Source of the DNA: Branchiostoma floridae
Taxonomy: Eukaryota > Chordata > Leptocardii > Amphioxiformes > Branchiostomatidae
DNA length: 64,000 nucleotides
Direction of reading: 5' to 3'
Assembly (NCBI RefSeq): GCF_000003815.2
Contig: NC_049994.1
Coordinates: 15,260,070-15,324,069, forward strand
Shown here: piece by piece, positions 1-64,000 of the stretch
How positions within the stretch are numbered: the stretch's first letter is position 1
Layout: the number at the start of each line of letters is the position of its first letter
The notes under the pieces: model-generated
Database searches by the model: none
What the model saw: the letters and a program-made list of their open reading frames with translations, nothing else
Told to the model about the DNA's origin: nothing
Position numbers and translations under genes: made by a program

Positions 1-132
1 ATATACATACTGTCCAATCAGACGACCCATGCAACTGAACGGGTCAAGAAATAGTTCAATACAATTGTACACATTCAATTTCACAGCAGTATTAAACAAA
101 AACGATTCTCCTTGGAGATCAGTTTACCTTGC

Positions 133-1464
133 TCACTCGATGTCTTCCACGCTGGCCAAGGCTTCAACAGCTGGCGTCTGCACTGACTTTGGCGGGGCTA
201 CGAACAGCACATCTGCGCGACTGGAGCTCTGTGCGTTTCTCGGATTCTCTGTTGGTCTTCGAGGGAATACCCGTCTGGCCGGCTGGTCAGTCCGATTGCC
301 CGTACTCGGTCCAGCGGTTCCCATTCCTCGCGGCGCTCCGACCACCTGAATGTTCACCACTTGATTCGATGACCAGCCAAACTTTTCACGCACCGCGTTG
401 GCGAGTCGTCGCGCCCTACGATGCATAGCGTCTCGAATCTTCTCGATCCTGAGTGCGTAGATGACCGGATTGATAACCGAACTGCAGAGACCGATCAACA
501 TCCCCCATTTTGGCTTTGCCTCCATCTCACAGTCTACCCTTGCAAAGCACAAAAACTGCCGCACCATGTCGATGCAGAGCGGCAGCCAGCTTACGACGAA
601 CACCGCTGCAATAATGACAACTGTCACCTGCTTCTTCTGACTGTGTAGGAGGTGCTGGAATTTTCTTGCAGCAAGTCGTTGTTCCCTGCGTCTTGCGGCG
701 GGGAGGTTGTCTTGAGGGCTCTCGGTAGCCATGGGTCTGGTTCTAGAGATGCGCCGCTTCAGTACGATGAAGATTCTGACGTTGGTGAAGATCACTATCA
801 CTACGGCCATGAACAAGATGATGTTGATAAGGATGAGGTAGCCCACTGGTACCTGCCCTATGCAGTTCTCTGTGTTCATATCAACATCGATGCAGTTCCA
901 GCCCATGGCAGGGGACAAGCAGACAAGCACGCAAACTGTCCATGCGATCCCCAAGCTCACGGCAACGTGTCGCTTGGACATGCGGGTCTGGTAGAATATC
1001 GGGTGGAGGATGGCCAGATAACGGTCCACGGATAGAAGGACCACGCTAACTGCTGATAAGACCAGCACTAAAAGGAAGGTACAGACTACGCTCACTGATG
1101 TCAGTGGTTGAGGCACTTCCGTCTGGAAAATGGCACAGAAGAAGAACGAGAAGAAACCTGCCGCGCAGTCCGCCACAGCCAGGTTTGCCACGAACAGGTG
1201 CATGGGTTTGGACAGGTGGTGGTTTTTCAGCACCCCGGCCAGGACCGCGCCGTTCATGAGGAGAGCGACTGTCCCGACGGTGGCGGCGATGATCCCGACT
1301 TTCCGGTTCTCGTCCAGATGCGGAGCTGGCAGATGAGTACAGGAAGTTACCGCCAGGTCGTAGTCAACGTTGCTTTCTAGCTGCCCGCGGAAGCAAGGCC
1401 AGAAAGACTCGAACACCGTGGAGTTTCCTCCGGTGAAGTTCGCGGTGCTTTCGTTCATCCTCAA
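133..1464 (-). CDS. Class A (rhodopsin-type) GPCR, lysophospholipid/cannabinoid-like, intronless
   Basis: This is a complete single-exon frame of 443 residues encoding a seven-helix plasma-membrane receptor. The outer N-terminus has N-glycosylation sites (NES, NFT, NST within residues 4-16). Helix 1 carries the conserved Asn at about 71 (MNGAVL), helix 2 has LAVAD with Asp 99, helix 3 ends in DRY at 147-149, helix 6 has SWLP at 292-295, and helix 7 has NPVIY at 332-336. MGWNC at 187-191, in the helix 4/loop 2 region, is typical of the S1P/LPA and cannabinoid receptors. Helix 5 lacks the usual proline, as in that group. The Arg/Pro/Ser-rich tail of about 95 residues is probably cytoplasmic. 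A second Met at residue 3 could also start translation. The family is clear; the ligand cannot be assigned from sequence. It lies downstream of the nebulin gene on the same strand and appears unrelated to it. Confidence 0.9.
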   Translation of the reverse strand: MRMNESTANFTGGNSTVFESFWPCFRGQLESNVDYDLAVTSCTHLPAPHLDENRKVGIIAATVGTVALLMNGAVLAGVLKNHHLSKPMHLFVANLAVADCAAGFFSFFFCAIFQTEVPQPLTSVSVVCTFLLVLVLSAVSVVLLSVDRYLAILHPIFYQTRMSKRHVAVSLGIAWTVCVLVCLSPAMGWNCIDVDMNTENCIGQVPVGYLILINIILFMAVVIVIFTNVRIFIVLKRRISRTRPMATESPQDNLPAARRREQRLAARKFQHLLHSQKKQVTVVIIAAVFVVSWLPLCIDMVRQFLCFARVDCEMEAKPKWGMLIGLCSSVINPVIYALRIEKIRDAMHRRARRLANAVREKFGWSSNQVVNIQVVGAPRGMGTAGPSTGNRTDQPARRVFPRRPTENPRNAQSSSRADVLFVAPPKSVQTPAVEALASVEDIE

Positions 1465-2299
1465 GACAGCCCTTTCCTCTCCCTATGGCAAGAAGGACTG
1501 ATTTGGGGCTTTCCACCTTTTCTTCTAACTCATGACGACTTCGGCTACATGACTTTCTACAATAATCTCTCGGGTCTACTGACAACTGAGGAAAATGTAG
1601 TACATTGTATTTTGCTTCTGTACGTCAGTGTTACCACGGCTTCACACCTGCCACATGTGTTGCCATGACAATCAACAGTCACGATTTGCTTGTCACCCAT
1701 TTGATCAAAATGTCAATCCGAGCGAGAATGCTGTGGTGCTGGACACAAACATAGCTCAGGGTTTTGCCCCCTCATAGCAAATACCAATCCCTTTCAATTA
1801 CAAATTGCCACAAGCTTTTCATCCATGTCTTTAGAAACATGTCTGAACGGAGGTGACGCATATAAGGCCACAGCCTGGCGCGCACGTTTCATCCACCCAC
1901 CGTACACGTGGCCTTAAATATATATAAAGTCCTTCTACAGTAATAGTTTCTTTCACCGGACAGCAAACTTACGGAACTCGACGATACCTGTTTCCCTCCT
2001 GTCTACAACTTATCAGCCTTCAAAACAAATGTCCAAAGCTACCTCCGTACACAGTTTCCAACTTTTTAGTTCATTCCATTGAAGAAGACAGAAGCCTTAA
2101 CCTTGTGTGGAGAGCAAGAATACAAATGACTTATAACTATTAAAGTAAAGCCCTAGCCTCATGCATAGCTACGAAGACAGAGAAGCCAGTATGACCAAGA
2201 AGAAGAACTGTCGCAACTGGGCAAATCCGGGAATGAGAGATCAATCGCCTTGTTTGCCAACGAGTCTAAACGTTTTCAGTGACAGAAATGTGCTAAAAT
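1465..2299. other. Intergenic, upstream side of the receptor gene
   Basis: No coding frame with recognisable protein is visible on either strand. An A/T-rich stretch near 1912-1930 could look TATA-like, but nothing ties it to a transcription start. Confidence 0.5.
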
Positions 2300-3690
2300 A
2301 TGCTTACTTAGTAAAATGTCTATCTTTTCTGCCTCGACTTTCAATCGAGTGTAAAACTGAAGTTTCTACGAAATGAATACTGGTAAAGTTTGGAGTGTTA
2401 TTTCCTTGCCATATGGATGTCTCTAAAAGTAGGTGCACTCTGTGCTGCACGTCAGACGTGAATACCAAGAATATTCTAATAACTGTTAATATTACTCTGC
2501 CGAGCATTGATAGAATTACAAAATTAACATGGTAGCTATCAGAAAATTCTTCCTATGTGTTAGACGGCGATCGCTCTGATGATGAAGGAAACCGAAAGCG
2601 TGAAATACAAAGGTTGGTATCTTCTGCAGTTATTAAACTGTAATGTAAAGATCAACCGCTGAATACCTTTGACGCCAGAGTCGAGCTTTAATCAGAAAGG
2701 TTGTTAAAAACAACATTCTTGTTCGCTGAGACATCACGTTGCAGTTCCTGAATAAATTATCTCTCCTTAGCCAGTAGTACTTGTTGGTGAGTATTCTGAA
2801 TGTAAACATGTCTCGTCTTTTTTCGTGACAGCTATATGATCAAAGATACAAATAGTCTAAAATAAACACGCATCATAGAATATGTTTGTGGCACTGAGGA
2901 CAATGGTGTTTTTGTTGATGGACTTTTTATTGAGAGTAAAACTGAAGTTTCTACGAAATGACTACTGGTAAAGTTCGGAGCGTTATTCACTTACTTAGTG
3001 GTTGTGTCCAATTGTAGGTGCACTCAGACATGAATACCAAGAATATTCTAATGGCTGTTAACGTTACTTCGCCAAGCTTTGATAGAAAACACTTGTATAA
3101 AAATGACATAGTAGTTATTAGGAAATTCTTCCCATGTCTTGATGATCATGACGCACCGAAAGCGTAAACAACAACGGTTGGCAATTTCCAGAGTTATTAA
3201 GATCTTCATGTAGACTGTCTTTTTTCGTGACAGCAATATGATCAAAGATACAAATAGTCTAAAATAAACACGCATCATAGAATATGTTTGTGGCACTGAA
3301 AACGACGGTCTTTTTGTTGCTGGACTTTTTATTGAGAGTAAAACTGAAGTTTCTACGAAATGAATACTTGTAAAGTTTGGAGTGTTATTCGCTTGCTTGA
3401 TGGTTGTCTCTAAAAGTAGGTGCACTCTGTGCTTCGCGTCAGATGTGAATACCAAAAATATTCTAATATCTGTTAACATTACATCGCCTGGTTTTGATAG
3501 AAAACAAAATAACATAGTTATTAAAAGATTCTTTCCATGTGTTCGATGACGCACCGAAAGCGTAAATAAAGGTTGGCAATTTCCAGAGTTATCAAGATCT
3601 TCATGTACACGTCATCCAAAAAATATTTTCGACTTCAGTCACAAAGGTTGTTAAAAACAACATTCTTTCCCGCTGAGATATCCCGTTAGC
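2300..3690. repeat. Three-copy tandem repeat, unit about 400-590 bp
   Basis: A core containing AAACTGAAGTTTCTACGAAA recurs at about 2347-2497, 2931-3068 and 3332-3482. Copies 2 and 3 are offset by 401 bases. Flanking blocks are also shared: AAAATAAACACGCATCATAG at about 2860 and 3261, the CACCGAAAGCGTAAA blocks near 3154 and 3551, and a GGTTGTTAAAAACAACATTC block near 2699 and 3647. No credible protein is encoded; short frames inside copies 1 and 3 exist only because the repeat is copied. Confidence 0.8.
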
Positions 3691-4595
3691 CACTGAATAT
3701 ATGTTGGTTTCTTAAGCAAGGACATGTCATTGAGCATACTGATGGCACTAATCCAAAGTACACTACACTGCACGAAAAGTGGTATTTAACGTAGTAAATG
3801 TCAGGTGCTTGCTGCTTTAGACAACGATTATCAGACTTATGTAGGATCTATCGCTATCGTCATGGCAACCATAACCAGATGCACCTGCCGGACTTACCTT
3901 GGAAATAATCTCGTGATAGCTTAAATAACACCTGGAGTTGGGTATAGAGGGCTTACTCCACAGAAAAAGGGGAATTTACAAATGGCGACAAATGCATCCA
4001 GGGAATCTCTACTGGCGACTTGTATCGCTCAAAGTAAGCCATTTAAAATCCTATCCAAAGGACGGCCCTTATAGTAGCGAAGTATACCCATTAAGCACGG
4101 GAAGTCGTGATAAGTCCCTTTCCAAACGACACAAGTAGCATATCAACGGATTCGAACACAGGGCCTCTTGGTTATAAGACAATTCAATGGTTTTGAATTT
4201 TGAATGATTTTGTTTGTTTTTCATATCCGGTAAAACGCCTCATGGCGTAACACACCAGGTCTGTACTGAACAGTACCAGCTGCATAACCGGACAGATTCA
4301 TTCGATCCACTCACACCGGGAAGGACCCATATTATTTTCGATAAGTGCGGTGGGTTCTTCAGCGCGCTGGAGGTGTGGGTCTCCTCAAACAATATTTATA
4401 CGTGCACTGTAGATACAAACAGTTCATTTATCTTCGTATGATAGTGGTAGGATTGGTGATTTCGACCGTAACGGAGATGTCACCTCAAGACTAATGTCCA
4501 TCAAGGTCATTTGATCTGGACCTGAGGTCCATTTTTTTCTGTCTGTCTGTGGAATCCCTGCTTTCAGAAAGAATCAATCAAAACTACACGCAGCC
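3691..4595. other. Intergenic, no gene seen
   Basis: Only short frames without family resemblance occur here. I see no repeat structure, RNA gene or transposon end. Confidence 0.45.
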
Positions 4596-6065
4596 TGTAC
4601 AACGGGGGGTATAACTTTATTGTCTAGAGATGTGTAGATGCGTGTTAGGTGATATCATCACATTGTAAGACTACACCAGAGTCTTTGGTATAGCGAGGCA
4701 CACACCACGCATGCATGTTCAGGGACAATGACATTTAAAAAAATTGTCTACATATTGAAAGGTAAGATGTAAAAGTTGCGACTTAAATTGCTGTGCCGTT
4801 ATATGAGGTAAGTCATGATTCTTTAGTAGTGCTTGACGCGTAACGTTGCTATGCATTTAGGGGGCTGTTGAACTGGAGGTGGGCATATAAGACATTGGGG
4901 ACCACCTACGGCCATAGGAAAAAAACAGAGGTCTATGAAAGATCACTGAGCTTTGGAAGATGTCACTGGGAGATCTTGGAGGTCATTGAAACATCACTAA
5001 GAGCTCTGGAAGATCACTCTATTAGGAGACTTTGGAGATCTTTGGTTGTGATTAAAAGACCTTGAACATAATTGAGTGAGTACGCACTGGATGAAATACC
5101 ATGAGATTTGACGCTCAAAATAGAATCCTCACGTCAAAAATCACTCAAAGAAAACAACACACAGATCTGTGGTCTTGGAAAGATCACTTCGCTTTGGAAG
5201 ACCATTTCATCGGAAGACCTTAGAGGTCATCGAAACAGCAAGAAAGGAATTCTGGAAGATAACTTTACTAGCAAATGAGTGTTAGGTGATGTCATCACAT
5301 TGCAAGACTACGCCAGAGTCTTTGGTAAAGCAAGGCACACACCACGCATGCATGTTCAGGGACAATGGCAAAATTCAAGCGTTTCGTAACGTTACATTGA
5401 AAGGTAAGTTGTGATGTAAAATTTATGACTGAAATTGCTGTGCTGTAACATGAGGAAAAGTATCATTCTGAGGCAGTGCTTGACACGTAATGTTACTGCC
5501 ATTGGAGACAACTTAAAGGTCATAGGAAGATCTTGTAAAGATCACTGAGCTTTGGAAGAACTTCATCGGAATACCTCATTACAGGTCATCACGCAAAACA
5601 TTAAGCAAGGAACTCTGGAAGATCAGTTTATCAGAAAGCCTTGGATTTTTATCCGATCGCTGTCGCATTTTAAAAGTTATATTTATGCATCAATGTTTTA
5701 AAGGTAATTGTATCACTTTCAAGCGATTCTGTGACTGATGGCGCATTTCATGTGTTTTTTGTATATGACACATGCCGATTCAATCTGAAATAGGCTGAAT
5801 CTTAGGTCTTTGATTATGATTAGTAGATCTTGAACATAATTGAGTACTGACTGAAAGGCAGGGAAGAATTTGATGCTCAATCTAGAATCCTCACAAAGAA
5901 GAATGACTCAAAGAAAACCGCCACGCACGCTGTACATCAGGGGATATAACTTTATTGTCTAGAGATGTGCAGATGAGTGTTAGGTGATGTCATCACATTG
6001 CAAGACTACGCCAGAGTCTTTGGTAAAGCGAGGCACACACCACGCATGCTTGTTCGGGGCGCGGC
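4596..6065. repeat. Three-copy tandem repeat, unit about 640-700 bp
   Basis: A block of 90-140 bases containing GTGTTAGGTGATGTCATCAC and CACACACCACGCATGC recurs with starts near 4642, 5279 and 5977. Between these, diverged blocks containing GATCACT..GCTTTGGAAGA and GGTCAT..GAAACA also recur (about 4930-5050, 5186-5270, 5533-5645). Copies 1 and 3 additionally share TATAACTTTATTGTCTAGAG. No coding content is recognised. Confidence 0.8.
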
Positions 6066-7095
6066 GTATTAACACAGAACGTGTGCAGCCGCTCTGTGCT
6101 CCGCCCCACCTTACTGCACTCACATAGGTTCACTCACGCTCAAAGAAATTTTACAAGTTTCACCCAAAAAAAAAGTTCTCTTAAAACATTCCCTGCAAAA
6201 TGTCCATGAACTGGTGAAGGGAAAGGTACAGTACAGTATGGCACGGTACTTAGAAATGTTTCTTACAAAGTTTTTTTTTGCTATGTAAGCCTCAAGTTAC
6301 TAGATACAAGGGATAAACTCCCTAACTTAGGTATAGTTGTCTATACATGCACAACAGTCGAGGTTTCACGGCCATTCACTCTACACAAACTCTCAAACTT
6401 GCTAGTTTCAGATTAAAGCTAACAAAAAGCCGATAGTTACAATGACTTAGTGATAAAGTACACTAAAAACGAACAAAATCACCTACGTATGATCAATGAT
6501 AAATAAAATGCTATTGCAGTGATACAACGTTTGATCATTTTCAAACTCAAAGTTAACGTCCTACAAATATAAAGGCACATGTTTAAAGTTCAGCTTTCAA
6601 ACTAGTTACTGCATCTACCTCTACTATTTCTATGGCTGAAAGGTAAGTTATACACCCATCCAAACATAATAAGGTCTACACGTTTTGTAGTGTTTCGCAA
6701 AACATGAGGTTTGGTTCCCCTGTGGAATAGACCGATTCAGGGGAATCTCTCACATACTTTCCGGTCCTTAAAATAATACAAATCCCAGAAACATCAGGAA
6801 TATGTAGTAAAATCCTGGCATTCATTCTCATTCATCAAATCCAGACAAAGAGGAGTTTTTGTCACTCCTTGTTTAGACATTAGACGTGAAACTGGGAAGA
6901 CGTTCTTCCAGGCTAGAAGTGGTCAGCCCTAAGTGTAGAAAAAGATCTCACATCCTGGCATTTTTCTCTAATTTTTCGTAACATTCAACTGTTTCTTCAT
7001 TGCAATTATAGATTCCTCAAAACCTATCTTCTAGATTACAGTTCAGCTCGTAAAAAGTTCCATATTTTTTACCAAAAAAGCGCCGCAACTGTTAC
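6066..7095. other. Intergenic region beyond the nebulin 3' end
   Basis: No gene is recognised. It lies just beyond the likely nebulin polyadenylation site and could hold a longer 3' untranslated region if another site is used. Confidence 0.4.
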
Positions 7096-7101
7096 TTTAT
7101 T
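7096..7101 (-). promoter_or_regulatory. Candidate nebulin polyadenylation signal AATAAA
   Basis: Read on the minus strand, AATAAA lies about 155 bases after the nebulin stop codon (7256-7258) and would give a short 3' untranslated region. Other AATAAA matches lie further out in the tandem repeat near 5950 and 4617. Confidence 0.5.
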
Positions 7102-7255
7102 TCCGTTGCCAAGGATGGTGCAGTGCTAGTATGGCTCCATAGCTAGCTAGGTCGTCCGCAATCTGTCGTTGTTATAACATCGTGTATGTGAAGAGGTTGT
7201 GATTTCTTTGACGAGTGGAGTTTTTCTTTTTTGTTTAAGCGTTGAATGCTGCTGT

Positions 7256-7435
7256 CTACGACATGGGCTCCACGTAGTTTGCCGGCAGCATGCCGCTCTG
7301 TCCGGTACGCTGCACCGTCCCGGTCATCCACCCGTCGTCGATCTTCACGCAGTTGACAATGACGTCACCGTCCATGAAGCTGATCTCGTCGTCCTCAGCG
7401 GCGGTGTAGTCGAACACCGCGCGCATCACGTTTTG
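7256..7435 (-). CDS. neb: Nebulin exon 41: C-terminal SH3 domain and stop
   Basis: Fifty-nine residues and a TAG stop. The SH3 hallmarks are all present: [15 protein letters not shown] (the ALYDY strand and acidic RT loop), the conserved Trp in GWMTGTV, and the closing motif GMLPANYVE. This spacing is that of the nebulin/nebulette/LASP SH3, which binds proline-rich partners at the Z-disc. The acceptor follows CCCGCCCACAG and the exon enters in phase 0. Nothing is missing from the domain. Confidence 0.95.
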
Positions 7436-10400
7436 CTGTGGGCGGGAATGATACAAGAAGTTAAGATCATTTCATGCTTAATGGTAAAGGTAGTGCCGAG
7501 GGTTGTTTTAAAGGCCATATACACCTTTCTCACGCGGCGGCCATGATAGATCGAAGAAGAGGTCAATGAGGCAAACAGACAAAACTTATTTCTAAAATCA
7601 GGTCCCATTTAGTTTCCCCCCAAACCACACAAATTTTCATGATATAAGATAGAATAATAAATATTACAAGAAGTGTTATGCACCGAAAGATGTAGCAATT
7701 TAGAGTAGTGTAGACTGACCCCATAGTCCCTTAAGAGATGCAAAATAAAAACATAATAATGCAAATCTTTAACGAATTTGCAGCCATTCACTTACTGGTC
7801 GATTTCCTAATTGGCAGGCTACCATTGGTCGAACTGCTAATTAAGATGGACAGCCTTTTGTTTGCCACATTGAACTCGTTTTAGATCTATCATGGCCGCC
7901 GCGTGAGAAAGGTGTATAGGGGCAATAGATTCTAATCCACTGTGTCTGGGGCATGGTATTGGGGGGGTGGAGCCTAACCCTCTCCTCCCATCCGCTTTTA
8001 TCTTCCTAAACGAAGTCAGGTACCCATTTTCCCCCAGCATTTTTTCATGCTTAAAGACCTGTAATAGTTTCTATATTGCTCACACGATATTGTACAGGTA
8101 CATGTTGGTTTTCACGATTGTACAACGAACTCGGCTGTACAACAAGCCAAAGGAAAAATGAAAGCTTTGACACGACTTGCACTTGCAAATAAACTTCTAC
8201 TGATTATAAGCATAGCAAGAGAAGCTCTACTTCTATGTAATTATCATCAGTGTGAATTCAACAAAGACATAGAGTTTTTTCTTGTTGTTAGAATACGTAC
8301 CCCTGACTGGATTGTTGGCTCTGGTTCACTGACAGCAGCGGGAGCCTAGAGGAGGGGTCAGTAACAGCAGCACGGTCAGGTTAGGCGCTACTCTACTACA
8401 GGGGTCTAGAATAAGTCACACAAGCGAAAGGTCTTCTGCTTTTAAGCCCCGGTCACACATGGTCGACAAAGGCCTCCCGAATTTCTTCAGACCATAGTTC
8501 ATAGTTATCAAGGAAGCTCATCCGGTGGCACTGCTTGGGGAGTGGTTGGAAGAAAAGTCATACATGGAAAGGTTCTGTATGTGTGACAAGGGCTTAAGAC
8601 AAGGTACAAGCTAATAGATGGGAAAGAAGGCTTTCAACATCTTTTAATCACTTTCTGCTGCAAGCAAACAATATACAGTAACACATAGGAATGACGGCTC
8701 TAGTGTTATTGCATCAAACAATGTAAGGAAATCACAACACTTTAAACTGCAAGGAGATTAACATATCATAGGAATACCTTTTACGAAACTGTGGTAGCAT
8801 AGATTTTGAATCTTGCACAACATTTACTACTGATTAACAGCCATAGCTCAGACACAGAAAAGACCTCTACGTTACAACATACATATCAGCTGTTGTTAGG
8901 GAATATTAAAGAGTTCTAAGGCCTCACCAATATATTTTCTTGTTTCTCGCACTGTTTAAGGCAAATATATAAAAGGTGGACATCTTAAAAGCAGAGGGCG
9001 GAGAGGAAAACTTGAGAAGGACTGTATTCACTCCATGAAACTGGGGTTAGCAATGCATAAACCTTGTCCACAGGTTTTGTTTTCATTATGTTGTTTTTCA
9101 AGTTAGAAACTTTGAGCATACATTTTTAAAGTCTGGGAACCAACAACTTGGATTGGTGTGGTCGAACTTAGAAATACCAGTCTGCGATGGTCAAAGACTG
9201 GTATTTCTGGTACATCTTTCAACAGAACAACGTTGTGAGAAAGTTGTAAGACGGGCGAACGTACCTCAAACTTAGGCTGCTGTGCATCAGGATGGGTCAT
9301 GGGGTCGTAGTCTTCAATCTTGCCTGGCTTCAGCCTGACCTGTTGGTAGCCTGAGTAATGAGGGAAACGGGATTCGTTAATCTTTGACCCACTCATGATA
9401 CCATGGAGACCTTTCCTTCAGCTTAATGGTAGGAGTATACCCAAAAAGTGATTTTTGTTTTTCTTTTTACTTAATGGTCATTACGTAACAAGGCCTGAAG
9501 GCCACTCAAGGTTACGGGTTACACGATTGTAACTGTAACAGCATCTCTTCTCCCTATGTCAGAAACATCATGATTGAGACCAGCCCAATTGCTCACTATG
9601 AGTGAGGACTAACTGACCCAATATGCGAAGCGCGGGTTACGAGGGCTGCTCGGGAGATTCCCTACCCCATTTTGGCCGGAATGATTTGAAATCTGTATGC
9701 CTTGGTTGATAACTTGATACCCAAGCAGCGACCTGTATACCGTATGACTGGTGAACCATCGTGAAGTAACAAAACCCATTCTTGCCAAATTGGCAAGCTC
9801 AGAGAGTACTGTTTAAGCAGTAGTTAAACCAACCTTCAAGCAACATTGGAACAAGTTTTGCCAATGGCATTGTAAGTCCTTGTTAATATTGCTTCTAATA
9901 AGCAAGGTACATGTGGTTCACAACATTTGTGAACTGTATCTATAAATACTAGATGACAATTCCTTCTGAATTCATTCAATATAAGTTTACAACTAGATAA
10001 CTGTATGTAAGTCTTCAGTTATGACAAAACTATGAACAACTAATTAGATGGTCAAAGCTAGAAATGGGGAGAAAACTATATCATATAACAATATTTAGAA
10101 GAGGATCATACAGGATGTTATGATATCTTGCACAGCAGCTAAAAGAACCTAACATTTCATTTTAATGACAATCAGCTGTCCCCAAAGATATCAAAATAAT
10201 AATGTACTGGGTAGTCCTGCAATAGCTTGAATAAAAAAATGACTTGAAGAATTTGTAGCTGAGTAGGCCTCTAACCACTGAAGAAGTTGTGAGCAAAGAC
10301 ACCTGGTCTGGGTGACAGACTAAATAAAAGTTCTTTAACAAGATCTACACATGTATGCAGCTCCAGATGTCTTACTTTACATTCTCTTCTGAGATCTTAA

Positions 10401-13400
10401 GTTTCATGAGTCCCACCACGCATACTAATCATGAACTTAATATGTTCACCAAGTGTGCTCTTCTCAGTACAAATTATGAATTTAGTACTATATAAAAGAC
10501 CTCGCAGTATGATACTTAACTGTTGGATCAGGAATAACGTCATTGTTCTGACCTTTGTAGCATCTAGTGGTGCATACGAGGGGCGTGCAATTAGTAATGG
10601 TCCTGACCCATTTCCCATAGCAGGAGATTAATGAAACTTGGCACAGTTATTAGTCTTTCTCTTCATAGGAATCACCCAGAGTTATGCATTTCTCCCATCG
10701 TTTGATGCAGCTCTGGACACCGATTTTGTAGGACACCCCAGGTTGGTCCTCCAACTGATGCCTCATCAATGGCACAAGAGGGACGACCAGGTCTGGGAGC
10801 TGTTTCCACAGACTTCCAGCCACGTTTGAATTCAGCATGCCAGCGTTTTACAAGGTCATATGATGGGGCATCATCACCATAAGTTTCATTTATTTCATCA
10901 AAAGTCTTCTTTGGTGTGCGTCCTTTCAAATACAAAAACCGGATCACTGCGCGACACTCAACTGGTTCCATTTCACACCTGGTCCATTTCGCACCTGACT
11001 AAGTTCAAACACCAGTAAATCAGAAACCACAATTAGTTCAGAGCTGTCTTTTGCAACATAACCCATAGAGATATGAATTATTACACATACAAAATTTAGA
11101 TCAGACAACTGGAAGTGGGTCAGGACCATTACTTATTGCACGCCCCTCGTAGGTCACCACGTTTGCAGGCTGTTTCTGTAGCAAGGTATTTTTCTAAGAC
11201 AGTGGTTACTAACCTTCTCCTTTAATCTGCATCCCTTTCAAAAAACTGATACAGCCCCAACTAAGATGTCCTAACCCAGAACATCTGAACCCTGAACCGG
11301 GCCTTCCAGCTAGCAACTAATTGGACCTAGGAGCACAACTGCTGCTCGTACCAGTTCCTCCCTTGCATGACACCATACTAATAATTATCCATCTAAAGTG
11401 CCAGGAGCAACACTTTGATACAGAACACCAACTTACGTTGTTCTGCAGAGATTCTGTATCCTGTTGTGTGTGAATGAGAGATCAGGACGGTAGAGACATG
11501 GCAGGAAGAACAGATGGAGAGAAGAAGAAATGGCCAGAAATGAGAGCAGAAATGAAATGAAAAGAACAGATTGGCAGAAGGTGCAAATAGAGGAATGATA
11601 TATGCAAAGATAGGTAAAATATCAACTGATAGACAATACAAAGCAAGCAGTACAATGAATAGATGAAATTAGAAAGAAAAGTTTTGAGAGAATGAAACAA
11701 AGAGAAAGTTCAATGGCAGCAGAACTTTAACATCAACTCTCATAATTTTACCGGGTTACCTAAGACCACTGCATTTGCTAAACACTCACTCACATTAGAT
11801 ATTGGTGTTATCAAGGTTTTCCCAAGAATGTCTCAAACACCTGGATGTCTGAGTGCATACTTCGGGTACATTTGTATTACTGATGTTGCACCAAAGACGT
11901 TGCACTTAGTAGAACACTTTGGACTCACCACATATTTTAATGTCTTAGCGTATCCCATGTAATTATGAGAGTTGACGAAAGAGCTTTCACAAACGAAAAA
12001 GCCATTTTTTAAAAGTTATGGAGGATGTAAGATTGCATGGAAGGAATGAGGGCGAAGTTTACCCCTGGCTTTCCAGTACTTGTCGGGATCGTAATCCCAC
12101 ATGCCCGACGACTCGGAGGCGCTCTCTCTGGTCGACGACTCGTTCTCTGTGGTGTAGATTACTGTTGGGTCATGGGTCAAATGTCGGGTCGTGGGCCAAA
12201 TGTCGGGTCATGGGTCAAATGGCATGTGTGGGAAGGAAAGAAGGAAGAAAGCAGAATCGTGAAGGAGAGAAGCAATGAAAGAAATGAACAAAAGTGAAAA
12301 GCATGCAGCAGAGTTTTCATGAAGGCAAAATGAAAAGCAAACTACAAAAGAATAGACAGGCAGACAAAAGATTTTAAGTAGGTTACGATACAAAAATAAA
12401 GTGTGATTTATAACATAGGATGAATAACAACAAGACCACGGCATGTTGGCATGAAATGTAAGGACACGTACAGTCTGCATTGAGGTTGAGGAAGTCCTCG
12501 ATCTTGCGGTACTTCATGCCGGAGGTGGTGACTGAGGGGGCGACGAACCAGGGTGAAAATGTGCATAGACATGAAAGGAAGTACGAAAATGTTCAGAGAA
12601 AATGAAAGAAAAGCATAATGTCTGTGAAGACTTCTTTGTTATGGCTTTAAGAAAGAAGAAGACAGTATGAAACAGTGAGGCAACAAAATTTGTAATTGGC
12701 AGCAAAATGAGAACAGAGCAGAAACTTACCAACTCCACCCAGTTCACCTTTATGGGGAGGTGGGAAGAACAGAAAGTGAGAATGAAGAAAAGAGGAAGAA
12801 ATGAAGAAAATGAGGGATGCTTCCAGGCCACCACAATGCAATAATGCATTAGAACATTGTAACATAAATCTGTATGCAGAACATATAAACACAAACAAGG
12901 GCCTTAAATGGTGTAGAACTGGTAATTCTTCTTAACACTCATCACCAACTCTTAGTTCCCCATCCACGTTGATCCAAGAAAAGCAGGCAACCCCACAAAG
13001 CCATTCTTCTTTAACCAGTGACAAGTAGCTATGAGATGCAGCTTTCTTTCAAGCAGTATTCGAGACCCTACTCAATGTTAACCATAAAATATCACAGCAT
13101 TGCATTAGCTACTAATACATGACAAGCTTGAGAACCTTAAATTTTGAACAAACTCAAGTATTTGCATCATATTTTATTCTTCATGCTACAAGTACAGGTA
13201 TATTCAATCAATCAATACCAGGCAGTTGGCCATAACACCTCAAGTCACAGAATTCTTATTCCAAAACCAGAGTGCTAATTACAATACACCATTCAATTTC
13301 CCTTTAATGGATATTTATGAGTGCACTGATGCAGCTATGGATTGTTTGCCGTATTAACCTGTGGTCTTAGACCAGTAGTGGTGGGAATATTTCTCTGGGT

Positions 13401-16400
13401 CGTACTCGTACGAGAGACCCTCCCCTTGCCTGCGTTCATACTCCATATCCATCTCTGTAGGCCAGAAAATGAAAGTGTTGATGAAGGTAAAAAATGAAAG
13501 TGTTGGTACAAGAAAATGAAAGTTTTGGCACAAGAAAGTAAAAGTGTTGGCACAAGAAAAAGGAACTTGGATAGACAGGAGGGAAGTTAACATGAAATAT
13601 GTTGTTCCTGTATGCTATTATGATTAATAAGTACAGCCAGAAACAGAGAGAACAAAATGGCAAACTTTCAAAGTGAGGGTTGACAGGAAATAGCCCAGTG
13701 GTAATTCCTGACAAGTTGATCTGACGTTTTGTGTTTTTCATTCCAACATATCAACTTTACCTCTGCTGTATCTTATACAAATTTGGTACTAGGATGTGGG
13801 TGTTAGCCACAAATTTTGATGATCTAATTAATATCGGTCTCCAAAAAAGCAATTTGTTTGGGATTGAGGATGTACTTCAATCAAAACAGTAATTTATTTT
13901 GGATTGAGGATGTACTTCAATTAAAACAGTAATTTATTTTGGACTGAGGATGTACTTCAATTAAAACAGCAATTTATTTTGGATTGAGGATGTACTTCAA
14001 TTAAAACAGCAATTTATTTTGGACTGAGGATGTACTTCAATCAAAACAGTGATTTATTTTGGATTGATGACATTAAAAATCACCACTGGAAAGATACATA
14101 TGTGCAAAAACAGAGTGGACAGAAAGAGAGAGGGAAGAAAAGAATGAGACAGAAAGACAGACAGTACCAGTAAGTTTGTCTCTGGCCTCCATGGCTTCTG
14201 ATGAAAGTAAACAGTAGGACAGACATTAGTGACAGAAACTGTGATCAAACTTGACAATTAAGCAGAAGATTGTGTAAAACTGAATTCTGACCAAGGAAGT
14301 CCCCATGGAATGCTGCTGATGTATGCTGTTGGCAGTTAATATTGTTAAAGAGAAAAACTCAAATCATTTTGATATTATGCAGAAATGAATTAGTGCAGAT
14401 ATAAAACATGCATATATTAAGGTACAATTGAGATGAGTGTAAAGTATATTAATAGAAACATTGTGGCAATTGGAAATTTCAGCCACATTACTTTTCTTCA
14501 AAGGATCGCTCACTTCTGTGTCATATTTTGAAACAAACTATTTGGACCGTTGTCTTTTTTCTTTTACTATGTAACAAGGCATTCTCATCATGGCATCATT
14601 TTGCAATAATTTTGAACATCATGATAGTGTTGCTATGTTATTACTACATGTGTATAGCATGAACGAAACCAGTTATGCAGATGAACTGTGTTATCTTGCA
14701 AAACTTGATTTGTTATGCCTTAGTCAGAACAATATTTTCCATCTTAAGTTGCAACAAACGTTCTTAAGAACAGAATTTTCATTTTTATTTGAAGATATGA
14801 AATATATCTTTCCTCTTGCTGCAGAAATGTTTGCACGATATCAAGCTTGACAAAAGACAGCATGTTAGGATAGGCGCAATGAGGGTGGTGGGGACGGAAC
14901 TACAAAGCTTTTTTTATCCAAAGAAGTCGTTAAGACAAAGAAGCACAAAGAACAGATTGTGAAGAAGAGAGGAAAGGAAGAAGCAAGGGAAATTGTCCAA
15001 AAGAAACAGCACAGAGGATATTACCCTCAACTTTGGCAGCGCTGACTGTTTTTCGGGAACAAAAGGGGGAGCGCTTGTTATTATTCAAAAGTATTAAAGA
15101 GGACTACAAATATTGTAAAATATATATTAGGGTATTACTTGGCAAAGGAAATGAACAAGAAAGACAGCATATACAAAAACAAACATGCGTTAAGAAGTAG
15201 AAACATAGAAATCTAAGAATAGCATTATCTTATTAATGGTACACAAATTAATGCCAACTGTACAAATGTACAGAAAAGGTTTATGAATGTGACAGAACGG
15301 AGACAAAAGCTTACAGTGACATTGAATATTCAGAGGATTGTTTAAAGCAAAACACAAAGGTATGTAAAGAAGATAAAAATCTAAGCGATGTGATACACTT
15401 ACATATACAGCTTTAGAAGGACAAAGAAATGGTAGCGATATACATGTATGAATGAATAGACAAATTGAAAGAAGCAAAAGATAAACAAGACAGAAGAAGA
15501 AGAAGAAGATGAAGGGATGATATATGTACCATCTGTGGATTCCTCCACCACAAAGTCTTCAATGGTGCGTATGGGCTTGGCTGGCTTCCATGTGGCAGTG
15601 GTAACTTGAGGAGCGGGGACAGAAGGAGCATGAGTGGAGGAGTACTTTTAACAGTTACAGAAGGCAGGGTTGGACAAGTCCATTAGTCCGATTGTCCAGG
15701 GCAAGTCAAAGTGCCAATCGGACAAGTGCATGCCCTGCCCCGCTTGTCCGATCGGGCAAGTAAAATTTTTTCATGAGTGAGATTTTGATATACTTGTTAC
15801 CTTTCATAGTCATGGCATCAAGTATTGGTCAACAGAGAAAAATAGAGCCAATAACAAAAGAATTCCATTGCTGGAAATGAAAATCCATAGAAATTGTCAA
15901 TTAGATTGCGGGCAAGTGAAAAGTTGATTTGGGCAAGGAGATTTTTTAATGTACTTGCCCAATAGGACAAGTGAATTTTATAAAACTTGTCCAACCGTGA
16001 AAGGAGTGTTAGCTGTACAAGGAAGAACTGTATTAGTAAGAGTAAAACCTCAGGTGTTCAATGATGCTTGAACTTATGAGTTTCACATCGACATGAGAGG
16101 TTCAACTGGTGGTGGCAGATTTGCAAGAAGCAGTAGCAGTGAGAGTTACGTGCAGTGGTAACAAGGAATTAGCTATATGGGCTTTGACTTAACGCAATGC
16201 TTATATTTTTTATAACGCAAGCTTGCACATGACATGCAGTGGAAAGGGATGGTACATATGCACAGACTCAAGAAGTGTAGTTTTTCAATGAAACAAAGGG
16301 TTGAAGGAGAAAGCATGGCCTGTTTTCCCCCTGATGTTGTAATCTTGTTAACTCATTCCCAGTATCACAATGTAATTCATGTTCTAGCATTTGATAATAT

Positions 16401-19400
16401 ATGGTATATAACCAGTATGATGTGAACACATATTCTTCCATAGACTGTCAGGCTCCATACCTTTAACTGAACATGCTATCTTACAGTGTTACTTATATGA
16501 ACAGGAAACTAAAGGGAATACCAAAGGTCTTTTTCGTGTCCTTTTCTGTAGTTTATAGGAAGAAAACAACAACAGAAACTTGGTGGTCAGTATTTGTTGG
16601 ATAACTTATCTATTAAGGCTTCTTATGAATTGGTAGCTAATTTTGAATCGTGTCATTCTACTTTTAAAACTTAGCATATATAAATCCTGTAGTAGGATTT
16701 ATCTATGTCTTACTCTTGGACCTAAAGTGACTGCAAACCTTCTTCAAAGTATTGTCTACAATGTTATATACGTTTTGGGGTACAACATGCTTGTCTGTAT
16801 ATTGTTTGTATTGAACCAAATTGCAGGGAAAGGAAGCTAGGAAGTTGCCTGGGTGGGTGCAGCCAGGTCAGCCATTCTTTACAGGCATCTCAATATTTTT
16901 AACCTCAAGTGGAAATACTGAACTATTTTGGAACAGTGTAGTCCTATACAAAATGAATGTCCTTTCACACTTAGTTGGATATTGCTCCAAGAAAAGGGAT
17001 GTAACGTTACAAAGGAAGGAGTGTGTTTGCAGACAAGGCCAGGGATTGAAGCCTGCTACATTTTGCCTTTTGAAAATGGTACAATATTTCCACTTGAAGG
17101 TTGCTTCATATTATCTGCACCTTGCTGAAAAGTAATCACCATCAAATGCAAGAGGACTAATGTAAAAAAACAAAACAAAGGAAAGCAAGAAATGACAGAA
17201 AGAAAAAGAAGAAGAAAAGAAAGAGAAAAAGGTACCATAGATAGCCCTTCCTGCCTCCTCCTTGCCTTGATAGGGTTCGTAATCAAAGATGGAGCCTGGA
17301 TCGCCCAGTCTGATGGGCATGTAGCCTGGTTAGTGACAGGAGAGGGACACACAGAAAACAGGAGAGAGAACAAAATCACAAGGAGGAAAGAAACTTCTAA
17401 CAGTTCTAAAAGGTGTTCTAACAGTTTTAAGAGGCGTTCTAACAGTTCTAAGAGGTGTTCTAAATGTTGTTCTAAATGTTCTAAGCGGTGTTTTTACAGT
17501 TCTAAGATGTGTTCTAAAAGGTGTTCAACAGTTCTAAGAGGCATTCTAACATTCTAAGATGTATATACTAAGACAGTAGACAAACAGGAGATTATGTCAT
17601 TCTATTCTTAAAGAACAAAAAACGTTGCAGCTTGCATACTTCTTACAAGAATCATTAAACTGTTTTACAATCTGAAGAACCTTAGCAAAGATGTATTAAC
17701 CCCCCAAGTTGCAGATAAATATACCTTACATGCATATTCATTTTAAATACTATAAAGAACAAGGCATTCAAGCAACTAACATCATCTGGAACAGACTTCC
17801 AATTCAAGCAGTCATTGGAAGAGATAGCAGTTCAATAATAGTACCTTCAGCACCAAGGACAGGTCACAACCAACAAGACAACAGTCCATTGCATGGTCAT
17901 TACTTCTTCTACCTTATCAAACAAATATCCATACGCCAATGCACACGATATATGCATACCTTAAGTTGATATAAAAAGTCGGACAACCTCTCAGTCCAGG
18001 TAGCAACTGACCCAATCAAATGACATGCTACAAATGTCCCAACCAGCGAAAACTTATGTCACACTCATATCAGTCCATGATGCATTAAACCCTATTCTTA
18101 ACTTCTCACACAACATTGTGTCTTGCTCTGTCAAAACCAAGCACAAGTCTTCCAAAGCATTCACCCACCATGCATTCTCTTACAGTTGCAATGCACAAAA
18201 TGCCACATGCATTTGGTATGTGTACACAGATTTGCAATGCATTTGGTATGTATTCATAAATGATGATGATGGCAATACTCCTTTGCATGCTCTTGCCCAC
18301 ATGGGCGAGACTCGGTATGCTTGTCATTTTTCTTCTTACATGTACACATGTCACTATCAGTAATACAGTGGGAATACACATGAATAAAATGCATGAAACA
18401 AGCTCTGAAGAGGATGCAATTTATGTATACTGTTATCAGTAACGATGGCAAGTGCTGTATATATACTAACAGCACCAGTACATTTAAGTACATGAGCCAT
18501 TGTTTTCATGAACCCCACAATGACTGTATAGACAAACTTAGATGCAACTTTGTGTAATGACTTAAGCTAGAATCACTGATGTACACAAGACATAACAACA
18601 CTTCTGTCTACGCATTGTATCATAATGGAAAGGAAGGCCTCCAAGACACAGTATTGAGATAACAGTGACTTGTGGGTATACGTGTACAGTTTTGGAAAAG
18701 AAGCTTTTCACAGTACTAAGAAATCAGAGTTGAGAGTGAATAGAGAGTACAGAATGAGAGAAGACAGATTTGGTGCTGGAAAATGGGATATATCTGTATA
18801 GAAATTGTGCCAAAAATGTGCACAAACTGGTGGCAAAATTGCTGAAAATGAACAAACTTTTCCTGTATTTGTCTGCATGTAATTGTGATCAAAAGGGTGA
18901 TTTTTGACAAATAAAAACGGCTTTTGTGCTGGAAAAACGACTCAAAGGCCTCCCTGCTTGTTGCGCTAGCCGTCTTTAACTTACGTCCTCCAACTTTGCC
19001 CTTCCCCTTGGCCTTGAACTGGGCATAGGAAGCATCAGCAGCCATCCGGGCTTCCATTTCTACAGGGTGACCACAAGGGTTTAGTGCACAGATGGGGTGA
19101 ATGTGTACAATGTGTGGACTTTGGTAGTGTGTACATGTACAATGTACATGCACAAAGTGACCTCAATATTCAAGTGTACAGATGTGGTGCTTTTGGTACA
19201 TGTAGTATGCACATAGACTTATAATGGATGTTGTTACAGACATTATACGAATTGTGGAATTTAGGTACATACAAGTACAGAGCTGGCTCAAATTTTAGTA
19301 CAATGCACATTTTGTAATGGTAAATGGCAGGATGACAAAAAAGCTAGGCGCAAACACTTCATGAAGTTGTTTTGAAGACAAACAAAGCGACAACATGTTT

Positions 19401-22400
19401 TACATGATGACTGTGTCAGCATGCATCATGAAGACATACAGTGAGAAGTGTTACCACAGTGAGAAAGGTAGTAACAAAGGTTATAGAGAAAGTGGTGGAC
19501 AAGTATACATGTAGTTAAGAGATGCATTGTAACATGGGTGCACAGCTTGGCTATTTGTAATTTGTATGGCCCAGCTGCACTAGCTTCCATTGTTAGCCAG
19601 CAGTTATACAATGGTGTCAATAGGAATTGCAAGCCAACAGGGGGGTTGATATGGTAGATAATCAATGTCAGTTGCTATTGATGAGGCACAACCACAAGGA
19701 ACTCTACGATGGTATCACCATGCATGCTAAAGTGAATCAGAAATATGTTGTTTAATGATTAACATGTAGTACTAGATGTAGTGTTACAGACAAATGCAAC
19801 TGATGTTAACATTCTGCAGACTTATTCACGGTGACAACATTACACAACTCCACAAAATGAAACATAGAACGGTACTGGCCACCATGTAATATATGATGTC
19901 TATGTGTGATGAAATACAACAAGATGTACCTACAATGTAAACATGTACATGTAGTCTGGTAAAAGTGCACTTTTGAGCACACAGTATAAACTACATGATT
20001 CTAAGCAAATGGTATATGGCAAGTAGTAAGGCTGTGAACTGAATACAATGCCTATAACAAGATATGGAATAGCTACATGATGGGAACAAAATGATTGCAC
20101 AAGTTATACAGTGGATGTAACATGACTACTGCACAGTCTGCATTGAAGAAAATTGATGGTTCTGAGACAAAGCATGGAGACGTAAACCTTACCTCCTTAC
20201 CCAGAGAGAAGTAGATTCCAAGATGTCTTAAAAATTGCTAGACAAGCTGTTAATGCAATGTAATCATCTCAGTCATGTGGTTGTAATGATTTATGAATGA
20301 AGAATGGTACCACAGCTACTGATGCGCCAGCTTCCAAGTGTCATCTTAGTTTTTGGACTGCTGAGATTCAAACTTTAATAATATTATTTGCTCATACTTA
20401 AGAAAGGTTAGGAGCTTGGATTTTTAACATCTTGAGCAGATCTGAAGTATGCATTGTAGTTAATTGTCCCGAAAGAAATTTCTCACACAGAAAATGGAAG
20501 ATATAGTGTTTGATCTATATTGTTCTTGTTTCGATCAATTTAGCATTAAAGGTGGCCCAAACACAGAAACTGCAGATGAAAATGACTGTATCTATGTTGC
20601 TTTTCAATCTGTTCCTCTGAAAATTTGTACTACTTCAAAGTACCCCAAATCAGACAAATGGGGCAGCCTTAACATGGTGGAGCAGCTTACTTTGTATGGA
20701 GATAGGGAGTATCCTTTTTTTTTTAACTGTTCCTTTCAAAGTTACCCAAAAAAGACAAATGGGACAGCCCAGACAACCTGTAACACTGGTGGAATGACTT
20801 ACTTTGGATGGAGATAGGGGGGTTCTCCTGCCTGCGCATGCTGGCCAGGTGCCGGGCCTCCTCCTCCTGTTGTTGTTGTAGTTGTTGTTGCATCATGCGT
20901 TCGTGCCCGTCCTGGATACTCATGCTTTCCATGCGGTGGGTGGGGTCCATCACTACAGTACAGGTGACCACAAACTTCAGTGCACAACATGCTTCAGGCA
21001 GTTACCACACAGGGGTGTGACCACACAGTTAAGTACAGAGTCAAGCTCACACATACTAGGTTACTTGTAAGTAAACATTTCCCAACTAGTAGCTTTGTGA
21101 CTCCAAGATCCTAGCACACACGTTAGATTGTACCAAACCTTCTAAAATGATTATTGCCATGCGTCAACCTCTAGTGATAATGTTTTATACTTTACAGTAC
21201 AAGTGCAAACAAACTGTGACATGTGACCTCTGAGATACAGATATTAGCTTTTGCCTTGAAGTTGTAGTAAAATGTACATTCTGCAGTCCAATTTCACACA
21301 CAATTAGCATGACAATGAATTATGGAGTTGCAATTCCATTCAAGATTGGTGAATGCAAATGTTGAATGGGCATGTTGTACAATTTTGCAAGGCACTGACG
21401 CACATTTCTAAAGATTAGTCAATGGCATAATCTTAAAGAATTTTGTACATTGTTAGTAGAAGTGCATAATACTGAGTGCATGATCAAAAAACATTATTAT
21501 CACATGCACCTCTCCTTCTTCTGCTAGGTAGACTTACCTGACTTTTTTCTTTCTAACAAGAAGGCCACTCAAAAAAGGGACATACATTGTACTTACCTTA
21601 GTTACAAACCTTACTTACCTCAGTACCTCACTGCCTGAAAGGAAATAACAATCTTATCTCTCCCTTGCCCTGTTGGTATAAGAGGGTTGTGTTAACTTCA
21701 CTCTAGGACTTGTCTGTTAGAACTCACGTGTTCCGAGCTGCTGCCCTGCCGGCTGTGGCATGGGGTGTTCCCCTGGGATCATCTGTCGCCGCGACTCCAT
21801 CGTCTGAAGCTTCTCCTTGACGCCCTGGTACGCCAGGTTGCTCTGGATCACCGTGTTCTTCTTGACCCGCGTCAGCTCCGGGTCGTCGATTACCGTGTGG
21901 TACGCCTTCCCCTTCTGCTTCTCGAAGTCCTCATGGTACTTCACCTGGAGGGTTCAGAGGTCGGAGGTTATGACATGGTGTTTCTATTACCACGAGGTCA
22001 AACCCAGTTCTATTTGACAAAGTAACATAGAACATCGTGTCAGCCATTTTGTTTGCAGATAAAAGAGCTCAAGGGTTGCAGTATGAGCAAAATGGCAGAC
22101 ATAATGCTTATTCTGTCCAAAGGTCGAACAAGATTCTATTTAGTAGAGGTCAAACATAGAGACAACATGTCAGCCATTTTGTTCACCACAGAGGACTCTT
22201 CAGGTATTTCACTTGAAGGGGTTTAGAGGTGAACAAAATGGCTTACTTGGCATTGCTGATGTTCTAAAGACAAACAAGGTTAGAACAAGCATGATCAACG
22301 TCACTGTTAGAATCAGGCAAAATGGATGGGCAGTCTTGTTCCTCCAAGTATCCTTTGTAAGCTGTAGCTACTGGTGTTGAAATGGCTTGTAATTTAGCAA

Positions 22401-25400
22401 CAACCTCAAACACCACAAGTTCCAAGATCATGCTATACAAGACATATGGAAAAGAATCATGACATGGAATGTCCTCTCTATAAAGTGTTCTCAGTGCACT
22501 ATTTTAACTTCTTTGAAAAGGTAGCGAGACATTCAAGTTTTAATCAAGAAATTGCAAAAGATCAATATACGCAATCAAACATTTTCATTCACAGTGAGGG
22601 TAGAAAAAACATTGAAAATCAGGCAGTATTTGTATTTTTGAAATCCTCTTCATGCTTACAATTAACATGTCATGAGATAATACAACATGATAAACCTATG
22701 AAATGCTGAAAAGGGAACAAACATTATAAAAATCTAACCAAAATCCATGCTTTGGCACAATAGATGGAAATGTCAAAAATCAATCTTTTTGACATCACAA
22801 CATCATGCTACACATCATGTATACACAGCAACAGTTTCAACCCTAATTCACACAACGGCTGAGTCTCCAAGTCTACCTCGCTGGAGATCTTTGTTGCGTT
22901 TCTGATTCTGGCCATGTCCGGTGTGTCCAGGACGGCATTGTACATGTTTATCTTCCTCCCCTTCCTGTACTCATTCTGTGGAGGAAAATGGCGGATTGCC
23001 ATGGCAACAAGTCAGTACAAGAAGAATAGATATGGAATATATACTTTACTTGAAACCCTGGGTGATTTCATGGATGAAAATGACTGAGAAAATGAAGAAT
23101 GGTTTTCCAGGATTTGAGTATGACCCACAAAATGAGATGAAAAACACTGTATCACTTCTACACAATATCATATGGAAATTGACTATCGACTTCAGGCTAA
23201 GTGATACAATAAAACCGGAATAAAGGACAACCATTGGCACAACAGAAGACCAAATCTTTTCTACCATGTCTGTACTTTCATGATGAGAAATCTAGAATCT
23301 AGAACAGTTGCTTTAGATCAACAAAGATGTCCCTGCAACAGTACACAACAAAGGAGACAACTTGACACTCAGGACATGAGACCAACAGACTTACAAAACC
23401 ATATGTCCACATGACAAGCCACAACACTTTCTTGTTGTATGAGCCAATATATATATACAATCCATCAAAACTAATGCAGACTGAAATTTTGCAAGATGTC
23501 AGTAACGCAATTAACAACAGTATTCTGACATTTCCACATCAGTACAGGAATACACCAAATGCCTTGTAACTTTGACACACTGTACAGACTTTTGTCATCT
23601 TTTTTCAAATGATTAGTAAGTCTTGATTCCACAGGACACTACTGGTCTGTAATCTAAACAATTGCCATGTATCTACAACAAAAGAAAGACATAAACAGCT
23701 AACTGAAGGCAACACAAAAACAACTTCACAACAATTGACGTTTCAGCACCATGAACAGCGACACCCACACCACAAGTCTTTACCTCACTACTTAGTTTGG
23801 AAGCTCTTTTGATCCTTTCGTAATCCATAGAGTCCATGATGCCATTGGTACCAGTAAAAGTACCCCTGCCCTTGCTGAAGTCCTTTCTGTACAGGGTCTG
23901 GTCGTGTCAAAATATAGAGACGGTTATTTTCAAAAGCAACTTTCACAACTAGTTGAGCATTGGACCTTCCACTGTCTCCCAAGAGTCAGCAGCTTTACAG
24001 ACCCAATAAACAGGCAGAACTAACAATAGTAAGAATCTCAAGACAAATAACCAGCCATGATTTGCTTTGAGAATACAACACAAGAAATTCAAAACAATAA
24101 CCTAGCAAACGCAATGAAAAAAGGCCCAATACAATAAATTTGACCTTTCTCCTTTTTTTTGAAGACACTAGGCTATACCATTTTCGTCACGGCATTCCAG
24201 TTCAGCATTCCGGTTCAGTCGAACATTTTCTTAATTTATCAAGCTACCATGAAATTGAAGCTCTTAATATGCTAGGCATAAATTACATGTCTTAACATAA
24301 AAGGAATGTATGGGGAGCTCTGTAAGCAAAGGGGGTAGATTAGACTTACAGTTTCATAACAATTAATAAAAACAATATATCCTTGCTAGTTTATGAACTA
24401 GGGTGTTTTAAGGTGTAAATGTTTACTTACTTGCAGCAAATTATGTTTCAGGGAGTAAAGAGCACTTTAAAGAGTAAAAAAAAAGCATCATAAGATTGCA
24501 AATTTTCTTGGCATTGTAGGGGCAGCCGGCCTACATGGCACAGGGTGGTTGTTGATAACTTGCAGCCAATTAATTATCTTTGATGGGGAACACATAAAGC
24601 ATCTTAACGGAGTAACTACTGCATCTTAAAAGTTTTCTTTCTTTGCACAGGCTCATGAAGGGGTAGCCAATAGATAAAGGGCAGGGTGGGGCGTTCGTTG
24701 GAGATACCTTACAGCCAATTACCTTTCAGGGGAGGAAAAAAAAGCATCTTAGATGGGGTAAGGTCATAGAAGAAAGCATCTTAGAATTTAAAAACGTTTC
24801 TTTCTTAGCATTTTGGTTTAAGGAAGGGGCAGCCTGCGTCATAGGGGAGGGGGGCGTAGTTGATAACAGCCAATTATATTTCAGGGGAGTAAAAAAGCAT
24901 CTTACAGGGGGAAAGAAAAAAGCATCTTTGTAACTTTTCTTTCTTGGCATTTTGGTTTAATAATGGGGCAGCGTGAGAGGGGAGGGGGTGTTGTTGATAA
25001 CTATCAGCCAACTATCTTTGAGGGCAGTCAAAGAAGAACAAAAAGCATTATATAAAACTGCGACAAGTTTTCTTTCTGGCACGGGAAGGTCAGCGAGTTC
25101 AATAGGCACGGGGTGGGGGAGGGGGGCAGTGTTGATACCTCGCTCTGTATTTTGGTGTTCCGTCTGATCCTCTCGGCATCAATGTCATCAGTGACCACGT
25201 GTAACTTTCCGACCTTCAACTCTTCATCGCGATACTGGAGCTGATGTTTCCATGGAAATGGGGCATTTTATGGACCGTGATGAAGTTGTAAAATTACTAG
25301 CATTCAATATCCAATAAGAGAAAAGCTTTCAGCATGAAATAATCTATTTTTACCATGTTGCCAGCAAAGCTTCTCTGGACTAAGCAGATGAACATACTTT

Positions 25401-28400
25401 GATAGAGCAGGGCTTATTGATTGGAGCAAGGGCTATTATAAGGGTAAATACAATTTCAAGCAAATTGCTTTTATCTAAAATTTCCTTCATTCCTTTCTTC
25501 AAAAACAGTCTTAACTCTGCTGAACTTTTATGAAAGCTAAACTTTGCTAGGACATTTACAGTACCCAACAAGTCATGAAGACCCTGACTTTAAGGCACAT
25601 TCATGTTCAGGGAAGCACTTTATTTAAAAGTTATGGCAAAAAGCTTAGGGTACTAAACGTTGGCACTGGGGATAGTAGGGTGGGGTTTTCTTGTACCTCG
25701 CTCTGTATTTTGGTGTTCCGTTTGACGCGCGCGGTGTCCAGATCGTCTGTAACTGCTGTCAATCTTCCTGCCTTTAACTCTCGGTCACGATACTGCACCT
25801 AGTCACGTAACCGGGGGAAACGGGAGGGTGGAGATGATCATATGTAATGGAATGATGGGAGGTCACAGTCAGCCATTTTTAGTGTGTCAAAAGTCAATTG
25901 AAAGGTCATTAACAAAAATCCGTGTGGTCCATAATTTTGTATGGTGCCACCTTTTTGAAGTTAATTTGACAAAAACTGTTTTGAAATTCAAAGCATTTTA
26001 GCATTGAAACAATCCTAAAAATCTAACTCTGTGACAGCTGTTTTGCTTGTTAAGAGAGAAAAACGATACAGAAGTATGGTTTGAAGACAGACTGTGATCT
26101 CAGAGAATGGAGAAAAAAGTGGAATAGTGTGGAGAAGACATGACTTTGAACTGTAGTCATCTGATAAAAGAACTAGAAATATTTCAAGTCTGCTGACCTC
26201 ATTTGTTTTTTCAAACAACAGAAATTGGTGGAAATTTTACATTTCCAAGCATTTTCAGATGACGAGTCATCAATTTAAAATGTTTCCCTACCAAAAAATT
26301 ACTGTTAATCCAGTTCAAAGTCATGCAAATCAAGAAAAAAAAGAAGATGGTACAGTGGATTATAGTCAGTGAAATATCAACACATAGCCAGAGCCATTCA
26401 GTTACTTGGATCTTGAATCTGATCTTTAAGAAAAGTTAAAAGTGTCTTTAAGATTATCTGAAAGAAAACCAAGCAATGAAACATGTCTGGCTTAGTGCTA
26501 AGATTGTTGATATTCCATTAGCTATAATGAAGATGAAGAATCAGAAATGCACATGAGAATGAAGCAGAGTCGCAATGGGGTGAACCGGGAGGGTGTGGCT
26601 CTAGGTTGCCATGGCAATGGGAAACTTTGCACTAGGCCAGCAACTTTACAAAAGATATGTCTATGGGGTATTCTTTTACCATACATGTATAGAGCTCTTT
26701 GAAGCAGCTTGGTACATGGGTTGTTTACAAAAAGGAGCTTCAATACTCATTTTAGAGCCATACAGTAGGCCATTATCAGAGTGCTTTTGGGCAGGAAACT
26801 TGCAAAAGGGTAGCAACTTTACTAAAGCTAACTATGGGGTATCTTTACCTTACATGTGTGCTCTTTTAAGCTGTTTACAGAAAGGAGCTTCTAGGTCGCC
26901 ATACAACAGGCCATTACCACTGTGCTTTACAGCTTTAGGGGAGAGGAGATGAATGATTTCCAACCATTATCAGCAGACCATTGCCTTATAAGGGAAGGGG
27001 GCGATTTTCCTGGGGGGGGGGGTCTGTATTTACCTCGCTGAGCATCTTGGTCACCCCCTTGATTCTGTTCATTTCCGGATCGTCCAGGACGTTGGTGTAG
27101 CGGGCTCCAGTCTTCCTGGTCTTCTTGTCCCTGTATTGCAGCTGGGGGGGGGGGGGGGGGGGATTCCACAGGTTTTATGGACATGTCCTTGGTGAAGAGG
27201 TGTCATGCTCATCCGCAGACCAAGAAAGTAGTATCCAGACTTTCTCTGCCATAACAGTTTTGATGGACATGCTCTTGATGGAGAGACATCATGCTTATTC
27301 ACTGACCAAGATGATATAGCGTTTTTCTCACATCCTTTACCTTAGACGACCATTATCAAGAACTTGCCTCCCGAGCATCTTTTTAACCAGAGGGTTTTCA
27401 GAACTGGTTCAACACACATGCTCTTGAGGATGCCACTAGGACGTCATCATAACCACTAAACCAGCATCTCAACACAGCAGTTTGCTGTGATATGCTGATG
27501 GGTACATCATGCTTATCAACAGGCCGGAACAACATCATCCAATCTTCCTCTGCCACACGAATCTACCACAGGCAGTCAAGAATCTGCTCCTTCAGAATAT
27601 TTGTCTCAGGCATTCTTGGTACCATCTAGCAGGCAATGTATTGAGTAAACTACTTAGTATAGACTTTGAGCATTCCTGTAATACTGATCATCAACAATTT
27701 TTTTCTGTGATGCAATAGGATGCTTAAACAGCCTTGTAAGGTCAAAGACCATGTACATTGTACCCTATAACCTCTTTCTCTAGTTCATGTTATGAGATGC
27801 AGATATGACATGGAGGACCAGACATGCTCAAGACATGTTCCATTGTCATCATTACATCTAAAGATTGTATATTTTCAAGAATTCATCATATACCGGTACC
27901 CCTAGCAGTCATGCCTAAAGGTTCATCTATAGCAATGCACTTTAAACTTAATTTATAAGTCTTTATATATAGGTATAGGTAGACTCCACAGTAATTGTCA
28001 TGCTTAATTGCCATAGATTGGAGTCACATTCAACCGAGCTGTACCTGTATATACTTCATTCAGAAACAAGTTAACATGCTATTTCTCCATCTTTTTCAGG
28101 TTTGTAGATTGAACTACGTATGTACCTCACTCTGGAACTTGCCAACGTTCTTCATACGGTTCAGTTCTGGATCGTCCAGAACCGTGGTGTACCGATTCTT
28201 TTCATCAAACTTTCTCACTGCTACCTGAGCCTACGTGTTGTGAGGAAAGGTGCAGATGAGAGAAAGAAAGAAAGAAAGAAATGAAACAAAATGACAGCAA
28301 GACTCAATAAGAAGGAGAAACAGAAAAGCAAGGTAGTTATAGGACAAACAATACAGAAAAGAAATACACAGCTCCTTTAATATATTTGGTTACAAAGTTC

Positions 28401-31400
28401 ACGTCCTCTTCCAAAATGTTTCATATATTGTTTTTGTTTCTCATGTTGTTCAACCTTGCAAGGCAGGGATAACCAACAATTTGTTTATTTGTTTGTGTTT
28501 ACCTCTGATGCATAGGCATTTGCCTCCTTCAGTCTCTTCATCTCTGGATCCTGCTGGATGGTTGTGTACTTGCCACGCCCCTTGCTGGCATCGTCCTTGT
28601 CCTTAATCTCTCCATAGAGAACCTTAGGAATATCCCAACCAGCCATTGTTTGTTTATGTTACAATTCACTAGACATTAGCTGCTGATTAGCCATTGATAC
28701 AAGATCAGGGAAAGCCCATCACATTGTCTGTGCTGACTGGATTCTGCCTCCAAAAGGCACTTAACCATTCTCACGCTATTCATACTAGTATTAAAGCATT
28801 CCAGATGTCAAGAATGACCACCAGACCACAAAGGTACAACCATAGCTACAAGCAGATTCAGTAAGCCCAACCTGTGTTGGTCGATCTTCGACATAAGAGA
28901 CTGTGCCATGCTATTCACAAATAGAATATGTTTATCAAAAAGCTGTACTGCTTTGAGGGGAGGACTACATGTAAGTATGTAGTATATTTAAGGCAAGCAT
29001 CACTTATTGAGGATTTTGACTGCCAATTCCCCAACATGAAACTTTCCCAATCACAAGCAGTTTTCTGAAAACATTATGCCTTCCGACATAATCCAAAGTC
29101 CAACACCTAGACTTGTATTTGATATCAAGTCACACAACATTCCTTGTGGCAGGCATGAATACCTGGCTTTGGAACTTTCCAACTTCCTGGAGGCGCTTGA
29201 GTTCGGGGTCGTCGATGGCGGCATGGTACTTCTGTCCATGTTGCTCCAGGCGAGTGTGGCCATAGTGGATCTATTGAGAAGTGAATTAGGCAGAGGAGAA
29301 AGATATAGACACCGAAAGGGACAGCCAGCAATACAGGTAGGAAAAATAAATGATCAGCCATTCAAAATTAAGAAGAAAGCGTTAAGACTAAAATAATATA
29401 AAAAGAAATGAAGGGAAAAGAAAATAGGCATGCATCTAACAAAGGTTAAAATAGTGCTACCAATAACAGTGTACACATAAGGGTGTTTTGGAAGGTAAGC
29501 TAGGGATAAGGTGCACTACATGTACATGTGTAAAGTTGCTTAAAGGTATACATGGCATGATTTTTCCAATTTTCTAATGTCAATTTTCCTTGAAGAGCAC
29601 AAATCTTGCCTTGTATACTTTTATTGTGAGCAAACTGAAAGAAAAGCATTACAGGCAGGCAGAAAGGTTTCAACATAAACAAAACAGAGAGAAGAGAGAT
29701 AGAAAGGAACAACAAAGAGCAACAGGTGTCCAGCAAGTGGTGTGTAAGAAGATGGGAAACAGTACACAGATAGATAGAAGGCATGAGATGCATCAGAGCA
29801 AAGAAAAAAACACCAGAGAGACATGGTGGAAGAGAAAGGTTTAGGTTCTGGGAGCAGTTGGAAGGATGGAAGAGGAGAAAGCTTCTTCGAAGGAAGAGAC
29901 AGTGGTCTACTGTAGCTTTGGTTTGGTTTGGTTAGCTAGGCGGATCCTACGACTACAAAGTAAGCTTCTTCTACGAAGGGAAGGGACCTCGTCTACTCTT
30001 GTAAGGCTTCCCTAACTGTTTAGTACTGTTAGTGGATAGTTTCGAGGTCCATGTACCTGACAGTAAGTGAGCGCCTCAGGGTCTGCCATAGTGCACACCG
30101 TCCACGTTGGCTGCCTATATCTTGTTGCCTCCACGACCTTATTATTGTTATTGTTCCCATTCAAAGCCGCTAGGTCCTCATCGAGGGTGCGCACTATCCC
30201 CCGCATCGATTGCTCGTGGAGTTCGATAAGACGGCGCACCATGTCCTGGGTCATGGGGGTGTCATCATCCTCCTCCTGACCCCCATCCCTGAGCGCCTCA
30301 GGGGGAGTGTCCGAGCGGCGACTCGTAACCGACACCCCTGGTTTCTCATCTTTCACCGCCCCTGCTGACTTCAAACCCACCTGCTCTATCGTCTGTTTCA
30401 CCTCTTCTACCTGCTCTTTAGTCTCTACGACATCCCCACCCTTATATATAACCTCCAGCTCCGCCTTTCCAGCAGAGTCGGCCCCTCTTAACTCCTCTCC
30501 GGACAGGCTAAAACCTACCTTCTTCTTCCCACGGTATTTAGGCGCCCCTTTACTACTGCTTGTACCCTCAGTATAGGATGGGATCTCTGGTTCACGATGC
30601 TTACCAGAGGCAACATCTTCGTAGAATTTGGCCATGCTTTCAATATCTAGGGACCACTGAGGTTCCTCAAACTGTGTGCTTTCTGATACCCTATCCCCGA
30701 AAGAGCTCTCAAAAACTTGCCTTTGGTATTCAGCCTGAGCGGTAACTTTGGACAGAGTCAGGGCCCGCTGTGTCTCTGGATCATAAAGGACTGTTGTGTA
30801 GCTACCTTTAGTTTCCTTAAACCTCTTTTCATAGTTAACAAAGCTGTCTAGACGCGAGATCTCGATAACGCGGCTGTTCTCGGAGTTGAACAGCAGGGTC
30901 CTGTAGTTGCTGGTTTCGATGATGAGCTCTTCTTCGAATGCAACTAAGTTGTCAACCCTGGTCAGGTCTATGAGACGTAGGACCACCTTGTTTGTGGCAC
31001 GTTTGACAATGGTCTCAAAGCTTTCCACGTAATCGTTGCGGAAATCCTTCTGTGATGAGATTGAAGACAAGTTCATGGCCTTCTTTGTGGCTGGGTCGTA
31101 CAAAACTGCAACATGAGGCCCAACCTGGTGCGTGAACGCTTCCTTGTACTTGTCAAGGTGCTGGATTTTGGATATTTCCATCACATGCCGTGTTTCTGGG
31201 TCATACAAGATGGCATTGTAGTTCGCCTTTGCGATGTCATAGTCCTCGTGGTATCGGGTGACACCGATAGCCTGGGACATTTCGATTACCCTTAGGATGG
31301 ACATGTCTATGCTGGCGGAGTACGCAGCCCGACCCTCCATTGTTTGAGGGTAGTCTTTGCGATACCTAACCGAGCTCTGAACCTGGGTCAGGTCAAGAGC

Positions 31401-34400
31401 CCGCTGCGTTTCTGGATCAAAGAGGATCGTCGAGTATTTCCCCCTGCCCTTCTGGTGCTCTTCCTGGTACTTTGAAAGGCTCAGGATCCTCGAGAGTTCG
31501 ACCACACGTTTGGTTTCTGGGTCATACATAACGGTGGTGTACTTGTCCTTATCCCTGAGGAACTCCTCCTGGTACTTTATCACACTCTGAACATTTGAGA
31601 TGTCGATGAGTCTCAACAGCTCTTTGTCACCGTATGTAGAGATGTGAGGCCTTCCTTCGAATGTAATCGGGAAGTCCTTCTTATACCCAATCTGTGACTC
31701 TGTCTTTGACAGCTCAATGCATCTCCTAGTCTCAGGATCGTAGATGATGGTTGCGTAGTGTCCTTTCTCTTTCTCGAAGTTCTTCTTATAGTTGACGTAG
31801 CTCTGTATTCTGGTCAGCTCAAGGACCCTCTGCGTCTCAGGATCATACATACAGGTGGTGTAGTCGCCCTTAGACAAGTCATACTCTTTCTGGTATTGTA
31901 TCAAACTCTGTAGTTTAGTGAGCTCGATGATGCGCAGCGTCTCCTTGTCGTCAGGAATGGGGATGTAGGCTGCCCTGCCTTCAAACTCTTGTGGGAAGTC
32001 CCTCCTGTATAAGAGAGTGCTCTGAACTCGGGAGGCTTCTTGTGCATGGCGGGAGTCGATGCTGTCAGTTGCCAGAGTGTACTGTCCCTTCTCTTGCTCA
32101 AACTGCTCGTGGTACTTGAACACACTCTGCATCTTTTGCATCTCAATCACCCGTTGCGTTTCAGGATCGTAGAGAACAGTTTGGTACTGACCAACATTCC
32201 TCTTGTACTCATCCTCGTATTTGACCAGACTCTGGACTGCTGACAGTTCAATGACTCTCTGTGTCTCTGGATCAAAGAGCACTGTTGTGTATTTGCCCTT
32301 GTCCTTCTTGAACTCCTCATGATACTGTGCCAAGCTCTGAAGCTTGCTCACGTCAACGAGACGGAGGATTTCCTTATCAGCCTCATCAGCGCCCTTTCCA
32401 CCGCGGCCTTCCATGCCAACAGGGAAATCCTTCTGGTACTGAATCTGACTCTGCAGTTTCGTAGACTCTACCGCTGTCTTGGTACGGGGGTCCCACAAGA
32501 CAGTTGTGTAATTTCCCTTATCACGATAGAACTGCTCCTGATAGTTTATCAGGCTCTGGACTCTGGAAATCTCAAGGAGTCTCTTGGTTTCCGGGTCGAA
32601 CAGGATAGTGGTGTAACCACCCCTTCCCTTCTCATACTCAGAGCGATACTCGGCCAGGCTGTGCAGTTTGGACATCTCAACAAGCCTGACCATTTCCTTG
32701 TCTGTTGTGGATGAAGTGTAGCCAGGCCTTTGTTGATACTCCAGCGGATAGTCTCTCCTGTACTCGAACGTGCTCTGGAGATGAGTGACATCGGTGGCTC
32801 TACGAGTCTCCACATCGTCCGTAATCTGCATGATGTTGCCCTTTCCTTTTTCGAAGTCCTCGTGGTACTTGAAGGCGCTCTGGATTTCAGACATCTCCAT
32901 AAGGCGTTGTGTCTCAGGATCAAACATAATGGTGGTGTACTGACCCTTCGATCTCCTGTAGTCCTCTTCATATTTGATCAGGCTCTGGATGGAGCTAACC
33001 TCCACAACCCTCTTAGTCTCTGGGTCGTAAAGGACAGTGGTATAGTTGCCCTTGCCTCTCTGGAACTCCTCTTGATACTTCGACAAGCTCTGGAGCTTGC
33101 TGATGTCCACAAGACGCAGGACCTCCTTGTCCTGGTCGTCTATCACACCAGCATCTCTTCCTTCCATGGCAACTGGGAAGTCCTTTTGGTATTCCAGCTG
33201 GCTCTGAGTTTTGGATAACTCTACCACCCGCTTGGTCTCAGGATCGTACAGAACGGTGGTGTAGTTGCCCTTCTGTTGTTGGAACTGTTCTTGGTATTTC
33301 ACCAGGCTCTGTACGTTTGAGAGCTCCATGGTTCTCCTTGTTTCTGGATCAAACAGAATCGTGGTGTAACCGCCTCTTTCCTTCTCGTATCTCTCGTGAT
33401 AGTTGATCAGGCTGTGAAGCTTGGTCATGTTCACCATCCTGACCACCTCTTTTTCGTCGGCAACAGGAGTGTACTGTGGCAGCTGTGCCCGAGCTTCCTT
33501 CCCGTACTCAACTGTACTCTGGAAGTGGGACACCTCCTCTGCCCGTTTTGTCTGAACATCATCTGGTATCTGTGAGTAGATGCTCTTGCCCCTCTCAAAG
33601 TCCTCCTGGTATTTGAAAGCGCTCTGGATTTCAGAAAGCTCCAAAAGACGCTTGGTCTCTGGATCGAACATGACAGTTGTGTACTGTCCCTTATTTTTTT
33701 TGTACTCATCTTCGTACTTGACCGCGCTCTGAATTGAGGACAGTTCAACCACCCTTTGAGTCTCGGGATCGTAAAGAATGGTGGTGTATTTTCCTTTGCC
33801 CTGCTCAAACTCTTCCTGGTACTTGAGGATGCTGTGGAGTTGAGACATGTCCACAAGACGGAGGATTTCTTTGTCAGCCTCTGCACCTGACTGTGCAGCC
33901 CTACCCTCCTTGAAGTCCTTCTGATACTCGACCTGGCTCTGAATCTTGCCAACTTCGATGGCACGTTTAGTCTCAGGATCGAAGAGAACAGTCGTGAAGC
34001 TGCCCTTTTCCTTCTGGAACTGTTCCTGGTATTTGATCAAGCTCTGGATTTTGGACAGCTCAATCAGACGTTTGGTTTCAGGATCGAACATCACAGTGGT
34101 GTAAGCACCCTTTTCATCTTCATACTCCTTGTTGTACCGGATGAGACTGTGGATTTTCTGAAGGTTCACAACTCTCAGCAGCTCTTTGTCATCAGGGATC
34201 GTTGTGTAGCCCGATCTACCTTCGTAACGAAGCGGGTAGTCTTTCGGGTACACCACTGAGCTTTGGACCTTAGTTATCCCTGTCTGCCTCCTTGTCTCAA
34301 CATCGTCAACAACCGATGTGTATTGGCCCTTTTCTTTTTCATACTGCTCATGGTAATGAACATCGCTCTGCTTGCTGGACAGGTCAATGAACCTCTGAGT

Positions 34401-37400
34401 TTCGGGATCATACAGCACAGTTGTGTATCCACCCTTTTCACTCTCAAACTCTTCCTTATATTTGAGGAGACTTTGCACCTTTGACAGTTCCAGAACACGC
34501 TTGGTCTCAGGATCGAATAGGACAGTGGTAAACTTGCCAATGTCATCCTTGTGCTGTTCTTGGTATTTGATCAAACTTTGCAGTTTTGTAACATCCACAA
34601 TTCTCAAAGTTTCCTTGTCGGCAGCCAACGACTGGTACTCTGGACGACCTTCGAACTTGGACGGGAAGTCTTTCTGATATTCGCTCATGCTCTGCCACTT
34701 AGAAACAGACCTAAGACGTTCAGATTCAGGATCATCTGTTACAGTTCTGTAACTACCCTTCATCTCATGATACGCCTTCTGGTATTCAACATTGCTCTGT
34801 ATCTTTCCAACCTCCTGAACACGTTCGGTCTCCGGATCGAACAATATGGTGGTGTATTTTCCCTTGTTCTTTTCGAATTCCTCCTGGTATTTGTTGATAC
34901 TCTGGATTGAGGAGAGTTCCACAACTCGCCTGGTTTCTGGATCATACAGGACAGTGGTGAAGTCTCCTTTGTCCTTTTCATACTCTTCGTGGTACTTCAC
35001 AACACTGTGCAGCTGCGACATTTCTATCACTCTCAACATCTCTTTGTCAGGGACCATTGTGTAGAAGGCCTTCAGTTTCTGATATTCTTTCTGATATTCT
35101 GTCTCGCTGGCAAACTTGCCAACATCCTTGAGTCTCTTGCTGTCAATGTCATCAGCAACAGAGTGGTACTTGCCCTTCTCTTTCTCATACTCGTCATGGT
35201 AAGATACTAAGCTCTGTATCTTTGACAGCTCTGTGAAACGCTGGGTCTCAGGATCATACAAGATGGTGGTAAACTGGTCCTTGTCCTTCTGATACTCCTT
35301 CTGATAGGCAATTGCGCTCTGGATACTGGACAGTTCAACCACCCTCTTGGTCTCGGGATCAAAGAGGATCGTCGTGTACTTGCCCTTGTCTTTCTCAAAC
35401 TCTTCCTGATACTTCAGCAAGCTGTGAAGCTGAGACATCTCCACCACTCTGACTGTCTCCTTGTCTGCAACAGGAGTGTACCCTGTCCTTCCTTCAAACT
35501 CTTGAGGGAAATCCTTTTGGTACTCCAGCTGGCTCTGATACTTCCCAACATCCTTCGCTCTCTTGGTCTGCACATCCTCTTCCACAGAGGTGTACTTTCC
35601 TCGTAGTCCACGGAACTCCTTCTGATATTCTACATCGCTCTGCCACTTTCCAACCTCCTTGTATCGCTTGCTTTCAGGATCGAACAACACTGTGATGTAA
35701 TTGCCCTTGTTTTTCTCAAACTCCTCGTGATATTGCACTGCACTTTGTAGCTTGGAAAGCTCAACCACACGTTTGGTTTCTGGATCAAATAGAATGGTGG
35801 TGTACTTTCCTTTCTCCTTATTGTACTCATCAGTGTAGTGCAGGAGGCTCTGAAGTTTGTTGACCTCGACGATTCGCATGTGCTCCTTGTCATCAGGAGC
35901 TGAGTGATAGATGCCTCTCTCTTCCAACCACTTCCTGACATACTCATACTGGCTCTGGTGGCGGGACACCTCCCTGATCCTCTCAGACACAGGATCGTCA
36001 GTGACCAGCTGGTACTGACCCTTGTCTCTTTCAAACTGTAGATGGTACTCATTTAAGCTCTGAAGCTTCGACATCTCCATCGTGCGGGAGGTCTCTGGAT
36101 CGAACATTACAGTCGTGTACTTGTCTTTGTTTGCTTGGTATTTCTTCTCATATTGGATGACGCTCTGAATGCTTGAAAGCTCCACGACACGCTTAGTCTC
36201 GGGATCGAACAGAACGGTTGTGAACCTGTCCTTGTCTTTCTCGAATTGCTCCCGATACTTGATGAGGTTGTGGAGCTGGGACATCTCGACCACGCGGATG
36301 GTTTCCTTGTCGGTTACGGGGGTGTATCCTGCCCTCTCTGTCATCTGTTGCGGGAAGTCCTTTTGGTATTCAAGCTGACTTTGCAGTTTGCCAGCCTCCG
36401 TTGCATGTTTGGTCGCAACTGTGTCTGCAGTGGCTGTGTACTTGCCACGGAGGTCTTTGAACTCTTTCTGATACTCCACATCACTGGCGAGTTTGCCCAC
36501 TTCCTTGTATCGCTGAGACTCGGGGTCAAACAAGACAGTGATGTAGTTGCCCTTGTTCTTCTCAAACTCTTGCTGATAGTAATTCATGCTCTGAAGCTTG
36601 GACAGCTCGACAACTCGCTTTGTTTCCGGATCGAACAGTACGGTGGTGAACTGGCCCTTCTCTTTCTCAAATGTCTCGTGATACTGCACAAGACTGTGCA
36701 GCTTGTTCATCTCCACAACACGCACTTGCTCTCGGTCATCAGCGACCATTGTGTATTGCCCCTTCTTTCTGCGATGTTCCCTTTCATACTCATACGGACT
36801 CTGGTACTTTGTTGTCTCCTTGACTCTCTGAGTATTGGGATCATCCGCCACGGCAGTATACTTTCTCCTCCTTTCCCATTCCATCGGGTGGTCAACAGGA
36901 TACTCCACCGAGCTCGCCAATTTACCAACTTCCTTGGCATGCGTTGCTCTCATCTCATCAGTCGTTGTGGTGTACAGTCCCTTCTTCTCGTGATAGTCTT
37001 TCTCGTATTCTACCCTGCTCTGCATTTTGGACATATCTGATGCATGCACAGTCTGAACATCATCTGCAACCATCTGGTAGCCTTCTCTTCCTGTCATCTG
37101 CTCTGGGAAGTCCTTCTTGTACTTCACCTGGCTGTACATGTGCTTCATCCCAAGCTGCCTCTCCATCTCCTTGTCATAATCCAGCCATGCCGTGTACCAG
37201 CCGAGACCCCGTTCCTCGAGGAACGTGCGCTGGTACTCATACTGGCTCTGCAACTTGGTCATCTCCTGCACTCTCCTCGTCTGTGGATCGTCTCCCACCA
37301 TGGTGTACTTATCCTTTGACGCCTCGTAGTCTTTCTCGTACTCGATCCTGCTCTGCATCTTCCCAACATCCTTCATCCTCATGCTCTCTGGGTCATCAGT

Positions 37401-40400
37401 CACCAACGTGTACTTTGACTTCCCTTCTTTTCCCTTCTCGTAGTACTTGATCAAGCTTTGGATCTCAGATGCCTCCTTTGCATGTTTTAGCCCGGATGCA
37501 TCAACAATGGTCGTGTAACCAGACCTTCGCTCCATGTTTTCAGGGAAGTCTTTCTTGTACACGTTTGAACTGAGGTATTCTGCTGTCTCTTTTGCATGCT
37601 TTATGAACGGGTCATCCGCAATGGAGGTGAAGATTCCAGTTCCCCTCTTCTCACGGTACATTCTCTGGTACTCAAAGTCGCTGACCATCTTTGAAACATT
37701 CTTAACTCTCTCTGTGTTGGGGTCATCAAGAGCAATGGTGTATGCCTGTTTTCTCTCATGTGCTGCTGCCTTGTAAATTGTATCACTGGCTAGCCTTGTC
37801 GAGTCCTTCACCCTCTCTGTAACAGGGTCGTCAACAACTGCAGTGAAACTTCCACGTCGTTGCAGAGCCCTCTTCTTGTACTCCAGTTCACTCTGATACC
37901 TGTTGACCTCCTTGACACGCTGTGCTTCCGGAGTGTCAACGACCGCGGTAAAGCTTCCGCGCCGTGTACGGAAGTTCTTGGTGTAAGCTAGCTCGTTCGA
38001 AACCTTTCCAGACTCCTGAGCGTGCTTTGTGGCGGCATCATCCGTGATGGCAGTGAAGCTGCCCCTTCTCTGGCGGAAGTTGCGCTGGTATTCAACATCA
38101 CTCTGGAACTGGTACACCTCTTTGGCCCTTTCGGTTGTGGGATCGGCTTCAACAGACGTGTAACCACCACGCTTTTCCAACTCCATTGGGAAGTCCTTGG
38201 TGTAGCCCTGTTGGCTTCCCAACTTGGACACGTCTTTGACGTGCTGAAGATTTTTGTCATCGGCAATCATGGTGAAGATACCAGTACCCTTCTTCTCACG
38301 ATACAGCCTCTCATACTCCAGTTGGCTTTGCAGCCTTTGGCTATCCTTTGCTTGCACTGTTGCAACATCATCAGTGACTGACTGATAGATCTCTCTCCTA
38401 GGCTTGTCCTTCTTCTGGTACTCGATACCACTAGAGAGCTTGGTAACATCTTTGACTCTCAGAGTTTCCGGATCGTCCGCAACAGCTGTGTAGTCCAACC
38501 TTCCTTCCAGGGTCATTGGATGGTCTTTTTGATATTCGACCTGGCTATGAAGCTTGCCAACCTCCTTCATTCGTTTGGACTCCATGTCATCGGTGACAGT
38601 CTGGTAAATCTCCCTTCTTGGCTTGTCTTTCCTTTCATATTCTATCTCGCTAGCCATCATGGTAACATCCTTGACTCTGCGGGTCTCTGGGTCATCAGCA
38701 ATTGAGGTGTAATCGAGACGACCCTCCAGTGTCATTGGATGATCTTTTTGATACTCAATTTGGCTGTGCAGTTTACCAACTTCTCTCATCCTGTTCGATT
38801 CCATATCGTCTGTGACCGTTTGGTAAATTTCTCTCCTGGGCTTGTCTTTCCTTTCATATTCAATTCCACTGGCCATGATAGTCATATCCTTAACTCTGCG
38901 GGTTTCAGGGTCATCTGCAACAGCTGTGTAGTCCAACCTGCCTTCAAGAGTCATCGGATGGTCTCTCTGGTACTCTATCTGGCTTTGAAGATGCCCAACT
39001 TCTTTCATTCTCTTTGATTCCATATCATCAGTCACTGTTTGGTAAACCTCTCTCCGCGGCTTGTCTTTCCTTTCATATTCGATTCCACTGGCCATCATTG
39101 TAACATCCTTAACCCTGCGTGTCTCTGGGTCATCGGCAATTGAGGTGTAATCGAGACGGCCCTCAAGTGTCATAGGATGATCTTTCTGGTACTCGATTTG
39201 GCTGTGAAGCTTTCCAACTTCTTTCATTCTGTTTGACTCCATATCATCTGTTACCGTTTGGTAAATTTCTCTTCTTGGTTTATCTTTCCTTTGATATTCA
39301 ACGCCACTGGCCATCAGTGTCATATCCTTGACACGGAGAGTCTCGGGATCATCTGCAACAGCCGTGTAGTCAAGACGACCCTCGAGGGTCATCGGATGGT
39401 CCTTCTGATATTCGACCTGGCTGTGTAGTTTCCCAACCTCCTTCATCCTCTTAGACTCCATGTCATCGGTGACTGTTTGGTACACTTCTCTCCTTGGCTT
39501 GTCCTTTCTCTCATACTCAACCCCACTAGCCATGATGGTCATATCTTTGACACGGCGAGTTTCAGGGTCATCTGCAACAGCTGTGTAGTCCAGCCTACCT
39601 TCAAGAGTCATTGGATGGTCTCTCTGGTATTCTATCTGGCTTTGCATATGCCCAACTTCTTTCATCCTCTTAGCCTCCACATCGTCTGTCACAGTTTGGT
39701 AAACCTCCCTGCGCGGTTTGTCTTTCCTTTGGTATTCATACCCGCTGGCCATCTTAGTCACATCTTTCACACGAAGAGTTTCGGGGTCGTCCGAGACCGC
39801 AGTGTAGTCATGCCTTCCCTCAAATGTCATTGGGTGGTCTTTCTGGTATTCAAGTTGGCTGTGCAACTTGCCCACTTCTTTCATTCTCTTTCCCTCAGGG
39901 TCATCTGTGACGGTTTGATACACCTCCCGTCTGGGCTTGTCTTTGCGTACGTACTCAACTCCGCTCGACAACTTGGTCACGTCTTTCACGCGAAGAGTTT
40001 CGGGGTCGTCAGATACTGCTTGGTAGTCTCTTCTTCCCTCAAAGCCCATGGGGTGGTCTTTCTGGTATTCAATCTGGCTTTGCAGGTGCCCTACCTCCTT
40101 CAGTCTCTGACTGTCCTTAGCGTCAGTGATAGTTTGATAGTACTGTCTCCTCTCTTTGTCTGGCTTCTGGTATTCAATCTCACTCTGCATCTTGCCCACA
40201 TCTTTGACTCTGACTCCTTCAGGGGTGTCAGCAACTGTCTTGTAGATGTCTTTCTCCTTGTGGTACCTTGATTCATACTCTACCTTGCTGGCAAGGTGAG
40301 TAGCTTCCTTGGCACGGATCGTGTTTGGATCATCATGCACGGATTGGTAGTCCTTCCTCCTCTCAAAGTCCATGGGGTAGTCTTTTTGGTACTCCAGTTG

Positions 40401-43400
40401 GGACTGAAGAGTTTTCATGCGCCTTATGCGTTCCTGCTCAGGGGTGTCAAGCTCTATATACCCGACATGTCCTAGCACTTCTTGCTTATACCGTTTCTCG
40501 TACTCAAGCTGACTGGACATTTTGTAGGCATCTTTGGCATGCTTAGAGCTTGGGTCTTCTTCCACTGAGGTGTATGCATGTCGTTTTTCCATGGCCAAGG
40601 GGTGATCTTTGACGTAGGAAACAGAGCTCTGCATCCTGGCAGCGTCTTTTTGTGTCTCAAGCTGCAGCTCATCAGTGATGGCTGTGTACCGGTCCTTCGT
40701 TTGTTTAGCCCTTTTCTGATATTCCAGTTCACTGCTGATGTGGGTTACCTCCTGAGCACGCTTTGTCACGGTGTCGTCCGGCGTGCTTTGGTACTTGAGT
40801 CGCCAGGTCATGTCTTTTGGGTGGTCGCGTGGATACTCCACAGTGCTCTGCTCGTGAGTTTGCTTCTTCTGCCCGATCATCCACCTGTCGACAACAGCCA
40901 CCATGCCTGGCTTGGCTTCCAGGTACCTGGGATAATCTCTGTAGCGGACGTCGCTCTGCATTCTGGCGAGCTCTGCACGACGCCTTGCCTCTGCCTCATC
41001 AGGGAGGCCGCCCTGGTAGCGCCACATCCTGTCTTTGGCTTCCTTCTCATACTCAGCCCGACTGAGCAGCTTGGTGACCTCCTGTGCCTTTTGCAGGAAG
41101 GGGTCAACCACAACTTGGTAGGTGTCTTGCGGAACCGCCCTGTACTCCTCGAAACCCTCCTGGGAGAGGATGTTCTGGGCCAGGTTTGTCAGCCTCCTTT
41201 CTGAGGAGTGCTCGCGATGAACAGCAGGGCTGCGGTCTCTGAACCTCCTTGCAACTGGTGGCGGCTCTCTTCCCCGTGGACGGTCTGCCACAGGGGGTCC
41301 TGGGGAGGGCGACCTACGGGTTCGGCGCATGGGGGATATCGGTTCAGCAGGAGAGCTTGGCGGTGTTGGAGGCCAGGAGCGAGGTTGACGGCGCACAGGC
41401 GTCGGATCCCTCCTGATGGTCTTCAGCTTCATTCTCTCTCCTCTGATCTGCACCTCCCGTTCGTACATCTCCACACATTTCGAGACTGAAGCCATCCAGT
41501 CTTCACCTTCTTCCCCTTCGGGGGGAGGTGGGGGGCGAGACGGTGGGGCTGTAGTTACCGGAGAGGCAGGAGGAGAGGGAGTGGGCGGGGCGGGCGCGGG
41601 AGGCGGCGGGCGCGGTGGCGGCGGCCTCTCTGGTGTCCCTTCGTCATCCGACGACATCGATCTTCGGAAACTGTCGGAGCGAATCCTTCTACGCATCCGT
41701 CTGGGGCTTGGTGGAGGAAGCAATTTAGCCTCTGCGGCCTTTTCGAACAGTTCCTTCTTGGTGCTTACGCCTGCTGCGATTTGTATCTCTTCCCTCTCTT
41801 CTGTCTCAGAGCTGCTCCAACGACCCTGTGAGAACTGCTGGAACATCTCTCGCTTCTGGATCATTTCATGGGAGGGCGTAGGCGGCCTGATAGGAATCAC
41901 GCGCTCTCTCTCTTCTCCCTCTTGCCTGACAAACTGGCCGACGGCGACTTTTTCGAACAGCTCTGCCTTCTGGCCAACATCCTGTCTAGGAGGAGGGGGC
42001 CGCTCTGGGGTTTCTTCTTCACTACCACTCCTTCCCCTTTCGAAGAGCTCTCTCTTTCTCACCACATCTTGCTGAGTTATCATCTGAAGAGCCTCTTCAG
42101 TTTCAGAGTTGGTTCTCCTCCACGACTGCCCGACTTTTTCGAACAGCTCTGCCTTTTGGCCAACATCCTGTCTCGGAGGAGGGGGCCTTTCTGGGGTTTC
42201 TTCTTCACTTCCACTCCTTCCCCTTTCGAAGAGCTCTCTCTTTCTCACCACATCTTGCTGAGTTATCATCTGGAGAGCCTCTTCAGTTTCAGAGTCGGTC
42301 CTCCTCCAAGACTGCCCAACATTTTCAAAGATCTCCTTCTTCTGACCGACATCAAACCTTGGAGGAGGTGGTCTCTCGGGCGCTTCTCCACCTTCGTCAG
42401 AGTCCATGTATCGACTGGCCCAATGGCCTTCGGCAACTTTCTCAAAGAGCTGTTTCTTCTGGCCGATGTCCTGGCGTGCCACTTGGATCTCTTCCCTCTC
42501 CGCCATCCTAACCTCGCTCACTCCTCTCTCGAAGGCCTCCTTCTTCTCACCAACTTCTTGGCGTGTAATTTGAGTTGGTTCTCTCTCATAATCCTCGGCA
42601 TCGCTGGCTCCCCGCTCGAACATTTCCTTCATTTGTCCGACTTCATGCCGGGTTACATGCCTTCGCTGCCTCAGCTCTTCTGCTCGGGCCATCTCAAACA
42701 TCGATTTTGCATCCCTGGCACTGAGAGTAGGACTCTCATCTAGCTCAGGAGGCACTGCCTGTTGTACGGTGAACTTGTACTTGTGCCCACTGCCATACTT
42801 CCTCTCATGAGCTTTGTAGATGACTTTCTGTTGCTGCACCAACATGCGGGATGTCTCTGCCGATATCTTCATGATACTCTGCTCGATCAAAGGGGGCACT
42901 TGGACCCTGAGACAGGACTCCTTAGCCACACGATCTGGAGATATTTCTTTAAGGAGGATGTAGACGTATCTAGTGTCTTCACTCACATCTTCCTGTGTTT
43001 TCACTTCCGTAATTGCTGGCCAACGAAGTTGCGACCAGGCATATGCTGTAAGTCGGTTTGGTTTGTCCTTCTTACCGAAACGGATCTTAATACGGAGCAC
43101 TCTTTCCCTGGACCCCCTTGGGAGTTGGATCTTCACGGTTTCGGTCCGACGTGCCACAACGATCTTGGGTTGGCTTTCCACCTTCTTTGTAACGCCTGTA
43201 TGGACAGCTTTTGCCGCCCTGACGCTAGTAACATGGCTAGCTCTTTCTTGGCTCATTGCAGAACTAGTGGCATGACTAGATCTTTCTTGAGTCATTGCAG
43301 ATGTAGAGACATGGCTAGCTCTTTCTTGACTCATTGAAGAAGAACTGACATGACTAGCTCTTTGTTCACTCTGTGAAGATGTAGTCACACGACTAGATCT

Positions 43401-46400
43401 TTGTTCACTCATCGCAGACGTGGTAACTTGGCTAGATCTTTCCTCACTCAGGGCATTAGTGGTTTTGATGGTGTGTTTCACTCCGCCACGAGACTTGGAC
43501 ACACCTTTGAGGGAAATACCCCTCAGTGTCCCTGGTTCTTGTTTTATGGTCACTTGGCCGATCTCCACTGGCAACGGAGGGATAGGTGGAGGGGGTTCTA
43601 CCTCCATTGCTGCACCAACCGCTTGTTGTACGGTGGTTGAAGCCTTCGCTTTCTTCTCCATCTCCATTGCTCTCATTCCCTGAGTGGGCTCAACGGTTGT
43701 TACGCCGCCTGACGTGGTCTTCTTTTTCTTCTGCATCTCTAAGGCCTGCATGGATTCCTCTGCCTCTCTCTTTGTTGTTACAGTTTGCTTACCATCTGAC
43801 CGGCTGGTTTCAGATTTAGCTCTTGCCTGAGACGCTTCAGCGTGGGATGTTTCCTCAGACTCTTGCTTTGAGACCACCTTGCCGTCGGAGGTCACAACTT
43901 CCCTGATGGTTTGCTTTGTGGAGGACCTCACTTCACGGACGCTTTCCTCATACTGGTATGAGCTGTATGACCCAGTTTTTACCAGCCTTCCTCCTGATAC
44001 ATGTTCTTGCTGAGGACTGCTGGATTTCTCCTCAATAGGCGGAGGAGTGCCAGGGTTGTGTGGATGTGGATTGCCAGGGTTGTGTGGATGTGGATTGCCA
44101 GTTTTGTGGCCTGGATTTCCTGCAAAAGGATGAGGGTTTCCAACCTCTTCTTCATCAAGCTCATCTGGATTGGTGAACACCGACGATGTACGTTGGCTAG
44201 GTTTCTCGACACGGACGGGAACATCTCTTACAACGTCTTCCGTTAAGGTTTCATATGAAGGAGGACTGGGGAAGTCCGGTTCCATGGGTGTTTCTGGAAC
44301 TTCGGGTTCCACTGCCTCCATGAGTGCATCCGGTACCACAGGGCTTGGAGCCTGTTCCATATAAGGTGGGGTGGGGACATCTGGCCGTCCCGTAGCTTCT
44401 GCAGGGCTGGGGAAGGCAGGCTCTACGAAGACGTCTTCTTCCATCGGAGAAGGTGGCCTCTCCAGAGGAACAGCTTCTTCTCCAGGAGATGTTGCTCTGG
44501 GAGAAACAGGTCTTTCCTCTGGAGTTGCCTCCTTGCTAGGAGATACTCCCCTGTGCTCATCAGGGGACACCTTTTCAGGAGGTGGACTGGGGAGGTCAAA
44601 GTCAATCAGAGCATCTTCGGCTTCCTCATACTCTGCAGGTTGTTCCTCTTCAGGCTCCTCGACAACAGGAGTTCGAATTGGTTCTAAAGGAGCGTCTGTA
44701 GACAAAGGCAGCTCTGTGAACTGCTCTGAGGGGCCCTCTTCTGCCTCCATGGCTTGTTCTATCCCCGTGTCTTCAACCGTAGGGCTTGGTGCCATCTCAA
44801 TGATGGGTCCTTCTGGTTCCTTCGGTTGAGTTTCCTCCTCAAAGACATCTTGCTGAGGAGGGCTGTCTTCTGGAGGAGTTACCTCAATGGATGGACTTTC
44901 TTGAGGTGGTTCTTCTTCTTGAGCTTCTCCTGGTGGAGGACTATCATCTCCTTGACCTTGATCTTGTGCACCTTCTGTGCCAAAGGCACCATTACCTTCT
45001 GCCTGATCTGCATTGTCAGATTCAGTATCTTCCTGACCAGGGTTTTGCTCTGGGTTGTATGCAGCAGGGGTTTCATGTTCACCAGGCTGGGCGTTACCGT
45101 TACCATCATTCTCATCATCACTACTGCCATTGTTGTTGTTGTTATTACAGTTAACAAGGGCAAGCCGTGAGCAGCCAGTAAGCACCCACATCGCGCCCTG
45201 TTGGTACGGCGCGGATTCCTGACTATCGAATTTAGGATGGCTCATAATTTATCGATTTTAGGAATGCCTACGCTGGACACTATGCGAACCCTGAGGCGCT
45301 CAGGTACTAGGTCTGATGGACCCGTTAGTTTGGGCTGCGCAAGGCTTTCCTCAAACACTCCTCAACTGTAAAAAAACAGTGTAATTGGCATATGGGCCAA
45401 GATCTCTGTGCTTCGGAATACTCATAAAGCGTCTATGTACGAGAAACGAATGGCAGCCGTTTTGCTGAAGAAAGGTCGACTGCTCTTCAGAAAATGAATG
45501 AAAAAAGAAACCAGGAATGACTAATGTCTTTTTCTAAGTGATTATCTGCACTGTGTTTTGTATGGTGTCTTATGTTGGAACAGTATTCACCAATTTTACA
45601 ACATGGAATTTTCAAATAGATAACCACTTAGAGAATGACATTTCAGAAAAAGATCAAACAGAGAGTAAGGCACCAATGTATAGAGAAAAGGAAGACTTAA
45701 AATGAATAAAAGGATAGATTATGATTCGGAAGAGTAGAGAGATATGTTGGGGATATAACGTTGATCCCGAAAACTGTGTAGTTCATCTTTCCATTGCAGG
45801 TGACCAGGTCTGTGATCTATTAGAGCACCCAGTGATATCCACACTCTGGCAAGCTTTTTAATAGTAGGTTTGTGCTAAAGATTTTGTACAGTACCTGGCT
45901 CTGAATCTTACTGACGCTCCTTATCCGGTTGTGTTCGGGGTTATCGGCTGTGTAACTGAACTTCCCTGCCAAAGCCTTGTAACCCTTCTGGTATTCGTTC
46001 TATGGAGAAAAGAAGAGGGACAGAAGGAAAGAGTCAAAGAAAGGAAGAGAACAGAAATGCAAAGGAAAACATTAAGCAGAAGGTTGCAAAGAATAGAATC
46101 AAGAGGTAAAAGTTAGAACATAGAGAATAGTAGAACAGATAAATTTGTAGAAAAGAGAAAAAACAGTTTGAAGTAACAGTGCCAATATACAAGTGTACAA
46201 GAGGAGAGAGCTTGATGTTCACATGTGTCCTGTACAGCTGATGTCTCTCTTTATATCTAAGATCATCTATATATAAGTATATCAAGGATATATAAGGGTT
46301 ATGGAATGACTCAGTACAAAAGTCATGATACTATATTGGATGAAGAGTCACCACATGACTTGGACCAATGCAGTGATGACTGCTACCCATTCAACATATC

Positions 46401-49400
46401 ACAATTTTATTCATGTATTGCAATAAGATGATGATGCAATGACCTTCATGTCGGTGTAAGCATTCTAGTACAAGTAATGAATCATCAGATACAGGCTACT
46501 TTTAACTCTATAAAGAATCACCACATGATGCTACATTACATCAAAGCAGTCACAACCGCAACCCATTAAATTATCCAACATTTTATTTATCACAACAACA
46601 GATGCAGTGGCCATATTCGCGCCTACATTCCAGTGCAAGTAATGATCGCGACAGGCTACTTTTATCTCTAATGACCCACATGTAATAATAGAAGCAAGGG
46701 GCCAGTTCCCTGCCAAAGCACTTACGCAGTAGTACAGGCACACACATGGCACCCTACAGTTTAACGACTATCGAGACATGGATCAGAACTATTCGTTGAT
46801 GATTGTATACCATTCAGTACATATTCACAGGCCTAACACAAAGACTTAGATATTTTTAATACATGTATACAGTCAACAACATGCGTGTACCAAAGGAACA
46901 GAACAACAAACACGTAGCATGATCATCCATCTTTCTGACTGCGATTTATGGATAGAACTGCCATGCTCTTCCGAAAGGATTCAATCATGAAACACAAATT
47001 TTAAATACAATATTATAGAAGCTGTACGTAGACATCTAGAATCTACGAATTACATCTATACCCAAAGGGAAATTTAGCAAAAGATAAGCATGCAGACATC
47101 AATCCGGCAATGCGACAAGCAGAGCAAAAATAGCAGTAGACAGCAGCATTCCTGAGTACAATCTCCATCCAGCAAGCCTTATTGCCCATCGATAACATTG
47201 ACAGACATACAACACCAACTTACATGTGATCCTTTGACTGATACACCTCAACAAATTAAAAAACCAAGCAGTGCAGAAACTCCTTGGTACCGATCTGTGA
47301 ACAGAATCCCCAGTGCAAGTCCTACATGTACGTGCTAGTCAAAGAATGGAAAGGCAGTGCAGGATGATGGAAAAGAATGCCGCTATTTATATCCTCACTC
47401 CTTTTTTGGAAAACATCTGTTGACTCAGATGGACCCCCTGGATAGATCTATCAGGGCGAGTCTGGTATAATCATCATGGAAATATTTTTAGTACCAGAGG
47501 GCATCAACTTTTGGATAAATAATGCGGCATTAAGGGTGGGAGGAATTTGAGTCCAAGCGGATGCCGAACCTTCTCAGTGATGCACACCAAAAACATGTTT
47601 TGTAACATGTGGCAAATCATTGCGGTACAAAAGTGAACTCCGTCCTGGAACATTCTCGTGGTTACATCACCATAAGGCCACACAAGTTTGCTTTTATGGA
47701 GAGCAACTCTAGACACACCAAATCTGTCATGCATAGTGGTGAAAAAATCTTGAGCTTGCTTAGCCAAAAATAGGACTCATATGCATGCTCCCCTTTTTGA
47801 CAGTTCGTTTTGATAGCAATTACACATGTAAGACAATATTCTCCCTTCTTCAACAATGAGCCCATAGAAACTCATCATTGACCAACTTGTCACCACCATG
47901 TAACCCACAACTTTACATCTGCCTGGCTTTATCTTTATAGCCTCATTGCACGGAACAACTGTCGGTAGAGAGTAGTACAAAAGATGGAGATGTCAACTTT
48001 GCCTTCTCCAAACTAGTCTAAGAGAATGTATCAGAGACTGGGACAAAACATAACTTACCAGGGCTCACATACAAGAAACCCTGTAAATTCTACAACTGAC
48101 ATACATTCTGAAAACAGCTTTAAAAAAAGCCGAACTCGTAAGCCTGTAAAAGATGCTAGGCGAAACATCTGATGTCTTGTGGCTCTGGCTGAAGATCTCT
48201 CTGGTGCCAAAAGGTTACATGCAGCAAGTGGTCAGTGCTACCTGCTATGGAGAAAATGTATGATGAAAATCTCAAGCTGTAAATCAAATAATTTTCTTAC
48301 CTGGCTCTGAATCTTGCTCTGTTGACGGAGGCGGATGTTCTCAGGTGTGTCCACCACAGGTGTGTAACCCTTGATCTTCGACTTCTCATAGTCCTCGTGG
48401 TACTTGGTCTGTTGGGAAGGACGGGCGACAAAACGCGAAATAAGCACCATCGCAATGTTATGTAGATAAAACACAGAAAAAGCCTAATATAATAATAATA
48501 TAAACTTTCCTTGCATGTTATTTAACCTTCTTTCCCCAACTAACCTTGTAATCATGGTAAATTTAATGCCAAAAGGAAAATTTGGCAGGAAATAGGTTAA
48601 AAAGTTGACATATTTCTTTTTTAATTTTAGTTGTGATATTTCAGCTTAAAATCCAGCATATCAACAAAAAGGTTTTCTTCCTCTTTTTGCCATTACTAGC
48701 CTGGTATTCATCCATTTGCAGCTTGTGTCTGCTTCCCTTTTAGAGTAGTGATGATTGGGAAGCAGACATTAGCTGACGAGTGCTGGATACCAGGCTATTC
48801 TGTTCATTTACAGCCAAACTGAACAAAATAGAGTCTATGATTCTAGAAAATTGCACTAAGAATCTAATGACATTATACGCTTAGCACAAAGACAAACATG
48901 TTCAATACCCTGTAAAATACATGATTGTACACTTAGTCTAACAACAATGCAATAAGAATCTATATTTACTATAACTTGTAGTGTAGTAGGCAACAGGTAT
49001 AACAACAACAAGTAAAAACATCACAAAACCATTCTATTTATCATCATCATCATTAACTATATGGGAATATGAATTATGATGCACATTCACACATTTGTAT
49101 ATGTTCATGCACTCCTGTATCTGTGTGTGTGTATGTGTGTGCGCACGTGTGTTGTGTGCACGTGAATGCACAGTCTGTGTCTGCATGCATGCGTGCACTT
49201 TGGAATCCTGTTGTTCGTACATCATCAGTTTGACATCTTCCAGTACAGGTTGCTCCAACAAGTCATGCTTATAGAAGAACTGTTGTTTAACTAGCATATT
49301 CCAGTTTGCATGCTGTTTCTGTAACAACAAACACTAGTCAGTACAACATCATTATACATTCATTTATTATTATTAATTAAACTAACTACATGCTTAAGAA

Positions 49401-52400
49401 CTTTTTGATCAAAATTGACCCCTAACAATACCACAATTAGCAACAACTTTCGGATTTCTCATGCTATAAATTATAGCTAGTCGAAAGTACTACAAGGCAA
49501 TTGTTAACATGTCAATTCTGACCTCAGTTTCTTTTTTCTACTATCACAACTTTTCAACAACAGGCTCAGGCATCCTTTGAAAACAATCTGAAGAAAAATT
49601 TCTTTTGCAAAAATTCCGATTTTTCAAGACTTTTGCCTCATTCTTAATTTTTTTTAATCAGAAAGCATGCCATAGGCTCAAATGTGATTACAATATACAC
49701 ATATATCAGATATGCAAGCCGATTCAATTTAACACAGTACAAATTATATGCTAAAGTCAACATTTTCCACAGCCTAAGAATCATATCAAGACAAAAGTCA
49801 CATGCTTAACACTTTCTTGCAATTTCAAATTGAAATTTCCTTTTATCACAGTCTTGTAGGTATACATGTACATGTATCACATGACAAACAGTACTAAAAA
49901 CAATTTAGTATGCTATATCATCCTATTCATAAAGATGACACATACCTATCTTGCTTCAACATCTAAAAAAACACAAGATACATCACTAACCAGCAAATAC
50001 TTAACAAATACTGAGACAAACAAAACCATCAAAGATACAACAAAATTTTTCTTACCCTGCTGGCCAGCTTGTTCACCTGTTTGCACCTCTCGAACTCTGG
50101 AGTGTCGATCAGCGCATATCCCTTACCCTGCAGCGCCTTGTAGGCCTTCTTATACAGGGTCTGGGAATAGCAAGGAAAATATGATTTTATCAATAAAAGT
50201 GGATGTACATTGCATGTTAAGAAGGCCACACAAACTTAATTTGTTGGTACTGCATGGGAAGTTTAAGAAATAGTTCCAAAAATACTTCCAAACTGAAACA
50301 TCAACATGATCATGAAAACAAAAGTCCGAAGGAAATCTCTGCACCCTGGTACTTTTTACTAGTCAGAATGATGCAAAAACAAAGTCTAATCATACCTCAC
50401 TGGTCAGCTTGTTTGCCTTCTGCGCTGTTTCATACAGTGGTGTCTGGGCAACCATCGAGTACTTGCCCCTTTCCTTGTGTATTCTTCCTTGTACTTANNN
50501 NNNNNNNNNNNNNNNNNNNNNNNNNNNNNNNNNNNNNNNNNNNNNNNNNNNNNNNNNNNNNNNNNNNNNNNNNNNNNNNNNNNNNNNNNNNNNNNNNGTG
50601 TTGTAACTACCATAAGTGTTACAGCCACATCTATTATGGTGAGGAAGTGCCTGAAACCACAAGAATGGTAAAGCAATTATGGGGGAGTGGGGGGGGGGGT
50701 TCTTTCTAGTAGCAAAAGGCTTGTTTGTTATGTTGAAGGGCAGGTATACTGGGCTTTTCAGTTACAGATACAGAAAAGAATGGCACAGCCGGGTGTACGG
50801 GACAGTACAGTGAAGACCAACAAATGGTACAACTATCTATCATGGGGAGGGGGGTGTCTTTTTGTTAACCACGACAAACCTCGCTGGATGCATCTCCGGC
50901 CTCCTTGTTCCTCTGGTACAGCGGAGTCTCGGCATAGTTGGCCACACCCTTGCCCTTGATGTTCTTGTTGTAGTCACCCATGTAATTGTCCTGAAAAAAA
51001 TTACCATTCAATTTTATACTCAAGATTAATATTTTCTTTGAATTGTTCAGCTAGATATTTGTCATTGGAAGGCATTCAGTACCAGTTACAAGGTATTAAT
51101 AAATGGTATTGATATCTTTGGATAGCTTAATAACCATCAACTGTAGTGTGCAGTTTCTTTGAATTGTTCAGCCTCAATATTTGCCATTGGAAGGCATTCA
51201 GCACCAAGGACAGGCCCATCCATTAATCTATTAGAATGGGCCAGCATACACAATTACATGTGGATAGATTTAACAGCTTGATAACAGTCAATGGCATTTT
51301 GCTTTTCCTTTGGATTGTTCAGCTCAATATTTGCCATTGGAAGACTTTCAGCACCAGAGACAGGGTATATTTTGCCTACTGGCAAAAAACTTTTTTTTTT
51401 TCACTGGTGTTCATATCTTTTAATAGCTTAATAGCAGTCAATTGTATTGTGCCTTTTCTTTGGATCTATATTCACCATTGGAAGGCATTCAGTACTTAGG
51501 ACAAGGCAGGTTAAGATTCACACACATTATAATATGTCGATGAAACAAAAATGCTCCAAGTAAACTGCATTACTTACGTCGCAAGTGTCTGCTGCAACCT
51601 GCCTCATTCTCTTGTAAAGCTGAGTTTCAGCAATGTTGAATTTGGGCTTTTTCTTCAACTCTTCGTACTTTTCCCTGTACTTGAACTGTGAAAGATAAAC
51701 AAAATAAAGAAGGAAATCAGCTGAAAGGACTCTATTTAACACATCCTATACAATATAAAAGTATTTTAGTTTCAAATAAGTATAAACATTGTACCTTGCT
51801 ATCATATAAACATTGACAACCAAATTCCATGGACTTAAAACAGGTAGGCAAATCTTTTTGGACATAATCAAAGAGTTAAGAACCTAAACCGACATTTGGT
51901 TGACCATCTGTCAACTTCCTCAGCATTGGTTTGCATTGCAGCTAGGTGTCACTGCTGTAGTGTGAAAAACAGCCTACCATTACCAAACATATCCCTGAGT
52001 ATGACCCTGAAGGATGTGACAGACGGTCACCAAAGCATCAGCTATGTATTGTTTCTGGTTGTGTACAAAGATCTTCTTCATCAAGCGATTTACCACACTG
52101 ACGAAACTTGAAACAGTCACATATACATACCCCGCTGTGCCTGNNNNNNNNNNNNNNNNNNNNNNNNNNNNNNNNNNNNNNNNNNNNNNNNNNNNNNNNN
52201 NNNNNNNNNNNNNNNNNNNNNNNNNNNNNNNNNNNNNNNNNNNNNNNNNNNNNNNNNNNNNNNNNNNNNNNNNNNNNNNNNNNNNNNNNNNNNNNNNNNN
52301 NNNNNNNNNNNNNNNNNNNNNNNNNNNNNNNNNNNNNNNNNNNNNNNNNNNNNNNNNNNNNNNNNNNNNNNNNNNNNNNNNNNNNNNNNNNNNNNNNNNN

Positions 52401-55400
52401 NNNNNNNNNNNNNNNNNNNNNNNNNNNNNNNNNNNNNNNNNNNNNNNNNNGGGGAGAAATCAATAATCAATCAATCAATCAGTCAAAATCAATCTTTACT
52501 GAATCAACAGCAACTGTTGATATTAAGATTATGTAATTGCTCCTGATGCCAGAGTTGTGGAGAAATTAATCAATCAATCAATGAGTCGATCAATCAGTCA
52601 ATGAGTCAATTAATCAATGAATCTTTATCAATAAAAATACCAGCGGTAACTGTATGCATTAGGCCAATATTATGTCAACTTAATATCAAGAGTCTGATTA
52701 TTACAAAGGGCTAGCCTTGCTAACAAAGACAATGCAAGATGTGCATTCACAACAGTCAATACTACAGTCTAACTAAATAATAATAGTGAAGTTAACAGGA
52801 TTCCACAGATACAGATAAGGTTTACAGTGCATTACAATACAGACAAGGTTATTGGTGCATTATTTTAGAAAAACTGAAAATAAGAATTCCCTTACATCAC
52901 TCTGGATCTTCTGCGCTTGGTCAGCGCGCTCGTTGGACGGGGTGTCCTTCACTGGGTGGTACTTGTCCAGGTCTGGTTTGGCTGTCTGGTACGCTTTCTG
53001 TTTTTTGTACATAGGGATTGGGAAAAGGGTTTTTATATTCATAAAAACGAGTCATACATTTCAGTTCAACCACACAAAGTCATTGTCAGACAGATAGAAG
53101 ATTTTTGGCTCTACATTATATGAAGGCCAATTAAATCTGTCAGCTTCTTAAAATACATCTAAGCTGAAGTTACGAAGGATTTTTTTTTCGTGACTTTCCG
53201 AATTCAAATTTAAAAAATTGAAATATCATATTATCTTGTTTTGGCATCTATTTCATTAATAGAGAACCACTGCAAACATATCTTCAAAATATTCAGAAAC
53301 TTTGTGAACAGTGAAGCAATTGACAAATGCATAGGAACTGAGACAAAGAGCTGAGTGTAAGCCAAAGGATTAAGAANNNNNNNNNNNNNNNNNNNNNNNN
53401 NNNNNNNNNNNNNNNNNNNNNNNNNNNNNNNNNNNNNNNNNNNNNNNNNNNNNNNNNNNNNNNNNNNNNNNNNNNNAAAGGCAAGGTCATTAACCACTAA
53501 CCATACATATATGTAGTAGTATCTAGTTCATGTATTTGATTGTACTGCTGCTGGGGTCCCTGACATGGGTAGGCAGCAGTTGGCTAGTCTTCAAACTGCA
53601 CTTCCATTCGACTCAGTCCAGCAGACTAACCCTAGTCAGACCCCACATTTTTATGTCTCTCCTAACACACTCCATCCAGGATTTCCTTGGTCTACCACGA
53701 CCTCTGTTGCCTGACAATTTCAATTTGATGATGGTGTTGATGCAGTCACTAGATCTTTCAACATGTCCATACCAACTGAGATGGTGAGACTGCAACACTG
53801 AGGTGATGCCCAGGATACCAAGTTTATTTAGAAGGATAACTGATGTTGTGGCTGAGGTTTGACTTCGCAAATCCATCTGATCATGGCTCAGTCGCCATGC
53901 TGTGGATGAATTTGGCTTGCTGCTCATGGCATGCAGTTTGCTACACACATTTTTTTCAAGTAGTACTCACCTCACTGGTTATGTCATGGACCTCCTTGGC
54001 ATGCAATAAGTCGGGGGTGTTGGCTAGCGTGGTGTACTTGTGTTTCTCCAGTTCGCCGCGCTCTTTGTACATTTGCTGTGGAAAATAAGAATGGTATTCA
54101 TGATATTAAGCAAATCAAGAAAGTCCCTGACAATTTGTGAAATTTAAGTTGGGTGAGCAACACAGCTGCAGTCAAACCCATAACTTCTAGTTCCTGAAGC
54201 AGGGTTACCAACCACTGGACTACAAACACTACTACAAGGCTAAAACTTTGCAGGGCTTGAAATTTATTTTTGGGATTAGGTGCACTGGTTCACCCAACCT
54301 AAAAAATTGGGTGCACCCAAAAATTCACCACATACAGTTTTGAAGTGTTCAAAATTTCGCTGAACCCAAATTCCAACTTTAAATTCTTAGCACCCACAGA
54401 AAAAAATTGCATGCACAGAACCCATTTTGGGTGCACCAGGATGCACATGCACCCAGTATTCCAAGCCCTGCTTTGTGAAAGACAAAGGCGACTGCCTTAC
54501 ATCGCTCTGTGTCCTGGACAGCTCAGCCATACGCAGGTTCTCTGGTGTGTAGGGGTACTGTGTGCAGGCGATGGTGTGGAGACGTTTCGCCTCATCCTTG
54601 TATACAACATCACTCATGTCCAGGACCTTCTTGTGGTGGGCACTGGCTGGGGTCTCGTTCACCTCCTTAAAGGCTTTTCCGATCATCTCATTCTTGGCGT
54701 CTGCTCCGTAGTAAAGCTGTGGAGGGTAACAAAAGTAGTGAGAGAAGTAGCATCAGTGATATGTGTCATTCCTTACTTACATTGTAGTAACTTTTCAAAT
54801 GGTGAATGCATTGGAGAATTTAAAAACTGTAGTGTAAATGGTCATATAAACATACAAACACATGTACCTTGTTATTATCATCTTAAAATCTTCGTAACTA
54901 CCTTTGGGTACTTACTATATGTATAACTATACATAGTACAAGTTCCTGTACTTTCCTTGGGCCACCAATTCACTTCTAAACAAGCTTGAGGCAAGTGAGC
55001 CCAAGTGGCAAATGTAGATAATGAATAAAACTGCGTGAAATTAGCGCAGACTTACAGTGCTCTGGTTCTTGTAAGTGCTGATGGCTCTCTGGTTATCTGG
55101 GGTGTCCAGCACCGTCGCATACTTGGCAATGTCCTTCAGAGCCTTGGGGTACTTTACCTGTTGAACAGATATGAAAAGAATGTTTATAACAGCTGGATTG
55201 TTACTTCAAGAAGTTCAAGGTATGGCAGAAAAAAGTTGGCACACTGAAGGGTGGTAATACAGGCTATGGGAATGACATAATCTGGCTCCTGTTACATTTG
55301 GACGTCTTCTCTATGAGCAAGTTCTGGAGGAACTATTGCTACGCTGTGCAAAGGCCATGAGATACTGTGTAGATTCTTTTTTTAAATTCTAATTTTAAGT

Positions 55401-58400
55401 AGATCATTGTTCTTAAATGTACATATTGTACTTCTGTATGGTCCATGGTGCCTGAAACAAACAATAACTATGCAAGAAGGTAGGAAAAGGTACAAGATCT
55501 AGAGTTCCAGAAACTGCCATGTCTTACCGAACTCTGGATCTCTTCCATCTTCTTGACATGTCTGTGCTGTGGCGTGTCGGCGGTCGGGGTGTAACCTTTG
55601 CCCTCACGGATCTTCTTAAGGTCCTTGCCATACTTAAGCTATACAAAAAACGCATTGAAAAATAAATTAAACTTCAAATAGTTAATGTAAAACGAGGAAA
55701 GTGTGAAATCGAAAAGGTGTGGAATTGTTTCAAGTTTGGGTAGTTGGGTGTGTGAAAAACAGCAACTCCTGAAAATAAGGACAGGGTAATTGGTAGTCAA
55801 GCTGTGGGGAGAGCGGGGCAAATTTATCGTAATCTGTCTATTAATAATCAAAATGAAAGAAATAAAGAAAGATGATTAAGTTGCAAAGGAGTGTGCTGGC
55901 TGGGAAGGTAAATTGTGAGCAAAATTGCTAGGCTGGTTGGGAAAAGAATTAGAAGAGGGCAATAAGGATAAAGTTCTTGTCACTTGAAAAATACTGCTGG
56001 GAAGGAAGAGGTAAGTTAAGCAAAAGGGAAGAGCATGGGATATTGCAATTAATATACACAGCAAGGAATAAATAGCTTTGAAAAAGGATACTGTCTTGGA
56101 ACACTCTGAAAAGGAAGAGCAGCGCAAACAATTTTCAAAGCTGGAAGGAAGTCGGGAAGTTAGCAAGGAAAGGTTTGCAAAAGGATACCGTTGAATGATG
56201 AAGTAATGGGTTTGAGTTGGGATGATGCTAAGGGAAGAAGGATTGGATGGCAAAATCTGCAAAATAAAAGTGAATATAGCAGGTGAGCAGTTACAAAGCA
56301 GTCTTCCTAGTGTATCAGAGGCTGGGGATGTNNNNNNNNNNNNNNNNNNNNNNNNNNNNNNNNNNNNNNNNNNNNNNNNNNNNNNNNNNNNNNNNNNNNN
56401 NNNNNNNNNNNNNNNNNNNNNNNNNNNNNNNACAGACACACAAATGTGCCTCGACATTGGCGGTGATTGCCTAGTATTCATGTTGTCCCAGGGCTCTCTC
56501 AAGCATCTGTTTGCTAGTAATTGGAGCTTTTGCCTTCCATATGGACAGTTTAAATTTTAAACCCAACTTACAATTACTAGTATGCAAAGGAGTATGGAAG
56601 ACGAACAAAATTTAAACTTCACAACATTTTCATAAGGTTTCTAAAGCGCTGCGGAACGTTTACAAAATTGAGATGAAAACATATGAAATATTTTTTCTAT
56701 GAGTGTTTCTGAGGGTTACAATTTATAGGAAAGCATGCCCTAGGACTGCCCTAAATTCTTTTTGCTTTGTTCCATTGATGAAGGAGAAGAAATTAGCACT
56801 GGAGAGAGCCCTGTATTTGATAAAAACTACACATCCAAAAAATGATAGGATAAAACTCAGCAGGAAAACAAAAAATGCCACAAGAACAGGAAGGTTGAAA
56901 GCACAGAGCAGGGTTTGAGGAAGGGCATTGCTGGTTGATGGGTAGGAAGAATCTTTGCAGGGAAGCCTTGATAACAGAGAAGTGGATGAACAGATCGAAC
57001 AGAACATAAAAAGGAAGCAAGAAAACAAAAGCAGGTAGTCTGGATTGAAGCAAATAACAAAGAAGGGAGGAGGATAAAGCACATTAAGGAAGCAAGATAA
57101 AAAGTAGCAAGGATAACAACAGATACAAAGCTGGGAAAACATAACAGGTAGCATGGATTGAAGCATTCAACAAAAAAGGGACCAGAACAAAACATATTAA
57201 GGAAGCAAGGGAAAAAAGAACAGCCAGGATAAAGTAACAGGTATACGTAAAGCTGGGAAAACGTAATAGGTCAAATGTACAACAAGAAAAGGCAGGGACA
57301 GCAACAGCTAGGTACATGTTATTGCAACACGGACAGCAAAAAGAGGACAAATCATATAATGATAAAGGTAATACAAGTAAGCAGGAGACAGGGTATAGTA
57401 ATGGGTAAAATAAAAGCAGCACATACACAATATCACAAAATGTACACATAGATTGCGATGAATAACTCGGTAATGATATGTGATAGTAAGAAAAATCTTG
57501 ATTTTTATCAAGGCTAACTGATAACATACAAATAATATTCAAATGTACACAGTATTCAACACATCAAAGACACGGTGTTTGGAAGACACAAAAACAAAAG
57601 CACTGATACTGATAAAGCACTTAAAGCAAAACCATAGGACTGTCAGCAAAATGTACTGGACAAGAACTTAATGGATGAAAAAAAATATAGGCACTTTCCA
57701 AACGTAATTTTTTTAATGAGGATGAATGAATGGAAGGATTTTATGAATTTCCAGATAAAGAAAGAAGGAAAGAGTTTTGAGGTGGCGTTACCTGGCTGCT
57801 GATCTTCTGAGCCTCCTGTTGGCGTGAGTATTCGGGGGTCTGGGTCACGTCGATGCTCTTCCCAAGCAGCTTCTTAGCCTCTCCCTTGTATACATTCTGC
57901 AGAAACAACGGGTAGAGTTGATAAGTTTCAGTTGCTTTCAGTGATGTAATTTTCTGAGCTTAAAAATTGAACTGTAGCTACAGTAGAGAGCATTTGCTTC
58001 AAGCCCAATTTGTTTACAACTCCCTTTTCATGGCTAGAGCAGTATTTTAGATAAGTGCACATTTTGTGTAAACTATCTAGCACTCTAGGCAAACAAGATC
58101 TTATTCTTTTTGACATAAAGATTAGGTGTACATGATGTCTTCTGTGCACTCTGAGCATAATAATTTTACTTTATTCTGAAGTTTATGTTCCCTTTAAGGA
58201 AAACTTACATGTACTGTTCAGTAATTTGCCATATATCGTACCCATTATGTTTGCTGTTTGATTTTTTATAAATGAGGGCTGTTAAAGTAATGAGTAAAAA
58301 GTAGGAAATATTGAACGTACATCGCTGTTCTGGGCGGTCACCCTCTTCATCCTCTGGTACAGGGGCATGTCGGGGGTCAGCTTGTAGCCCTTCCCTCTCA

Positions 58401-61400
58401 GTTCCTTCATGTAACGCTCCTGGTACTTCAGCTGTGCACAAGAAAGAAAGTAAAAGTGATGTCAAAGAACTAATCACTATTCATCACAGAGAAGATGTAC
58501 CGTAACGGTATTTACAGGTTCAATGCACTGTGGAATTTCTCTCTTTTGACAAGTACAATCAGCAAAGGACCATGGCTTTTACACTCAATCCTAAAGACAA
58601 CAGGTAGATGCACACTCTCAATTGCGAGCCACTGGACTAATTAAATTTCAAATTAACATATTAATCTTTATAAACTACAGCATTTAGTCAAATCTGTACT
58701 TCTTCACTTTAATAGCCATAATCTTGCAATCGTGACAATCAAGAGTCAGTGAAGGATTCATACGTTGTACATGAAGACATGTCTAAAACATGATGAAAAT
58801 CATGTAACTGAACATCACTTACATCACTCTGAACGTCGTTCATTTTGTTGAGGCGTTCGAACTCGGGGATGTCGGGGTACAGATGGAAGTCTCCACGTGT
58901 ATCCAGCGCCTTCTGCCTGTAGTCAGTCTGAAAACAAAGTCACATTTCATTATAAGCATCTGATCTGTGTACCATTTTGGGAACTGAATATCTCTCAGAA
59001 GTAGTATATCAGGGTAGAACTTTTAAATGCCTGTTGAAACATTTTTTATTTGAAACAAACGGAACACTTAACCACAAATGAAATGAAATGAAATGAACAG
59101 TAGAGCTTACACATCAAAGCAGTCAAATACATTCATTTTGATACAATGTAGTTTTGGTTCAGACTACGAAAGGCAAGGACTTTCACAGTTTCCAGTCAAC
59201 ACAATAAAAAGATGAGACACGTAAAAATTAAGTATGAGAATCCATTAAAGTCTTACATTGCTGTAGAGACAGCCAAACTATGGAACTCTCTCACTGAAAC
59301 AATCTTCAAGCCTTCGAAAACAGTGTTCACTGCTACCTCCTAGCAAAACAGTTTCTACCTTCCATCAACTTACTTCAAAGCCTTTAATGGCCTGGCTTTG
59401 AAAAAAAAACTTTGTTAAGAAGAATTATTAGTACAATGAGAATCTGTGAAAGTCTTACGTCGCTGTAGAGATCCTGCAGTCTCCAGAAGCGCTCCATCTC
59501 GGGAGTGAGCGGGAACTGCGAGCAGCACTTCTCGTTGATCTCCTTGGCCTCCTCCTTGTAGATGGTGTCGCTGACGATCTCCTTCAGGCTCTTGAGACGG
59601 TTGGACTCGGGCGTGTCCACCGGGGTGAAGCGCTGTCCCCTGTACCTGGCCCGGACAGTGCCTGCATCGTGCTTCTCGTATGGCAGCTGTTTTACCAAAA
59701 GGAAAGATGGGGTGATTAATATGACGTATTGTTATTTAAAAGTTTTAGCTGCAAGAAGTTTTCTGTCCCCTGTACCTGGCATGGACCGTGCCTACATCAT
59801 GCTTCTCGTATGGCAGCTGTTTTAACAATGGGAAACATGGGGTGATTAATACGTACTGTTAATTTGAAGTTGATATAATCAGATTCCAGTTTTCTTCCCT
59901 GGGCTCTTTGTTCTTACCTTGAAATTATGCTACATATTTTTCTTAAAGTCTAATGAAAAAAATAGATTGCTGGGACTTTACTAAGGCACAAAGAATACAT
60001 TTCACTGTTCAAATACTAATTTACAGCAAAGGACTTTGGTCTTTTTACAGACATGAATGTTGTATATATCATTTGCTATCTGTCTTGGCAACTGTCGTAA
60101 ATAATACTGATAAAGATTTACATGTTTGTCCTTGGTGCATGACACGTACATTCAAAATTTAAAAGTACCTTATCCTAACTTTGTTACAATTACTACTTAG
60201 CTTTATATTGATAGCAGATGTTCAGACTTACGTAGCCCTGGATCTCTCCCATGTGCTGCGCATGTCTCACGGCTACGGTGTCCGCGATGGGGATGTACTT
60301 CTCTGTCTGCTTATCCTTCTGGTACTTGATCTAGGGGGAAAAGGAGTTGAACCAAACACAAATGAATAAATAAACAAACCAAACACAAGGTGAATATCAA
60401 CATGTCATAGGTACATCAATTAGAAAAAAAATTAATTTGCATGTTTTGTCAGAAGAAAACAGAATGTCTTAGGCATCAGCAACTTAAATAAAAAGTGTTA
60501 GAAGTTTTTTAAAAATTAAGAAATTACTATAAAATGGTGGAAGTTACATAAACAACAATAGCAACAAAAATGTTAGAAGCTACAAAAAAATACACGAAAA
60601 AGTTTACACTTCAAACCTGTAGCATGGCTGTCATCTGTCTTCTTACAAAGTTGGCACATGACATTATGTGTTTTGATAGCTAGTTTGCCGCAAAATGTCG
60701 CTGTCGATTGTTTAAAGCAGTCCTAGAATCAATCTCGCTGCAAATTGATTGATTTCAAGGGGCTAAATGTGGGAGTGCATTACATATTACGCAAAATTCT
60801 CTGTGCTCATTATACGCAGTGCAGTAAATGCAGCAATGTCCCTAACACAGGAAAAATATTTACTCCTAACTCTGTTGAATTGAAGCTTTCAGATTACGAA
60901 TCCAGATAAGGTTTGTTACCTTAACAGCAAAATGGCATGCAGAATAAGCGCATGTACAGGAATCTGTCGAATAGCAAAAAATGGTCGCAGTAGCGTGCAT
61001 GTCAAAGCACAATAAGAATGTCTCCAGTCACAAGACTGTGACTAATCAAAGTTGGCAAATCGCGCAAAACGGCGCCCTTAAAAAAAGCAGTGAAGCAGAA
61101 AATGAAAGACACAATAGGACAATGTACAAGTGAAAATACTGTTTCAACCCAAATCTTACATGTATCTACTGCATTCTACAAGTTATCATCCTATACCCTG
61201 AGAAGTATTTATTTCATTTACATATTACGGAAATATGATAAAATATGTAGTAAGACCTACATTGTACTAGGGGGAAAAGACATAACTATGCTAAGCAGCT
61301 AACTGAATGCCTAACCTAAAACTACAATCACAGCAAATAGCTTTTCATTGCATCATTATGCTTACAATAATGCGATTAACTAGTAACTAGTGACTTGAAT

Positions 61401-63420
61401 TTCTTAACTGATCAATTACTATAAGCAAATTTTTAATAAAGTGAAGCAGCAACTGTATATCATATACAGGCATTTACAACATTGCTTGTCTTGCAAGATC
61501 TTACAACAGACAAGTATTTCCACATAGTATATTAATTTCACAAATTATATATAAATAGTATAGCAAAAAATATCTTTAAAGGCAAAAATAGCAGCCTTTT
61601 TTTTCAATATTGTATGCTAAAAAAGTATCAGAAACACTTAGCCTGAAAACAGCAGAAGCCATAGACCACGTTAACCACCCTCACTGGAGAAAGCATGTTG
61701 CCATATAAATGTACTACTAGGTATGGAAGGATCTAAGTCAAAGTATCAACGGATACAGTAAGAAAAACTCTTTTTTTCCCTGTGGTAGTACCTCACTGGC
61801 GATGTCTCCTGCCTTCTTAACCCTCTTCAAGTCTGGCGTGTCCACAGGAGTCTTGAAATTGTCTCTTGTCTCTGGGAACTTGTTGTACTTGTGCTAAAGG
61901 AACAAAAGTAACAGAGTAGCCATTCAATCATAAACATACCAGATAAAAGAGGATTGTATTTAGTAGATTCTAATTCATTGGTCGATCCCAAAGTGTCAAG
62001 TAAACGTTTTTAGAAGTGTTCTTTGACAATACTGCTTGATCATTCATGCAGCATAAGTTTGTTCACTACAACTTACTACATGCTCTGTGTTATTTCATTA
62101 CAATGTACAGAAGTGTACAGTATCATTAGAACTTTATGTAACATAATCAAATGACTCCAACATGCATTTCTTGACAGGACAACATTACATTTTACAAAAT
62201 TAATGTTTAAACTCTAAAGCCTCAGGATATGCTATTAAGTACATAACAAATCTTTATTGGACTACAATGCTTACAGGACTCTGGTTGTCTGTGTTCTCCT
62301 TCTGCATTTTGTACAGGGGACTCTCATGGACAGCCGTGTAGTTCTTCTCCCTCATTTCAGTCAGTGCCTGCCGACTATAGTGGTCCTGAATCACAAGAAA
62401 ACATTTTTCTTCTCATATCTGATCTATGTTTCCATCTATACACTACATTTATTTCAGGCTCTGGTATATTTGTATTAAATATGTTTCCAGAAGAGTATAT
62501 CAATCCAAACTTAAGCTGTCTAATTACCATATTGGTCAGATCATGTACATTGTGTAACACTGACAACGACACACTGTAATTTGCAGGGCAAAATTCTCAC
62601 AATCAATTCAAACCTTTACAATGTAAGGATGCTGCACACTTTTCTCACAAAATTCAATATCTGACAGTTACAAAACATACAGGAAAAGTTGTTACACTCT
62701 AAGGACCTTCTACTGTTTACACCTTCACTATTTTGGAAAGCATACACAAGCTCACTCATATTTTCTCAGTACAATGTATATCTCAATATGATCCAACTTA
62801 CCGGGCTGGCGTCCAAAGCAGCTTTTACAAGAGTCTTGTACAGTGGAGTCTCAGTAACCTTGAAGTACCCTTTGCCTCGTGCCTCCTCATACGCCTTCTT
62901 ATACACAAGCTACAAGAAAGAAAATATGTAAGAATCTTGGCTGTAGACATTTTACACAGATATGAACAATATAAAACAATGTGAAGATGTAAATATTGTC
63001 TTGAACTATTCTTCCTTCTTTATTGATTTGGCTTTGAAAAACATGCAGATACAGATAGAGCTATCAAGCCAGTAGCAGTTAGAAAGGGCTATGACAAAGA
63101 CAATATAGTACAGTACTACAACTTAGAAGATTTTGTATAACACAATAGGTTGTAGATGTAAAATAGATCTGTATTAAATGAAGCAGGTATCAATTTCTTC
63201 ACAAATACATTGATATAGCTTCAAATTCAGCCTCCATTTTGGAATTGCATTAAGTCAAATCAAAGTTGATAAGAAATGCATTTCTGCAAACGCAAAGAGA
63301 AAATAAACAGTCACTTACATCACTCTGAATCTTGTCAGCATCAATCACCCTCTTCACTTCAGGGCAGTCTGGGAAGAGATGGTACTGTCGCGCTTCGTCC
63401 ACTAACTTCATGTACAGGCC
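7256..63420 (-). CDS. neb: Nebulin gene (3' part, 41 exons traced), overall model
   Basis: Nebulin family proteins lie along the actin thin filament of muscle; each ~35-residue module contacts an actin subunit and the C-terminal SH3 domain sits at the Z-disc. I see 21 upstream exons of mostly one module each, a giant exon of 96 modules, nine further module exons, nine linker exons and an SH3 exon. Each exon edge has an AG acceptor and GT donor, and phases join without a break: phase 0 through the modules, phase 1 from the end of exon 31 to the start of exon 40, then phase 0 into the SH3. Exon 22 and exons 1-21 may be alternatives rather than joined. The start of the gene is outside the window, so any LIM domain or N-terminus is not visible here. 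At least one further exon may lie in the N gaps. Confidence 0.9.
7520..7916. mobile_element. MITE with long terminal inverted repeats and TA flanks
   Basis: TACACCTTTCTCACGCGGCG at the left end is matched in reverse complement at the right end. The perfect core is about 34 bases and weaker pairing continues inward to roughly 65. TA dinucleotides flank both ends (7518-7519 and 7917-7918), as expected for a Tc1/mariner-type target. No transposase is encoded. It sits in the last intron, 84 bases from the SH3 exon. Confidence 0.85.
8446..8593. mobile_element. Short MITE flanked by TTAA (piggyBac-type target)
   Basis: The left end GCCCCGGTCACACAT pairs with the right end ATGTGTGACAAGGGC with one mismatch. 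TTAA lies directly outside each end (8442-8445 and 8594-8597). The 148-base element has no coding capacity and lies in the intron between exons 40 and 41. Confidence 0.75.
9265..9350 (-). CDS. neb: Nebulin exon 40: last linker exon
   Basis: It enters in phase 1 (G plus GC TAC) and leaves in phase 0 (TTT GAG), so it returns the frame to that of the SH3 exon. The residues include [10 protein letters not shown], which combines the IED motif of exons 35 and 38 with the D-Y-[DE]-P motif of exons 34, 37 and 39. Acceptor CATTACTCAG, donor GTACGT. Confidence 0.85.
9351..10574. other. Intron sequence, nothing recognised
   Basis: This is the right-hand part of the intron between exons 39 and 40. I see no module-like frame with splice sites and no clear transposon ends. 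Confidence 0.4.
10577..11149 (-). mobile_element. Mariner-like element, internally deleted
   Basis: The ends CGAGGGGCGTGCAAT..AGTAATGGTCCTGACCCA form inverted repeats of roughly 35 bases at 10577 and 11149. TA flanks at 10575-10576 and 11150-11151 fit a mariner target. On the minus strand, about 10730-10971 encodes the N-terminal helix-turn-helix seen in mariner/SETMAR-type transposases ([42 protein letters not shown]). The DDE catalytic part is absent, so it cannot move itself. It lies in the intron between exons 39 and 40. Confidence 0.85.
12063..12161 (-). CDS. neb: Nebulin exon 39: linker exon with two tandem acceptors
   Basis: It encodes [14 protein letters not shown]... and ends [14 protein letters not shown]. 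The upstream acceptor (CCCAACAG, exon edge 12161) joins exon 38 as T+TA, Leu. A second acceptor 15 bases downstream (ACACCACAG, edge 12146) would also be in phase after exon 37 (G+AG, Glu), but after exon 38 it would make T+AG, a stop. Donor GTAAAC. Confidence 0.75.
12163..12222. repeat. 19-bp tandem repeat, 3 copies, at an acceptor
   Basis: Copies of GGGTCATGGGTCAAATGTC lie end to end directly upstream (in transcript sense) of the exon 39 acceptor and form its pyrimidine-poor upstream context. Confidence 0.75.
12472..12531 (-). CDS. neb: Nebulin exon 38: linker exon (KIEDFL)
   Basis: A 60-base phase 1-1 exon encoding [20 protein letters not shown]. It resembles exon 35 ([19 protein letters not shown]), suggesting the two are copies. 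Acceptor CCCCCTCAG, donor GTACGT. It is the only linker exon ending in T rather than C, A or G, which controls the acceptor choice in exon 39. Confidence 0.75.
13359..13454 (-). CDS. neb: Nebulin exon 37: linker exon (YEYDP)
   Basis: A 96-base phase 1-1 exon. The encoded [20 protein letters not shown] is followed by a His/Tyr-rich end ([12 protein letters not shown]). Acceptor GGCCTACAG. The donor GTTAAT is weak, so this exon may be skipped or use another donor. Confidence 0.75.
13463..13562. repeat. Short degenerate tandem repeat, about 26 bp
   Basis: About four copies around AAATGAAAGTGTTGG..ACAAG lie directly upstream, in transcript sense, of exon 37. They give a pyrimidine-rich sense strand before its acceptor. 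Confidence 0.65.
13851..14070. repeat. 40-bp minisatellite, about 5 copies
   Basis: The unit begins GGATTGAGGATGTACTTCAA and recurs at 13861, 13901, 13941, 13981, 14021 and, diverged, 14061, an exact 40-base step. It is intronic, between exons 36 and 37. Confidence 0.95.
14168..14197 (-). CDS. neb: Nebulin exon 36: 30-base microexon
   Basis: It encodes [10 protein letters not shown] with phase 1 at both ends, between acceptor CTTTCATCAG and donor GTACTG. It can be skipped without breaking the frame. The support is the splice sites plus exact phase fit; no family match is possible at this size. Confidence 0.6.
14198..15529. other. Intron between exons 35 and 36, nothing recognised
   Basis: An 86-residue plus-strand frame at 14590-14850 has no family resemblance and no splice context. 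No repeat is obvious. Confidence 0.4.
15530..15604 (-). CDS. neb: Nebulin exon 35: linker exon (TIEDF)
   Basis: A 75-base phase 1-1 exon encoding [20 protein letters not shown] and EESTD. Acceptor GCTCCTCAAG, donor GTACAT. It is similar to exon 38. Confidence 0.75.
15665..15999. mobile_element. Possible MITE with CAGGG/GGTTGGACAAG ends
   Basis: CAGGGTTGGACAAGT at the left pairs with ACTTGTCCAACCGTG at the right. Inside, GGACAAG/CTTGTCC and GGGCAAG/CTTGCCC motifs recur in both directions. I see no clean target duplication, so the edges are approximate. Confidence 0.55.
17236..17325 (-). CDS. neb: Nebulin exon 34: linker exon (SIFDYEP)
   Basis: A 90-base phase 1-1 exon encoding [18 protein letters not shown], then [12 protein letters not shown]. 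The D-Y-[DE]-P motif recurs in exons 37, 39 and 40. Acceptor CTAACCAG, donor GTACCT. Confidence 0.8.
17395..17560. repeat. 21-bp degenerate tandem repeat
   Basis: Copies of AGGTGTTCTAACAGTTCTAAG run through the first part of the intron between exons 33 and 34, with some truncated units. Confidence 0.85.
17561..18984. other. Intron between exons 33 and 34, nothing recognised
   Basis: Short frames on both strands here lack family resemblance. No repeat ends or RNA genes are seen. Confidence 0.4.
18985..19059 (-). CDS. neb: Nebulin exon 33: Lys/Gly-rich linker exon
   Basis: A 75-base phase 1-1 exon encoding [20 protein letters not shown] and GKVGG. Acceptor ACCCTGTAG, donor GTAAGT. The intron just upstream of it (GGTGACCACAA..AGTGCAC) resembles that upstream of exon 32, hinting at shared origin. 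Confidence 0.8.
19060..20627. other. Intron between exons 32 and 33, nothing recognised
   Basis: The sequence is rich in TACATG/CATGTA words but has no gene or clear element. An 117-residue plus-strand frame at 20464-20817 overlaps the exon 32 edge and has no resemblance. Confidence 0.4.
20632..20830. repeat. About 100-bp tandem duplication spanning an exon donor
   Basis: Copy A (about 20632-20720) and copy B (about 20733-20830) share CAAAGT.CCCAAA..AGACAAATGGG and CTTACTTTG.ATGGAGATAGG. Copy B contains the true exon 32 donor and about 20 exon bases; copy A places a second donor-like site about 110 bases into the intron. Confidence 0.75.
20803..20952 (-). CDS. neb: Nebulin exon 32: Gln/Glu-rich linker exon
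   Basis: A 150-base phase 1-1 exon with a glutamine run ([18 protein letters not shown]) and [12 protein letters not shown]. It is probably a flexible or coiled segment between the last module and the SH3 domain. The CAA/CAG run is prone to length change. Acceptor CTGTACTGTAG, donor GTAAGT. Confidence 0.85.
21728..21944 (-). CDS. neb: Nebulin exon 31: last nebulin module and start of linker
   Basis: It encodes one full module ([29 protein letters not shown]) and the start of the next ([18 protein letters not shown]), then a Pro/Gln-rich stretch. The sequence closely follows the last modules of nebulette and LASP-type proteins. It enters in phase 0 and leaves in phase 1, the point at which the exon phase of the gene changes. 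Confidence 0.92.
22877..22975 (-). CDS. neb: Nebulin exon 30: one module (33 residues)
   Basis: It starts [18 protein letters not shown] and ends RNATKISSE, phase 0 at both ends. The donor is GTAGAC, an unusual but acceptable site. Confidence 0.9.
23784..23897 (-). CDS. neb: Nebulin exon 29: one module (38 residues)
   Basis: It starts [19 protein letters not shown] and ends [10 protein letters not shown]. It is the longest single-module exon downstream of exon 24, with a [12 protein letters not shown] insertion where others have DDPE. Phase 0-0. Confidence 0.9.
24427..25138. repeat. About 145-bp tandem repeat, 5 copies, abutting exon 28
   Basis: Units contain CAGCCAATTA..TTTCAGGGGAG, AAAAAGCATCTTA, TTTCTTTCTTGGCATTTTGG and GGGGCAG..GTTGATAAC. 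The last unit ends at the exon 28 donor. A diverged half unit also precedes the exon 27 edge near 25640-25696. Confidence 0.85.
25139..25240 (-). CDS. neb: Nebulin exon 28: one module, tandem copy of exon 27
   Basis: It starts [19 protein letters not shown] and ends RNTKIQSE. Twenty-three of 34 residues match exon 27, and the 3' edge bases are the same. Phase 0-0. Confidence 0.92.
25697..25798 (-). CDS. neb: Nebulin exon 27: one module, tandem copy of exon 28
   Basis: It starts [19 protein letters not shown] and ends RNTKIQSE, 558 bases from its copy. The donor is GTAC. Phase 0-0. Confidence 0.92.
26605..26940. repeat. Two-copy tandem repeat, about 160-185 bp
   Basis: Shared blocks are GGAAACTT, AGCAACTTTAC, CTATGGGGTAT, GTTTACA.AAAGGAGCTTC and AGGCCATTA. 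Intronic, between exons 26 and 27. Confidence 0.75.
27034..27141 (-). CDS. neb: Nebulin exon 26: one module between two poly-C tracts
   Basis: It starts [18 protein letters not shown] and ends GVTKMLSE, phase 0-0. In transcript sense its acceptor is nineteen C directly before AG (27144-27162), and a C11 tract lies just past its donor (27012-27022). The tract lengths may be sequencing-sensitive. Confidence 0.9.
28126..28230 (-). CDS. neb: Nebulin exon 25: one module (35 residues)
   Basis: It starts [18 protein letters not shown] and ends KNVGKFQSE. The usual aromatic third residue is replaced (AQVAV instead of LQYR), so contact with actin may be weaker. Phase 0-0. Confidence 0.88.
28503..28622 (-). 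CDS. neb: Nebulin exon 24: one long module (40 residues)
   Basis: It starts [20 protein letters not shown] and ends KEANAYASE. The acceptor ATATTCCTAAG is followed by GTTCTC. Phase 0-0. Confidence 0.85.
29163..29270 (-). CDS. neb: Nebulin exon 23: one module, first exon after the giant exon
   Basis: It starts [18 protein letters not shown] and ends QEVGKFQSQ. It enters in phase 0, so it can follow either exon 21 or exon 22. Confidence 0.92.
30057..30734 (-). other. Non-modular C-terminal tail of the giant exon
   Basis: Residues 4838-5063 follow the last module. They include an acidic/Lys stretch, a short asparagine run (NGNNNNNK) and a possible coiled segment ([20 protein letters not shown]). 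No known domain is recognised. Confidence 0.7.
30057..45365 (-). CDS. neb: Nebulin exon 22: giant exon, 96 nebulin modules
   Basis: The frame runs from ATG at 45245 for 5,063 codons to a donor CAG|GTACATG at 30056. Reading through the donor would add 14 residues and stop at 30012. By residue: 1-440 acidic and proline-rich head; about 600-678 six 13-residue Ser/Arg repeats; about 690-840 unassigned; 842-1174 K-x-x-F-E repeats; about 1202-1250 proline runs; 1397-4837 nebulin modules averaging 35.8 residues; 4838-5063 non-modular tail. Module cores follow S-x-[VIL]-x-Y...DDPET.RVK, as in nebulin. Upstream, CACTGTTTTTTTACAG at 45366 is a strong 3' splice site. The 120 bases after it contain no ATG, and TAA lies two codons before the start. 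I infer a first coding exon for an alternative transcript. The protein would be about 0.6 MDa before the shared C-terminus. Confidence 0.85.
30735..31691 (-). repeat. Nebulin modules 88-96: three-module super-repeat
   Basis: Modules carrying DKE or its diverged forms fall at 88, 91 and 94, each followed by two modules with [LF]-[YF]-D-P. The last units are diverged (LFNSENSR). Confidence 0.8.
31692..33932 (-). repeat. Nebulin modules 67-87: seven-module super-repeat, 3 copies
   Basis: Each copy has order DKE, FDPET, FDPET, DD, DKE, FDPET, FDPET (lengths 245, 251 and 251 residues). DKE modules sit at 67, 71, 74, 78, 81 and 85, alternating steps of 4 and 3. Vertebrate nebulin also uses seven-module super-repeats, matching seven actins per tropomyosin. 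Confidence 0.85.
34257..36794 (-). repeat. Nebulin modules 40-63: eight-module super-repeat, 3 copies
   Basis: Three copies of exactly 282 residues (846 bases). Each is two halves of four modules: DKE, FDPET, FDPET, DD. The second DKE module of each copy carries the longer QKDFP..GR form (modules 44, 52, 60). Confidence 0.88.
36795..38321 (-). repeat. Nebulin modules 26-39: irregular modules
   Basis: Fourteen modules of 35-38 residues without a clear super-repeat. Modules 26, 32 and 36 contain [15 protein letters not shown] and RGLGWYTAW, recalling the G-x-G-W segment of the vertebrate tropomyosin-linked motif. Confidence 0.8.
38322..40073 (-). repeat. Nebulin modules 10-25: two-module super-repeat, 8 copies
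   Basis: The span is exactly 8 x 219 bases. The unit is a 38-residue module ([20 protein letters not shown] type) and a 35-residue module ([20 protein letters not shown] type). Copies 3-7 are the most alike; the outer ones are more diverged. Confidence 0.95.
40074..41057 (-). repeat. Nebulin modules 1-9 of the giant exon: diverged modules
   Basis: The array begins at residue 1397. Modules 1-3 are strongly diverged (for example [17 protein letters not shown]). A half module ([14 protein letters not shown]) precedes module 1. Confidence 0.8.
41497..41640 (-). other. Proline-rich segment of the giant exon
   Basis: Residues about 1202-1250 are runs of proline with Ser/Ala ([17 protein letters not shown]). 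Such segments can bind SH3 or WW domains or profilin; the partner here is unknown. Confidence 0.85.
41725..42722 (-). repeat. K-x-x-F-E repeats, about 11 copies, in the giant exon
   Basis: Copies read [QHF]-[DE]-[VI]-x-x-K-x-x-[LMA]-F-E, for example [44 protein letters not shown]. Spacing is 26-40 residues. I do not recognise a named domain; the pattern is loosely reminiscent of short actin-binding repeats such as those in Xin-type proteins, without their conserved Trp. Confidence 0.75.
41946..42317 (-). repeat. 186-bp tandem duplication inside the K-x-x-F-E repeats
   Basis: Two adjacent copies (41946-42131, 42132-42317) encode almost the same 62 residues (for example [20 protein letters not shown] in both). 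The step is a whole number of codons. Confidence 0.92.
43215..43448 (-). repeat. 39-bp / 13-residue Ser-Arg repeat, 6 copies
   Basis: Copies follow S-[EQ]-[EQ]-R-[SA]-S-[QRH]-[VA]-[TS]-[TS]-S-[AS]-[MQ]. This is probably disordered and rich in possible phosphorylation sites. Confidence 0.9.
44053..44101 (-). repeat. 24-bp repeat encoding NPHPHNPG
   Basis: Two full copies and a partial copy of an Asn/Pro/His unit in the head of the giant exon. Confidence 0.8.
45366..45381 (-). promoter_or_regulatory. 3' splice site upstream of the giant frame
   Basis: In transcript sense CACTGTTTTTTTACAG, a good polypyrimidine tract and AG. If exon 21 joined here in phase 0 the frame would hit TGA at the fifth codon, so the site makes sense only for a leader exon. 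Confidence 0.7.
45895..45999 (-). CDS. neb: Nebulin exon 21: one module (35 residues)
   Basis: It starts [18 protein letters not shown] and ends SVSKIQSQ, phase 0-0. It has the canonical module layout with DNPE for DTPE. It is the last module exon before the giant exon and can join exon 23 in frame. Confidence 0.9.
46000..48300. other. Long intron between exons 20 and 21, nothing recognised
   Basis: At 2.3 kb this is among the longest introns in the upstream half. No module exon is visible. A leader exon or promoter for the giant-exon transcript would be expected here or in 45382-45894, but I cannot identify one. Confidence 0.4.
48301..48408 (-). CDS. neb: Nebulin exon 20: one module (36 residues)
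   Basis: It starts [18 protein letters not shown] and ends RQQSKIQSQ, phase 0-0, with acceptor TTCCCAACAG and donor GTAAGA. Confidence 0.92.
48708..48798. mobile_element. Small foldback element
   Basis: TAGCCTGGTATTCATCCA at the left pairs with TGGATACCAGGCTA at the right. Inside, GTCTGCTTCCC pairs with GGGAAGCAGAC. The 91 bases could fold into a hairpin. It is intronic, between exons 19 and 20. Confidence 0.75.
50056..50160 (-). CDS. neb: Nebulin exon 19: one module (35 residues)
   Basis: It starts [18 protein letters not shown] and ends QVNKLASR, phase 0-0. The [10 protein letters not shown] segment matches the usual DTPE core. Confidence 0.92.
50396..50497 (-). CDS. neb: Nebulin exon 18: one module, partial, frameshifted at a gap
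   Basis: The 3' part reads [20 protein letters not shown] and ends TSE in phase 0. The 5' part, next to the N run at 50498, reads KYKEEY in a different frame, and the phase 0 frame contains a TAA there. One missing base near 50480-50490 would explain it, most likely an error at the contig end. Confidence 0.75.
50498..50597. other. Assembly gap (100 N)
   Basis: A round 100-base run, usually a placeholder of unknown true length. It removes the 5' edge of exon 18. Confidence 0.95.
50880..50990 (-). CDS. neb: Nebulin exon 17: one module (37 residues)
   Basis: It starts [19 protein letters not shown] and ends EAGDASSE. Donor GTTTGT is weaker than its neighbours. Phase 0-0. Confidence 0.9.
51034..51520. 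repeat. Four-copy tandem repeat, about 115-155 bp
   Basis: Units contain TTCTTTG.ATTGTTCAG, ATATTTGCCATTGGAAG.C, TTCAGCACCA and AGCTTAATA.C.GTCAAT. Intronic, between exons 16 and 17. Confidence 0.85.
51578..51685 (-). CDS. neb: Nebulin exon 16: one module (36 residues)
   Basis: It starts [18 protein letters not shown] and ends VAADTCD. The DTPE core is AETQLYK. Phase 0-0. Confidence 0.9.
52131..52143 (-). CDS. neb: Nebulin exon 15: 3' tip only, rest in a gap
   Basis: Thirteen bases before a GTATGT donor read RHSG in phase 0, a plausible module end (compare MASG in exon 22). The rest lies in the 307-base N run. Confidence 0.45.
52144..52450. other. Assembly gap (307 N)
   Basis: A sized gap between exons 14 and 15. 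Confidence 0.95.
52458..52625. repeat. AATC-type microsatellite
   Basis: Runs of AATC with AGTC interruptions, in two blocks either side of about 90 bases. Confidence 0.9.
52896..52997 (-). CDS. neb: Nebulin exon 14: one module (34 residues)
   Basis: It starts [19 protein letters not shown] and ends AQKIQSD, phase 0-0. Confidence 0.92.
53377..53476. other. Assembly gap (100 N)
   Basis: Unknown true length, in the intron between exons 13 and 14. Confidence 0.95.
53600..53948 (-). mobile_element. Non-LTR retrotransposon remnant (reverse transcriptase C-terminus)
   Basis: The frame reads [20 protein letters not shown], then [23 protein letters not shown] and [12 protein letters not shown], the usual C-terminal end of a LINE reverse transcriptase protein. 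Only this end is present; it lies on the same strand as the host gene, close to exon 13. Confidence 0.85.
53971..54075 (-). CDS. neb: Nebulin exon 13: one module (35 residues)
   Basis: It starts [18 protein letters not shown] and ends VHDITSE, phase 0-0. Confidence 0.92.
54251..54470. mobile_element. MITE with CAGGGCTTG ends and CTTTG flanks
   Basis: CAGGGCTTGAAAT pairs with ATTCCAAGCCCTG. A 5-base direct repeat CTTTG lies outside both ends. Inside are several TGGGTGCAC/GTGCACCCA words. It lies 30 bases past the exon 12 donor. Confidence 0.75.
54501..54716 (-). CDS. neb: Nebulin exon 12: two modules (72 residues)
   Basis: The first module starts [18 protein letters not shown]; the second starts [20 protein letters not shown]. 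Together they contain [10 protein letters not shown], a canonical SDxxYK actin motif. The second module closely resembles that of exon 6. Phase 0-0. Confidence 0.93.
55056..55157 (-). CDS. neb: Nebulin exon 11: one module (34 residues)
   Basis: It starts [19 protein letters not shown] and ends YKNQST, phase 0-0. Confidence 0.92.
55528..55638 (-). CDS. neb: Nebulin exon 10: one module (37 residues)
   Basis: It starts [18 protein letters not shown] and ends MEEIQSS. The HVKKMEEIQ end resembles exon 5 (HAQHMGEIQ). Phase 0-0. Confidence 0.92.
55639..56331. other. Intron between exons 9 and 10, left part
   Basis: Purine-rich plus strand; the minus-strand frames here are low-complexity artefacts. 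No module exon is visible. Confidence 0.45.
56332..56431. other. Assembly gap (100 N)
   Basis: Unknown true length. The intron is 2.15 kb where nearby introns are mostly 0.4-0.9 kb, so an exon could be lost here. Confidence 0.95.
56432..57791. other. Intron between exons 9 and 10, right part
   Basis: Degenerate purine-rich blocks (GGAAGCAAGA..AACA, ATTGAAGCA) recur between about 56950 and 57290. No coding exon is seen. Confidence 0.45.
57792..57896 (-). CDS. neb: Nebulin exon 9: one module (35 residues)
   Basis: It starts [18 protein letters not shown] and ends AQKISSQ. Preceded by exon 8's SD it forms SDNVYK, a canonical actin motif across the splice. Phase 0-0. Confidence 0.92.
58321..58431 (-). 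CDS. neb: Nebulin exon 8: one module (37 residues)
   Basis: It starts [18 protein letters not shown] and ends VTAQNSD. It resembles exon 2 in the KGY..TP.LY core. Phase 0-0. Confidence 0.92.
58823..58927 (-). CDS. neb: Nebulin exon 7: one module (35 residues)
   Basis: It starts [18 protein letters not shown] and ends NKMNDVQSD. The [11 protein letters not shown] core matches [11 protein letters not shown] of exon 1. Phase 0-0. Confidence 0.93.
59010..59340 (+). mobile_element. Possible reverse-transcriptase end fragments
   Basis: Two short plus-strand stretches read [20 protein letters not shown] (about 59010-59070) and [19 protein letters not shown] (about 59245-59305), the style of LINE protein ends. 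They are out of order and short. Confidence 0.3.
59459..59686 (-). CDS. neb: Nebulin exon 6: two modules (76 residues)
   Basis: The first module has 40 residues ([20 protein letters not shown] start); the second starts [30 protein letters not shown] is a canonical actin motif. Phase 0-0. Confidence 0.93.
59763..59866 (-). pseudogene. Partial duplicate of the start of exon 6
   Basis: About 55 coding bases, the acceptor and about 45 intron bases of exon 6 are repeated about 130 bases upstream. The frame runs to GQK then diverges, with no donor, so it is not a working exon but carries a decoy acceptor. Confidence 0.85.
60232..60330 (-). CDS. neb: Nebulin exon 5: one module (33 residues)
   Basis: It starts [18 protein letters not shown] and ends MGEIQGY, phase 0-0. 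The usual terminal Ser is absent. Confidence 0.92.
60331..61791. other. Intron between exons 4 and 5, nothing recognised
   Basis: A/T-rich with no module exon, repeat or transposon end that I can support. Confidence 0.45.
61792..61893 (-). CDS. neb: Nebulin exon 4: one module (34 residues)
   Basis: It starts [19 protein letters not shown] and ends AGDIASE, phase 0-0. Confidence 0.92.
62275..62385 (-). CDS. neb: Nebulin exon 3: one module (37 residues)
   Basis: It starts [18 protein letters not shown] and ends NTDNQSP. The core is HESPLYK instead of DTPE. Phase 0-0. Confidence 0.9.
62802..62909 (-). CDS. neb: Nebulin exon 2: one module (36 residues)
   Basis: It starts [18 protein letters not shown] and ends ALDASP. 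With exon 1's SD it forms SDLVYK, a canonical actin motif. Phase 0-0. Confidence 0.93.
63319..63420 (-). CDS. neb: Nebulin exon 1 of the window: one module (34 residues)
   Basis: It starts [18 protein letters not shown] and ends ADKIQSD. It enters in phase 0 after acceptor TCTTTTACAG, so earlier exons lie to the right of the window. Confidence 0.92.
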
Positions 63421-64000
63421 CTGTAAAAGAAAGGACGATATGTTGGTAAAAACATGAAAAAACATTGTCACTGATGTAAGGTAATGGATTCTACTTGAAA
63501 CGTTCTACTTGAAACTTTCCGATTTTCATATCGAGTTGCTTGAGTAATTGTTCTTTGGCTCTAGAATACACTCTGGTAGTACAAACAGGGACACATCATT
63601 AGTGATGAACATTTGAATGTTTTAGGCACCTTCGGCCCTTATGCGTTATGTGAGGATACAAAAATTCCACTTAATGATATGTTTCAAAGGTCTAGAATGC
63701 ATTTATTACTGTCACAATTATTCCTCCCTTTTATAGGTGCATATTCACAAAATTTAGTCTCCAATATAAATTATCATGATACGAGTATTAAGCCTTTTAT
63801 TGTTTTTACCATGGCTACATGAATAAAGGCGAAGAAAGTAAAACAAACTTAAGAAACTTCAACAGTGGTGGCACTAAGCAATTTTGAAGCTTATATTCAA
63901 CACAATGTTAAGCTTGTGTGTGCAAGGGCTAATCATCATTATGATAATGTTCAGTTTGACTTTGAAACATCCACAAAATTTACATGTCAAATATCTCATG
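63421..64000. other. Intron, right edge of window
   Basis: No module exon or repeat is recognised. Confidence 0.45.

What the first reader, a model, noticed from the sequence alone, without database searches (positions are those of the whole stretch)
30735..41057. Super-repeat period changes along one array: 2, then 8 (4+4), then 7 (4+3), then 3 modules
Using modules with the DKE..R[VLI][VI][ED] core as markers, they fall at modules 40, 44, 48, 52, 56, 60, 64, 67, 71, 74, 78, 81, 85, 88, 91, 94. Steps are six fours, then alternating 3 and 4, then threes. The four-unit is DKE, FDPET, FDPET, DD; the three-unit lacks DD. Vertebrate nebulin has seven-module super-repeats matching the tropomyosin period. 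Here a seven seems to arise by loss of one DD module from an eight.
Basis: partly seen in the sequence, partly recalled or inferred. Interest (0 to 1): 0.85.

Follow-up and report, generated by a model that had tools for sequence, protein, structure and literature searches.

The report
Giant nebulin exon with changing super-repeats
An animal muscle-protein gene of the nebulin family holds one huge uninterrupted coding block of 97 similar nebulin-type modules whose larger repeating unit shifts from 2 to 8 to 7 to 3 modules along its length, probably a frozen record of how the protein was built.

Summary
One open frame, 45248-30012 (-), holds 97 nebulin-type modules (reader: 96). Self-similarity confirms period 2 (m10-25), 8 over 4 (m41-64), 7 (m65-88), 3 (m86-97). 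Modules at equal positions group in a tree. Seven from eight is supported: three-units lie with the odd ('A') half of the eight, and their last module is a fusion of a third module with the end of a lost fourth in 4 of 5 tested. The parallel to tropomyosin is not supported: a fifth to a quarter of the array has period 7, and the GxG[WFYI] motif is absent there. The same gene has ordinary seven-module super-repeats in small exons. New: giant-frame copies are near saturation at synonymous sites yet alike in protein, so the array is old and held by selection. Only 3 of 97 modules keep S[DE]xxY[KR]. An own ATG and stop, and flanking exons that join perfectly without it, suggest a separate transcript unit inside a nebulin intron (unproven; no RNA data; fair donors in the tail argue against).

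The parts
30012..45248 (-). Giant open frame of 5078 aa; likely CDS 45245-30012 (ATG to TAG, 5077 aa)
   Evidence: codon-usage signal from about 45060 to about 30190 only
41124..45245 (-). Non-module N-terminal part: P/E-rich stretch, 13-aa repeats, and a repeated QDVxxKxELFE motif (by eye); no Pfam family at E<=0.1
38388..40139 (-). m10-m25: two-module super-repeat (35+38 aa), 8 copies
36756..38387 (-). m26-m40: no clear super-repeat; GTGIF at m27 and m33, GLGW at m37, resembling the vertebrate WLKGIGW motif
   Evidence: vertebrate motif from PMC7109182
34209..36755 (-). m41-m64: three 8-module units, each A4+B4
31968..34208 (-). m65-m85: three 7-module units, each A3+B4
30696..31967 (-). m86-m97: four 3-module units
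30012..30695 (-). Non-module C-terminal tail to the stop codon TAG (30014-30012)
45365..45366 (-). Candidate splice acceptor (TTTTTTTACAG before 45365) upstream of the ATG; in the giant frame it leads to a stop after four codons
29620..29625 (-). Poly-A-like AATAAA after the stop codon (weak: about 0.5 per kb on this strand nearby)
45895..45999 (-). Nearest upstream small nebulin exon, phase 0, ends ..QSQ
29163..29270 (-). Nearest downstream small nebulin exon, phase 0, begins I-H-Y-G-H
21825..29270 (-). Nine small-exon nebulin modules of the C-terminal side
7256..7430 (-). SH3-like stretch with stop codon, the expected end of the nebulin chain (found by a pattern; family resemblance recalled; not scored by a profile)

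Best explanation
The giant frame is an old, uninterrupted expansion of nebulin modules of the C-terminal (Z-disc side) type. A unit a-b-c-d was doubled into A4+B4 (eight). In the A half the d module was lost by a one-module in-frame deletion that fused the front of c to the back of d, giving A3+B4 (seven), which was copied; a tail of three-units follows. Since then the array has been static: module sequences are kept by strong purifying selection while silent sites have nearly randomised. The protein most likely lies along a filament as a series of modules, as nebulin does (about 5.5 nm per module, about 530 nm for 97), but without a fixed tropomyosin register and with an altered contact core. 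It probably is made from its own transcript unit inside a nebulin intron (I give this step about 0.55, lowered from 0.6 after re-reading). Shown: periods, positional classes, near-saturation of silent sites, core changes, gene context. Supported but not proven: the A/B relation and the fusion. Inferred: direction eight to seven, filament binding, separate transcript.
For: Periods. DNA tree of 14 of 16 units: even four-units U2,4,6,8,10,12 against U1,3,5,7,9,11,13,14, support 87/91; protein tree: three-units U7,9,11,13 together 87/89 (U15 and U16 left out as too diverged). Fusion: m74, m81, m88, m91 are c-like on the left (3.7-4.2 against 1.5-2.0 for A-type d) and d(A)-like in the following linker (3.1-3.6 against 0.2-0.9 for c), spacing 38, 38, 37, 37, as after d(A) (37, 37, 38), not 35 as after c. 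Silent sites: codon identity at same-residue sites 0.467 against 0.386 expected (m10-25, lag 2), 0.510 against 0.420 (lag 7), 0.467 against 0.420 (lag 8), with protein identity of 82, 58 and 57.5%. Contrast: neighbouring small-exon super-repeat modules 0.78 against 0.56, 0.68 against 0.53, 0.60 against 0.43 in three module types, two pairs identical in 25 of 25 codons. Best small-exon match lies in the nine C-terminal modules for 53 of 97 giant modules among 222 small-exon rows, 54 of 97 among the 181 stronger rows (first count). Flanking exons phase 0, split in the SxxxY core; ATG after in-frame stops, own stop, acceptor of median strength at 45365.
Against: Unit U5 is a mosaic: its a module (m57) is nearest to the B modules m45 and m53 (63 and 66%), and the protein tree puts U5 on the B side; the even group has only 58/58 there, the three-units only 50/87 in the DNA tree, and the AU test leaves the odd clade open (p 0.18 and 0.23). 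m67 shows the fusion only in part (linker 1.9 d against 2.1 c, spacing 35); m94, the last but one three-unit end, has spacing 35 and was not tested by segments; three of six B-type d modules are also followed by 38, so the long linker is not exclusive to A. d modules do not form one clade (3 changes). Codon identity is a little above expectation also for a lag-1 control in m41-97 (0.458 against 0.420). Two donors in phase 0 at 30519 and 30381 (9.9 bits by a recalled human-like matrix, against 4.0 and 4.2 for the flanking exons' donors; but 4.8 and 4.9 by the gene's own matrix, under its 10th percentile of 6.7) would allow splicing to nebulin's C-terminal exons, and an acceptor-like site in phase 0 at 43370 (7.1 bits, 10th percentile 6.3) would allow entry within the frame. 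The first and last some 180 nt of the frame lack codon-usage signal. AATAAA occurs about 0.5 times per kb here. Core: S[DE] in 12 of 97, Y[KR] in 14 of 97, both in 3 of 97, so actin binding like nebulin's is unproven.
Confidence: 0.58

Rival explanations
1. The giant frame is an ordinary internal exon of the nebulin chain, spliced between the upstream modules and the C-terminal modules.
For: It lies on the same strand between nebulin exons, is closest to the C-terminal modules, and has two phase-0 donors in its tail that beat the flanking exons' donors by a recalled matrix and an internal phase-0 acceptor-like site at 43370.
Against: In-frame stops precede the ATG, and the acceptor at 45365 leads to a stop after four codons; the phase-0 site at 45464 also meets those stops. 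About 1370 aa without modules and a tail would break the array, while skipping it joins QSQ to IHYGH perfectly. Codon-usage signal continues past both donors to about 30190.
Confidence: 0.37
2. The seven-module stretch was selected to match the tropomyosin-troponin repeat of seven actins.
For: Lag 7 dominates in m65-88; in vertebrates the seven-module super-repeat spans 38.5 nm (PMC7109182, passages).
Against: Periods 2, 8 and 3 in the same chain do not fit seven; no GxG[WFYI] motif in m38-97; seven is reached by fusing c and d, which mere history explains.
Confidence: 0.12
3. The periods are a recent by-product of DNA slippage or gene conversion in one long exon, without function.
For: A 186-bp repeat in the N-terminal part is 92% alike in DNA, so recent tandem copying does occur in this frame.
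Against: Module copies are near silent-site saturation with conserved protein, in contrast to the recently copied central super-repeats.
Confidence: 0.07
4. Three-units are ancestral and d was inserted into them to give four-units.
For: Direction is not shown by an outgroup species; d modules resemble the general modules m1-m40 and do not form one clade.
Against: Last modules of three-units are c/d fusions in 4 of 5 tested, which a deletion explains in one step; d is present in both A and B units.
Confidence: 0.15

Closest known systems
Vertebrate nebulin (NEB) central super-repeats
   Same: About 35-aa modules of PF00880, higher-order repeats; modules bind actin 1:1 in the mouse filament structure as told in PMC9140763 (passages)
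   Different: NEB has a uniform seven-module unit with one WLKGIGW motif (PMC7109182, passages) coded by several exons per unit (chicken, PMC1553488, passages); here one intron-free frame with periods 2, 8, 7, 3 and a mostly changed SDxxYK core
Vertebrate nebulin C-terminal linker and simple repeats (M163-M183)
   Same: Lie between super-repeats and SH3; giant modules are closest to this gene's own C-terminal modules; not compared with vertebrate sequence
   Different: NEB's are described as not organised into super-repeats and number 21, not 97
Amphioxus nebulin gene (Hanashima et al. 2009, Gene 443:76; seen only as a reference; not held)
   Same: Probably this gene, if the genome is Branchiostoma floridae (recalled from assembly size; no call names it)
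   Different: What that paper says of the giant frame is unknown to me

Membership tests
Nebulin repeat family (PF00880) | Profile match over the curated cut-off | tested here: met
   225, 238 and 140 bits against 20.1 in the three array pieces
Nebulin repeat family (PF00880) | SDxxYK actin-binding core | tested here: not met
   S...Y in 90 of 97, but S[DE] 12 of 97, Y[KR] 14 of 97, both 3 of 97. Small exons of the same gene: S[DE] at 113 of 146 exon ends and xxY[KR] at 71 of 149 exon starts that the script could read (it kept only ends with S, A, G or N and starts with Y or F in place; in 153-184 kb Y[KR] is 17 of 50). Vertebrate modules were not counted.
Nebulin (long ruler protein) | Seven-module super-repeats | tested here: inconclusive
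   Giant frame: only m65-88. Small exons of the same gene: lag 7 highest in 153-184 kb; complete cycles of seven types at about 86.8-89.6 kb, one or more types unmatched elsewhere in 79-113 kb
Nebulin (long ruler protein) | WLKGIGW-like motif once per super-repeat | tested here: not met
   GxG[WFYI] in the frame only at m27, m33 and m37
Nebulin (long ruler protein) | C-terminal SH3 domain on the same chain | tested here: inconclusive
   SH3-like exon at about 7420 (-) (pattern only); whether the giant frame is spliced to it is unknown
Nebulin (long ruler protein) | Lies along thin filaments | not testable with these tools
   No protein or RNA data
Nested gene or alternative first coding exon | Own start, stop and transcript ends | tested here: inconclusive
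   ATG after in-frame stops, TAG, acceptor, AATAAA; fair donors in the tail; no RNA data

The most novel reading that the evidence does not exclude
A second nebulin-like giant protein, coded in one exon nested inside an intron of the nebulin gene itself, with its own ancient super-repeat system (2, 8, 7, 3), an altered contact core and no tropomyosin register: a second filament ruler for another muscle or another filament zone, built independently of the canonical seven-module ruler.
Probability: 0.28. Interest if true: 0.75.

Novelty: new variant of a known kind. Interest (0 to 1): 0.55.

Why it matters
Nebulin's seven-module unit is usually explained by the tropomyosin period. Here the same gene has both that ordinary system and a second array whose unit changes length, with the join where eight seems to have become seven still readable. 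It lets one ask directly whether the number of modules per unit is set by filament register or by duplication history, and its near-saturated silent sites suggest that uneven super-repeats can be kept by selection for a long time.

Tried and rejected
Recent homogenisation by slippage or gene conversion: opposed by the codon test. Nei-Gojobori pS of 0.76-0.83 first suggested avoidance of silent identity; the codon permutation test showed identity near or a little above expectation, so that idea was dropped. A whole-genome DNA search with 30800-36900 found only the query's own place. PDB searches with one stretch and with a 36-module profile (36 of 97 modules given) found no nebulin chain (the weak gp41 and other hits are taken as chance). 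Pfam side hits such as PGM1_C or DUF4585 on the array pieces, some over their cut-offs, are taken as chance on repetitive sequence. No Rfam family reached its threshold and ARAGORN found no tRNA in the window. Structure prediction was not run: a module array without actin would say little. Papers on the amphioxus and Ciona nebulin genes are not held. Searches showed none that describes this frame; others listed only 20 of 60, 20 of 609 and 10 of 79 papers, and I saw listings plus passages of PMC12198301, PMC9140763, PMC7109182, PMC1553488 and PMC3305314 only.
Full report
What was claimed.

The array. The minus strand holds one open frame, 45248-30012, of 5078 aa. A position-specific profile with dynamic programming gives 97 modules (script repaired), spaced 34-38 aa. 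Pfam Nebulin matches far over its cut-off. The literal marker pattern fits 11 of 16.

Periods. Lag analysis with 5000 shuffles of module order per region and a sliding window give 2, then a stretch without clear period, then 8 with 4 inside it, then 7, then 3. In a tree of all 97 modules the classes a, b, c, d need 1, 2, 4 and 3 changes, against shuffled means of 14.7, 14.7, 14.8 and 8.6, with 0 of 500 shuffles as low for each; 24 modules outside the classes are not counted. With 35 columns many forks are unresolved. Nearest neighbours share the class in 54 of 57 modules.

Seven from eight. Units were compared over their a, b and c modules. Three-units U7, U9 and U11 are on average closer to odd units, and four-units U8, U10 and U12 closer to even ones. 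The DNA tree of 14 of 16 units (U15 and U16 left out) separates U2,4,6,8,10,12 from the rest with 87/91, and holds the three-units together with only 50/87. The protein tree groups U7, U9, U11 and U13 with 87/89, gives the even group only 58/58, and places U5 with B. U5 is a mosaic: its a module is B-like. So I read the eight as A4+B4 and the seven as A3+B4. The third module of the A3 units has a c-type front; in m74, m81, m88 and m91 the linker after it is of the kind that follows an A-type d module, with 37-38 aa spacing; m67 is intermediate, and m94 (spacing 35) was not tested by segments. Three of six B-type d modules also have a 38-aa spacing after them, so the linker is not exclusive to A. 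This is what deletion of one module's length between matching points of c and d would leave. Direction rests on this and on d being present in both A and B; no other species could be consulted.

Age and selection. At sites with the same residue, codon identity between copies is only a little above what codon usage gives: 0.467 against 0.386 (m10-25, lag 2), 0.467 against 0.420 (m41-64, lag 8), 0.510 against 0.420 (m65-88, lag 7); controls at lag 1 are 0.424 against 0.423 (m10-25) and 0.458 against 0.420 (m41-97). Protein identity is 82, 57.5 and 58%. So silent sites are near saturation and protein is conserved. In the small-exon super-repeats of the same gene, neighbours share 0.78 (expected 0.56), 0.68 (0.53) and 0.60 (0.43) of codons in three module types, and two pairs are identical in 25 of 25 codons compared: some of those were copied recently, the giant array was not.

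Gene context. The window is G000:C16:15260070-15324069 in a 513-Mb assembly; that this is Branchiostoma floridae is recalled from its size. Nebulin modules in small exons lie on both sides on the same strand: nine at 21.9-29.2 kb, 20 at 45.9-63.4 kb, and many more up to about 195 kb in window coordinates, with runs of N. Upstream there are canonical seven-module super-repeats: in 153-184 kb lag 7 is highest (2.03, 0 of 500 shuffles; lag 6 is also raised, as some weak modules are missed). In 79-113 kb my profile misses weak modules, so its raw lag peaks at 5-6; patterns made by eye show complete cycles of seven types at about 86.8-89.6 kb and cycles with one or more unmatched types elsewhere. 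An SH3-like stretch with a stop codon is at about 7420 (-). The giant modules resemble the nine C-terminal modules most: best match there for 53 of 97 among 222 rows, 54 of 97 among the 181 stronger rows. So the giant array looks like an independent expansion of C-terminal-type modules, and its seven is not the canonical seven.

Part of nebulin or a separate unit? Small exons have phase-0 introns inside the SxxxY core. The exon before (45999-45895..QSQ) and the exon after (29270-29163, IHYGH..) would join to a perfect core if the giant frame were skipped. The frame has stops before its ATG (45245), an acceptor of median strength at 45365 that leads to a stop in this frame, its own TAG, and an AATAAA at 29625, which is weak evidence at about 0.5 per kb. 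Against this, two phase-0 donors lie in the tail; by a recalled human-like matrix they beat the donors of the two flanking exons (9.9 against 4.0 and 4.2 bits), by the gene's own matrix they fall under its 10th percentile; and a phase-0 acceptor-like site lies at 43370. I give about 0.55 to a separate transcript unit or alternative first coding exon (0.6 before I weighed the donor comparison again).

Contact core. S and Y of the core stay in 90 of 97 modules, but S[DE] is in 12 and Y[KR] in 14, both in 3; in small exons S[DE] ends 113 of 146 and xxY[KR] starts 71 of 149 that could be read, a partial reading that rests on simple splice patterns and on a filter for the core itself. If the solved vertebrate contact (PMC9140763, passages) holds here, binding by the giant array should differ.

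Tropomyosin. Seven modules span 38.5 nm in vertebrates (PMC7109182, passages), hence 5.5 nm per module. An 8-unit would slip by one actin per unit, and the 24 modules m41-64 make 3.4 tropomyosins. Periods 2, 8 and 3 together with a GxG[WFYI] motif at m27, m33 and m37 only speak against a fixed register in most of the array.

Known or new. Expansion of nebulin by seven-module units is in print (PMC1553488, passages), as is nebulin in Branchiostoma floridae (PMC3305314, passages; Hanashima 2009 as a reference only). I found no description of the giant frame or of its periods in searches (listings, partly capped), but the most relevant papers are not held.

Noticed in passing
G000:C3:34181024-34204585 (loci L015, L016, L023): Small-exon nebulin super-repeats near the end of another contig, much like those flanking the 18-kb N run of C16 (window coordinates 129992-148339): perhaps a misplaced piece of the same gene, or a segmental copy.
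   Followed up: partly
window 41945-42340 (-): A 186-bp repeat, 92% alike, in the non-module N-terminal part with a QDVxxKxELFE motif; recent, unlike the module array; no Pfam family.
   Followed up: no
window 133-1482 (-): A 449-aa open frame matching the rhodopsin-type 7-transmembrane receptor family (PF00001, 118 bits), beyond nebulin's SH3-like exon.
   Followed up: no
window coordinates 79-114 kb (loci L006-L008): Central super-repeat modules of which two neighbouring pairs are identical in 25 of 25 codons: recent tandem duplication or assembly duplication.
   Followed up: partly
window 13842-14067: A tandem array of a 40-bp unit, 5.7 copies, 93% alike.
   Followed up: no
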